Shown here in pieces: positions 1-64,000 of a DNA stretch of 64,000 nucleotides. The number at the start of each line of letters is the position of its first letter. The first letter of the stretch is position 1. Under the pieces are notes generated by a model that was not told where the DNA came from, searched no databases, and saw nothing but the letters and a program-made list of their open reading frames with translations. Source of the stretch: Owenia fusiformis (Eukaryota > Annelida > Polychaeta > Sabellida > Oweniidae). Position numbers and translations under genes: made by a program. The stretch is from positions 5,535,525 through 5,599,524 of the forward strand of contig CAIIXF020000004.1 of the NCBI GenBank assembly GCA_903813345.2, in the 5' to 3' direction.

Positions 1-1217
1 ATGTTTTAAAAAAATTTTAAATCTCGGGGGCCATTTCTTTTGTATACCGCCACTTGTAAAACTGAACCCTAAAAATGATAGAAATTTGTAAAAAAATCCA
101 CGGTTTAATTAGCCATTTTGCCCCGATCTCCCCTTCTTAATTGAACCTTATAAACTGCAAAATTAATTAAGACAGGTTATTCTAGTTCAGATCTTCAGCC
201 ATGCTGAAATATTATTTAGCACGTTCAAGGTCACTGGTGGGCACATTGAATTTTCATTGTGACTTAGTTATCGGACCGCTATCAGACTCCTTAAATTGTA
301 GATTAGAATTTTAAAGAGAGTGCTTATGCCCTAGATCTATATAACTTCTTGACATTTGAAAGAGGTTTGGACACATTAACGCTACCTTTATCGGGTCATC
401 GGTTAGTATCGCTGTGAGATTGTTAACCCTAGATTTCCTAAGAGGGGGTGGGGGTACAAAGTAGCCCCCCTCGTGTAAATTTTTATATATGGGTAAGCTG
501 GGGGCCTAGTTATTACCTTTTTATGAATTAGCAAAGTCAAGTATCCTGTATATATTTTTCTATGTTGCGCGAATACACGAAGTACAGTTTACAGTGCTGT
601 AATTAATTAATTAATTAGTTAACTATTATTGATTATAATCAATTAATTAGTTAATTACATTCATTATGTAATATAGCATTTTGATTTTTTTTCACATCAA
701 TATGTTAGATTTGATGTTCTTAATTGTTTAAAATACACAGAGACACGGTAAATCATCATTCTGATACTCATAGCATTTTTCTGTTTCACTTGGGCTGAGA
801 AGATTTGAGATGTCATGATTTATCATGATGGTAAATCATAAGAAACGCGATTTCTCCATATTTTGTTATACCCAACAAAGGAGATAAACTTTCAAATAAC
901 ATAAAGTCCAATAGAACGAGTCGTCATTAGGTAATAGTAATTATTTGGTAAAATAAGGATATTGAGACGTATGGTCACTTTCCACCAGCCCCCCCCCCCC
1001 CCGGAACTCCCGTAAGTGCAATTAGCATAGGAAAGGAACTCTAGGGTTAAAGACTGCTTTCGATTTGGTGCAGTTATGATTTGCCAGAATAGTGAGGAAC
1101 GATTTTCAGCAAGATGGGTTTAACGATTCAATTTCGTATAATAAAGCAATTTAGAGCATTTTTAAATAGGGAAAGTGTGAGGGTGAGGAATGTCAGAATG
1201 ATACACAGCTCTTTTTC

Positions 1218-1300
1218 TACCCTGCGAGCAGAGTCTAGTTAAACTACGACGAAGACGAAGCTCTCTTTTAAGAAGTGAAGTCAAACGAATGCAAAGGGTA
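1218..1300 (+). mobile_element. 83-bp MITE, copy 1
   Basis: Starts TACCCTGCG and ends GCAAAGGGTA. It is flanked by an exact 9-bp direct repeat CTCTTTTTC (1209-1217 and 1301-1309), a likely target-site duplication. Near-identical copies lie at 11035-11113 and, inverted, at about 30806-30890. Non-coding; the duplication length would suit a Mutator-like mover, but no transposase is present. Confidence 0.7.
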
Positions 1301-1694
1301 CTCTTTTTCAAAATTACTAGTACAATTATTTTTTACATTTTTTTCTCGAAAATGACGATCTCGGATGTAGCCTATATAGTTATGATAATATCAAGGAATG
1401 TCATATAGGAAATTTCTAAGCTATAACCAGTATCTAAATCCGGGTGAAGCAAGGCGTAAAGGTGAGGCAAATTTGGATTAAAGGACATATTAAGACGAGG
1501 CAAAAATTAATAGTTGCGACGGACTAACATGACTAAAGGAGTATATTAGTTACTACCGTTGTGTCAAGATTTCCACAGTTTTAGCTGAAAAAGTATAAAT
1601 ATTTTTCTGGAAAATTTTGTTGAGGCATTTGCCTCGCCTGCCTCATGTCTGACGAGTTAAGATTGGTTTATTTTTAAATTTTTAACCATGACAC

Positions 1695-2172
1695 TGGCGA
1701 TCCACTCGATTACGCTGGAACCGTTTCGGTAACAAAATGTCGGAACGTCGAAGGCACGATTTTTCTTTTTTCCTTATTTCACACGTTGTAGGCAGAATTC
1801 CCACGACATTTTTATCACAAACGTGTATCAATATCATATGATGTACACAAATAGTTCAGAAGACAACGGAATCGTCGATTTAATCCCTCACTTAAGTTAC
1901 CGAAACGGTATTTCGAAAAACAGTTAAGATCTGCACTTTTAACTCTTACCGTTTATGTAACTTAATATAAGTGAGGAATTCTGTTGTCTTCTGAGCTATT
2001 TTTTCGCAAACATGTACCTTTTATAAAACATATGATACTGATACACGTTTGTGAGAAAAAATGTCGTGGGCATTCTGCCTACAACGAGCGAAATAATCGT
2101 ACCTTCGACGTTCCGACATTTTGTTACCGAAACGGTTCGTTTCGGTAACCAGCGTAATCGAGCGGACTGGTT
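1695..2172. mobile_element. ~475-bp foldback (palindromic) MITE
   Basis: The left arm (CTCGATTACGCTGG, CGTTTCGGTAACAAAATGTC) is repeated inverted at the right (GACATTTTGTTACCGAAACG, CCAGCGTAATCGAG). The arms cover nearly the whole length around a centre near 1930. No coding capacity. Confidence 0.75.
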
Positions 2173-2716
2173 GTAATCATTAAATAAACACCAAATTTAA
2201 GTCAAAAGCGAACACTAGCATATTACTTCAAGATTTCAATGTGAAAAAGACTCTGAATTTTTATTTTCTGTAAATTTTTTTTAGTAAGTAAAAATGATCA
2301 AAACAAGAAGTCCTTCATGTTAACAACATATGGCAACCCCTATAACATCAGTCGTTCGTTCTGCATTGTTATCGGCAAGCTAATTTTACATTTAATTGTT
2401 TTATACAGCCCGCCACTGTTTTATAGAGGCCATAAACCTGAAACCCAGTCTGAATTCCTCATGGTGATATATCGCTTAGGTCACAATCGAGAGTTCTGTC
2501 GTACACCTTAAATCAAATTGCAACCTAAGTGTAATCATTGCAATACGTTCTGATTGCTAATCGCCAACGCCATTGTTTCTACATATGTTATGTTGTTTTA
2601 TTTTATTTGCCATCCGGCTTAAAGTTGAGAACCTATATATCATAACATATATATCATATGATAGAATTACGTTTGATACAACACTAGAAAAATGTAGACA
2701 TAATACTCTTATTGTA

Positions 2717-2807
2717 CAGGCCCGTAGCCAGGATTTGCCAAGGGGGGGGGGGTAGTTTTTTGGCCAGGGGGGAGGTTCGCCCGAACCCTCCTCTGGCTAC
2801 GGGCCTG
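2717..2807. mobile_element. 91-bp palindromic MITE, CAGGCCCGTAGCCAGG family
   Basis: Ends CAGGCCCGTAGCCAGG and CTGGCTACGGGCCTG are inverted repeats with a G-run between; TTGTA occurs directly on both sides. Related elements lie at 6577-6655 and 24018-24205. The termini resemble non-autonomous hAT-like elements common in marine invertebrates, but the superfamily assignment is inferred. Confidence 0.7.
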
Positions 2808-2991
2808 TTGTATAGTATAATATCCATGACTATATATCATCACATGGACACCCTTGTTGTAATATGTCCTGATATATTCCTGACACTCTTATGGCTATAT
2901 ATTCTGATCGTTTACCTGACATCATTGTTATTATCATATACTGCCATATGCTGTGACATCATCAACGTGCGAAGCTGCTATATGTTATATA

Positions 2992-3428
2992 CACTCCCCT
3001 CCAAAAGTTTGGCAACATTAGCTCGCCCATTGGTCTACGTATCAAAGCCTCTTTTTATTCACATAACCAAAGCGAAATTACTTATGATGGAAGATGGAGG
3101 TGTAACTTGACTTTATTTCCTATACCTCCAAATCGCAAATGTTTTCAAATAAGTTGAAAATTTATTATTTTGATAATTTCGGTGAAATCAAATTAACTTG
3201 CGGCAAACAACCATTTCCCATTGGTTTACATGGGAATGTCGATTTTCAAAAATTCAACAGTTTTGTCATCAATCAATTGTAATTCTTGAAAAAATAAGTT
3301 AGATGTTTTTGAAATTTTGTCAATTTATATTTCCGCCAAAGTAGTTTTTCCTTTCCAGATTATGCAAATGAGAATTAACACTTAGTCCAATTCGAGATTA
3401 AAGGTTGCCAAACCTTTGCATGGGAGTG
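2992..3428. mobile_element. 437-bp mariner/Tc1-like MITE
   Basis: The ends CACTCCCCTCCAAAAGTTTGGC and GCCAAACCTTTGCATGGGAGTG are imperfect inverted repeats, flanked by TA on both sides (2990-2991, 3429-3430), as expected for TA-targeting mariner/Tc1 elements. No transposase remains. Confidence 0.7.
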
Positions 3429-3470
3429 TACGTGTGGGTTTCCATCATTTAGGTATACATGATGTGATGT

Positions 3471-3880
3471 ACATATATCACGCGGTACTAACTTCGACCG
3501 TTAATTTGAATTTCTGGCCTACCGGATGTTTGAAAATCGAGGATTACGAGTCTCATACTACACCGTTTTTCTTCAAACTTGTTCCATTCAAAGCATAACA
3601 AAAATCCCTTTCTGATGGTACATTATTCTCTTAAACAGAGTCCCTACTTCCAGCGGCATTTTGGTCCCCAGCTGTTAGAAGGCCTTCCCAAAACGCTGCT
3701 AGAACGAGGGACTCTTTACAATAAAGTAATGCACCTACAGAAAGGCAATTTTGTTTTGCTTTTAATGGTACAAGTTTGAAGAAAAACGGTGCAGTATGAG
3801 ACTCGCAATCCTTGATTTTCAAGCATCTGGTAGGTCAAAAATTCAAATTAACGGTCGAAGTTAGTACCGCGTGTATATGT
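3471..3880. mobile_element. ~410-bp foldback MITE
   Basis: Long inverted arms: CACGCGGTACTAACTTCGACC at the left is matched by GGTCGAAGTTAGTACCGCGTG at the right with one mismatch, and the similarity continues through TCAAACTTGT/ACAAGTTTGA to a centre near 3680. The opposing short open frames here are by-products of the palindrome. Confidence 0.78.
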
Positions 3881-6576
3881 TCCGTTCTTGTGTAAATATA
3901 GGGCCTCCAAATGTCCATGTCGACGTGATATCGGCCTTAACTAAACAATTTTATTCCAATATTTATAGAATACTGGTGAACGCTCATATTTATGAAATCG
4001 GGGTTACATAATAGCATTGTAATCTTTATTATACCCACATTGCCGGGTTTTAGTGCTAGTTTAGAAGGCATTCATTTTACTCTATCGACCTGAGCAATAT
4101 GTGACGTCATAGTGGTGGTCCATAATGGCGGTCAATAATGCAATTAATGACCGGCAATTTCCCCGAGAAATTAATGAATTGTTACATAGGCAATATATAA
4201 AAGTTCTTTTATAGGGAAGGAATATGGTTTTTATTCCGAGGAACAATATTGTGGTATTGACCCAAAAAAATTTCACATCGACCGAGTGTAAAATTCCTTC
4301 CGGAATGTTAATAACCTATCATTTCATGAATATGAAATTGTTATACGCGGGATTTTGACGAATAAGGGTCCGAGTGTAGGATTATCAAATATCAATTTTA
4401 TTTTGATATTAGTTTCCAGTGAAAATGGTTTTCATAAAATAAAAGCCTGTATTGCCTTGCTACTTGACTTCTAAGAATAAACGTGTTTCTTATAAAAAGT
4501 GTATTCCAACGATTGCATGATTGACTGGTAATTACGCTACGCCTACTGTATTCTTACACCGAAGGCTCTGCAATAGTTAAGCTAGATCACTCTACTGTAT
4601 CTTGCATTTGGTGTTCATAAGAACCCATTTGGCTTATCAGTAATAATTATGTTATTTGTTTTTATTTGTCTGTTCCTTATTATTGGTTTATCGGTTGAAA
4701 GATAGATGTTTACAAGGTACTTTCAAAAATATACTTAACATTGCAATTAGACAAACAGAGTACCTTATGCATTTCTAGGGGTTAGGTATAGTAGAGTGTA
4801 GATCTCATATCTCTCAGAGAGAGACTCTACACATGTGAATGATCTTAGAGGATGTAATGTCAAACGCAGTACCATTATAAACTACGTCATCAGACAACGT
4901 GACAAGAGCATGATGGGCAAATCTGTAGGCTGTAAACAATTAATGCCATCGTTATTTCTTGTTATGCTAAAATATTGCACAAGGGCCAGGCAACATAAAT
5001 TGTAAACATTATTGTACCAGGGGCGAAGTCAGGATGTAAAATAAAGCGAGGTGAAAATGAAATAGGCGAGGTATATAGCCAAAAAGAGACGCCGCTATAT
5101 GTTCATGAAATGTTCAATATAAGAAATAATTTTGCAAAATTTTCTTTGTTAGTTTGGAATTTCTCCTTCAAGGAATAGCTATTTTTCTAGTTTGCCAATA
5201 AATAAGGTCAAAAATGAGAAAGCTGAGTTTTTCTCGTGTTCTTATTTTGGCCGACCCTGTAGGCTTAACTAAAATGTGAAAACAGAAACAGATAGAACTC
5301 CACGACACCAATGCGCAATACCCAGCTCGCATTACTTCGTTGTTATAAGGAAGGGAGAAGTGCGACTGATTATGGAAGGTGAAAAGATGGCAATAACATT
5401 TGCATCAAACCTCGCGAACCCGCACCATCTCCAGCTGCATGACAAGCATACCAACAAAAGATCTATAATATATTATCGGAAGAGTGTAGTTAAAGGAAAG
5501 CTATCCAAAATGATATTGGCTGTTTAATAATAAACATTTACAGGGCCTCAATTTTTAGATCCGTATCAAAATTAAATATATGTCGTTTTTGTATCGATTG
5601 TACCTTCCCATTATCGCCCAAGGGAGATCATCTCGATAAGTTGTTCATCCACCGGTCGAATCGACTTAAAAGATATTACCGTCGTATTGCCTTGTGAATC
5701 GAGCGAGAATGACTGACGCATTCCGGATTCATGGAGAGATAGCGCAATGAGAAATTGTAGCCTGCCTTGTTTATTCGTAGGTTGTAGACAGAATCGCTTT
5801 AGATAAATCAATTTTACCAGGATACTAGGGAATGTAAGGCCATGCAACATCTGAACAGGCAAGAACCGTACTGACGTATATAAGCATTCTCTCATGCGTT
5901 CGTTAGTTTTCTCTGCGGCTGGCAGATCATATGCTGGATTCCGAGGAAAAATATCATAACTTGGAAATATTCAAGATAATATCTTATTATTTCCCTGTGC
6001 TATTCAATCGTATCTTTCATCATGAGAAACTAGTAATACATGAAATTTAAGCGGAAGGATTTTTCACCGCACTTACAATCAACGGGCAATGTAACCATTA
6101 TTGTAAATAGTGCAACATGATATGCCATCAGTAGAGATGAATAATGGAGCCGTTAAATTGATGCGTTTGGAGAATGGAGCATGTTATAACAACTTTGTGA
6201 TCGTGTTTTATATTGGAATGGATTTCACAAGTACGATACAATATTGCAACGGATTACACATAGTTAGATAGGAAACACATTTACAAGGAATCTCTTTGTA
6301 GGTAGACCTGGTTTATTTATTTATATTGGAAGATAGTTAGAAAATTATTGGAGCATAAAATGACAACCTCGCACATGTATTTAAATGAATATGATATGTC
6401 TATGTTTAACATCAGTCTTGTTGGTCATGTAAGATAATTATTGGAAATTTCTCGCATTGTGGTTTGCAAGTTTAGAAAGGGGAAAATAAGTTGATGCATT
6501 TAAGGCAATAATTTATTCCTCCACATGTAATTATAACTGATTTACTCAATTGGAGAATGCGGTGGCTAGTGTCTTA

Positions 6577-6655
6577 CATGGGCGTAGCCAGGGGGATGGC
6601 GTGCGATGGGCGCGAACCACCGTACCCCCCCACCCCTTTGCTGGCTACGCCCCTG
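6577..6655. mobile_element. 79-bp palindromic MITE, GGGCGTAGCCAG family
   Basis: GGGCGTAGCCAGG and GCTGGCTACGCCC are inverted ends around a GC-rich loop. Same family as 2717-2807 and 24018-24205. Confidence 0.65.
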
Positions 6656-6989
6656 TGTGATATATCAGAGTCTCTCACAAGCTTTAGATGAAGAGAGATT
6701 CGGATAAATTTATTCAGAATGATTATCTTATGTTTTACAGGGAACACTCTGACATTAGTTAACGTTTCGGCGGTCATGGATCAAACATATGAGGAATGCA
6801 GTTATATGTATCATGTGTTAGAATTAGAAAGCGGCTCTATAAAATGAATGATAAATCAATTTTAGGTAAACAAGGAAAAGGAATTATATCAAAACGTGCA
6901 ATAATAAAATCTATATTCTTGATCGCGGTTTACGAACTACCCGTTTGAGTGGGTCACAAAGGGTCACAGCAGCCCCATAAAATGCGATA

Positions 6990-7500
6990 AAATGCTTAAG
7001 ATGACCTTGGAACTTAAACATTAACCTCACGTCACCGAGTAATGAGTCGTCAACAGTCAAAGCATCTTTCAAGTGCCTCAAAACTCCAAATTCTTATATA
7101 TCGACCTTTGACCTTGAGATGACCTTGACCCATAAATATTGACATTGACCTCAGGTTACATATCATGTACCGCCAAGAGTCACAGCAGCTCCCAGTCCCA
7201 GGGTCTTAAAACCCCAAATACCTACATACATTGGGCTTTGATCTTGGAATGACCTTGACTTGATGGGACGCCAATGGGTTATCAGAGCCCCCAAATACCA
7301 AGCTATTTACCTTTGAATAACATTGACCCATAAAGTTGACCTTGACCTCAGGTCACCTAATCATGGGTCGACAAGAGTCACAGCACAGACCAAGTGTCTT
7401 AAAAAGCCAAATACCTATATTGACTTCTGACCTTGGAATGACCTTGACCTCTGACCCTCGTAAAATGCCCACCGGCTCAATTGATATGTTGACCAAGTAT
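6990..7500 (+). repeat. degenerate tandem repeat rich in TGACCTTGAC
   Basis: Loose repeats, roughly 60-120 bp apart, of TGACCTTGACC, CCTCAGGTCACC and CAAGAGTCACAGCA motifs. TGACCTTG occurs at least six times. It is the reverse complement of CAAGGTCA, an extended nuclear-receptor half-site, but here it is probably repeat-derived. Confidence 0.65.
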
Positions 7501-7754
7501 GAATGCCCAATGTCAAAAGGTCTAGGGTAGACAGACAGAGAGGCAGACAGACTACCGTGCTTCATAGTAAGAAGAAGATGAAAAAGACATTTTTTATCAC
7601 ATGTAACAAATCACTTAGTAAAATAGATCTTGGTGAGCGAGGTTTATGAACATTGGAAATGGAGATATTCAGTGTGTGAGATCACTTTATAAAATCGATA
7701 TTGGTGATCGTGGTTTATGAACATGGGAAATGGAGATATTAATTGTGTGAGATC

Positions 7755-8891
7755 TACCTAAATCTTTTAAGTGCATGGTCTAGAACCTGGCAATTGAAAT
7801 TTAAAGCATCTAAAAGTGCTCATTTAGTTTTTCGCTCAACCCGACAAAAAAATATTCAAATGTCTCCGCTTTACTTTGATGGTGAAATGATCCCCCAAAA
7901 GCAATCACACAAGCACCTGGGTTTCATCTTAGATGAGAATTTGACTTTTAATGACCATATAAACTATCTGTCTAATAAAGTTCAAAAACTGTTAAATCCT
8001 TTGAAGCTCATATCAAACAAAATACAGTCGCACCATCTTGAAATAATGTATAATTCATATTTGGCGTCTCATTTTGACTATTGTAGCTCCATTTACGGAT
8101 CGTCATCCTTGGCGGCCTTGTCAAAGCTTGATAAAATCCACTACCAAGCTGCTGTTATATGTGCTGGGGTACTGCATGGCTCTAACACCTCAAAAACTTT
8201 AAAATGTTTACAGTGGAAATCGCTTACTGACAAAAGACACGAAAAAAATCTAAGACTGATGTTCAAAATTGTAAGAAAGGAAGTGCCTTATTATGTCCAT
8301 AGTCTTTTTGACCAACATCGCAACCAAGCAACTAGAATTTTAAGACACTCTTTACCCTTTTCCTGCCCAAGAAATATTTCAATGAGACTCTCCAAAGCAC
8401 CAGTTTTAAAACTTATAAATGATTGGAACCAGCTAAGCCAGACTTTTCGTGAAATTCAAACCATTTCTAGATTCAAAAGCTCTATTAAACAGATATTTAT
8501 CCCTATTTCAAACTTTATACCAACTACAAAACTAAATTTAAGTAGAACCAACGAAAAACTGCTAAATAGGCTTCGAGTTGATTTTGCCCTTAAAGACCAT
8601 TTCTTTACTTATAATTTTACTGGAATAATTGATAACAAATGCCTCTGCGGCTCTACTGAAGACACAAAGCATTTCATTCTAACCTGCCCTCGCCATACCC
8701 ATGAACGTAATAAAATGATGACTGCACTTCGTGAACAAAATTTATTGTTTGATACTCAACTTATTTCTAGTAAGACAGAACAGGTCAAATACTTAATTTA
8801 TGAAAATGAACTCACTATTGATTCTCAGAAAATCCTGATAGATATAGTGATGCAATTTGTACAGGCCTGTTATAAGTTTCCATCAAATTAA
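7755..8891 (+). pseudogene. LINE reverse-transcriptase ORF2, C-terminal fragment (~378 aa)
   Basis: The open frame runs from the truncation point to a stop at 8889-8891. The start matches the RT thumb region (LSAWSRTWQLKFKASKSAHL, then HKHLGFILDENLTFNDHI), typical of Jockey/CR1/I-like LINEs. The C-terminus has a CLCGSTEDTKHFILTC knuckle (C-x-C...H...C) common at the ends of such ORFs. The endonuclease and the catalytic (F/Y)xDD of the RT palm are missing because of 5' truncation, so it cannot act alone. The Met at 7743 lies in flanking repeat DNA. The intact remainder suggests a fairly young copy. Confidence 0.88.
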
Positions 8892-9084
8892 TGTTTTTCT
8901 CATTTGTATCTTGTGACAACCCCCCCTCCCTCCCAACCTCTCACATTACCAATAAACCATCTATGATTACTGTAATTAATCCTCTATTGTAATTTAAACT
9001 ACCTAGAATGCCTATGGCGATTGGTAGTAGATATTTTGTGTATTTTTTGATTATGAAGGAAATAAATAATATGTTAAAAAAAAA
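7755..9084 (+). mobile_element. 5'-truncated LINE (non-LTR retrotransposon) insertion
   Basis: Bounded by a 14-bp target-site duplication, AATTGTGTGAGATC, at 7741-7754 and 9085-9098. It ends in AATAAATAATATG plus an A-run. The duplication is a partial satellite unit that then resumes on the right, so the insertion is unambiguous. Only the last part of the reverse-transcriptase ORF was copied in. Confidence 0.9.
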
Positions 9085-10100
9085 ATTGTGTGAGATCACT
9101 TTATAAAATCGATCTTGGTGATCGTGGTTTATGAACATGGGAAATGGAGATATTACGTGTGTGAGATCACTTTGTAAAATCGATCTTTATGATCGTGGTT
9201 TATGAACATGGGAAATACACTTATGTTATCATATGTAAGAAGGATAACTTAATAAGTTGTATCTTGGTGATCGAGGTTTATGAACATGGGAAATGGAGTT
9301 ATGTCACATGATAAACCATGGCATCTCATTTCTTGCCAGTCCTGATAGTCAGGTGAAACAGAAAGATGATATGAGGATCACAATGGAGTTATGTTATCAC
9401 ATGTAAAATATCACTATACAAAATTGATCTTGATGATCGTGGTTTATGAACATTTGAAATGCAGTAATAATGCAGTAATAAATCAATTTATAAAATTGAC
9501 AGTAGTTCTGAAAGTCGCGTTTTATGAACATGGGAAATACAGTTGTCTTAGCTATGGAGGAATGATAAAGACATTAGTTTTACTAACATGGGAACTAAAT
9601 TGACGTAGACCAATTAATATATAATAGAAAAGCGGTAAAAGAATACACTTGGATATGGACCATAAAACATGCTTTTATTATATTGAAAATGGAGTTACAT
9701 GACCATTATATAACAAATGGGAAACCATAAACCATGAAATTCATAATGGGTAGTAAAACATGGGATTCCTGAATAAGATGCCGGTGTGAAAGAAATGATG
9801 GTCCCCCAGGGATTATGGTCCCCTTTCTTAACGGCCCTTACTGGCCCTGATTGCGTTTAAGCTAATGAGGGAAAGAGTTGTATTTAGATCACCATATAAA
9901 TCAACGGAGAGTAGGACCATAATTTGATAGGACCTCTTACCCTTTTACGCCGGTGTCTTAATATTATTTTGCTTTGTAAGAGTTATAACCAAAATTAATG
10001 GTATAGTTTAGAAAAAGATCTAGAACAGTCATGGTATCACTTCAAGGAGACTCTCAGGCCAAGAAATACGTTATTATGAAATGTTTAAAAAGCCCCCCAA

Positions 10101-10507
10101 TGTACTGAGTTGGTATTTGCGTTGTGTATATGTATTATACCCATACTTACACATGCGAAAGGCTGATAAAGATGAACGAATGGTGGATGTAACACAAGAA
10201 ACTTTATTTCAGTCAATTTGTGTACTGAGTTGGTAATGCGTAATGTGTAATGCGTAATGCGCTGTGTATATGCATTATTTCACTATGTACATACTTACAC
10301 CTGCATAAGGCTGATAAAGATGAACGAATGGTGGATGTAACACAAGAAACTTTATTTCAGTCAATTTGTGTACTGAGTTGGTAATGCGTGATGTAATGCG
10401 TAATGCGTAGTGTATATGTATTATTTCACTGTGTGCATACTTACACCTGCGTAAGACTGATAAAGATGAACGAATGGTGGATGTAACACAAGAAACATAA
10501 TTTCAGT
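10101..10507 (+). repeat. three-copy tandem repeat, 120-148 bp units
   Basis: Units begin TGTACTGAGTTGGTA at 10101, 10221 and 10369, and each contains CTGATAAAGATGAACGAATGG followed by a CACAAGAAAC segment. Length differences come from variable TAATGCG runs. The array ends 72 bp before the putative exon at 10579. Confidence 0.8.
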
Positions 10508-10578
10508 ACATTTTGTAACTGTATACCGAGCCCCAGACACACATATTATATAGTAATTTTATTGTCATTTTATTGCAG

Positions 10579-10618
10579 GTCTGCTGATGATGGCCAGGAT
10601 CTAAAGGGAGAAAACGAG
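10579..10618 (+). CDS. BCOR: BCOR homolog, putative exon 1 of model (40 nt)
   Basis: A short candidate exon between a TTGCAG acceptor and a GTAAGA donor. It begins with the third base of a codon, so at least one exon lies upstream, and it reads [13 protein letters not shown]. It ends in phase 0, matching the next candidate exon. Support comes only from splice signals and frame continuity through exons 2, 3 and 4, so it could be a chance exon or untranslated sequence. Confidence 0.42.
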
Positions 10619-13600
10619 GTAAGAATTTCCTTTTATTTATTTAAAGATAATGATAATATTTGCAAGTGGAAGAAGGCTGAGCTCAGGGGAAAGCTAAACC
10701 CACTATTTGGATGTCCTTTGTACATCTTATATATATTGCTCATTGCTTATATTTAATGCAATATTTGTGTCCATGGCAGTTCAAATGATTAAATGAAAAA
10801 TGTGATGCTGACCTACTTTCATTCAAAATGGCCGCTCAAACAGCTTCATTTGGCATTACAGACGTAGGAGAAATAGCCATATCATATGATGTCATATTTA
10901 TGAGGACATATTAAGCATTATTCCAAAACCCTGTAGATTTCTTGATTTTTCCTTCATTTAGTTATATTAAGAATAAAGATTAAGAAATTCAACCAATCGC
11001 CTGTTTCATTTTGGAGATTAGTCCCGCTTAACACTACCCTGCGTGCAGAGTCTAGTTAAACTACAAGACGAAGCTCTCTTTTAAGAAGTGAAGTCAAACG
11101 AATGCAAAGGGTACTTAACACAGATTAACCTCTTGTGGCCTAAATTAAACTTCTTATGCAGAGGGTCATGCAGGCCTAAGTGAACGCAATGAATGTCTAG
11201 ACAATCTAGTACAATACGGCACTACAATGAAGTTTAGTAATTTGTTTTATCTTTTATCGATTGTCTACCATAATATATATTGTTATCATGCTGTAACGAG
11301 GGAGGTCATATCCCAGTTACCAGAAACGGAATTTAGTTCAACAATTTGATATATTTAAAGGGGCAACAAGGACTGTAGAGAAAAGATTCGAAAATTTTTA
11401 CTTTTTCTGAGCTATCGGGGCAACATTTGGCTTAACATCTTCTTTGACATACCTATTTTCTTAAAATGTATGGATAAACTATCAATTTCAGCATTAAGAA
11501 TTGTAAATTCAGTTCAAAGCTTCTATAAAGGGAGTCCCACTTATAGAGTTTTAAGATTCACCACGTTTCAATAGGAATATCAGCTGAAATAATGTCATCC
11601 AGGGGGTTTCTTTCAAGAACAAAAATATATGTTAGTCTTGAATGAAATATCCAAACTTAAATATATTTTGACACTGGACCGTTGAATGGCCCCTCTGCAC
11701 TAATTGTTGCACCTTTGAGTAAAAAGTTGTTTAATAAGGAAAACGACCGAAGGATAGCACGAGTGGAATTATATTTGATATTTGAATTTCTTTGACTATA
11801 TGTAACTAGAATCAAACTGAACAGCACTGGACTCAAAAATGCAATTTTGGACCACCCTGTATACAACGAGGACATATTAATATGATTTGCCAAGTGGCAA
11901 ATTGTCCGGAAATAAGTTATGCGGTAAGACGGATACGTAGTTACAAAATAATCCCTAGCCCATAGTAATTTCTACCAATATTTAATACTGCAAACAATGC
12001 AGTTCAGACCCATATAAGTGCATGCATGAGTTTTATTCGATGGAAACCATTATTTAGACGTGTTTTCTCATTTTTTTAGGTTCAGCCTGGTAGTAATCGA
12101 ATCGATAGACAGACTGGCGACCAACACGGTAATAGGTGAGTATGGCGTATATTGCAGTCCAACATATTGATAGCCCATATATTTTGGTGCTTGGAATCCG
12201 ACGTCTGTGGTAGGCGGATGGCGTCTGTAACAATTTAATATGCTTTAGTATGCATATGCAGGTAGTGACATTTTGTCATGTTAATATCTAATAAACAATT
12301 CTGTCTCCTAGCTTTTCCCGTCAGGATTAATTATTTTCGTGGATTTACATGGATAACAATCCTTTCTTAATATCCGGTTATGTACTGAGAGGTTTTGATG
12401 AAATCCGACGTTCACAGTTCCTGTTCAAAACGCTTTTTGGCAAAATACTGAAGCTAGATTAGAACGAGGTGAATAAATATATGCTCCCACAGATAACACC
12501 AATATTATATATCCTGCTGTTTCCCTTAAATCTTACTGAAATTATGAGATAAGAGCGATAATGTTTGCATCCTTTTTTAAAAAAAATTGGAGCTTTAGAT
12601 GCGCAAAGTGCGACAACTTTTGCACTAATTGTGCGCATGCCGTCAAAAAAACGCAACCCAAAGAAATTGCTATATCTTAAAAAATACTAGTTTAATTATG
12701 TTCATTTTTTCAGGAAAGAAAGAAGAGACTGTGTATGTATAGCTCCTGTAGTTGGTTAGTTGTAAAACATGATGCATTGGACACCTGCTCAAAAGACAGT
12801 TGTACTGGGAAAATACGAAAAACCGAGTCAGGGCTGACTGCAACCGCAAAAAAACCAAATAACTTCCTAGCCATAGTATTTTGGCTCTTCAAATTTGGCA
12901 CAAATCATCTTCATTAGTAGATAGAAAACTGAGGGCATCAGAACGCCACGGGCCGCCACGGGCCCGGGGCTTTCAAAATCTCTGAAGATGAGCAGGAGAT
13001 ATTGATGAGCAGGAGATAAATTAATTGAATGGGGATTAGGAGATAAATTAATTGGATGGGGCTTTCATCTTAAATGTGTAAAAATGATAGATAAGATGCG
13101 CATGACATCATTGTTATCTTAAATGGGTGAGAGATAAGATGCGCATGACATCATTGTTATCTTAAAAATCAAACATCAATTACTACATCAAATAACTGAG
13201 AAAAAATTAATGTACAATATTGTTTAATTTATTTGCATTTATTTTACAAACAAAAGTACCACATAATCTAATTAATCCTTATTATCACTAGCAGAATCAT
13301 TGGTTTCATCAGATTCATTATCACTAGATTCACTAGCTTCGTCATTGTCACTAGAGTCAGTATACGATTCATCTGAAACATTTGCATCATCATAAAGTCC
13401 TACATTAATAATGTCTTCTGTCATATAGTTGTGGTGTAACATGGTCTTCTTAAAAGCATCTTCAAACGGTATGCCTGTACTCATTAATTGCTGGATGTCT
13501 ACCATGATTTCTTTATGTGTTGGACTACATTGTAAATCTAGTAAATCTTCAACTAAATATTTGTAGTATGTCTTAAACGTTTCTCTTATTTTGGGTAGGA

Positions 13601-16600
13601 ATTTTTGATTCGCCATATATCTTCTATCATACTCAGAATTCCCCTTCTGTTTGTCTATATATTTTGCCTCTTGTTCTTCAATTTGATCTTTAAATTTATT
13701 AATAGCTTTATCCTTTAGCCGTATATACACAGGGTTTTCCTGAAACCCTTCAGTGCATAGCTTCTTCATTGGAGGGTCGTCTATATCCTCATTCAATGGA
13801 CAGTTTTGGATATGATTCTGTAGATCCATTCTTGATATTAACATGACACCACAATAGTCACAATGACATATTTCTTTCATGTTGTAATTTTTGTTGTCAG
13901 AATGTATAACGTTGCTGGGGATAGTATCTTTTATACTCGCAGTGAACTTATATGGAGGTTTCATTATTGAAGTATCATACTGTGACATCTCTTTAAATGG
14001 GTTTTCAATAGCATTCAAATCATATGGTAGTGCTATGTCATTGGATTGTACTGTCTTAGTAAATGGTTCTCCCTTTAGATGACTACTATCATGCTCATTC
14101 ATTGTTTGATGAGTCTTATCATAACACAGTCTTAAATGCTCTGGGGTTTCTTGCTTTAGATCAATCAGTAAATGCCCATATGGTTTTAGAGTAGCTGCAT
14201 TATAAGCATCTAAGAGTTTGTGACTGTTCCCAGGATACATCTGCTGAGAAAGTACTCTTACTTGGTTTTGATCTCTTGGATTCTTGTACAATACAATGTA
14301 ATGTGTATTCAAGCTGATGGTTCGATTCTCCCTTCCATGATGGAAGATATTCTGCAGTAAACAGATTACACTCAGGTTTCTGTGATGACTCCCTTTAGTA
14401 AACAAATCAGAAATCTTCCTGTCTTTGGTAGCATCTGACATCAAGTCATCAACAATCATTAAATTACGCACTCTAGGATTTAAGAAATCTGGACTGTTTA
14501 ATTCATCTGGAATTCCCATCATAAATTCTATTCCAGGATGTATGTTCTTAATCTCTATGTAAAGTGGTTGCCATTGTCCAAAACACCAGATAATACGCTG
14601 TGGAGGGGGTTGGATGCGTTGCTCTACATTTTCCAAAAGTTGCTTGACAAAGGTAGTTTTCCCACAGCCTGTGGGACCAGTGACCAACATGGTAAAGGGG
14701 TGATGCAACACTTTGTCCATACCTACATGTATGTCTTCTTTACCTAGTGCAGAGTGCATGCCTTTGTGTCTCGCTAAACTTGAAGCATGTCTAAATTCTT
14801 TACCGCAATGACAGTAATACATGTTACTGCCTCAAAGACTGATAACAAAATGGATGCAATTCATAATTTCGTTCTGTTATGTATATGTGTTCAAAGGCAT
14901 GTTCAATAATGCTAATTTAAATGTATGCTAACAGATGCTAATGCTAATAGATGCTAATGGTAATGCTAAGTAATGCTAACAGATGCTAATGCTAACAGAT
15001 ACTAATGCTAATGCTAACACGTGCTAACAGATGCTAATGCTAATAGATGCTAATGGTAATGCTAACAGATGCTAATGCTAATGCTAACAGATACTAATGC
15101 TAATGCTAACAGATGCTAATGCTAATATATGCTAATGGTAATGCTAAGTAATGCTAACAGATACTAACATATGCTAATGATGATGCTAACAGATGCTAAT
15201 GGTAATGCTAACAGATGCTAATGGTAATGCTAACAGATGCTAATGGTAATGCTAACAGATGCTAATGCTAATGCTAACAGATACTAATGCTAATGCTAAC
15301 AGATGCTAATGCTAATATATGCTAATGGTAATGCTAAGTAATGCTAACAGATACTAACATATGCTAATGATGATGCTAACAGATGCTAATGGTAATGCTA
15401 ACAGATGCTAATGGTAATGCTAACAGATGCTAATGCTAATGCTAACAGATGCTTACATATGCTAATGATGATGCTAACAGATGCTAATGGTAATGCTAAC
15501 AGATGCTAATGCTAATGCTAACAGATGCTAACAGATACTAATGCTAATGCTAACAGATGCTAACATATGCTAATGATGATGCTAACAGATGCTAATGGTA
15601 ATGCTAACAGATACTAATGCTAATGCTAACAGATGCTAACATATGCTAATGATGATGCTAACAGATGCTAATGGTAATGCTAACAGATGCTAATGATAAT
15701 GCTAACATATGCTAATGATAATGCTAACAGATGCTAATGAGGTAATGCTAACTAATGTTCATACATATTCAAACCATTTGTAAATGAACAACATTTGAAA
15801 AAAAAACAACATTTGAAACTTTAGTTATTTATTTTTATTCATATCGTTCAGTATTATATACAAATAACTTTAATCGTCCATCCTTGCTGGGATACCAGGT
15901 GGTTTGTATAAGAATGTCCGTTTCTTTCTTGTATTCGAAGTGTTTTGTTTTTTCTGTTTAAATGGATGTTTCTTCTTTATATTTACAGAGTTTTGTTGTT
16001 TCTCTTTAGATGGTCTATACTCTTCATATTTCATATCTTCATGTTGACGTTTCAATTGTGCCTTTGCTCTGTCGACAACTGCAGTCATGGGTGAAATGAT
16101 TTGTACTGGTTTAGTATCTTCTTTAATGTCATCTATGCCTATCCACCCTCTTCCTGTTTGAGATACTTTCAATCTATTCTGTCTCCCAGCTCGAATAAGT
16201 TTCAACCAGTGTTCTGGGTTGTCTACATATGGTACTAGTTTCATGGTTTTTAGTTGATGTGTATATATCAAGTATGAGGATTGAAATGATAAAGATTTGA
16301 ATATTTCACTCAATATATATTGTCAAATGGCATCAATATCAACTTCTTATCAACATCTGATGTCGTGATATTCTTAGAAACTGATGTCGTGAATTAATGT
16401 AGTTCTTGTTGTTATTGACCATTCCAGATTAGAAAGTTGAAAGATTATTTATATTCTTAAGATACATTCAATAGATTTTTCTGTCAAACTTCTGGAACCT
16501 TCCAGAATAATGACTCATCGCTATAATCTGTTTTTGAAAAAGGGGATTAACACTGTAAACAAAAGATGTTCTAGAATATGAAGGATTAACATTGTGATGA

Positions 16601-19600
16601 CACAATTAAATGTCAACATTCAATTATTACATTAAAAGACCATTATTGTTGAAATCAAGTATAGTAAGATCAAATGGTCAATTCAATATAGGACTTAAAT
16701 AAATAAACCTTTTCAACGGTCAATTCAATATAGGACTTAAATAAATAAACCTTTTCATCTGTACACATATTTAATCCAAAATCCAGTTCTTTTTCCTTTT
16801 ATGCGAACAGTATTTGTTTGACCAGCTCAATAGGATTATTGATTCTTTTCAATGTTGGGTTAATATTGAAAGTAGAATTGTAAACACTGTTAATGGATTA
16901 TACCAAATTTAAAATAATATTAAAAGGATTTATTTTGTACTTTACTATTCAGTCCAAGAAATACATTTCTCACCCATTTAAGATAACAATGATGTCATGC
17001 GCATCTTATCTCTCACCCATTTAAGATAACAATGATGTCATGCGCATCTTATCTATCATTTTTACACATTTAAGATGAAAGCCCCATCCAATTAATTTAT
17101 CTCCTAATCCCCATTCAATTAATTTATCTCCTGCTCATCAATATCTCCTGCTCATCTTCAGAGATTTTGAAAGCCCCGGGCCCGTGGCGGCCCGTGGCGT
17201 TCTGATGCCCTCAGTTTTCTATCTACTTTCATTCACTGTATGGTAAATCTGTAAAGTGAAATTAAAATCACTTCAGGGACTTTACAGTTATGGTCGAAAT
17301 GCTTTCAAATCTCAGTCAAACGCCCTGGTTCCGGCAGACTTCAGAAGGCATTTTGACCATGACTGTAAAGTCCCTGAAGTGATTTTGATGAAACTCCACA
17401 AATTCACCACACATTGAATGAGGATAATTTGTGCCAAATCTGAAGTGCCAAAACACTATGGTTAAAAAGTTGTTAGGTTATATTGCTGTGGCAGTCATCT
17501 CTGACTGCGTTTTTCGTATTTTCCTAGAACAACTGTCTTTTTGGCAGGTGTCCAATGCATCATGTTTTACAACTTACTAACAACAGGGGCTATACATACA
17601 CAATATCTTCTTTCTTTTCCTGAAAAAATGAACATAATTGGATAAGTATTTTCCAATATATAGTGATTTTCCATTCACGTTTTTCGTATTTTCCATGTTC
17701 GACTGCCTTTTGGGCAGGTGTACAAGACATCATATTTTACAACTAACTATCAACAGGAGCTGTACATACACAGTCTCTTCTTTCTTTCCTGAAAATATGA
17801 AAACAATTGGATAAATATTTTCCAAGATATAGCGATTTCTTTGGGTTGCGTTGTTTTTTTAACACCCTGTATTAAATGTCAAGTTTAATTACCAAATGTA
17901 CATTGACCACTTATTATTAAGAATTCTTGAAGCCCATTGTTCTCTTACTATGACGTCATTATGTCCATGGTTACAGCAAGTTTATGAATTCTTATCTGGA
18001 CGAAGTGTCTGTCAATGATCTCGGTTATTCGGAAAATAGATAAGTAGATATTCAATTAATCGTGTGCGTCAATATGATAGTCAGCGTCTGCTGTGGATCA
18101 ATTAGCTACCGACTGAAGTGCTACGTAAATAGTATACTCCCGACAGCATATCGTGTTGCGATAGTTCATTCCAGAGCCTTTAATTGTTCTAGTGTTTTTT
18201 GAATATGTAATTTACCCCAAAGTATTCCGTGCGATTCCAAATAAAGAGGTTGCCATGCCGGTGATCCATGATGAATGAAATCCTTTAGTGGGTGGATGAT
18301 GCGACAGCAGTTAAATTTGAACTACGACAACCATACGATGACCGTATTTTCCCAAACTTGAGATAAAGACAGCATAAAATATAGGGATAAGCAGTTCGAT
18401 GTAGCCTAGATTTTCTATATCGATTTTGTGAAGCTACGACCGCCGTACGTCCACCGACCGTAGAGCAAATATGGCTAGGGCTTACGTTTGGAAACCCACT
18501 ATTTTAAGTATTCTATCATTGGTTGGCTGATCTACTGTGTATTAGAATAAAAAAAACACACGCATCTAAAATAAGAAGTTTCATTCACCCTGCGCAGTAA
18601 AATAACCGCTTTCAAAAGAGGCCTGATTAATAAAACGTATAAAAGAGTATATGTTACAAGGTCGAACCGTGCCATTGCCGACTGAAAAACAAATTCGTGA
18701 CCGTTAACGTGATTCTTATTCGATCGGCATAATCCACCTTTACGTCGTTTAAGATTCGTGAGTTCAGATAAGGACATGCGGGATCTCATGCGATTGGTTT
18801 ATAATGAAGTCAATGTCAGCGCATTGTCTATTATTGAATAACCGATCATTAATCATTAATTAAAAATAAGGAACTAGGTTAAATTAAGATTTTACTGCAT
18901 TTTTATCAAAGTATAGATTTCTAATTCACTCACTAACAAAGGCCTATCCGTTCTATGTCCATTGACAGATTTTCATTTTCGAAGCGAATAATATCATACT
19001 TGACTTAGGGCGAACTAATAGTCATTTATATTAATCAACGACCAAGGTAGAAAAAGAGGACCAGCTTAAACGTTAACTTTTGTTCCTCAAAACTGAAATT
19101 AGAGGTCTCTAGTTATGCCTGGGTCACATACGCTCCGATCCATCGGCCGGCGCCCGGCTGAATGAGTGTTTTGTTCAATATTGTAGGCTTATTCAATTTT
19201 GAACAAAATACTCAATCGGCCGTTCGCCGTCGTGAAAATCGGAGCAAATGTGACCAAGGCATTAATAGGCGATAGAGAATTACACCAACTGTTGGGGGGC
19301 AGATCCCGGGGGCATATCCCCTATATGATTATTTTAAACGTTAACTAACTTTAATTGTTGAAATGAAGTTCAAAGGACGTAATACTGTATACCTCATTTA
19401 GTCTTATTTGCCTCGCCTATTGATTTTGCCTCAACTAATTTAAAGGGGTATTCTTTGCCAGACCATCTCTCTCCTAATATGGTAGCTATAACCATATACA
19501 TACTTTGCAAGTTTATCAAAAAACAGAAAAATGTTTTGAAATGGTCAATATTGATCACTAAAAAATGTAGTGCTCAATAGACTAGATGCGAGTAGAAATA

Positions 19601-22600
19601 ATCTTGATTTACGTTATTAAACATTCAAAATTCACTCAAAGTGATGTCATATTTGAAATCTACATGTAAAAGTACATCTAGAAATATGGGTTCGAAAATT
19701 GTTTATCAACTTTGAACATTTAATTTCTTTTGAAAATGTGACTTCTAGTTCGGGTTGATTCCCCATAGACCCCATATTACAAAATCACAAAAAGTGAAAT
19801 ATCTTTTCTTGTATTGGACAGCATGTATATCCAAAATTATGGCATATTCTATACTTTCTATACTTTCGAACTGCTTTTTTTAAATGATACTTTTTTCAGT
19901 CTTAGACGATTGGACTCTCTAAAGTCTATACATGTCTATACTTTCTATACTGTCTATACTTTTGATTTTGGTGAATCCCCTATGTCTATACTTTCGATAC
20001 TTTCTATACTTTACATTTTGGTGAAATCCCTATGTCTATACTTTCGATACTTTCGATACTTTCTATACATTGTAAAACAATATGTGACGTCATAAGTTTC
20101 TTGGTCACTTTCGATTTTGGTGAATTGCCTCAATGTATTGTAAAACAATATGTGACGTCATACGTTTCTTGGTCCCAGTTGAATTATTTTTAAAATTCAC
20201 CATAAAATTTACGAGGTTTGCAGTAAAGACGTCTCATAGTGGCCATGGATGACCGTGTAATAAAACAAGTATCTGAATAAAAATTTGTGTTTTATAAGGC
20301 ATACAATAGTCAATAGTCAATTTCCTTGTATTATATTCCATGAGCGGTTCGAAAGTATAGAAAATATAGAAATATAGATTTGTCTGAGGCAGTTGGTCTG
20401 AAAAAGCAGTTCAAAAGTATAGAGACCGTAGACATCTTATTTGTCCAAAGCATATAGTATGAAAATAGAGATTATCCATGAAAAAGCAGTTCGAAAGTAT
20501 AGAAACTATAGACATCTGATTTATCAAAGACAGTTTTGTGAAAAGCAGATAAAAAGTATAAAAAGTATAGAAACTATATAGACATCTGATTTGTCGAAGA
20601 CAGTTATGGAGAAAAGCAGATCGAAAGTATAGAAAGTATAGAAACTATAGACATCTGATTTGTCGTAGACAGTTATGGGGAAAAGCAGATCGAAAGTATA
20701 GAAAGTATAGAAACTATAGACATTTGATTTGTCGAAGACAGTTATGGGGAAAAGCAGATCGAAAGTATAGAAAGTATAGAAACTATAGACATCTGATTTG
20801 TCGTAGACAGTTATGGGGAAAAGCAGATCGAAAGTATAGAAAGTATAGAAACAATAGACATTTGATTTGTCGAAGACAGTTATGTGGAAAAGCAGATCGA
20901 AAGTATAGAAAGTATAGAAACTATAGACATCTGATTTGTCGTAGACAGTTATGGGGAAAAGCAGATCGAAAGTATAGAAAGTATAGAAACTATAGACATT
21001 TGATTTGTCGAAGACAGTTATGGGGAAAAGCAGATCGAAAGTATAGAAACTATATATAGACATCTGATTTGTCGAAGACAGTTATGGGGAAAAGCAGATC
21101 GAAAGTATAGAAACTATAGAAACTATAGACATCTGATTTGTCTAAGACAGTTATAGGAAAAAGCAGATCGAAAGTATAGAAAGTATAGAAACTATAGACA
21201 TCTTCTTTGTCAAAGGCAGTTAGTATGAAAGGGCATTTCGAAAGTATAGAAACTATAGACATATGATTTGTCAAAGGCAGTTGGTATGAAAAAGCAGTTC
21301 GAAAGTATAGAAAGTATAGAAACGTCGAAGGCAGATAGTATGAAAAAGGAGATCGAAAGTATAGAAAGTATAGACAATGTATAGAAAGTATAGAAATTGC
21401 CATAATTCTGGATATACCTCATTGGACAGATAACATTTTCTTTAACTGAACATATCTTAATTTGCATAACTATTAGATACATAAGGGTTATATGAAAATT
21501 GAACCACTAAAACAGATGTAATTAAAGTTAAAGTGAACTTTCTACTATACCCGCCATGCTATCTGACCCGAACGAGCCACCTGGTGGTTAAACTGGTAAC
21601 TACCTACTCGCATCTGCGTTATTCCAGTAGGCTGCCATCTTTTAAAATTTCACTCAGGAAGTGATGTCATCGACTCTCAACTTTGCATATAACATTAGGT
21701 AAGGAGCTATTAGAATTACTAAACCAGCTGAATATTTTTTTCAATTTGGTCTATGATTAAAATCCTTTTGATGATCTCTTCTTTAGTTCTAAGTTGACAA
21801 CTCCTGAAAGTATTTTTACACAGAAGATAAGGGCTTCTTGTTTAGAAGTGATTTTGTACTTCTTTCCTATACTGTAATAGACAAGGTTATAACAGGTGAG
21901 AGTCGATGACATCACTTCCTGAAAGAAATCTGAAAAGATGGCAGCTTACTGGGAATGAGTACTACATTTTTAAATGATCAATATTGACCATGTATGAAAA
22001 CATTTCCCCATGTTTTGCTAAATATGTAAAGTATATATATGATTGTAGCTACCATATCAGGAGAGAAATAGTCTGGCAAGGAATGTTCCTTTAAGATCCT
22101 AGCCTCTGCCATCAGGAACTCTGAGCTATTTAAAGCGCTAGCCATGAAGGAAACGTTACATGCTTGATGCCCATGCTCCATCCAGTTCACGCAATTCATA
22201 ACACCACTGTGGAGTACAACATAAAATATTGATACAACATAAAATATTGATACAATAGCCAACTAGTGAAATAGCCTCGTGTTCGTAATTGACGTGTGTA
22301 TTGTGCGAATGCTTAACAAGGAAGTGAGATCATTTTGTTTATTATATGTTTGATAATGAAGTGCTGTATCATGGTTTTTATAGGTTTGAGTCGATGAGCG
22401 GTGCTAGCAAGCCTAATAGAAGAGAAAGTTCTTATATAGGTGACACGCCACATAGGGAACCTTCACATAAAGGAGACACGCCCCATATAGGTGACACGAC
22501 GCATAGAAGTGAACCACCCAAAGTACGAGATGGTCGAAGTCCTATTGTAGACGTTGCATCGTTTTCTGGGTCGCGAGAGGTGGGTAGAAAGCGAATATAA

Positions 22601-25600
22601 TTTATTTGCTTGTTTGTTACCTATTAGAGGGCCTTTGGGTCTATTTTAGCGTGTATTGATGGAATAAATATTATTTGTGTCTCAGATCCCCCAGGCTACT
22701 TTGGTATTCACTTTGAATCTCAAAAATGGCCTATCTAGCCATCTAGTTGAAAGCCCATGATCTAGCCAATTGTTCATTGGAATAAATTTCAACTTTCAAA
22801 AGACAATGGAGTAAAACGTGCCAAGAGGTTCAGTTTCTTCATTGAAGTAGACTATAATCGCTATATCGCTCGTTTGAGGACAAATCGTGGGAATAATGCA
22901 ACCATAGTTATTTTAGATAGACTTCATCCGGGTCTTGAACACTCCGTCCTCTGGACCCAGAACATCAGGTGCTCAGACATTATCCATTGTATATAGTGCG
23001 CCATGCGTTCATAGGATGGAAGCACGATGTAATCACAATCATGCAGCATGTTTTAAACAATGCATATAAAACCAGAGACATATAAAACTGATACAAGAAC
23101 GTATGACATATAATGTGTTGCAACTCACTTTTTTAAAAAAGTGCGCCCGTTAAATCGATCTAATGAACTACACACTTCACCTGGCCTATATGAGAATGGG
23201 GGAGGGGGTGCAGATACTTTATACAAGGCAAATAAACACCTAATTAAAATTCGGTATTGGGAAATATATGCGCCCTGGTTCCAAATATATTTCTAAATAT
23301 CTCAGATCTAACGCTATCATGGGATATTGTGTGTCCAATGGGATACATCCTGGTGAGCTTTCCTCTTCCAGAGAAAAACGGATATAAGTGATTTATTTAA
23401 ATGACTCATATAGTTTTCAACGAACAAACGGTAAAACAAACTAACAAAACAAAAAACACAAACCAGACTAGTTGTCTCATTCCATCCCAGTAGTAAACCC
23501 CCAAGTCACAATGGCTAACCGATGTAATTTCTTTTAGTTAGGAATTCCATTGACCAAGGGTTTAGCCATGTTTCAGGAAAACTCTCTTTTACGTCAGTTA
23601 TATCTGGTTTTAATCTTGAGGTTGATTATACACGATCTGGGAATATTTAAAGCAGTATAGGAAGGTTTACACGTCCTGCTAAGTACAGGTCTCAATGTAA
23701 AAAGATGGCGCGGCACTATCTCTAAATGGATAACTTGATGGATTCTTTGGTGGAATTTAAACGTATTTCAAATGGAGAAGTTTAATGACCGATAGAGCTA
23801 CCCAGAATAAATGGTTCTCAAATCACATCAAATGACAGAAGGAGATGTTAACATTTCAATAGTCTCAAGATCCTTCTTTAAAAGAGAGTTTCATATGTGA
23901 GAATAACCCAGAAATCAAAGATGACACCACCTCGATGTAAAGATTAACCTCTAGCTCATTATATAGGCTCATCTTTGAATTCCTCCTCTTGAGCTTCAAG
24001 TATATTGCATCAACCTCCAGGCCCGTAGCCAGGGGGGTTCGGGGCGTTCGGGCGAACCCCCCTGGCCAAAATTTCTTTAAAATCATGCAGTTTTTCACCA
24101 TTCTGACTATTCTTGTGTGATTTTTGGCCAAATTTGCCAAAGTGACCCCCCTAGATTTTTTTGGAAAAGTGAAGCCCCCCTTGAAAAAGTCTGGCTACGG
24201 GCCTGACCTTTCTTTAAAAAAAATAGGAAACGGCGGTATACACTGCGTTTAATATTTAATTAATAGCAGAACAAATATCACGCCACATCGATTAATAAAG
24301 ACAATTAATACATGCAGATCTTTCAAGATTTATAACCAAATACAAAACGGATACCAACGCGTATCCATGAAGAGGTCACGTGGATTTACGTGGACGGAGT
24401 ACACGTGGATGCACACGCATCGTTACCACACGGTTGTGTTTATATACTGACAAAATGAATGCAAAGAATGATCAAAATATAGTTCCTCATCAGATCAATT
24501 TTTTAAATGAAAATCGTCTATGCCCATTGGTGGTCTAATACATTGCGTTTGCCCTAGGGGATGAAATCTGTCGTATTGCGTTTGTAAATGCAACGATTTC
24601 GGTCAACTTAATAATTTATAAATAGCGATAAGGCGATGTTTTGGAAATAATGTACGAGCACTAATTTATCGTTGGATTTTACAGTTTTGAAAGAGTCCGT
24701 GATACCCACCGCAAAATAGGCCTGGAATAATTTCCCATTGCCATTTTTACTTGGTCGATAAACTTTTGATATAATACCCGTATTTGGTCAACTTAGATGA
24801 TAACGTCATAACAGTTACCATGGTACGGACGAAACCTTTTTAACTCAAGAGGAGAAGATAAGCAGGTGGACATTACAATTAAATCTTCAGTGAATCACTC
24901 CCGTTTCACAAGAATCTAAAATCACCTTGGTGGGGTTGCTGGCCTAGCAATGCAATTATATGAAATAGCATGTTCTGATTGGTTGGAATTGAACACACCT
25001 TCCCTAGCTATATGTGAATCAGCGATAATGGAATGGATGATTGACCAGGTAAATCTTGTCATTGAATTCCAGAAAACCAATTATTCAATCAACTTTAAAT
25101 TTTGACAAATACAACACCAGATAATAGGCCAAACTGCCATAATTCACGTCACCATACTAGTCAATGGGCAAAAGGGCAAACGCCTGACTTTTTATCTCGA
25201 GTTATGGATTTATGTGGCCTCACTGGCCCATCTGAGGTTCTAAAGCTATGTCTAAGCTACATCTTGACAAAAAACTCAATAGGGGCCAACCATCTACTTT
25301 TTGAAATAATTGGTCAATCGTGACACTACCCCCTCTCTCTGCCGACACAAATTGAAATTCACAAAAATCAAGGCAAAATTAATGCGCCACTTGACTCGAA
25401 ATTTTCCTTCAGATAACCCAAATAAACGCATTTTCAGAAGAAATGGCATGTTCTCATTGCAAAAAGAAGACAACTGTGCCTACATACTAGCTTACTGACT
25501 CGTCATGATCACAATTGTGTCGGGACTACATTTATTTTTGAATACTACTTTCAGCGGAGGTGACGTATTAGGGCATTTGGGCCTACGTGCCAATAGCTGA

Positions 25601-28600
25601 TTAGGGTTTGGGCATGCTGGGTAAATTACATGGCGTCCATTTTACGAGTCATCACCTTTCCTGTAGTATATTGATGACGTTTTTTCTCTAGCATGTTTTG
25701 CAGCAGAACATGTCATGTACATACTGCCTCTGACTTTCTTGAAAAGGAAGTTAGAATGTCATTTCATGTCTCCTGACAACGACGCAGTTAAAGACGTCAA
25801 TAAACTATACTAGAATAGTAATTATTTACCGAGCACGATTTAGAGCTATTTGCGGATCTTATTTTTGAAGTGTATTTATATCATGAAATCGTGTTTGCGA
25901 GACTAGCTATATGGGTGTCGACTTTTGGCTTGCAACCGAAGATACCTCAAGGAAAGCCGGAGACTGCCGAAGATTTTCTGTGCAAACGAAGTTGGCCGAG
26001 GGTACCCCGAATGTGAAGAGGACGTCTCTAATTGGTCAAAAAGAGGCTCGGCAATTTCCGTCAGATTGAATCGGCTTACCTCCGGGAGCAAAGTGTTATT
26101 GAATAAGCACGCAGACAATTTGAAGCACAAATGTGTCTGCTGAATAGCTTTATATCATCAAACGGATAAGACAGTCTAACGATACAAACGATCTGTCTCA
26201 TCTTCGCAATAAGAGGTCCCCTTGCAAAATAAATCAATATGGATTCAAGTAAATAACGCTCGTTGGATGTGTCTAATTAAAATATTTCTTAGGTAGCATT
26301 CGCGAATTCAACTGCCGGTTGACGATTTAACCTACTATTTTATGACAAACTCATTGAAATATGAATGGAATAGTGGCAGGATTTAATCAAATTTAAATGA
26401 TTTGGCCATATAATAAGTTAAACCGTCAATCGTCAGTTGGATTCGCGATTGCTACATTTAGAATTTCGTTGTTTAGCATTTCAATGTTTGACTTCATGTA
26501 GCAATCAATGTAATCTCGTCAATCTAAACAACCATGTGATTGTTGTTTGGAGGCAAGGGTTTTATGAGAAAGGTCTGTTCAAAATAAATTGATTTATATC
26601 ACTTGTCTTCTCAGCTGTATTCAGCTGAGAGTACGAAATCACCTTACTCAAGAGCAACCTGTTGAAAATGTCTTACTTTATATAATGTGCTTGGCCCCGG
26701 GTTCGATTCCCGGCTCAGACGAATTTGTTTGTGCGCTATGTAATTATGAGTGTTTGACACAGGGATAAGGATTCCTCCAATGAGGGGTTCCTGGCTCTGC
26801 CTTCGACTGTAAGATACGTAAAATACAGAATATACCAATGAGGTATTGCTCGCCAAATATCGGTTAACAAAAATACGATACAATAGGTTCATCAAAGCGA
26901 ATTAAAAATGGCTGTCAACGCATCAACGTGGAGAAATACTTGTATAGCGTCACGCAAAACATATGTATTATTTATAAATAAAAATTGTTTTATATACAGG
27001 TTGGGCCAATAAAACGCCATTTTTTCAAAATGCTATCATAACTTTTTTATTTAATTTTTGATACAAAATCATTATTTGCATACCAAATGAAACTTGAGGT
27101 TGTTACCTAGCCATGGATCATGGATTGAACACTTTTACTTGAACAAGATATGTCTCACTTAAACATGTAGCGTGCCATGAGATATAAGCATAATTTGCAA
27201 AACGTTCCTGAACTGATGCAAACCCCAGTGAGTATAGGGTATGGAAAGGTCTCCAGGAGATTGTATGAAGGCACCCAATCTAGAAAATTGCTCAACTAAA
27301 GCTGGCAATTAAGACAGGTTGAAAAAAACTTAGTTAACATTTCATTGCTATATCAGCAAGGTGACTAAAACTAAAATATATCATCAAATAGGGTGGCGGA
27401 CCAATTGAACTCCTCTTTTAAATCAAATATAATCCAAGTTGAAGGACTTGTTACACTATATTATTACTAAGAACCCCTGGCACTATATAACTGCAAAATT
27501 TGGGGTATGTAGGTTGGAAAATAAAAATGTTCTAGTGTCTTGAAAAAAAGTTGCGTTTTTTTTTTGGCCCACCCTGTATATCTGCATCATCGAGGGTTAC
27601 TCACGAGTGGTTCTTCAAACTCCTCTCTCAAATCAAATTATCGAGAACATTTAACATACAAAAAGGTTAAACACGCTTGTAGAGAATGGCGAATTTCCAG
27701 GTATTGCACAAGATGCGTTCCTTGAATTACCCTATACTGAGTTAATCGTATATCGGAATTAAGAGCCTTTAAATCATTAAACACACGGCTTAGATGTATT
27801 CCGATCAGCATATCCTGACTTTCGAATAAGAACGCGGATTTATAACTAATTTGGCGGATACCGACAATTTCCAACTCAATAATCTCGTCGCTAAATCACC
27901 CGATACTCAAAACTCACTCCGACGCCCAGCCCCCGTGAAAGGCTGAAACTATTTCCTCTCCCCAATTCTTCATTTGGGAGGTGGGAGATTTTGGCAAAGT
28001 GCTACGTCAGTGATTTTATCTGATAACTTGTAAAGAGCAGTTCAAGACCACCTTTCATTTATTGCAAAAAAGATGTCGATTATCAAACAACGACGAAAAT
28101 GACAATATGTTCTTGAAAAATGGCACTTGAGCACATTCACACATACATAATACAGACGTTTTATTTGACATTTTTGTCACGCAACCCAACGTGTAGAGAT
28201 TGGCGTTTTTAATAAGTTCGGCTTAACTATAATAATACTCTGGGGGATGAACGTGATAATCAAGCAAAGAGTCATATTTTATATTGTTGCCATAAAAACG
28301 ACAGTTACCTTGTTAATACTGCAGTGAAAAGAATAAATAACACACTGAATATGTTATTACTATTGATAATTCATTTTTCGAACGATGATATTACAAAATT
28401 TAAATGTCCTCTAGCTGAGCATTCGTGAAATCTAATTTACTCGTAATGCTGTAGCATTTAGTTACATTTTCCAGTAAATCTTTTAAATCTTTTTTCCAAA
28501 GTTTTTGTTCAAATTTTTTAATTTGTTTTTTCTTATCTAAAAAAAAAATCAAAATTATTTTTTTTAAAGTAGTGGTCAACAGTACCTCATAGTGGTCAAC

Positions 28601-31600
28601 AGTATACAATTGTTGACCTCTCCAGAGGTCAACCGGCAAAATTGTATACCGAGACTGTAAACCGAGAAGCTACTGTTGACAGAGACCGAAGGTCGAGGTC
28701 AACAGTGTTTCAAGGTTTACAGTCGAGGTATATGATTTTGACGGTTAACCGAATGGAGAGGTCTACAATTGTTTTGTTAGTCAGAAGAAACTAATAATAC
28801 TCATATATACGACAGTCATCAATCATGGCTTCATTTCACAATCTTTTCTACGAACCACGCCAGCAATAATTTTTAAGAAAATCTGAAGACAGTGGAAGCT
28901 AAACTCTCTGTTTTCGGCACATAACTGCGTACTCACCAGAAAATTAATGTTAATTTTGCGTTTCTATTTGTATTGTTGCTATACTCGTCGTGTAGAAAAG
29001 TCAAAATATCACTTTCATCAACGTGTACAAAATGTCCGACTACCATGTTTTTTCTGTAAACATTGTGACGTCATATTTCCCATAATTCACAAGTGTAGTA
29101 CAGTAACATACGCGGTCAATAATATGATATCCCATGATGCACAAGTGAGGTACAGGCAAAAATGTTGACCGCTAATTGACCAATCAGATGCGAGTATTTA
29201 CACTGAGGTACTAACAATACATATTGTTGACCGCTAATCAACCAATCAGAATTGAGTATTTCAAGTCCGGTACTAACAATATTAATAGCTACCTTAATCC
29301 CTATGTGTTCTAGAGACATTTTTCTTTGCAGTTCGCAGTCATTCACCGTTTAGTACCTCGAGATTTACTCGAAATGCAAGGAGGATTGGAAGCCAGGGTT
29401 CCAACTCGATATTCTTTAATCTCCACGCATGCGTCATTTGCTATTCGTGTCTGTATAATTTGTACGACTGCATGGAGAATGACCCGATACTCTCCAACAA
29501 AGCTATCGCTAGGTGATTGTTTTGCAGAATATCGGTGTTGCATTCTGGGAGCCAATCCTCCTTGCTCGAAATGTTTAGAGGACAAAACAATGAAAATGTT
29601 TACGATTGGACCGCACAATAACATACATTTTCCGCACAAAAACAACCATGCCGTGATGCCTTTAGCTAGTTTGGGTTATTGCGAACCTGTGTTAGATCTT
29701 ATATGCTGTATTTAACGCTAATTTTGCGAGGTCCCAATGCCGTAATTGTAAGTTTACCGGAATCAATTTTAGTAAAGGTCAATCATGACTTTCCTTTCAA
29801 TCTAAAATTGCGCAAATGCACGTCAAAACGAAATTAAACTCCTAAAATCCTAAATGAAGGTTCGATATTAAGGAAGAGCTTTACATTGCAAACACGCGTG
29901 CTTCTCAACTTGAAGTATCAAGTACCTTGAAAAATGTGTATAATTCATGCTGCTGCTAATTTCGTATTCGCTGTAACGTTTGTATAGTTTTCTCCTGTCA
30001 TTTAATCCAGGCTATCGTTATTACTGCGAATATAATCGATGCTCACTTCACACGGACCCGTATGCTCGGCTGTAAACTGGCATATATCACACCAAATATC
30101 AGGGGCGTATCTGAAAAATAACAAGGGGCCACATTTCAAGCCTGAAAAAATATTTGGCCCCAAAACCCAAAACTTGGGCCCAAATTTAAGGCACTTTTTC
30201 TTGATAATTTGATCTGAAATTAAAGATTATGGCTGAAAAATGCCGCTCATGTTCCTGGTGTCTATGCCAACAGAGATGTGTTCGGGGACTGAATATCACG
30301 GCGCCAGTGTGTGTTTAAGGTTTTTCGGATTGTCATCAAATTATTGTAACTCGATGCCATTTTGTTCGTTCTGAATTAACGTACACACGTGTAGTAAATA
30401 TGCACTCTTGGGCACGTGGTAACTATTTTTGACCAACTGATGAAGTACTTACATTTACGCTATTTTAGAACAAAATCGCAGGTTTTAGATATATCGGGAC
30501 ATATTTCAATTTGCATAACTATTAGTAGGCTATAGATGCATAAGGGTTATATGAAAATTGAACCAATAAAACAGTTAAAGCGAACTTACTACTTTGCCCG
30601 CCATGCTATCCGACCCGAACGAGCCACCTGGTGGTAAAACTGGTAACTACCTACTTTTATCTGCGTCATTAATATCAAAAAGTCACGATGCGGTCTTGAA
30701 TTATGGAAACATAAAATATTATAGTATCGTAGTTAGAGAAGACAAGGTCAAACTGCACTACACATCTATTCTAGTCCTTGAGGAATCCAGGTAATATTTT
30801 TCCAGTACCTTGCCCTTTGCGTTAGTTCGACATCACTTCTTAAAAGAGAGCTACGTCTGTAGTTTATAACTAGACTCTGCGCACAGGGTACCAGGACCAG
30901 CTGGCACTGGCATATACCACACCAAGCATTGTATCTCTATAGAAAATTTTTAATTTCATATATTATTTTATCGGTATGGCTTCAACGGAGATATGTTTGG
31001 GCATTGAATGTCTGGCATTTGTACTGGATGAGGTGATCGGAGAAAATCTTGATTTTTATTTTTGAATTCTGGTTTTATCGCTGCAAGAGATGAGCATCCC
31101 TCTGGGGACAATGGGATATACTAAGTTGGTGTTGACGTTTTTATTATTAACGATAATTAACGGAAGCACGTCAATTAACGATAGAACGTCGATCCTGAGT
31201 GTGACATCACTTGCTCTCACCGACAACATGCATTATATTAACATACACTGTAATGAACGTTCCTTTATCTCATCGACTCGTGGAATATTATACTCGATTG
31301 ATACAGCCGAACACCTTACTTGAGTCTCTAGCTTGCAAGCAAGGCATTAACCTATCTAACCAGTACATCGTATTACTAGCGCATTCGAACAATTATCTCG
31401 CCTGTTTTCATTAAACGGATATACGTTGTACGATTGAAAAGGAAAGGATAACCATGACGTATTTTTGATTGTACCAGAGCAAAAAAAGGAACATGCGGGG
31501 ATTTCCTAAAACACACCGGGATTTCCTTAACTTAGGAGCAGAGTTGTATAAAGCAAAAAAACGTCGCTGTTAAAGGCACTTTAAGGGGACGAACATGTCT

Positions 31601-34600
31601 GAAGAAAACATTATTTGAACGTTTTGTCAGCGTAAAAAAGCGTAAAATAGTAATTGTTAAGCTGATTTCATAAAATTCAAGGAAAGTTCGAAACGTAGAT
31701 GCAATCCTCGTAATGAAACTGTCATTGTTGATTATTGAAGTAACTAATATTAAACTAATATAAACATATATACTGAGTACACATTGGACCAGAGGCCTTA
31801 TATGAAATAAATCTATCTTATTAAAAGATTCGTGAGGATTTAATGCGATTAATTATCGATGCCTGCATTGTAATAGGTTCTTCGTCAAAGCCTTATTGTA
31901 TAGAGGATTGTATAGAAGGGAATCGGGTCAAGATGTGTGTTTATCCTATAATCCAAATCCGGTTATTTAGTCCGTCTTAGAGACGTGAACTGTTTACTTA
32001 TAAAGTGTAATTTCTTGATGAAAAATAACAGAGAAAGGAGCTCAGATTCTGTTTACAATCCAAATTCAGTACGGAAATATACGAGCAATGATATACCAGG
32101 AAAATGTGATGTTTGAGGATTTTAGCCACAGCAAGCTATTTAAGTGAAAGATGATGGTAGAATAGTGAGAACATATTACTAGAGAAATCAGTAGCTCATA
32201 GGCAATATTATAAGATGTATGAAATTGTAAACCGTTTCGTTCCTGGAGAAAGGAAAGAATATGCTTGGTGGATGTCAGGGGTGAGTCAATTGTGCTAGGC
32301 CCGACAACAGTTGAACAAATTAATATAGCTTTTAAGCAACAGGGCAACATGAAATTTACAATGGGCGACAAGCATAGTTTGTATTGTTTTTGAAAATTCC
32401 TTCTCTTGTGCTTGAAAACAAATTGTGAAAATTCTGGACCAGTTTTTTTTGTAAAACTTAAGGCCATTTTTGAAAAGGAACCGTCGCCCAGAAACCAAAC
32501 CTCAATCAAAAAACTAAACTGGGGCCAACTAAGGGGGGGGGGCATTTCCCCTTTATCCGCCAGCATAAAATAATGATAAAACGCAACCCATGATACTGCA
32601 AACCGGATTGTAAGCTTAATGAGTTCCAAGTTGAGCCGCTGAATTAAGCTCACTTCCACATCTCGCTATTCAGGATCAATTACTAAAGATCTAGCAATTC
32701 AGCGAGCGGTGATCGATACGTCAAATAACAGTTGGTACCCAGAGTGTGTACAAAAATTAACGGGTTGTACGTCAAGTAATATCAAATGATCACATCAAAC
32801 CGGTAATGCGGGATATTTATTTTAACGAAAGGTAAATTGATTTGTGAATCGTACGTCAATTAACGGATGGTATAATCAATTAACGAATGGTACGTTGATT
32901 AACGGATGGTATAATCAGTTAACTAATGGTACGTTGATTAACGAATGGTACGTCAATTAACGGAAGATACGTTGATTGTCTAATGGATTAACGAATGGTA
33001 CATTGATTAACGGATGATATAATCAATTAACTAATAGTGCGTTGATAAACGGATTGTATAATGAGTTAAACGAATGGTACGTTAATAAATATGGTATGTT
33101 AATTAACGAATGGTAAAATCAATTGACTAATGGTAAAATCAATTGACTTATGGTACATTGATTATCGGATTTTATAATGATTAGCGAATGGTACGTTAAT
33201 TAACGGATGGTATAATCACTCAACGAATGATACGTCAGCCAACGAATGACGTCAGTGTATGAAATTTCTGATTAACGAAATGCACGTCGATTTTCGAATG
33301 ATATGTCGTCTGTAATCGTATACGACGGCCAATTAGCACGTTGTTATTATTAAAAAAAACATTTATATAGTTAATTTTGACATAAATATTTTCCATCGTT
33401 GAATTTTACATATGGCCGACCTAACAGACCTATAATCGTCGAGTCAATAAATCAGTATTTATTTTCCATTAAATGAGATCGGCAATCTAAACCAAGGATC
33501 ATAAAATATAAATACAAAGTTTCTAGTCATTTGCAGTTGTTGCCCTGTTCTGGAAATGACATATGGAATATTGTTCATAAAGGGAGATTCAAACATAGAA
33601 TGCAAATTTTTATTAGTTCTTAAAGAGAGAATCAGCAGAGAGTACAACCAAATTGTCTCTTTTTGGATCGTCCGGCCGTTCTAAAAGAAATTTTTTTTAA
33701 TCGCTGTTCTAAAATGCCAACACCGTTTCATTCTCTCTTCATAATTTGACTGGAAACGTGAAATCGATTTTGATGTGTGTGAATTTTTTAACAATTTGAT
33801 GAGATGTCAAGCTCAGGGGCCGAGAGGGCTTGAACGCCAGCGCGTTCAGGCTTGGCGATTGGGCTCCGTAACCACGAGGTTGCGAGTTCGAGACGTGTGT
33901 GCTCCTTGTGTTTATTCATTTAGGCGTTGTGTTTTCCTTCTCAATTTCTGTAAATATTGATGATGTCTGTCGAATCGCAACAGTTGCAGAATTAGTGTAT
34001 TATAGATGTTATTAGAAGAGCATAACATAACGTCACGTAAAATTACATTACATAACGCAATATAACGTAACGTAACGTTACATGTAATGATTAATCTACT
34101 CAAGTATAACTGATTGCATTGCTTGCATTTTTATGAATTAACATGTGACTGATTATCCATTTAAAGCAACATAATGAACAATTACAGCAACGATTGAAAG
34201 CACCAAATTGATTACACGAAAAACACGAACGTATAAATCATTTTCGAAGTTTAAATGCCAACGAGACACGTGTGAATGATTTGACAAGTCAAACCGTTTA
34301 TAATGTCATTAAAGAATTAGACTTTATTGATAAATGCGATGTTTCTACTTAAAATAGAAAAATCGATGATTTGGCACAGATGTGATGTACCTGGTAATAA
34401 TGAGTTTATTTCAATCAAAAAAAGTATTATGTGCAATTGTTTATTCTAGCATATACTAGTATAGATTAGGAGCATATATCATTAGAATTCAGTAATGCTC
34501 CATAGTAACCATAAGGAATAACATTTCAATAAACTGGTATAGTTCGTTATTATCTTCCGTCAATCATTTGAAAGTAAAAACATCTCTGGTGCGATCGTTG

Positions 34601-37600
34601 ATCAATTTTAGTTTTCATTAGTACTTAAATGTGAAAAATAAATACATAAAAGAAAGCATACGCATGCGTGAACTACCATCGGATCGGGAAGGATGGGTTC
34701 GTGCAATTCTAAAATATGTAAATGATTTAACTCTTAAGTAGACGTGTTTTATTCAATTTTGAATGTTTCATGAATGTCAAGTGGGAACTGGGGCTTATCC
34801 AACCTGAATTCAACTAGTGTTTCATTAAGATACATGCCATCGTGGAACAAAGAGGTTATATGTTTCGAATTGTCTGAAATATCCAAATTACTTTTGTTAC
34901 TACACCCGTTGACAATGACGTTGATTTTTCATTTTATTACACATTTCTGCACTGACTTTGCAAGCCAAAATAGAAAATGGTTTTCAAGGGTATCTTGTAC
35001 GTATATGTACTTTACGTGATGCGTATATAAATGCAGGTAGACTTTGAAGTGCAAAAACCTGATAAACCTATAAAAAACAAAAAAACAAACAGAATCCCTC
35101 CCTATACTTATACCTTTCACGCTGTATTTCGATTACTTCCCTACATGCATATTTATACACTAGCAAAGGGACTTTAATTTATCGAGTAGTATCACGGAGC
35201 CGTGGAATATCAGTTACTATGGGAACGAATGATTTATCTTAAGCCAAGTCGAGATGATTCAATCGCTGACTCTGGGTTGCACTGACCTTCGCTTCCACTT
35301 CAAACAAAATGAAACATGGCATGGTGTCATCAGTTCAGATAAATGTTGCATTCAATCGTGAATAAAATAAATTACTCACATGATTATAATTTGAAGTATT
35401 ACACACAGCACCAAAAACATGGCACGTCCTAATTATCATTGGAAGTATTACACACGGCACCAAAAACATGGCACGTCCTAATTATCATTTGAAGTATTAC
35501 ACATAGCACCAAAAACATGGCACATCCTAATTATCATTGGAAGTATTGCACACGGCACCAAAAACATGGCACATCCTAATTATCATTGGAAGTATTACAC
35601 ACAGCACCAAAAACATGGCACGTCCTAATTATCATTTGAAGTATTACACACGGCACCAAAAACATGGCACATCCTAATTATCATTTGAAGTATTACACAC
35701 AGCACCCAAAACATGGCACGTCCTAATTATCATTTGAAGTATTACACACAGCACCAAAAACATGGCACGTCCTAATTATCATTTGAAGTATTACACACAG
35801 TACCAAAAACATGGCACGTCCTAATTATCATTTGAAGTATTATACACGGCACCAAAAACATGGCACGTCCTAATTATCATTTGAAGTATTACACACAGCA
35901 CCAAAAATAAAAAACATGGCACGTCCTAATTATCATTTGAAGTATTATACACGGCACCAAAAACATGGCACGTCCCAATTATTATTTGAAGTATTATACA
36001 CGGCACTAAAAGCATTGCACGTTAGGCCATTACAATATATATATATATGTTTATGCAAGCGTACAAAGACTAAAAATAAAACATGTTAACGATTTAATCT
36101 ACTTTTTACGGCCAATTCATTTAAATATGAATGGTATAGTACAATGGCAAGTACTATTCATATTTAAATGAGTTTGCCATAAAATAGCAGGCTTATCCGC
36201 CAGCCGGCAATTGAATTTGCGAATGGTACCAAAGTAAAAATCTATTTGATTTAATCAGACCAGATTTTACTTTACCCTCCCAAAATCAATATGTTTACTT
36301 TACATTTCATGGTCATATATAGTTAATGAAGCATGATTTCACACAATAACATAACACGTATGTATTAATTACAGTGTAATGTCATATTTACGATTGTAAA
36401 GAATCTTCATCGCGTTACTCCATTGTCAATGCACTTTAGTGAATTGTGACTTAACAAAATAAAATTGTCATTCCAAGTACTGTATTCATACCTCTACAAT
36501 AGGGAGTTTAAGCTTGCGTATAAAATCGAAACGCCAAACGATACGTATGACCAATCGCCCGTACAAATGCATCGCTTAAATATTTTCCGTCCACGTTTAA
36601 GTTGTGAAAAACATTGCAAGCTTAAACTCCTATTATTCAAGATACGCGCCGTGGTATATGAGTAAACGTTCTTGGTCTCTGAAGTATGTTTAATGTTTTT
36701 GTAATTTCCATTATGATTGCACTGCGGTTATTGCTTAATTGTCACTTCAACTGTAGAACCGTGTCATACAACGGCCCATTTTGCTAATTTATCGATTAAT
36801 GAGAAGTTACGACTTACTGCATTCAACGATAATATGTTTTGCATTCATTTCTACTTGGCTTTATTTCGATCAACAGTGTTCTTATAACTGTTTTACTTTG
36901 TGCTAATCTCCAACATTTTGTGCTTTCAGATGATGACGTCAGGACTACAAGGGAATCAACCGTATCACCCAGCGTACATATCACCCCATCAATCTAGTGT
37001 GTCACCACATCAACACAACGTGTCTCCACGTCATAGAGAGGTGTCACCACGTCATAGAGAAGTGTCACCTCGCCATAAAGAAGTGTCACCTCGTCATAGG
37101 GATTTGTCACCACGTCAAATAGAAATACCAGGCCGCCATAATGTCCTGTCACCACGTCATATGGAGATGTCGCCATATCAAATGGAGAGATCACCGCATC
37201 ATAGAGCCATGTCACCACGTTATACAGACACACCAACTCACCATAGAGACATGTCAACGCATCATAGAGACACGTCTTCAATTTACAGAGCTCAAAATAT
37301 ATTCGATAGATTTCAAAGCGTCCCACCTGCGTCGCATACCATGCTACAGTCGGATGCTCCATTGGATCTCTCCAACGTACAGCATGGTAGAGACAATGAA
37401 TCTCCAGACAGAGACATGCAGTACAATATGACATATAAGAGCTCAAGGACTAGTGACAGTCCATTGGATTTATCTTGTAAGACTAGAAAACGAAGTGCCG
37501 ATACAACGGATGGAAATGCGTCTGACGATGACGTCATATGCGTTGGGGTATCACCTCCAAATAAGAAACCCCATTCAGAGGCTAAACGCCAGAACTGTGA

Positions 37601-40600
37601 ATCATTCCGAAGTACTTCAGTTCGAGAACGATTTGTTGGAAATAACCCATTTGCTCAGGTACAAGAGGGCTACATGGGACCTCTTACTCAAGCCCACTAT
37701 GGTACTACGGTTTCAAACAGTACTAAAAATCAGATAAGTGATACGGGCGGCTTTACGAGTGGATACTCCTCTAGTAAGGTAACAAGACCTGATAGGTATT
37801 TCAGAACGGGAAATGTTGACGACAAAGCACATACATCACAGCCATTAAGAAACTTTAATCACCAAGGAGTGCACAGTATAGCAGCTTCAAAAGGATTCCA
37901 CCACGGCCAAAAAGTAGATAAATATAAATCTCATAAAAGCTCAAATCCTTGGAATGTTCCTTTAGGACCCTCTTCTGCTAGCAAAGCGCAGCTGTCACCT
38001 GCCTATATGACCCCAAGTGCAGCAAAACCTCATATGAACGTAATTGAACACCACGGAATACCATCTCATAATATTGAAACTGAGAATCATAAACATCAGC
38101 ATATCAGACATAAAGTTTCACCAACTAGTGATAGCCACCCTTCTGAAAGGCACGACCCTTCAAAGTTTAAACAACAAGAGGCAGAACATCCTCATGGCAA
38201 AAGGGATCCAACTGCATTCATTCCACCTGGATTGATACACTATAAATACAGTACAGCTGATACAATTAACCCACCTAACAAAACTGTATATGATAAATAT
38301 CAGAACAATGTTCAGCCAGAGGCTCAAAAGGAAGACTTAGCTAAAGCAAAACAAATTGCTGAAATGCTCAAAATGGAAGCAAGCGTCCAGGCTAGAACCT
38401 CTAAAACTCCAATTCATAGTCGAGTATCAACTGGTAAACATCCTAATGACAACCTAGGGTATTATAACAGTGAACATAGTGATCGACCAATCAGATCAAC
38501 GGAATCCCCTCATAGAAAGACTCAACGAATGGATCAACCAATAAAACCAAACGAATCTCCGATCAGGCAAGTACCTGGTGTAAAACACCAAAGTGAAAGT
38601 TCGAGTGATGGTTCAAAGAGAGAATACCCCGATTCAGATGTTAATCTCTCCGTAGCAAAAGCAGATTCTGATGTATCATCAAGTTTATCCACCACATCAA
38701 GTTCTGTTGATCAGAAAGAGAGAAACTCTAGTATATTTGAAATGTTTAACCTTCCAAAACAAAGCATGTCGTCATTGAGTGGTAATCCGGAAAGGGACCT
38801 CCAGAATTCATTGTCACAATTGCAAATGATGGCGGCTACATTTAGCCAGACCACCACCACAACAGCGTCACTGCTATATCAAAAAATGCAAGAATTGCGC
38901 GTTCCCCAAAGAACTCTCCCAGCGATGTATACCTCAAGTAGATCACCTCAAAAAGGAAACATTGTCAAGGAATGTCCTACAATAGATTCTACCTCGTCTT
39001 CATTCAGAGATCTATCCTCAAATGAACCATCTATTTACTTAGATGGAAACGTTTCGTTGGCTAACGTCTCAAGCTCTACATTGAACAGTAAACCTACAGC
39101 GCACCAAAGTGCACACTTAAAGGAGTCAACTTTACCATATGCTGTTCCAAGAACATCTCACGGTACATCACTAAGCCCCAATAGTCATCAGTCATCGATG
39201 TTGCTGAAGGTAAAAGAACCCGTACCATACAATGCAGCCTCATCCATCCCATCATCCTCCACTACTTCTAGTACATCACCTGATACCTCCCTTGGGTCTC
39301 CTACCCAAGTGTCTTGTGTGACATCAGCACAGACGCAGCCTCAACCTGGGAAAGTCAGAGTAAACATACCAAGTCTTGTGTCATCAATGGAAAGAGTACA
39401 CTCAAAGCTGGTTTCTAGATATTTACATGATGATGATAAGCAAAATGAGAATTCTAATAATAGTGATAAAGATGAGCCTCAGTCATTTCAAGAGGCGCTG
39501 GTAAGATCTGTTGTTAATGAGGATGTTCTGGTAGAACAAGGGATTTTAAGTCCATCTGATAAACAAAAATTATTAACAGATAGGCCTGGCATTAATGAGC
39601 ATTCCCTTGTGAAAGATAGGGCATCAGAACAGAGTAACATACTACAAACTGTACCATCTCCAGGTCTTAATAAAACATCTATAGATGATGAAGGTGAGCA
39701 TGAACACACTACAGTGGTTAAGCAAAGCGATAACAGCCCTGAGTTTCCACCAGATACTGGTGTAAAGAAAAATACAATATCAGCATCAAATGATACAAAA
39801 TCATCATCAAATACTAATGATACAAAATTATGTTCAAATAATACAAAATCAATAGATATTGATCTTGACTCTGCTAATGCCAACAGTTTGAGTGGAGATA
39901 ACCATAAAGCTGAACAAAACAAGAATGCGCCCAATGGTGATTTAATCGAGGATAGATCTAAAAAAGCATGTACTAATAGCGTCTGTAGTATTAACTATCC
40001 TAATGATACTATTGAACGAACAAAAAATGATATTAAAATCAATGATGATCTCGTTGCACCAGTTTCTGATGTGAAGCCAACAATGTCAGTCGTCCAAAAA
40101 GATACAATCAATAGTAAGAAGCCATCTATGAAGTTACGCTTGGATTCACCGCCAACTCTTCAGTTAAGTGATTTCAGTACAGATCTCTCTCCACAGTTAT
40201 CGCCTGTAATGCCAATTCTAAGTCCTCTCGATGCACCTGTTGGTACGAACATCTTTATCAAAGTTACAGACACTAAACTTATTGATAATGAACCAAGAGG
40301 GGAAGCAATAGAAAATCCTCCTAAAGGTGTAACTAACTTATCCGCATTTATGTGTACTTCAAAGCGGGCAAATACCCCACCGCCAATGTATAGTGGGCCC
40401 CCAAAATCACCGAGATCTCCAAGAAACTCATCCCCCTCGCGAGGAGATGTATACAGTGCAACTAGTATCGTGCAACATGTGGACGTCTCAAAAAAGGATG
40501 ACAAGTCAAAGAGATCATCACAGAAAAAAGGCCAGAAACAAATGATACATCTCTCCCCAAGGGATATGAAGGAGGTCGCTCAGTACAAAACCTCACTGCG

Positions 40601-43600
40601 AATTCCAGCTCAGCTTATACAAGGCAAAACCAGATGCAAGAAGGTAGCGTCGAAGAAAGCGCTTAAGTTTGAAAAAGTTGTTGATAAGAAAGGTAAGACA
40701 ACTGAAGATGAGGTAAATAAACATGATGCAGACACTAAACGAGATGGTGAATCAAAGGAACACAAAAAACGCTCAAGAAGAACAAAACTAGTGGATCGAC
40801 CAAAGATTGACACTACAGAATTTTCAATAAAATTTGCAAAGACATTTGGAAAAGATTCACAAAAATTCCTTGACAAAATCAGCGAAAAACTGAAACCAAG
40901 GTTGATTGAACCAAGTACGCCTCCAAAAAGCACGAGCACGGCTAATGCGATGACGTCACCTTCAAGTACATCTAAGCTCAGCGAAACTAGCATGGAAGAC
41001 CTAGAGAACTCAATCACAGTTGGGCCTTCGTATATGCAAGGGAAGGGCGATGCATCAAGTATAAAACCCCAAGAGCAAGTGAAGAACACAGTAGATTCAT
41101 TATCAAGTTCGTGGCCTTTGAAATCATCTGTCTCCAAAGAGGAATTGAAGCTCAGTTCGAGCACTAACTCTCCGGGTGCAGAACGTAATATATGGTCATC
41201 AATCCGGGTTCAAAATAGATCTCGACCACCTGGTAAAAAATACGACAAGAGTAAGTATAAACTGAATATGAAGCTCGACCAAGAAAAACGTTTTTCGAAA
41301 TGGGAACCACAATCTGTACAAAAACCAGCTCCAAATGAACACAGGAACAACACACAACCAGAGACTGAAGAAACCAACATTAATGACGGATTTAAGGATA
41401 AATCTAACGAGTCATCTAAACCAGGAATGAGTATTCCAACTTCAAGACCAGCAAAATCGAAATCTCCGAGGAGGCTTAAGGGAATGTCACCATTAATGAG
41501 AAATGTGATGCAAATGAGAAAAGATCTCCAGAGACAAATGTCCCCTCAGAGATTTAGGTCCCTAAGAGAACAATCAGGAAATAAATCTCCCAGGGGAGCT
41601 GGGAGTATCTCCAAAGAAGATCCAACCAAACCGATTACAGGAGATGATACAGCAGCTGTGGAACCATCTGGGGATACATCTGTAGATGCTGATGATCAAC
41701 CAGACGAAGATGGAAATACAAGAGCAAGTTATGACAGTTCAAATCATTCCAAACGAAAACAACTCTCTTTGGATTTATCTGCGATTGGCAGAAAATTCAA
41801 ATCCGACAAATTTAAAATACCTGAATTCTCACCAAGTGAAGGTTCGGGGATTTCCCCCAAATCCAAGGGGTTCAGTTTAAGATCCCCAAAAGATCAGCAG
41901 TCACGGCTTTCTCCAAGGTCTCCAATGTTATCTCCTAGATCTCCAAGAATCTCCCCGAGATCACCACTCCTTTCTCCGCGATCTCCAAGGAGATTAATAT
42001 CAAGTACAAAACCAGGAACTCCGCTGTCTCCTTCAAGACTATCGCCAAGGTCTCCCAAACTATCACCCAGATCTCCAAAATTGTCCCCTCGCTCCCCAAA
42101 GTCACGATCTCCAAGATTCAGAAGAGCGCGAGCAAAGAGAATGTTGAACGAGCTGAGGAATTCAGCAGGCTTCGTGCCTGAGACGAAAAGACGGAGGAGG
42201 TCAACTGCCGAAAGCCTGTTTGCAGATCCATCGGAACTTGATAGGGAACAACGCTGGTTACAGGTTCGTTTTATTGATATCTGTAAATGCATTAATTGCA
42301 CTGTACCAGATAGCGTTTAGCTTTTGCAAAGACAGATTCTTACAATTTTCGTTCTACCTATATAAAGTTGATACTTGATACGTTTGAGCCTTTGTATCTA
42401 AACATAATAACCAATGATGCAACAATCATATCACCTCCAATTTTCAAAAACATAAACATATATATTCGGTTTCCAGTCTGGCTTTACATGTTCAGAGTTT
42501 CTGTTTTTAATTCTATATTATGGATAATCAACCATAACGAAATTAGACGCCATAACAACTCCATATATCTCGTTGTATCAATTCAGCGCTTGACATTTTT
42601 CATATCAGAAGTGAGTAATAAATCAGAAATCCGATTCAATGATATATGAGCCATGGTGCTATTTTAAAGCGTTGGTACTGTTGGGACTCTCCCCTTTATA
42701 CAGCAGACTTAATTACAGACTCCAGATCAATGTTCGTTCAATGCCCTCTAAGTATAGCCGGATTTCTATCGAGTATTAATTGTATTCCCTGTATTTTTCA
42801 TGAAAATTATCCACTACAGATCACTATATAATTGTATAACCATGAACAAAAATAATTACGTGATTAATTTAAGATAACCCAATGCGCATATCATATGTGT
42901 TTAATCAATAGCATTAATGTTTTAACGATTGCATCGGTGGTGGCATTTTAGAATTTACATTATATAACATATTGTTATCAGGGTGTTTTTCGTATCGCTT
43001 AATTTATTCTTTTATTTTTTTCATTTTCAACATTTAGGATATTGGAATTTACATGATATACCTAATATTTTTTATATAAGTTGGATCATTTAGTTTTTCA
43101 TTATTGAGGATCATACCGTAATTACATACATTTTCACGAGCCTTGTGTTAATTTGCTTTTAGTGCTTCCTTATATGGGGCTAGATACAATTAACTTGGTT
43201 TGGTTTTGGGAAATTCACCATGGATTTATTTATCATTAATTCTCTTTGTTTAAGTTTAATGTGGGTATATATCTGGTATTTTTAATAACAGATTTTATAT
43301 TTTTGCATAGTCATATAAAGAAATTACATCCATCTACATTCATTTTAGATAAAATTGTGCAGGTTACCAATATCTGTAAGCTCTGACGTAACGTCACGTG
43401 ATACATCACATGTCATGGCACCTAGGACAACCACCTTGGCATGCAAAACAGTAAGAATATCGTAACACAAATCAGTTCATCACATTACGCCCCTGCTATA
43501 AAAAGGCCACCACCGCTGTACTGTTTAAAACATGAAACAATAGATTGAAGTTCGCGCTGCTTGAATAAAGGAAACGCGTCGAAATATCGACTGTTGTGGA

Positions 43601-46600
43601 AAATAAAGTATTCCATATGATGTATAGGTAAACATTTACCGTTTAGAAATGATTGAGGAAGTAACCTTTCACTTTGAAATTCTTTCAAATCTAGTGCTTG
43701 GAGGGGGAAGGGTGTTAAATCATGATGAAATAAGATACTTTGTCCACAACTGTTGACATTTGGACGCGACACCTTGAATTGAAAATAGTTCTGCTTGTAT
43801 GCACCCGAAATCTCACCGCTTTCCAGAATGTCACATTGTCCACCTCTTAGAAACACGTTAGATTTGCGTGTATTCATTCTGTTTAACATTTTTACGTAAG
43901 CAAGAATCATCTTGTGTTCGATTGTCGACGCTGTGACTTTAGGGGAGCGTAGTGGACCTCTGGGAACCATTTTAAGCTTCACGTTTCCAAATAATCATTT
44001 AATATCTTCAGCGGGCAATGATGCAGTTTTCTGAGCTTGAGTCAGTCCCACACAGTGATAATGACTCAGATGGCGCTGCGCACATTGTACAAGATGACCA
44101 CACAACTAATGAAACCCACGAAGAAGCCGTTGTTGATAATGGCAACATTCTGACAATTGCTCCAAGGAAACGAGGGCGTCCATTTTCGAACACTAGTAAA
44201 AAGGTACCACTATATACAGTAATAATTCCTGTGTTAGATTTGAACCGCACAGACAAATAGAATAAATTAAGTAGACCCTGCCTGAACGGTTTACATCATG
44301 TAGCACATGGCAATATCCGTGTACCATTTCGTTCAGTGCGTACCCCTATCTTGGGAAGGCTTAATAGCACTGAACGAACTGCTATGACATTGGCTAATGA
44401 CTACAATGGTGAAATGATGGTGTGAGAATATTTCTACCTGATCCATATCCTAGTGAAGAGCATTCATCTAGAAATCAATATCAGAGTTCAAATCCCACTA
44501 GGATGGGATGCAGTTTACAACTTTTAAATGAAAATACACAGAGGCCTCTATGTACTTTAAAAATGTCAAAAATCAAAAATGTTGCTTTGAGAAAATGCCA
44601 AAAATGATGCACCATGGGACTTTAATGATGCATCACGGGGCCTACCGTGAAGGCCTTAATGATGCACCATGGGGCCTACCTTAAAGGCCTCAATGATGCA
44701 CCACGTGACCTACCTTAAAGCATCAATTAATATTTGACACCATTTGAACTTTCTTTTTTCCAGGCTGCTGAGATTAGGAAGAAGGCTGTGCTACATTCCA
44801 GGAATGCAGATGCTAAAGGTGAAAATACAGTCAATTATTGTAAAATAATATAACATACTACTATATTATATAATATGAACTATTAGGTATAAAAATCTGC
44901 GTCAAAATATGAACATTTCCTTGTGAAATACAATACTTCACCTTTGTGTTCTGTTTGGCAATATTAGTAAAATGTAATTTGCAGAAGACATCATTTTCAG
45001 TAGCATGTCCCAAAGCTCTTCAGTGTCACGTCCTCCATCCCTTTCCTTGTGTAACTTGGGCCATTGTCAAATATGACCCCCTCTTCATTGTTTGTAAACA
45101 CCCGGGACTAAATGTATTTTGAACGAAACAAGCGATGGCTTATCCATATTAGAGATGCGCTAAAAACACATGCGAGTGGGATGATATATTCGATAATATA
45201 TTCGTTCTTGGTTTGAATTGTTATACTTTTGTTCTAGCAATCCATGATAAAAGGTTACAGAATGGAGGCAGTGGAGAAAAGCATAATGATGCCTCACCAA
45301 ATACAGGTATGTGGCCTTTATCATGTAATAAATTCAAATATATTCATAACGTTTTAAAAAAATATCGATATCTGACAGATTTGTCGTTTTTTAGAACTTC
45401 CATTGCTTGTACAACTAGATATAGAGAAATAATATTTTCGTCTAGCTATGCCAAATGGATGAAACAATCATAAAATTCACTTTACCACTAGATTTTTGAA
45501 CATATTTGGATAAAACAGGTCAGAAAAGACGCAGGTCTTCCAGTAGCTATCACAAAGACAGCGCCTATGAGACCTCGTTGGAAAAAGAACAGAACAAACT
45601 AGAGACACTACGCAGACAGCGGAATGAACGTAAACTAGAAAACCTAACTGAGCCACTCTCGATATCACCACCAAAAGCTCTGACATCTCCGAGCCTCAAA
45701 TCACCCAAAAGGTCACCAGGGCGTAAGAAGGGATCGTCTAAAACTCGTATTGCAGATCTGACGGGGCGACTGAGGTTACATTTAGATAAGAGGCCTGTGT
45801 ATTTGAAAAGTCTTCAATTGAAAGAGAAAGCGTCTTCTCAGTCAATTGATGAGATAATTGAGAAAGTGTCGTCTGTACAAACACAGGTTAGTACAATTCA
45901 CAATTAACATTTTGTCTCTTTATTTGGTATAATCATTCACCATCATGTATGTCAGGGTTTCCTGTATACATGTATCTGATTACTATGATAATGCCTGGGT
46001 CACATTTTCTCCGATCCATTGGCCGGCGCCCGGCCGATTGAATGTTTTGTTCAATATCGTATTCGATTTTGAACAAAATACTCAATCGCCCGGGCGCCGT
46101 AGTGAAAATCGGAGCAAATGTGACCAAGGCAAAAGTAAAGTACTTTCTGTTTATACACTAACATGCAATACAAAAATTAGAGAGTGTCATTAAATTTTCC
46201 ATGAGTTTAAATAAAGAAGTGGAATTTTCCATTCAGTTCAAATAATATTGATGGAAATTTCCATTGCTGTTTTGAATATTCAGGAAGAACAGGATGCACC
46301 TAGTGAACCCCAACCATCAACTTCAAAACAGGATCAAAACGTCAGCTCAGATCACTATGGTAACTTGGGAGAACATAGCAACTCTGGTCAACATGGTAAT
46401 ATTGGACACCATAGTAACCTGGGGAAACACAACAACCCTGAACAACAAGTCATCCCAGAGCGTGGATTTAGTAGTTCAGATCAACAAATTCCAATTCCTG
46501 CTAGATTGAAGCAGATAAATGTGAATTCCAGTTGGGGTGAAACTGTTCTTCATAAAGCAGCCAGACTTGGGCATGAGGTAACGGTCCATTTGTGTAATTT

Positions 46601-49600
46601 AAAGTTCATATAATTTTCAACTAAGTTCATTGTTGGAAATTTCCACATTCCTTTTTTCGGGGATTCCAGATATTAAATATTTCTGTAATCTCATTGTTAA
46701 GAAAATGGGAAAGAGTTAAATACTAAAATTAGAACTACATGGTGCATGTTTGGAGGAATTTCTGTGTTAAGTATATGTTTGTTTTAACTGTATAGTCTCC
46801 TGGAATTTTTCAATTTAATCTGCGTCGGATATCCACCTTTTACTTTAATACATAAATACCAGAATACATTATTATCAATGAATCACATTTACCATTTTTA
46901 TAGGATGTTACATTGTACTGTTTGAAAACTGCATACCAAGATGTGAATGCTAGGGACAACGCTGGGTATACTCCTCTACACGAATGCTGCGTCGCTGGAC
47001 AGCTTACCATCGCAAAATACCTCATAGCTTACGGTGCCAATGTTAATGTCAGCTCCCAGGATGGCATAAGACCCATACATGATGCGGTCGAGAATGACAT
47101 GATTGAAATTGTGAGGTAAGACGCGTTCATTATGGATTGTTCAGTCACAATCGATTGTGGGAATGTGGGCAAATACATATTTATTTCAGGAGTCTAAAAC
47201 GCGAACAGCCTTAAAATAAAAGTAATAAATTACGTTTTTAATTAATCCCTTCTAAAACGAAACCCATGTCTAAAAACAAGAGCGCTGCATCATAAACCAT
47301 TAATATTAACCAATAGATGGCGTCACTAATCATTGTGTTCCTTAAAGTGACGATCTGTTATGTAGTGGTTTAACTGACTCTTACCTAAAATGAAATTAAA
47401 ATAACTTTCTAATAATGATAGTTTTTAAGTTGTACCACGTTTTTCCAGAGATATTTTAGATTTTGGCATAGAATTTCATTGTAAATTTTTAATATCCAAA
47501 GTAAACAATTCAGAATTCTGGAATGATAAAAGTTGCCGGTTAGGTTGTACTTGTTAATGCTCCAATGGTTAAAATATGATTCATAGAACGATTAATTTAT
47601 AATAAATTGCATTTTGAGAGTAACTTTTTTAACACTGACAGTTATCAATGTTCTTAAAGATGATTGTTCGTGATTGTTTAGCGTCTCTAGCTTCAGCTTG
47701 AAATATTTTTTGGTATCATTTACAACAACACCAACTCTAGCCACCCGTGGAGACATGGGATGGCTATCAATGGAATCACGACAAGATATTGAAACAGTAT
47801 GACTATGGCAGAGGCTGGATAAAATGACAAATTTGAGGATAAACAAAAGAATATTCAACTGGTCAAATGAACAAGCTGATACCCATAGAATGAAAAATTG
47901 GACATTTTACGTCAAAAAATCAATATCAGCAAAATATAGAAATACTACTTTATCAACGCCAATGACAACCTTCAAAAAACAAGTCTCAAAGTTTGATGCA
48001 GAAAAATGGACACAAGAACTGAGTAAAATAGGACCAAATAATAAACTAAGAACTTACAAAACAATCAAAAATGAGTTTAAGCCTGAAAGCTATACAAAAA
48101 TCAACCTCCCTAGATATCAAAGAAGTGCATTCTCCAAACTAAGATGTGGAGTTTTATCACTAAAAATAGAAACCGGGAGATTCACCAAACCCAAGACACC
48201 CCTTGAAGACAGGACATGTGAAATGTGTGATGATCATAAAATTGAAAATGAACAACATTTCCTCGTAGAATGTCCGGCCTATGAGGATTTAAGAAGCATT
48301 ATGATATCAGAAGCTCAAAGCAGCAACCCTGACTTCCTAAAAAAAAGTAAAAATGACCAGTTTATAACCCTGAGTACTTCTCCAGAGATGGCTTTTATTG
48401 TATCTAAAACTATATTCCTTATGTACAAACACAGACAAACAAATATGTGATAAACAAAGATTATGTAGTTAGTAAATATTAATGTATTTATTCATTTTTT
48501 AGAAACTACTACATTGTATCTTATGCTATATGGGCAATGATTTAGCCTATGTGACAAATTATTGATCGACAGTCATTTGATATAATTATATGTGCAATAC
48601 TTTTAATATACATGTATGAAACGTCTCTCATAAGCCGCACTGGCTGGGACAGTGTTTTTATGACATTTTAGTACTACTAGTATCTGTAAAATAAATCTGC
48701 TGTGAGACGAAAATAAATAAATAAATAAATAACTAATAAGGACAGGCTCACTTCACCGTATGCCTATAATATTCTTGTTTTTCGTTTACAGTTTTAATTT
48801 GAAATTAGAACAAATAGTTGATATAAGTTTTTGAACAGCACTTACTATTCAACATGATATAACTTAACGTTTATCAGTAAAACATAAACACGTTTCAAGA
48901 TCTACTTATCAACAGGAAAAGGGTTGTCAGATGGTTTTGATGAAGATAAAGCATGAATATAAACACATCAACTACAGTTTTATGTAGGTCTTTTTCAATT
49001 ACAGTATGTTACAAATGTTTGCACACATGGTCCGAAAGAGGACTTCCGGTATTTAGACTTTTTGAGGGGAGTGTACATAAATGACATCGAGGGGAGTGTA
49101 CATGAATGACATCGAGGGGAGTGTACATAAATGACATCGAGGGGAGTGTACATGAATGACATCGAGGGGAGTGTACATGAATGACATCGAGGGGAGTGTA
49201 CATGAATGACATCGAGGGGAGTGTACATGAATGACATCGAGGGGAGTGTACATGAATGACATCGAGGGGAGTGTACATGAATGACATCGAGGGGAGTGTA
49301 CATGAATGACATCGTGCCCGTATTTTAATCATAATCGTTGAATTATAAAATGATATATTATGTATTTTTTATTATGTATCACATAAAGATATTACTTTAT
49401 TTCATACTTCTAACTATTTTAAAAAAAGTCAGTTATTTCGTTTTGACCGCGTAAAAATATATTTGCTCTAAACGAATTGCTTTGCATATAACCTGTCATC
49501 GGACTTTCAAGGAAACATGATATTTCGTATTAATTAGCAGTTTCATGAAAATAACTCACCAATAGTAGTTTGCGAAACGCTTAATTTCAGTTCACAAATG

Positions 49601-52600
49601 ATGAACATAAATGATTAATTTTTGTATATTTCAATATTCTCATTGCTGTCTACTATATTATGTTTACACAGCCCAAACCACAACCGAAGTGTATACACAT
49701 GTACTCTTAAACAAACATAAACCCCTGAGTTATTCTGGATAGTTGCATTTGCACCTTGAGTAATATAAATAGAAATAACAGTTAAAACAGGAATGGCAGA
49801 TATAAACGTCAATAGATTAAAGCACTTAACTTATTAATCTCGTATCTCTGAGAATTGTTGTCCTTAAGGTGGGACACGTGGGAAGACCTTAAGAGAGTAC
49901 TAGTGGAAAGGTTTTAATATGGAACTATTGGGAAGACTCGAAGTTTGGAAAAGTGGAAAGCTTTTAGGGTAGCACTAGTGGAATGATTTTACGATAGGAT
50001 CATCGAGAAATAGACCTTATAATTGATACGATCTTTGGATGAGAACATAGGGAAGACAATGTCTGGCGTCTGGAACATTAGGACGATTTGTAACATCTAG
50101 ATTAATTTTCACGTCAAGTAAATCATGAACGTTTTGAATTCCATTAACAGGTCGCGAAGGAATTGCGACATTCAAAAATTGTGACATTGAAAATAAACTT
50201 CTCCTGTTTATGATTCTACCTTTAATGCAATGCAAATGTAGTGTATTTCTGTGGTCGGTGATGTTAGGAATGAAAATCATAATTATGGATGTTTGGATTA
50301 AGAATATTCACCACATTTACAAGCTCTTGTTTATAGTTTGTAGTAATATGTATAATCTATAATATACTGGTACGGTATCTTGTGTTTTACATGTAAATGT
50401 GTGCTTTCAAACCATTATGTTTAATAAATCAACGTTCTCACATATTTCAGTCGATCTATATATATTTTTTTCTATTCTAGGCACCATTTATTTCAGAAAT
50501 CATGCATAAATTTTCCACCATTGCCATGGCAAAATCGCCTAACAATTTCCACTGTAAAAATGTTATATTATACATTTATGTTTATTTGATCCCCATTTAT
50601 ACTCATGGTTTATAGCGATTTTGATATTTCATTTAGATGGGATCTTTCATATGTTTTATCATGGTATTAAATCTCAATGTGCCCATTCAGATACACTCTC
50701 CGTCGGTGTTAATAGCATATAAAAAATATATGTTTGAATTTGAATTTATGTTGCCATCAAAGTGTTAATGTGTTAATATTAGTCTTAGTCTGGGCTGTTT
50801 TGTTATATCTATATATTATACATATGGAATCCGTAATAAACCTTGCGTTGGTTCCCATCGTATAATCTTCAAAAAGGCCAGAGGTCTTCTCCATCACTCT
50901 ATTATTCCCCACAAAACGACTTTTTGTATACGTGATTTATTTTGTTTGAATGCTACAAAAACCTGAACAACTATTGAGCATTCTTCATGTCATCGATGAA
51001 TAATATATGAAAAATTATGAAAAATTTAAATATACATATGTATAGTCCTTGATAAATGAATAAACACAAAGAGCACGCGCGTCTCGAACTCGCAACCTCG
51101 TGGTTACGGCGTTTTAAAGAGGTTAAGTTACACGTTTAAGAGAATCTGTACGTGAGCGTGTAATATTTCGACCCCCGATGATTCTACACGTTCACATACA
51201 CGTTTTCTTAAAACTGTATGTTAACCTCCCCGTTGCTTCTTGGTAAGACTATATTCATAGATTAATCCAATTATTTTTTAAAGATATTGAACTTTTCACA
51301 ATTTATCAATGTTCCATCTAGGTTGCTGCTATCGTGTGGTGCAGATCCGACTCTATCAACATACAGTGGTAGGACTCCTCAGAAGATCGCTAAAACAAAG
51401 AAAATGAAAGATTTCCTGAAAGGATATTTTGCAGACTTGAATGGATGTGATAAATCTGACAAGTCAATCCATTGGCATTTTAAGTATACAAAGACAGGTA
51501 TTGTGCTCAGTCTTTATACTAATAATGTGTCATTTATCAATGGTATTAAATATAGAAAAACTTCTTTTATTTCTATACCCGCATTTCAAGTCAGGACGAC
51601 AGGAATTGTGTTCAGTCTATATTATAATGTAACCTGTATGAGAAGTATTAAACATACAATGTGTAGAACAACTTAATTTATTTCTTTACCACTGGAACGA
51701 TGGAATCAGGTGTACATGTCTTGCAAATCGCAAATGCTTCTCATTGTAGATAAACACCTTTCTGGTTTTGATATATTTGATGATGTACCAAGTGATCCAG
51801 AGGAGGCTGAGAACCCATTTGAGGAAGAGGGAGGAATGTTGTTTGATTTCTTTGACAAACCTCACATCCCATCATATTCTTTGAAACTTCCAGATCAGGG
51901 GTGAGTAGTATAAACAGTTAATGAATAAATTAAAAGTTGTTATATTTTACAGAGTATGTACGACTTGTCATTATATGTTTTTCATTTTTTACTACGCATT
52001 TGCATTGGATTGCATTAGACACTGTTTTTTCATGTTGGATTATGGTTTGGGATAGTTGGAATCTGGTTTTCTTATTACTGGTGTACACTTCAGTGTTTTG
52101 TTTTTTTTCTTGCTGGGTTTTGTAACAACTTTTTTGCACTTGTGCGTACATATTGCTATTGGTCCGCACTTCAGTTTTGTGTGAAAATGATTAAGACGAT
52201 TAAGACAATTTCATAGAATTTCAAACAAACGTCAAATAATCATCGATAAATATAAAGTAACAATTATTCATATATCCGGAATCATATCTACAATTCTCAG
52301 AATTCACTCTAGTTTTAAATCGAAATCTAACATTTTTATCGTGCTGTGTATCCATATTGATCGATTTTGTTTGTTTATTCCAGACTTGGAAATTATATTC
52401 TACTTGAGGAACTGATCAAACAGCTTCAATTGACCAATGAGAGCTTTAGGAAGACATACCCGGATGTAAGCATATACACCATGTCATTGGACGAGATGAG
52501 CCAACGAACAAAACATTCCCCAATTATGACAAAGCAGTTGAAAGATATACCCAAACAAAAGTTCAATTTGGAATTGGTAAGGTTAGACGCTCGAGTGAAT

Positions 52601-55075
52601 GATATATTAGGAGTTACAACTGAGAGTGTGTATGAACTGAAACCGTATGTTCCACCATTGAAGGTTGAAATCAAACCTGAAGTAAAATCTGAAGTTTTCA
52701 ATTCAGATGAGCATGGAACCCAAGAAGAATCAAATAATGTCCCTGAGAAGGTTGCTATCAAGACAGAAGTCTCAGAAGATGGCTATGCATCAGACAGAAC
52801 CGAAATATACGAGAATGACTTATTAGTTGCAAATGGAGGCCAACTTGGATCTTCTGGAAGAGAATGTCAAAAAGAAAAACAAAATGGCGTCCATGATTCT
52901 GATTATGATGTTTCCGAGCAAGAAATATCTCTGGACAGTGACAGTGATCATGATGGTGAACAAAGCTCGAATAAAGTGAACAAGAGCTCAGACTCGCTAA
53001 TTTTGGACAGTGAAACAGGCGTCCTTCTACCAGATGAACAACCTATTGAACTTTCCTCGAGTTCACAAGTATATGGAAAGGAAACTGATCCTAATAACCA
53101 TATACATCACAGAAGCAATAAACCTATGTTGCCAGGCAACGTACGTCAGACTGGCGACCATAAAAACATTGTTGTTAGTGAATATGAATTTAAGGACACT
53201 TCTAAAAAGAATGGAACCAATAACTTATGTGATACATCCAGCAAAAGATTTGGGTTTGATTACACTAATTCCCCTCATCCAAGAACTCATAAAAACACAA
53301 ACGTCCATGATTCACAGTTACCCCAATCACACAAATACGGCAATGCGGAAGCTCTACCCCATTTACCCCAATCTCATGGAATCAGCAATGTAAGCAAATC
53401 AGATGTTTCATCTAAATATAACATTCCAATGACTCAACAATCAGTGTCAAACAATATGACTGAAGTAGTAAAACATCCTTCAAAACATCAAGATGAACCA
53501 TTAGACTTTACAAAAACAAATAGCAAAATATCTGAGAAAACTAAAAATATAGATAGGCCTCCTATAGATCTACATCAACCAGGAATACAGAGTGGGATAC
53601 CATTTGGTAATACGAGTAGTATAACCACAGGAACTCGTAACACCAATCAAGATATGAATGTGACAGGATATATGAATGCTTTTGTAGCATCTACTGCCCA
53701 AAGATCCAGCGCCAATGCATCATTGTATCACAATCAAAACCAACAAGTTGGTAACCATAGTAACCAGATTCAACAACACCAGGAACGTTATAAGCAATCT
53801 GAACCATTGCAAAGTCAGTCCCATCATCTTGGTGGTCTCTCGGCTCATGCTCATGCCTTTCCAAAGGAGGATGTCCCTCGCTCTGTTAAAATGATGATGA
53901 AGCAGTATCAGCATTATAAAGATCACCAACAGACTTTGCGAACTAATGACTATCTGAAACAACACCTACAGAACAAAGAACGCCAGGCTCAATTAACTGA
54001 AGCCCATGAAGCAAAACGTAACACCGAGTTACAGAAACAGAAAGAACAATACATGGATAGGACAAAACAGGTGCTAGCATTACAGAGACAGAAGGAAATT
54101 CTACAAAGGAGAGTACATCATACTGAGATGGTAAAACAGGAAAGCTTGGCTACTGAGAGGAAACTTCAGGCTGAGTTTGCGAGAAACACAAGCATCCATC
54201 ATGCAGCTTCGATAGCGTCTCATCAGAGCCCTGTGTCGTACCATTCAAACTTACCAGTGGAGTCTCATCATTCACAACTGGCGTCCATGGCGTCCAGGCG
54301 CCAGTCACCCATGGGGCATTCACATCCCTCTTCACCCCTAGGATCGTATGGAAAACCCTATCCCCATTCACCTATGGGTTCTATGCATCAAGGGACACTA
54401 CGACCTGGTCACTCCCAGTCGCCATTGGGTTCTCTACGACCAAAGTCTCCCATAGTACCCGCCCATGCACAGTCCACGCTGGGTTCCATACACGCAATGT
54501 CTCCTATGGGCCCAGCTCATTCACAGTCCCCACTGGATTCAATTCATAGACATTCCCCAATGGGATCTTCATTTGTACCGTCCCCACTTACCTCACATCA
54601 TAGACATTCACCTATGAGTGCACTATCATCTCATACTGCTCCAGTCCGATGGCCTCATGGAAATCAAGCTTTAGGAATGCAGAATTCAACTCCCGATCGC
54701 TCTCCACACGTGTTACCACGCATGCCAACTCTCTTACACGTGCCATCTCCAGATCTAACTCTTGCTGGAGGGAGTATGCATGAACTACATGCCCAAGCAG
54801 GACGTGATTCGGGACCACAAACTATGCCTAAACTTGAACTCTCACATCTGACTCAAGGTCCTTATCGTGCTACCCCTACCTCTCAAAGTCCATTTACCCC
54901 ACAATATGGCAGCCATAGAGGCTCACCATCGGGGGCTCATAGATACCCTGAAGGTCAAGCTGGTAGTCAAGGCAACAGTAGCTATGCTTCATATGGATCC
55001 ATGGGGCGTCCAACGTATCATCAAGGACATACGCCCGAAAGTGATACCCAGGGCAAAAGATATACTTATCTCTAG
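10579..55075 (+). CDS. BCOR: BCOR/BCORL1-like Polycomb corepressor, 13-exon gene model (5' end not found)
   Basis: Nuclear corepressor of the non-canonical PRC1.1 complex. In the known family the PUFD domain binds PCGF1 and, with KDM2B, directs H2A ubiquitylation to CpG islands; vertebrate BCOR also binds BCL6. Seen here: thirteen exons joined by GT/AG introns with fully compatible phases give one open frame of 9834 nt after the first split base (about 3277 residues plus stop). Order: disordered Ser/Pro/His-rich region with two PLDLS motifs, conserved SAGFV...REQRWLQ and [10 protein letters not shown] blocks, AT-hook, basic and helical segments, ankyrin repeats, acidic linker, PUFD, then a long C-terminal extension. 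The [10 protein letters not shown] block, ankyrin repeats and PUFD line up with vertebrate BCOR from memory of the family. No initiator exon was recognised; a Met in the third exon (22394) or the two Mets opening the large exon could also serve. BCOR and BCORL1 cannot be separated, since the gene may predate their duplication. Confidence 0.9.
10619..12079 (+). other. intron between model exons 1 and 2
   Basis: 1.46 kb. Contains the 83-bp MITE copy at 11035-11113 and an isolated transposon-end-like CCACCCTGTATA near 11850. No other structure seen. Confidence 0.4.
11035..11113 (+). mobile_element. 83-bp-family MITE, copy 2
   Basis: TACCCTGCG...GCAAAGGGTA, nearly identical to 1218-1300, with CTTAACAC duplicated on both sides (11027-11034 and 11114-11121). 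Confidence 0.7.
12080..12135 (+). CDS. BCOR: BCOR homolog, putative exon 2 of model (56 nt)
   Basis: Lies between a polypyrimidine-rich TTTTTTTAG acceptor and a strong GTGAGT donor. Reads [18 protein letters not shown] and ends with two bases of an Arg codon completed by the first base at 22384. The strong splice sites and phase agreement on both sides support it. No domain is recognised. Confidence 0.5.
12910..12915 (+). repeat. 6-bp target-site duplication (left), TTCATT
   Basis: Direct copy of 17228-17233, immediately outside the two 251-bp inverted repeats. Six bases is the duplication length of Polinton/Maverick integrases. Confidence 0.85.
12916..13166 (+). repeat. left terminal inverted repeat (251 bp)
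   Basis: Contains a GC-rich start (CCACGGGCCGCCACGGGCCC), two GATGAGCAGGAGATA-type repeats and two copies of a 29-bp motif (13090-13118, 13133-13161) starting GATAAGATGCGCATG and ending CATTGTTATC, 43 bp apart. The motif's GATAA/TTATC ends are mutually inverted, so it may be a protein-binding iteron. Confidence 0.9.
13272..14822 (-). CDS. packaging-type (A32/FtsK-HerA-like) ATPase with zinc-finger motifs, 516 aa
   Basis: Probable DNA-packaging ATPase of a virus-like transposon. Residues 1-23 resemble a C2H2 finger ([20 protein letters not shown]), but the cysteines are one residue apart instead of two to four, so it is non-canonical. The ATPase core is about 40-232: Walker A GPTGCGKT (49-56), Walker B LMIVDD (121-126), a GSHHRN segment (144-149) and the LLQNIFHHG motif (155-163). 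A second C2HC finger sits at 321-341 (C321, C324, H337, C341). The tail (485-516) is highly acidic and serine-rich. No frameshift or internal stop. The ATPase domain is standard for Polinton/NCLDV packaging enzymes; flanking fingers and the acidic tail are additions. Same strand as the small gene at 15870. The function is inferred from motifs. Confidence 0.85.
   Translation of the reverse strand: MYYCHCGKEFRHASSLARHKGMHSALGKEDIHVGMDKVLHHPFTMLVTGPTGCGKTTFVKQLLENVEQRIQPPPQRIIWCFGQWQPLYIEIKNIHPGIEFMMGIPDELNSPDFLNPRVRNLMIVDDLMSDATKDRKISDLFTKGSHHRNLSVICLLQNIFHHGRENRTISLNTHYIVLYKNPRDQNQVRVLSQQMYPGNSHKLLDAYNAATLKPYGHLLIDLKQETPEHLRLCYDKTHQTMNEHDSSHLKGEPFTKTVQSNDIALPYDLNAIENPFKEMSQYDTSIMKPPYKFTASIKDTIPSNVIHSDNKNYNMKEICHCDYCGVMLISRMDLQNHIQNCPLNEDIDDPPMKKLCTEGFQENPVYIRLKDKAINKFKDQIEEQEAKYIDKQKGNSEYDRRYMANQKFLPKIRETFKTYYKYLVEDLLDLQCSPTHKEIMVDIQQLMSTGIPFEDAFKKTMLHHNYMTEDIINVGLYDDANVSDESYTDSSDNDEASESSDNESDETNDSASDNKD
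14895..15760. repeat. AT-rich satellite inside the Polinton-like element
   Basis: About 860 bp of ATGCTAACAG, ATGCTAATGG and ATACTAATG units (6-18 bp), with higher-order repetition: the block at about 15061-15185 recurs at 15251-15370. It fills the gap between the element's two genes. No coding potential. Confidence 0.9.
15870..16313 (-). CDS. small basic protein of the Polinton-like element (up to 147 aa)
   Basis: Unrecognised product. The first Met gives 147 aa. The Met at residue 24 (16242-16244), beginning [20 protein letters not shown], is the more natural start (124 aa), because the first 23 residues look like translated leader. A middle motif [21 protein letters not shown] is followed by a very Lys/Arg-rich tail ([15 protein letters not shown]) ending [10 protein letters not shown]. 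Size, charge and pairing with a packaging ATPase suggest a DNA-condensing or virion-core protein, but this is inference. The region 16320-16976 to its right has no ORF; it holds a ~40-bp direct repeat (GGTCAATTCAATATAGGACT) at about 16677-16757. Confidence 0.65.
   Translation of the reverse strand: MSEIFKSLSFQSSYLIYTHQLKTMKLVPYVDNPEHWLKLIRAGRQNRLKVSQTGRGWIGIDDIKEDTKPVQIISPMTAVVDRAKAQLKRQHEDMKYEEYRPSKEKQQNSVNIKKKHPFKQKKQNTSNTRKKRTFLYKPPGIPARMDD
16977..17227 (-). repeat. right terminal inverted repeat (251 bp)
   Basis: Exact inverse of 12916-13166 by eye, including the two 29-bp motifs at 16982-17010 and 17025-17053. The right TTCATT duplication follows at 17228-17233. Confidence 0.9.
17234..19110. 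other. intronic sequence right of the Polinton-like element
   Basis: 17234-17870 is the right arm of the split foldback. 17880-19110 has no supported gene, RNA or recognised repeat, only short open frames. Confidence 0.5.
19119..19261. mobile_element. ~143-bp palindromic MITE, copy 1
   Basis: Ends TGCCTGGGTCACAT and ATGTGACCAAGGCA (imperfect inverted repeats); inner arms CTCCGATC/GATCGGAG-like and TTTTGTTCAA/TTGAACAAAA. TTA occurs on both sides. A close copy lies at 45989-46131, inside another intron of the gene. Confidence 0.75.
19800..20160 (+). repeat. CTATACTTTC repeat block, opposite orientation to the 69-bp satellite
   Basis: Multiple TTCTATACTTTCGATACTTT units, followed by two copies of GTAAAACAATATGTGACGTC (about 20072 and 20139). 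This is the inverse of the core of the satellite starting at 20345, so the two blocks face each other as a large inverted repeat. Confidence 0.75.
20345..21415 (-). repeat. 69-bp tandem satellite
   Basis: About 14 units. The regular centre (20580-21120) has a 69-bp period: CGAAAGTATAGAAAGTATAG, AAACTATAGACATTTGATTT, GTCGAAGACAGTTATGGGGA, then AAAGCAGAT. Edge units are diverged and shorter. Because 69 is a multiple of three and the unit lacks stops in some frames, open frames arise on both strands; they are not genes. Confidence 0.92.
21449..21618 (+). repeat. dispersed ~170-bp repeat, copy 1
   Basis: Shares AATTTGCATAACTATTAG, ATAAGGGTTATATGAAAATT and GACCCGAACGAGCCACCTGG with 30501-30669. 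Unclassified. Confidence 0.75.
21621..21956. mobile_element. ~336-bp MITE with ~70-bp inverted ends
   Basis: The left end (ATTCCAGTAGGCTGCCATCT, GGAAGTGATGTCATCGACTC) is matched inverted at the right (GAGTCGATGACATCACTTCC, AAGATGGCAGCTTACTGGGA). No ORF. Confidence 0.75.
22384..22579 (+). CDS. BCOR: BCOR homolog, exon 3 of model (196 nt)
   Basis: Enters after TTTATAG in phase 2 and leaves in phase 0 at GAG|GTGGGT, matching the start of the large exon at 36930. It encodes about 66 polar residues with an imperfect repeat around GDTPH (three copies, plus a related REPSH). An in-frame Met follows RFES at 22394 and is a possible alternative start codon. Disordered, with no named domain. The neighbouring introns are 10.2 and 14.4 kb and full of mobile elements. 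Confidence 0.72.
24018..24205. mobile_element. 188-bp MITE, CAGGCCCGTAGCCAGG family
   Basis: CAGGCCCGTAGCCAGG at the left and CTGGCTACGGGCCTG at the right are inverted ends, with G- and C-run inner arms (GGGGTTCGGG...CGAACCCCCC). Confidence 0.72.
26293..26455. mobile_element. ~163-bp palindromic MITE, copy 1
   Basis: GTAGCATTCGCGAATTCAAC and its inexact inverse (GTTGGATTCGCGATTGCTAC) end the element; GACGATTTAAC pairs with GTTAAACCGTC inside. A diverged copy lies at about 36088-36229. Confidence 0.7.
26650..26890 (-). repeat. tRNA-like (SINE-type) fragment
   Basis: CCCGGGTTCGATTCCCGG at about 26697-26714 is a perfect T-arm with a pol III B-box (GGTTCGATTCC). No D-arm or acceptor-stem partner could be paired convincingly, so this is more likely a SINE piece than a working tRNA gene. 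Confidence 0.4.
26997..27576. mobile_element. 580-bp mariner/Tc1-like MITE
   Basis: The ends CAGGTTGGGCCAATAAAACGC and GCGTTTTTTTTTTGGCCCACCCTG are imperfect inverted repeats flanked by TA (26995-26996, 27577-27578). No transposase ORF. A similar degraded end lies near 57810. Confidence 0.72.
28565..28765. repeat. cluster of direct and inverted GGTCAACAGT repeats
   Basis: AGTGGTCAACAGTA occurs twice in tandem; its inverse (TTGTTGACC) and further GGTCAACAGT and GTATAC copies follow, giving several potential hairpins. Unclassified. Confidence 0.5.
29085..29290. repeat. short tandem of ~75-bp units with CCAATCAGA
   Basis: GTTGACCGCTAATTGACCAATCAGA and GTTGACCGCTAATCAACCAATCAGA are two units, each followed by GAGTATTT and a GGTACTAACAATA end; a third partial unit precedes them. 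Confidence 0.6.
29376..29565. mobile_element. ~190-bp foldback
   Basis: GCAAGGAGGATTGGAAGCCAG pairs with CTGGGAGCCAATCCTCCTTGC (imperfect), and CGATATTCT with AGAATATCG. Opposing open frames of 129 and 100 codons come from this palindrome and its flanks. Confidence 0.68.
30501..30669 (+). repeat. dispersed ~170-bp repeat, copy 2
   Basis: About 85-90% like 21449-21618 by eye, ending shortly after GGTAACTACCTACT. Confidence 0.72.
30806..30890 (-). mobile_element. 83-bp-family MITE, copy 3 (inverted, diverged)
   Basis: Inverse orientation of 1218-1300: TACCTTGCCCTTTGCG at the left and CTCTGCGCACAGGGTA at the right. Several substitutions suggest an older copy. Confidence 0.65.
32820..33260 (+). 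repeat. ~18-22-bp satellite of TTAACGAATGGTACG units
   Basis: About 20 diverged units alternating ATTAACGAATGGTACGTTG and ATTAACGGATGGTATAATC. Confidence 0.85.
33800..33930 (+). repeat. tRNA-derived SINE, copy 1
   Basis: GTAACCACGAGGTTGCGAGTTCGAGACG has a tRNA-like T-arm with B-box-type GAGTTCGAGAC; TTGGCGATTGGG about 40 bp upstream resembles an A-box. The core GTAACC...TTATTCATTTA recurs inverted at 51049-51108, showing it is a dispersed SINE, not a tRNA gene. Confidence 0.7.
35393..36005 (+). repeat. 49-bp tandem satellite, ~12.5 units
   Basis: Unit: GAAGTATTACACACAGCACC, AAAAACATGGCACGTCCTAA, TTATCATTT. Variants are mainly CACACAG/CACACGG and CACGTCC/CACATCC. One unit (near 35900) has an AAAATA insertion. 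An (AT)n microsatellite follows at about 36033. Confidence 0.92.
36088..36229. mobile_element. ~163-bp palindromic MITE, diverged copy 2
   Basis: Shares ATTTAAATATGAATGGTATAG, GCCGGCAATTGAATTTGCGAATG and the palindromic layout with 26293-26455; the left end is eroded. Confidence 0.55.
36930..42263 (+). CDS. BCOR: BCOR homolog, giant central exon (5334 nt, 1778 codons)
   Basis: Acceptor TGCTTTCAG, donor CAG|GTTCGT; both ends are phase 0. The first 120 residues are a His/Ser/Pro heptad-like repeat around VSPRHRE (about 13 imperfect units). Two PLDLS motifs at 37359-37373 and 37461-37475 match the PxDLS class bound by CtBP; the second is followed by a basic, NLS-like KTRKR. The middle is disordered and Ser/Thr-rich. 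Near the C-terminus (about 41900-42117) come SPRSP repeats, then a basic stretch and the segment RNSAGFV...[15 protein letters not shown], which corresponds to a conserved block of vertebrate BCOR. One very long coding exon is typical of BCOR genes. Long open frames on the reverse strand here are shadows of this low-complexity exon. Confidence 0.93.
42264..44011 (+). other. 1.75-kb intron of the BCOR homolog
   Basis: Contains one open frame of 165 codons on the minus strand (43485-43982, starting [16 protein letters not shown]). I do not recognise it; it could be a fragment of a mobile-element gene or chance. No repeats seen otherwise. Confidence 0.5.
44012..44203 (+). CDS. BCOR: BCOR homolog, exon with [10 protein letters not shown] block and AT-hook
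   Basis: 192 nt, phase 0 at both ends (acceptor ATCTTCAG, donor AAG|GTACCA). It opens with [10 protein letters not shown], nearly identical to the RAMMRFSELE block of vertebrate BCOR. An acidic stretch follows, then PRKRGRPF at 44162-44185, whose RGRP core is an AT-hook (minor-groove DNA contact). Vertebrate BCOR has a short extra segment between REQRALQ and RAMM; no matching mini-exon was seen in 42264-44011. Confidence 0.9.
44588..44735 (+). repeat. three-copy ~48-bp tandem repeat in an intron
   Basis: Units of AATGATGCACCATGGGGCCT followed by ACCTTAAAGGCCTC or a variant, ending 28 bp before the acceptor of the 44764 exon. Confidence 0.7.
44764..44818 (+). CDS. BCOR: BCOR homolog, small basic exon (55 nt)
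   Basis: Acceptor TTTTTTCCAG, donor AAAG|GTGAAA. Reads [18 protein letters not shown], starts in phase 0 and ends one base into a codon. The strong polypyrimidine tract and phase match on both sides support it. No domain; probably a linker after the AT-hook. Confidence 0.75.
45238..45306 (+). CDS. BCOR: BCOR homolog, small linker exon (69 nt)
   Basis: Acceptor TTGTTCTAG, donor ACAG|GTATGT. Phase 1 at both ends, so it can be skipped without a frameshift and may be a cassette exon. Encodes a polar segment starting [14 protein letters not shown]. Supported by splice signals and phase continuity only. Confidence 0.7.
45519..45886 (+). CDS. BCOR: BCOR homolog, basic/helical exon upstream of the ankyrin repeats
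   Basis: Acceptor TAAAACAG, donor ACACAG|GTTAGT; enters phase 1 and leaves phase 0. It starts with a KRRR cluster (candidate nuclear localisation signal). A charged, probably helical stretch ([20 protein letters not shown]) and SP-rich linkers follow. The segment [20 protein letters not shown] resembles the region around the ELTGLHPKKQRHLL motif of vertebrate BCOR. Confidence 0.83.
45989..46131. mobile_element. ~143-bp palindromic MITE, copy 2
   Basis: TGCCTGGGTCACAT...ATGTGACCAAGGCA, same family as 19119-19261, within the intron between exons 45519-45886 and 46284-46577. Confidence 0.75.
46284..46577 (+). CDS. BCOR: BCOR homolog, exon with start of ankyrin repeat 1
   Basis: Phase 0 at both ends; acceptor AATATTCAG, donor GAG|GTAACG. 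The first half is a polar repeat around GNLGEHSN. The second half ends with [15 protein letters not shown], the first helix of the first ankyrin repeat, matching the GETLLQRAARLGYE of vertebrate BCOR and cut by an intron at the same residue as I recall it. The repeat continues in the exon at 46904. Confidence 0.92.
46904..47115 (+). CDS. BCOR: BCOR homolog, ankyrin repeats 1-3
   Basis: Acceptor TTTTTATAG, donor GTGAG|GTAAGA, leaving two bases of an Arg codon. Encodes the end of ankyrin repeat 1 (DVTLYCLKT...), all of repeat 2 ([15 protein letters not shown]...AYGANVN) and most of repeat 3 ([19 protein letters not shown]). The TPLHE and HDAVENDxIEIVR signatures are diagnostic for the BCOR ankyrin domain. 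A 4.2 kb intron follows, carrying a LINE remnant and a 25-bp tandem repeat. Confidence 0.95.
47680..48450 (+). pseudogene. LINE reverse-transcriptase C-terminal fragment with an in-frame stop
   Basis: Frame with 47824-48450: [20 protein letters not shown] matches the 'LGVHRF.P..A..GDMGW' segment after the RT domain of many LINEs. A TGA at about 47800-47802 interrupts it. Then [19 protein letters not shown] and a terminal knuckle [19 protein letters not shown] (C-x2-C...H...C). The palm with the catalytic Asp pair is absent. A different LINE family from the copy at 7755. Confidence 0.78.
47680..48732 (+). mobile_element. 5'-truncated, inactivated LINE
   Basis: A reverse-transcriptase ORF fragment followed by ~280 bp of 3' sequence and an (AAAT)n tail (48711-48732), a typical LINE 3' end. 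No target duplication was identified. Confidence 0.75.
49064..49313 (+). repeat. 25-bp tandem repeat, exactly ten copies
   Basis: Unit GAGGGGAGTGTACATGAATG plus ACATC, ten perfect-length copies; units 1 and 3 have CATAAATG instead of CATGAATG. Open frames on the minus strand are repeat translations ([20 protein letters not shown]), not genes. Confidence 0.95.
51049..51108 (-). repeat. tRNA-derived SINE, copy 2 (fragment)
   Basis: Inverse of the core of 33800-33930: GTAACCACGAGGTTGCGAG, TTCGAGACGCGCGTGCTC, TTTGTGTTTATTCATTTA read on the minus strand. Confidence 0.68.
51322..51497 (+). CDS. BCOR: BCOR homolog, end of the ankyrin domain
   Basis: Acceptor TTCCATCTAG in the phase needed to complete the Arg codon of the previous exon; donor ACAG|GTATTG leaves one base. 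Reads [21 protein letters not shown], equivalent to the end of repeat 3 and the partial fourth repeat of vertebrate BCOR (LLLSYGADPTL). A helix ending [12 protein letters not shown] and a short linker follow. Confidence 0.94.
51750..51900 (+). CDS. BCOR: BCOR homolog, acidic ankyrin-PUFD linker
   Basis: Acceptor CATTGTAG, donor CAGGG|GTGAGT; phases match both neighbours. Encodes an acidic, aromatic-rich linker ([17 protein letters not shown], then [18 protein letters not shown]). It matches in position and character the FEFEFSETPLLPCYN segment between ankyrin repeats and PUFD in vertebrate BCOR. Confidence 0.9.
52384..55075 (+). CDS. BCOR: BCOR homolog, terminal exon: PUFD domain plus ~800-residue extension
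   Basis: Acceptor TTTATTCCAG completes a Gly codon; stop TAG at 55073-55075. The first ~86 residues (52384-52642, [14 protein letters not shown]...[11 protein letters not shown]) are the PUFD, the PCGF1-binding ubiquitin-like-fold discriminator that ends vertebrate BCOR. Here the frame stays open for about 810 more residues. The extension has three psi-K-x-E SUMO-type sites ([13 protein letters not shown]97, K101 and K126 of the exon), an acidic serine patch, a CtBP-motif-like PLDFT (~53498-53512), a Gln/His-rich region, a charged predicted coiled coil (~53880-54190, [15 protein letters not shown] onward) and repeated SPMG/SPLGS units (~54270-54620). No intron signal is needed to read through. 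Confidence 0.92.
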
Positions 55076-58000
55076 TTTCAGCATTTAGCTGACAGTGTTT
55101 GGATATTAGAAAGAGATTAACTTACATGGTGTTTTAGAAAAAATGCAACCCACATACTTAAACAATGCATATTTTTTAACCAAATGAGCTTGGAATCTCT
55201 TGAAGCATAAATAAAGTTGGTTCAATGTTCTTTGAATAGAGCATTTTCAAATCACTGTAGTGACTGGCTACCAAGTCTCTACTATAAGACTTGCAAACAT
55301 CTTTATCTTCCGTGTTATCTCTAGTTTGAGCTCTGCAATGGTTCTAGGAATGTTGACATACACATTGTCTTTCAGTATAAGACCCATATCGCCAATAACA
55401 TCACACAAAGTGTGCAAGTCTGTGTGCAGAAAAATGGTAGAAGATTGGGGCATGTTAGTGTCAACTTAAAAATATTGAATCAACTTTAATTATGTCAATC
55501 AAGATTTCTGATACTCTTTTGCAGCTAAAAATAGTTGTGTATTGTTAGGTGGGTTTCATTTTTTGAAACACTGTACTTTGCCAGAGTTTATTGATATGGG
55601 TACCTGGTATGACTAAGATGGGTTGAATATTTGGATTAAAATTATTTACCAGCTATTTAAATGTTATTTTACAAGAGTCATAATTGTGATTGGTAGATCA
55701 GAATTGTTCTATCTGGATTTAAAAGATGGCGCGACGGAAAAAATTTCGATAAGGAATTTCTTAAGGATATCGTAAAAGTTCAACTTTATTTATAGAGTGT
55801 GAAATTACAAACAAATCCCAATAAAACAAAAGTTTTATTTTTTTAATGATCATGTACCAAATAAGTCTTGAAATTAACGAAGGGATATTGAATCAGTCAA
55901 AGTAAAATGGTATATTAAAATCAAAATGGTAACCTTAGGATCGTATACATGTTATATAGTTCTGCATATCCATATACCACAAAATGTAGCTGATTAGTAC
56001 ATATGAAGGTTACATGCAGATCTGTATGGTGTTTTTTGCCTTGTATGTAGGGCTACTTTGGCTACACCAAGAAGTAAATCAACAACACTGTAAACCTGAA
56101 TGTGCTGCCATGATACGTTTTAGTTTGTTTAACTAAACACTGAATATAGTTAAGTATGTGATACTTAGTTTATAAAATGTTAAGTTATTTTTTAAATAAA
56201 AGGTTAAATCATATTTTAAAAATTAGTTGAACGATTTGTGTTCTTTGAAGATGATGAGTTGAGAGGATTGTGGAATGACACCCATTGGACTTCGATTTTT
56301 ACCGAAATGACACTGCGTAAACTCACCTGATCTAAACACATTAACATTGATACTTTTAGATTAAAGGTAACCGCATTTATCTGATTCCAATACTGAACTA
56401 CACAGAGTGTGGTGCTCACTTTACAATTCATAAATGAAGACGTCTCTGCTAGAGAACAAATACTAAAATAGTATAAAAGATTAGTAATGCTTTCAGCGCA
56501 TTTAACCGGAATTAGAAATGATCTCATTCTTTTATAAATCATCGTTTTTATGATTCAATGGAAAAACAATGGGGGCGGGGTCTCGTGAACTCTAACATTT
56601 TCTACAACTTATTTTTTAGAAGACTTATACCCCTTTTCAGAAAATCGTGTTTCTCGATAGACCCAATTTTTGATTGTAAGTGATGCCTGGGTCTAATACC
56701 TTATGCATACTGCCCCTTAACATATCCTCATATTTATAGTTCATGGAATGACGTCTAAAATAACATAGTCGCCATTTTCGGGGAATCCCCTATTTAGCTA
56801 TTTAATTAAGACGCCATTTATGGGAAAATGACCTTTTATAGCAATGCCTTCGTTAATTTCTTAGAAACATTGGACACATCGTCTTTGGAATTAGGATGAC
56901 ATTTGACGAGATGAAATGGGATGTGGGCAACACACAGTTGACCCATCAAACGTCAATCAAGCCAATTTATGGATCGATAAAAATGAAAAGAAAACTGAAC
57001 CTGCAGAATTAGGTCATCATTATTTTCATTTTGCTACGTTACGTGGAGAATGTTGGATTCATTTTCAAGCCAATCCCTGTGACAGTTTAAAGATCTTTTG
57101 AGACCTAACCTTTTTCTTAAGTACACTTTTTTGAAGGGCAAGACACACGGTGATAAATATTGCACCAAAAACCAACACCCTAGGCCCAGGTATACTGTCT
57201 TTAACGTATTCCTGGGCCTCAGCCTTGCCATGTTGCCCAAGTCGGTATTTTTTACTTATCTGATCTTGAATTATTGGTCATAATAGAAATCAAGATAACT
57301 AAAAGAGACCGACTTGGGCAGGGCTACCAACACCCTAGTATGCATTGATAATTAGTGATTGCAGCTAATTCAGAATTATTATCAAGTCTACTTCCTTGAC
57401 AGTCTAATAACATTTAAATATTCTAGGTTTGGATGAAAACGTAGTTATGGATGATCGATTTTTCATACGGTTTAAGTTGATCAAACTTGTGTTTAAACCA
57501 TCTTTGAAGTCGTAGATGGTGGCTAACAGGATACTGAGCAATTCCAAAGACTATCAAGAAATGTCTAAATATGTTAATTGTAGTTGAAATCGGTTCGAAA
57601 GGTTTGCGTATTTTCTCAAGGTGCGTAAATGAGTATGTTATTGTGGCCATGATAATTAAGTTAGGGATTCATCGATAGGCATACACTTCGGAAATGTTTT
57701 TTTTCATTCTAGGGATACCCCTACTACCATAATTAAACCGAAATGTATTATCGGATTGTAAACTAACTAGCTCTAAGTATTCTGACTCCTGGTGATTTTG
57801 TTGAGATATGCAGGGTTGGCCAAAAAAAATCCGCACACGGTGTTGACATTTCAGATTAAATTGTACCGTTGATGTTAACTATAGAATTAATTTGATACTT
57901 ATTTTCAACAATTCTGATTTTCTCTCGATTTTTTCAAATTGTTTTTTGTAATCCTTGATTTTTCTCCCGACTTATTTCTAGCAATCCGATATATTTCTAA

Positions 58001-58507
58001 TTGTCACATGATTTTTTCAATCCTTTCCAGATTTATTTTTAGAACGAAAAAACGTGAATTTATTTATAAAACCTTTAGAGGTCACACGTACATCTTTTAT
58101 TAAGCGATAATTCAAAACAATGTATAGCACTCATCTTCACGTGCCCAATCAAAAATTAAGAAAATTGGTGCATAAATAAGCGAGAAATGAAGTCATCCAT
58201 GCATGAAAATGGTTTAGAGAAAAATGTATTTCAAAATTTCAGTTGTCATTGAATCCAATGGTATAATGATACTATATTTGAAAAATAATATATCCTTTTA
58301 ACCTGGTTAGAAACTGCTTTATTTTTGAAGTTCGACATATTAAGAAAAGATTGACGGAGAAAAAAATAATTTCATTTTTTTTCAGACGTTGCCACCTGAG
58401 TGATGTCACGATAAGGTCAGGTTGCAAAATATTTTTAATATGCTATAATATTGAGTGTACTATCCTTACTTCTTTGTTTATTTCGTGGTATGAAGAAAGT
58501 AGTTCTA
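55076..58507. other. 3' flank of the BCOR homolog, probable 3' UTR then intergenic
   Basis: No gene is supported here. Possible polyadenylation signals (AATAAA) occur at 55210-55215, 55820-55825 and 56195-56200; which one is used cannot be told. Open frames in the stretch are short and unlike known proteins. A degraded transposon end resembling the element at 26997 (CAGGGTTGGCC) lies near 57810. Confidence 0.5.
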
Positions 58508-58717
58508 CGAAGGGTGATCAATAAGTAATGGACGCTTTTTTACATAGATACTTTTTATAGACCAATCCCTTTGATTTTCCTACCAGTGATACATCATTCA
58601 ATTATCTATCAATTCTGAAGATTTGAAGACAAAATATATAATACATATTGATATATCCTTATTTCCGTGAAGGAGGTACAGTTACCCCGGGACCGACATT
58701 TACGTCACATATTCAGT
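58508..58717 (+). repeat. left inverted repeat of the composite element
   Basis: Runs from CGAAGGGTGATC to GACCGACATTTACGTCACAT. Matches 63380-63587 inverted, with scattered substitutions and a few small gaps, so the element is older than the Polinton-like one. Confidence 0.82.
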
Positions 58718-58828
58718 TTTTAGCCAGTTTGGTAAATTTCAGTTAGATTTGAACATTTTATATGCAACAAGTGTTGTGTTGTTGAAATTTTTTTGCTGAC
58801 TGGTAACACATAAACAGAAAGTATTGTA

Positions 58829-59239
58829 ATGTCAGAGTGTTGTATGGAAGGGGTTTGCAGTCAATTTGAGAAAGCATTGTGGAAGAAAGTGGTGGTGAGA
58901 GAAGGGAACACCCTACTTCATATGGACAATGCACCTACCCACAGATCTCAAAATGTTCAGAAAACAATATCCCTGGACCTCAAAATTGAGCCCTTGGCCA
59001 ATGCACCATATTGTCCAGATCTGCTCACATGTGACTTGTTTATTTCTATACTACTTACTTCTGTAGAGAAAGGACGCAGGTTTATTGACATTGATGGAAT
59101 AAAACAACCCGTGCAACTGCATCTTGCTACCATGTCAGAGAATGGATTCAGCCTTGTCTCACAATCTTTAGTTAAAGACACAGAACCAAGACCCTGGGTC
59201 CTGTTATCCAATCAAAAAGTAGTTTTCATTAACCAATAG
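58829..59239 (+). pseudogene. mariner transposase, C-terminal fragment (136 aa)
   Basis: Contains the HMDNAPTHRS motif (second catalytic Asp) and YCPDLLTCDLF (third Asp region) of mariner DD34D transposases, though with 35 residues between them. A C-terminal GRRFIDIDGIKQPVQLHLAT segment also fits the family. The N-terminal DNA-binding half and first catalytic Asp are missing, so it is dead. Its orientation agrees with the surrounding mariner-like repeats. Confidence 0.8.
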
Positions 59240-59500
59240 AAATTCACACCGATTGAGCCAATCACAGCCTTCAAAACAAGATTTTTAAAAATGGCCACCA
59301 AAATAGTAAACAATAACATAGCAGTAAAATTTTGTACTCACATATATATGCATTGGTTTCTCATTTAATAATCCACTAAACAATATTATAAGAGCATATA
59401 ATCCAAATAGTAGTTACTATAGTTAATGTGTATACTATTATATTTAATTAATCCGAATAAGAATATTTCATTGTGTAAGTCTAGCTGAACTTATATCCAT

Positions 59501-60199
59501 TCACTGGTAAACATGTCCTTTATATTCAATGCCAGGTGGATTCGGGAACCATTCTCTCACTTGTGTGACAACACATGTGGGCATTATCTCCCTTTTATGG
59601 TATATTATACTTCTGTCACTACTTTTGGAAGCTGCCTTTTTGGTTAAATAGTTAGGATGTCTCCATAGTCCTAGATTGTTTATCATTCTCCAAAATTCCT
59701 TGTACAGTTTTCTCCTTGTTATAATGTTTGACAATGATGGAGTTGCATTTGTTGTCCTCCAAAATGGCTCATACTTGGCTTCATTGACAACACATGGGTT
59801 CCAGAAACAATGCGGACAATCATGTGACTCTTCATTAGAACTAGGGGAATCATTGTTAGGAGGCTGCGGAGGCTCTGTAGATACATGTTGTGGTATCATA
59901 CCAGTCAAAATGCTGATTGACTGACTTGCTTGACTTTCGTCTTCTGTTGAAGAATCAGTGGCTACTGTTTCTAAAGAACAAATTGCTACTGTTTCTGAAG
60001 AGATACTAGCTGATGTTTTCCTCTTTGCTGCTTTTCTTCTATTCACATTTACTGTTTTTTCTGTATTATTCAACCTACTGTTCTTGTAGCTGTCCTCAAT
60101 GGGGTCAAAGTTCCAGTCATAGTGATCATATAGGGATTCTATCACTAACCTCTGTTCCTCAGTTACATTTATCTTCAAGCTGTAAGTTCTGCTTTCCAT
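59501..60199 (-). CDS. transposon-associated protein with C-x2-C motif, 232 aa
   Basis: Divergent partner of the transposase-like gene at 61035 (835 bp between start codons). Residues 1-35 are a folded-looking segment (TEEQRLVIESLYDHYDWNFD), 50-125 a disordered Ser/Thr/Pro region, and 128-136 a CPHCFWNPC cysteine cluster. It ends with a conserved-looking block, LYKEFWRMINNLGLWRHPNY, then REIMPTCVVTQVREWFPNPP and YKGHVYQ. From memory, such proteins are common beside this transposase family in invertebrate genomes; their function is unknown. Intact, no frameshift. Confidence 0.7.
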   Translation of the reverse strand: MESRTYSLKINVTEEQRLVIESLYDHYDWNFDPIEDSYKNSRLNNTEKTVNVNRRKAAKRKTSASISSETVAICSLETVATDSSTEDESQASQSISILTGMIPQHVSTEPPQPPNNDSPSSNEESHDCPHCFWNPCVVNEAKYEPFWRTTNATPSLSNIITRRKLYKEFWRMINNLGLWRHPNYLTKKAASKSSDRSIIYHKREIMPTCVVTQVREWFPNPPGIEYKGHVYQ

Positions 60200-61034
60200 T
60201 TCACTGCTTGAACTTCAAACATAAAATGACACTGTTTCTTGGATCATAGATTTAGTTTTTAGAATCTGAAAGACCAGTGAAATGCAGCTTGATAAATGTA
60301 TATTACTATGGGAAAACCAAGGCTTTCTCCAATTCTTGGAGGTTTTAATAATAAATACTCTCTGGTGGATTCATCATCTGGAATCTCAGATATACTCACT
60401 CGGGAAGGTACATTAAATGTTGAATGTCACCAGAAATCTAACATATAATCTTCATATGTGGAAGAGTGTAATTTGTTCACCCCTGTGTTCATGATATGGT
60501 ACATCCACATGAACTCTTGTAAGGTCCAAATCTAGGTTTCTATTGATGTGACCATGATTGATAATTAAAAAACATGACTCCCTGACTTTGTCAATGAGGC
60601 ATGTAGAAAATCTCTTGAATTTCCCAATTTTTCAATTTTATAGCTAAGTGGTGAAAGCAGGCAAATCCTAGACCTCTGAGATTTTTAATTGGGGCTGTAC
60701 CACTTATGTGCCTCATGGCATAAGTTGCAAACAGTTACCTGGATTTTTTATTTTTCTGAACTTTCATCATTAAATTATGGCTAGAATTTGAGTAAGAACA
60801 AAAAAGAAATGTGGTTATAATGCAACAATAAAATATGGCTTATCATTTTTGCACTCCCTAGCTTAATAACTAAAATAAATATAATTATGGTTATATATTT
60901 CCCACACTGTCACATCCCTAAGGTACACCCTTTGCCTAAATTGCCATGTGTTTTCAACTGTTACATTTGTGCCTTTTCACATATCTTACTAACAGTTACT
61001 AGGCAAGACACACATTGTAGCAATCCTAAACTGT

Positions 61035-62672
61035 ATGATGGCAAGTAAAGCTAAGAAAAAGAAGGAATATAGAGAAAAGCATGGGCGTTCCTCAAGATTC
61101 TCAATTGAATGTGCAGGAGGTCAAGAGAAGAAGGAAACTTTGCTTGGAAAAACGAGTAAAATAAAGAAGTTTTTACACCTGAATGGCAATGTAGATGCCA
61201 TAGAAATAGCATTAGACTATTGGCTAACACACAATATGCCATCTGCAAGTAGCAACACACATACTTCAGCATCATCTGAAGGCAATCTTGAGCCAGAGTC
61301 TTGGTACACACCACTAGAGAGACATGAAACTGAGCAACCAATATTTTTTACAACTGAAAAAACTGTCAAAAAACTTGTAAGTTTAGTTGAACATCATAGC
61401 AGAATATGTCAAGCGGAACTTCAGTTGCAAGAAGTAGTATTACATGGACATGCAGCAACAATTGCATTTAAATGCCAGGTCAGCGAACATTATGTAAGAT
61501 GGCCTTCCTCACCCCACTTACCAAATAGCGAGGCTTACGTCAATCTTCGTTTTTTCTTTGGACAGTTGACAAGTGGGCTACTGCCTTCACAATATGAGAA
61601 TGTTGTTAAAGCAGTCGGTATGGGCCATCTAGGTTGGAGAAAAGAGAAGACTTATACAAATGAATTATCTTCTCATATCAGTGAAGCGATGAAAGAATCT
61701 TGCAAAGCTGCCTTAGATGAAGAAAAGGGGACGTATCCTGATGTCGAGGCAAATGGTATCAATATCATGACGGATGCTCGACATGGTGGTAGAAGAAATG
61801 CGTTTGATTGTGATGTGATATGTTTGGGCCACAACAAACACAGAGTTATACGTTCTGAACATGTTTCAAAGGAAGATGAAATGTCATCTCAAAAGCATGA
61901 GGCATTGGGTACTAAACGGATGTATGAATTTTTTGATGCTGAACAAGTTAAAATAAATATTCATGCCCATGACAACAACGGTACAATCAATAAAATAATC
62001 CGTGAGCACAGAGGACCTGGTGGCAAGGAAACTTTAAACCAGAATGACACATGGCATGCGGCAAAGTCATTCAGTCGTGAAATAAACAAAGTTTGTAAGG
62101 GGCCCAAATATAAAGATGGCGAGACGTGGCACTCGGAACTCATAGACAAACCCGATGGGGCACGAAAAAGAGCACAGCAAGTTATTCGAAACTGTGATAA
62201 GAATCCGAATACAATCAGGATGAAACTAGAGCAAATTCCAAACCATTATAAGGACAACCATTTAAATTGCGATGCCATATCAAGCTGTAAAACAAATATC
62301 AACAACAGATTAGAGAAAATTAGAATCACCTCACCCATTGCAGAACAATTATTATTATCATCAATTAAAAAAACAGAAATTTATAGACACGCTGAACATT
62401 ATACAGAAGCTATGGACACATTTTATGTTGAGAGCTTCAACAATACGTTGAATATTTTCCATGATAAGCGTGTTGTCTTTAAAAAGCAACAATTCGAAAT
62501 AAGAACTAATCTAGCTGTCGTCCACTGGAATGAAAATGTAGACCGTGATTATTCCAGCATTACTGAAATTGATGATCCACTGAATCCCTTCAAACAAAGA
62601 AAAGTTTTGAAGGACTACACAACTTATTACAAAAACAATATTTGGAACAAATGGATGGATTCTATATTTTAA
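61035..62672 (+). CDS. uncharacterised DDE-like transposase, 545 aa
   Basis: Intronless. Lys-rich N-terminus; the middle has INIMTDARHGGRRNAF (D247), NIHAHDNNGTINKIIREH (D313), NQNDTWHAAKSFSREINK (336-352) and TFYVESFNNTLNIFHDKRV (E466). D247, D313 and E466 are candidate DDE catalytic residues of an RNase H-like fold; the order and spacing fit a cut-and-paste transposase, though the superfamily is not one I can name. No internal stop, and the stop codon is TAA at 62670-62672. Start: tandem Mets at 61035 and 61038. The intact frame inside decayed mariner repeats suggests it is a later arrival or still under selection. Confidence 0.75.
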   Translation: MMASKAKKKKEYREKHGRSSRFSIECAGGQEKKETLLGKTSKIKKFLHLNGNVDAIEIALDYWLTHNMPSASSNTHTSASSEGNLEPESWYTPLERHETEQPIFFTTEKTVKKLVSLVEHHSRICQAELQLQEVVLHGHAATIAFKCQVSEHYVRWPSSPHLPNSEAYVNLRFFFGQLTSGLLPSQYENVVKAVGMGHLGWRKEKTYTNELSSHISEAMKESCKAALDEEKGTYPDVEANGINIMTDARHGGRRNAFDCDVICLGHNKHRVIRSEHVSKEDEMSSQKHEALGTKRMYEFFDAEQVKINIHAHDNNGTINKIIREHRGPGGKETLNQNDTWHAAKSFSREINKVCKGPKYKDGETWHSELIDKPDGARKRAQQVIRNCDKNPNTIRMKLEQIPNHYKDNHLNCDAISSCKTNINNRLEKIRITSPIAEQLLLSSIKKTEIYRHAEHYTEAMDTFYVESFNNTLNIFHDKRVVFKKQQFEIRTNLAVVHWNENVDRDYSSITEIDDPLNPFKQRKVLKDYTTYYKNNIWNKWMDSIF

Positions 62673-63379
62673 TTATACAATATACTTATACTTTACCACA
62701 TTCCATAGATTATTTACAAGATTAATAACATATAAATACAACATGACTATGTGCATGTAATTGGATTAACTATCACTGTTGGATATATAAAGATCACATC
62801 ACTTGAAATGCCTCAGCCAGGATCAGGGTAAGTTAATATCAATAATACTTCATTTACTGCAGATATTTTAGGCCATGTGCTTTTGTTGACCTCTAAATAT
62901 GCACGGATCGCCTGTTGTGATTGGCTCATTTCAAAATAGGCTCCTCCTTCTCAGTTGTTCCAATATCAGAAATTAAACAGTAATAATTACAAAAGTAAAT
63001 AATATCTTGGACTGGATTTAACATGTTTCAATGCCTCCTATATTCATAGATAACTGTGACAATTTATAGAGTGATAGGGTTTCTATAACTAGAGAAAATG
63101 AGGAAAATGTCAGTGAGCTCAGATTTTGTCTAAATTTTGAATTCAGCCATGTTTTTTCAACTGATTCATAAGAGGATGAGGAATTGTGTACATGTAGCAC
63201 TTGATGGGACCTATTTAGAGGGCCATGTGGAATGAATGTGGCATGAATACCACATAGTGATGATAAAATATTCAAAATCAACTATGGCATAACAAAATGG
63301 GGTAATTCATGACCATAATGGTTTGTTTTGTTCAGCCTGCATTCAACTGCATTGCATGTTCAACAATCTAAAATAGCTT
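62673..63379. other. right non-coding part of the composite element
   Basis: No gene supported; an 87-codon minus-strand frame (63018-63281) is unrecognised. Probably the inner element's 3' end, then the rest of the mariner body. Confidence 0.4.
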
Positions 63380-63587
63380 CAGAATATGTGACGTAAATGT
63401 CGGTCCCGGGGTACCCGTACCTCCTTCACGGAAATAAGGATATATCAACATGTAATACATATATTGCTTCAAATCTTCAGAGTTGATAGATAATTGAATG
63501 ATGTATCTCTGGTAAGAAAATCGAAGGGATTGGTCCATAAAAAGCATCTGTGTAAAAAAGCGTCCATTACTTATTGATCACCCCTTG
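63380..63587 (-). repeat. right inverted repeat of the composite element
   Basis: Inverse of 58508-58717; it ends GATCACCCCTTG next to TA. Confidence 0.82.
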
Positions 63588-63589
63588 TA

Positions 63590-64000
63590 TTAAAAACCTA
63601 TTTGGGGACTTCAATGATATACAACAACACCATCTTTGGATAAAATACTCCAATTTGCAGACATGTAATGCCCAGAATAACTGGGAAACATGTGATCATA
63701 ACAGTGATCGGTAAAATATTTGGGATTATTTTCTGCGAATGGTTGAGCTTGGTAATGGTGAATTGGTCAATGTACATAAAACGATGACGTTTTGGTGCTC
63801 CAGTAAGAAAGCAGAACTTTTAATTTTCGTGGGAAATTTTGGTTGAAATTATTTTGACATGAAGGTGAGATGTTTAGCTGAACTTCTCTGAAATACTTTG
63901 AAAATCGATGGGCTGCGATTTGAACTTTGTCAATTTAACATGCATATCAATGGTACACTAAATAAGGAGAGTTCTACCATTGAAGTAGCACATTAGATAT
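63590..64000. other. right edge of window, nothing recognised
   Basis: AT-rich sequence with no supported ORF, repeat or RNA gene. Confidence 0.5.

What the first reader, a model, noticed from the sequence alone, without database searches (positions are those of the whole stretch)
12916..17227. A complete, apparently young, two-gene Polinton-like mini-element
Seen: 251-bp inverted repeats without a difference by eye, 5'-AG ends, a 6-bp TTCATT duplication, and only two genes: a packaging-type ATPase and a small basic protein. Known: autonomous Polintons are 15-20 kb with polymerase, integrase, protease and capsid genes. Here a packaging ATPase is kept while every replication, integration and capsid gene is gone. 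That pattern would suit a satellite or parasite of a larger virus-like element that borrows its integrase and capsid but brings its own packaging function.
Basis: partly seen in the sequence, partly recalled or inferred. Interest (0 to 1): 0.9.

Follow-up and report, generated by a model that had tools for sequence, protein, structure and literature searches.

The report
Packaging-only satellites of Polintons
This worm genome carries a family of young 4-kb virus-like DNA elements that keep only a DNA-packaging motor and a small basic protein, and that seem to live off larger virus-like relatives whose DNA ends they share.

Summary
In detail: a 4312-bp element (12916-17227), TIRs 251/251 identical, TTCATT duplication, two genes. 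The host is the annelid Owenia fusiformis. At least nine near-identical copies carry both genes. The same genome holds 8-kb elements with the same TIR: six of six fetched have open ORFs for packaging ATPase, integrase, a penton-like protein, the small basic protein (SM), capsid protein and protease, and no match to a Polinton polymerase. The window element is not a deletion of them: gene order is reversed and the ATPase has diverged to saturation at silent sites, yet one end (690 bp) is 96-97% identical in five of six. Six of seven palindromic elements carry that end on both sides; three are recombinants of 8-kb and 4-kb elements. Two other ATPase-SM arrangements occur at 18 and 17 further sites; one site was read as a complete two-gene element with another TIR. 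Best reading: satellites that supply their own packaging motor and core-like protein and borrow integrase, capsid and polymerase. Dependence, particles and movement were not tested; the polymerase source is the weakest link (only a faint PolB-like piece was seen). Ten literature searches showed no such system.

The parts
12910..12915 (.). target site duplication, TTCATT (left copy)
12916..13166 (+). terminal inverted repeat, ATPase side ('right end' in the SM-to-ATPase orientation); about 250 bp of this end is shared with the right end of the six 8-kb elements (92-96%)
13272..14822 (-). packaging ATPase of the A32/HerA-FtsK type, 516 aa: C2H2 finger, ATPase domain (about 40-235), second finger region, helical C-terminal part
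14900..15760 (.). tandem array rich in TGCTAA/TTAGCA between the two genes
15870..16244 (-). small basic protein SM, 124 aa; in the 8-kb elements it stands between the penton-like and capsid genes, the place of a basic 152-aa protein in the Polinton contig L042
16538..17227 (-). 'left end', 690 bp (TIR plus about 440 bp): shared at 96-97% with one end of five 8-kb elements (90.5% in the sixth) and present on both sides of six of seven palindromic elements; proposed cis signal for packaging and/or replication
16673..16756 (.). two tandem 42-nt repeats inside the left end
16977..17227 (-). terminal inverted repeat, SM side
17228..17233 (.). target site duplication, TTCATT (right copy)

Best explanation
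The element belongs to a recently active lineage of satellites of Polinton-type elements. It keeps the DNA ends that the larger element's integrase and replication machinery would recognise, plus its own packaging ATPase and its own small basic core-like protein. Proposed steps: (a) replication by a polymerase supplied in trans (inferred; the source is not identified); (b) the element's ATPase and SM recognise the left end and drive its DNA into capsids made from the 8-kb element's capsid, penton-like and protease genes (inferred); (c) integration by the 8-kb element's integrase at the shared TIR, which leaves the 6-bp duplication (the duplication is shown, the enzyme is inferred). The small genome and private packaging set would give it an advantage in the competition for capsids.
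For: Nine full copies with both genes; 8 of 8 ATPase and 13 of 13 SM genes compared are open. SM under purifying selection (12 silent, 7 changing variants in 12 rows, P=0.0003; dN/dS 0.15), ATPase weakly so between copies (17 silent, 28 changing in 8 rows, P=0.05; dN/dS 0.40). Across the split from the 8-kb lineage the ATPase domain keeps 133 of 200 residues while silent sites are saturated. Against that old split the non-coding left end is 96-97% alike in five of six copies, so ends have been exchanged or renewed. Six of six 8-kb elements with the same TIR have integrase, capsid and protease ORFs open and are very young (protease gene identical in all six); the capsid assignment rests on a modelled homologue that matches Sputnik and mavirus capsid proteins. 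Three palindromes join 1153 bp of the 8-kb left end (99.1-99.3%) to the 4-kb element's SM region, direct evidence that the two kinds recombine. A second two-gene family with another TIR and convergent genes is complete in L054 (5547 bp, TIR 253/253, TSD GCACGC), and 17 ATPase genes have SM on the opposite strand within 1 kb downstream.
Against: No expression, particle, extrachromosomal DNA or mobilisation was tested. The 8-kb elements already encode ATPase and SM, so why a satellite should bring its own is explained only by hypothesis. No polymerase source was established: the only hint in this genome is a piece in L057 that matches PF03175 below the cut-off (17.4 against 25.8 bits) and the L042 polymerase at E 1.5e-7 over 68 residues; the genome-wide PolB search did not complete. 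One palindrome of seven (L035) does not fit the left-end rule: its outermost 363 bp match the 8-kb right end (85%), with left-end sequence about 1.4 kb inside each arm. Selection on the ATPase between copies is only marginal. SM's packaging or core role rests on its position and charge.
Confidence: 0.57

Rival explanations
1. An ordinary non-autonomous deletion derivative: an internal deletion kept the ends and, by chance, two genes that have no role.
For: Polintons with missing genes are on record (ATPase and protease identifiable in 83% and 74% of Polintons surveyed in PMC4028283, passages). The ATPase between copies is only weakly constrained.
Against: Gene order is reversed against the 8-kb elements; divergence to silent-site saturation with both genes open in every copy compared; SM clearly constrained; the same gene pair recurs in another family with another TIR. 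PMC4028283 reports nine elements without a capsid gene that also lacked ATPase and protease (passage), the opposite pattern.
Confidence: 0.12
2. One segment of a divided genome: a polymerase part, the 8-kb set and the 4-kb set are parts of one virus-like agent that complement each other.
For: The 8-kb elements show no PolB, the 4-kb ones lack capsid and integrase; ends are shared and recombine.
Against: ATPase and SM are present in both kinds, so the 4-kb set adds no missing function; no polymerase element with these ends was found.
Confidence: 0.12
3. A host-serving defence element: the two-gene element is kept because, like a virophage, it cuts the yield of the larger element.
For: Palindromic, interference-prone derivatives are present (seven examined, two more inferred from positions); endogenous virophages that mitigate a giant virus are on record (title and start of abstract of PMC10945749 seen in the listing).
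Against: The copies examined have different 6-bp duplications, as recent selfish insertions would; no sign of retention at one locus or of host control was looked for.
Confidence: 0.1
4. A self-sufficient minimal element: the ATPase or SM does something other than packaging and the element moves and is copied with host enzymes.
For: The ATPase is unusually long (516 aa against 205-207 in L041 and L042) with two finger regions and an extra helical domain, so an added function is possible; no polymerase helper was established.
Against: The same long ATPase accompanies integrase genes in the 8-kb elements, L056, L057 and a Pinctada gene model; ends and TSD are those expected of an RVE integrase, which the element lacks.
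Confidence: 0.09

Closest known systems
Polinton/Maverick elements (polintoviruses)
   Same: 5'-AG ends, long TIR, 6-bp TSD, A32-type packaging ATPase; the 8-kb relatives follow the order of the Polinton contig L042 for ATPase, INT, penton-like, basic protein, MCP, PRO
   Different: no PolB, integrase, capsid or protease; 4.3 kb; gene order reversed against the 8-kb relatives
Phage-inducible chromosomal islands (PICI/SaPI) and P4-type satellites (recalled, not looked up)
   Same: small integrated elements that take a helper's capsids and bring a packaging-specificity function of their own
   Different: tailed-phage terminase system in bacteria; here an A32-type ATPase in an animal genome, and no gene for control of a helper is seen
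Virophages and transpovirons
   Same: relatives of Polintons in eukaryotes, known as dependent agents
   Different: virophages keep the capsid module and a replication gene; transpovirons lost the structural module and keep a replication protein (PMC11071308, passages): the reverse of this element
Adenovirus incomplete particles and symmetric defective genomes (symmetry recalled; left-end bias and packaging domain at 220-400 bp in PMC5033970 and PMC12090768, passages)
   Same: six of seven palindromic elements double one particular end, with sequence inside the TIR
   Different: integrated in a genome with target duplications; no particle seen; one palindrome (L035) differs

Membership tests
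Polinton/Maverick | 6-bp TSD, 5'-AG end, TIR of hundreds of bp | tested here: met
Polinton/Maverick | A32/FtsK-type packaging ATPase | tested here: met
Polinton/Maverick | protein-primed PolB | tested here: not met
   no ORF for it in 12916-17227; no match of the L042 polymerase at E<=1 in the window element or in any of the six 8-kb elements
Polinton/Maverick | RVE integrase | tested here: not met
   absent here; present in the 8-kb relatives
Polinton/Maverick | capsid proteins and adenain-type protease | tested here: not met
   absent here; present in the 8-kb relatives
Non-autonomous derivative that shares ends with an integrase-bearing partner | same TIR and TSD length as the partner | tested here: met
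Non-autonomous derivative by simple internal deletion | remaining genes in the partner's order and close in sequence | tested here: not met
Satellite (functional sense) | own conserved genes, several copies, lineage of its own | tested here: met
   conservation of the ATPase between copies is marginal
Satellite (functional sense) | depends on a helper for replication, capsids or integration | not testable with these tools
   inferred from the missing genes only
Satellite (functional sense) | helper and satellite meet in the same cells | tested here: met
   8-kb x 4-kb recombinants L027, L028, L033, which share one junction

The most novel reading that the evidence does not exclude
Animal genomes hold a layered society of Polinton-type elements: polymerase-bearing Polintons, polymerase-less 8-kb elements that bring capsid and integrase, two-gene packaging satellites that arose more than once, and palindromic interfering derivatives. 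The satellites would be the eukaryotic counterpart of phage satellites that redirect packaging, with the 690-bp left end as packaging signal. The whole set would imply that animal Polintons still pass through a replicating, packaging, virus-like phase.
Probability: 0.37. Interest if true: 0.9.

Novelty: new variant of a known kind. Interest (0 to 1): 0.8.

Why it matters
Whether Polintons of animals make particles is an open question (PMC8097293, start of abstract in the listing: particles have not been observed). A satellite that spends its whole coding capacity on packaging, keeps at least SM under selection, and recombines with capsid-bearing relatives is indirect evidence that packaging happens. 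The conserved left end, doubled in six of seven palindromes examined, points to where a packaging or replication signal should be sought. A genome with many near-identical copies of several layers makes these questions testable in one animal.

Tried and rejected
Simple internal deletion: rejected on gene order and divergence. A direct parent with an ATPase nearly identical to the window's in a longer element: not found among the 83 scored of 253 candidates. Relatives in IMG/VR: none in three scans, with the window ATPase alone, the capsid alignment and the ATPase alignment. PDB by sequence: nothing significant for the window ATPase or the capsid protein. PHROGs: nothing significant. SM outside Owenia: none in the protein search. 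A search for F54H12.2, a C. elegans gene that I recall as kin of the capsid protein, gave no paper. I first thought the TGCTAA array marked the centres of the palindromes; the count did not bear it out (1 of 7). I first wrote that all seven palindromes double the left end; a recheck shows six, with L035 as exception. I first called L057 a PolB Polinton; Pfam and a direct comparison leave only a faint PolB-like piece, so this is weakened, and confidence went from 0.60 to 0.57 and the novel case from 0.40 to 0.37. Whether the third arrangement (ATPase then SM, 95-162 bp apart, 17 sites) is a two-gene element is open: its surroundings could not be read. Genome searches for PolB (PF03175) and for the integrase did not complete. 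Fold search of the ATPase against viral models and of the capsid model against them did not complete. The 8-kb capsid protein itself was not sent to structure prediction, since the tool admits only certain sources; its homologue P0122 was used.
Full report
1. What is there. The element spans 12916-17227 (4312 bp). Its 251-bp TIRs are identical, its ends are 5'-AG...CT-3', and it is flanked by TTCATT. It holds two genes on the minus strand: a 516-aa ATPase at 13272-14822 and a 124-aa basic protein, here called SM, at 15870-16244; in reading direction SM comes first. Between them lies a TGCTAA-rich tandem array. The host is Owenia fusiformis: SM matches an annotated Owenia protein at 98% on a contig of 35,751,742 bases, exactly the length of contig C2 of the window's genome.

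2. The genes. The ATPase matches Pfam Pox_A32 (38.7 bits, cut-off 22.8). It has 346 relatives at E<=0.01, of which 120 were listed; the organism names given among them are Mytilus edulis, Pinctada imbricata and a Solemya velum symbiont record, and one Pinctada gene model joins it to an RVE integrase (P0058). Its AlphaFold2 model (pTM 0.51) shows a C2H2 finger, an ATPase domain, a disordered stretch, a second finger region and a helical C-terminal part. The best PDB match is the STIV B204 DNA-packaging ATPase (E 1e-5); a HerA is fifth, and RecA/RAD51-type ATPases match about as well, so the fold alone does not settle the family. SM has no family match above a curated cut-off.

3. Copies in the genome. 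The TIR has 46 matches (40 of 79 candidates scored). I fetched 20 stretches and examined the ends of 18. Three kinds share the ends. (a) Two-gene elements like the window's: L021, L025, L031, L036, L037; L039, L040 and L050 also carry both genes. (b) Six elements of 7964-8537 bp (L022, L024, L026, L029, L032, L034) with six open ORFs in the order ATPase, integrase, a 138-aa protein, SM, a 448-aa protein, a 148-aa protein. Pfam gives A32, RVE plus chromodomain, and adenovirus endoprotease for L026. The 448-aa protein has 15 relatives; the model of one of them (P0122, 37% identical, pTM 0.82) matches the Sputnik, mavirus and PBCV-1 double jelly-roll capsid proteins (best E 8e-15). The 138-aa protein matches both ends of the penton-like protein of L042 (34% and 27%, E about 1e-6 or better). 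The L042 polymerase finds nothing at E<=1 in any of the six. (c) Seven palindromic elements (L023, L027, L028, L030, L033, L035, L038), five of them with SM in both arms; six have exact or near-exact arms of 1458-2883 bp when measured without gaps, L033 was judged by alignment. Of the 18 copies 17 have the same ends and perfect 6-bp duplications, all different; in L036 the TIR match starts at position 29.

4. Not a deletion. The 4-kb element has SM then ATPase; the 8-kb ones have ATPase first and SM fourth. Between window and L026, 220 of 482 aligned ATPase residues agree, 133 of 200 in the ATPase domain, and silent sites are undefined by saturation or above 2 in the parts tested. By contrast the first 690 bp of one end agree at 96-97% with L022, L024, L026, L032 and L034 and at 90.5% with L029; the other end agrees over about 250 bp at 92-96%. 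The first 42 codons of SM are also close (38 of 42 residues, dS 0.28), the rest saturated. The plain reading is that ends, and perhaps the start of SM, have been exchanged between two old lineages.

5. Recombinants and palindromes. L027, L028 and L033 carry the 8-kb left end for 1153 bp (99.1-99.3% to L022) and then the 4-kb element's SM region. L023 is made of the 8-kb left end, L030 and L038 of the 4-kb element's SM half. These six carry left-end sequence inside the TIR (8-kb positions 264-690) on both sides. L035 is the exception: its outer 363 bp match the 8-kb right end at 85%, and left-end sequence lies about 1.4 kb inside each arm. The seven are not independent events: L027, L028 and L033 share a junction. 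One search adds two more inverted SM pairs (C9:20776857, C2:22060009), not read. In adenovirus the packaging domain lies at 220-400 bp from the left end and incomplete particles favour that end (PMC5033970, PMC12090768, passages). I propose that the left end holds a packaging or replication signal. This is inference.

6. Selection and age. All 8 ATPase and 13 SM genes compared are open. SM variants (12 rows; L025, one codon shorter, left out): 12 silent, 7 changing, 0.762 expected changing, P=0.0003. ATPase (8 rows): 17 silent, 28 changing, 0.743 expected, P=0.05, weak. These tests treat variants as independent. The 8-kb copies are younger: protease gene identical in 6 of 6, capsid gene mean dS 0.0025; dN/dS of capsid (6 copies) and integrase (5 copies) about 0.37 and of the 138-aa protein 0.59, on very few changes.

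7. More than once. The ATPase search gives 83 genes (83 of 253 candidates scored), the SM search 113 places (132 of 132 scored). Pairing by position: 9 ATPases have SM 498-1050 bp upstream on the same strand (window type); 17 have SM within 1 kb downstream on the opposite strand and 1 more at 1255 bp; 17 have SM 95-162 bp downstream on the same strand; 9 have SM about 2.0-2.1 kb downstream on the same strand (8-kb type); 1 has it 3.8 kb downstream on the opposite strand; 29 have none within 6 kb. 59 SM places were not paired with an ATPase. Of the opposite-strand type two were read: L054 is a complete two-gene element (5547 bp, TIR 253/253, TSD GCACGC) whose TIR matched none of the other loci then held; L055 has the same gene pair but no TIR was found. 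In a tree of the ATPase domain (37 rows) the window's ATPase is sister to a group of the 8-kb/L056 and L054/L055 ATPases (98/89), and L054/L055 group with 8-kb/L056 (99/93). So the two satellite families are not sisters by ATPase, although their SMs share a C-terminal Y[KR]PPGIPA motif that the SM of 8-kb L026 lacks. Two origins, or one ancient pair from which longer elements were rebuilt, both remain open.

8. Possible helpers. Integrase and capsid: the 8-kb elements. Polymerase: not established. L057 has an ATPase (501 aa) and an integrase 69% identical to the 8-kb one, and upstream of them ORFs of which one matches PF03175 below the cut-off (17.4 against 25.8 bits) and one matches Endonuclease_7 just above it; the L042 polymerase matches the former over 68 residues (E 1.5e-7). 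That is a hint of a degraded or divergent PolB family and no more. A Polinton contig filed under an Escarpia (tubeworm) symbiont, L042, gives the reference order PolB (PF03175, 36.8 bits; cut by the contig end), ATPase, two small proteins, INT (RVE plus chromodomain), small protein, penton-like, basic protein, MCP, PRO; SM sits where its basic 152-aa protein sits. No sequence kinship between these two was shown, and the TIRs of L042 were not seen.

9. Literature. Ten searches listed no Polinton satellite that keeps packaging genes, no polymerase-less animal Polinton and no palindromic Polinton, as far as titles, abstract starts and the passages read in five papers show; no paper was read in full, and most subscription papers are outside that library. 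PMC4028283 notes nine elements that lack capsid, protease and ATPase genes together (passage), the opposite of what is seen here. Non-autonomous Polintons in Repbase are known to me from recall only.

10. Verdict. It is not a Polinton by gene content; it is a relative with its own lineage that lacks what it would need to live alone. The mechanism is inferred.

Noticed in passing
window 58506-63589: Another TIR-bounded transposon, arms 93% complementary, with an ORF (61035-62672) that matches Pfam Mutator (PF20700).
   Followed up: partly
window 12645-12915 and 17417-17857: The insertion lies inside an older inverted-repeat structure (arms 85-86% complementary), with a further palindrome at 17229-17421.
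   Followed up: no
window 52367-55075: Host ORF with a PUFD (BCORL-PCGF1-binding) domain, so probably a BCOR-type corepressor, about 35 kb from the element.
   Followed up: no
L036, L039, L040 and L050: Two-gene copies whose TIR match starts at position 29 (in L039 and L050 seen at one end only): a variant end type.
   Followed up: no
L022, L024, L026, L029, L032, L034 against window 12916-17227: The 4-kb elements (4013-4455 bp, mean 4221, 5 copies) are almost exactly half the 8-kb ones (mean 8209, 6 copies); this could be a capsid-capacity effect.
   Followed up: no
G000:C10:22417099-22422596: Two ATPase-SM pairs of the third arrangement lie back to back in inverted orientation, perhaps a palindromic element with two copies of both genes.
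   Followed up: no
P0124, P0126, P0127, P0130, P0131, P0134, P0135: Capsid relatives on contigs of 5-9 kb: possibly free relatives of the 8-kb element.
   Followed up: no
L041, L042, L043: Polinton-type contigs filed in genomes of tubeworm and mussel symbionts, probably host contamination in bacterial genome records.
   Followed up: partly
L056:5334-9998: A further Owenia family (ATPase 72% identical to the 8-kb one) with the order MCP-PRO-INT-ATPase, a circular shift of the 8-kb order; its integrase is in two ORFs.
   Followed up: no
L057:9001-9999: ORF with an Endonuclease_7 domain (24.2 bits, cut-off 23.6) upstream of the PolB-like piece.
   Followed up: no
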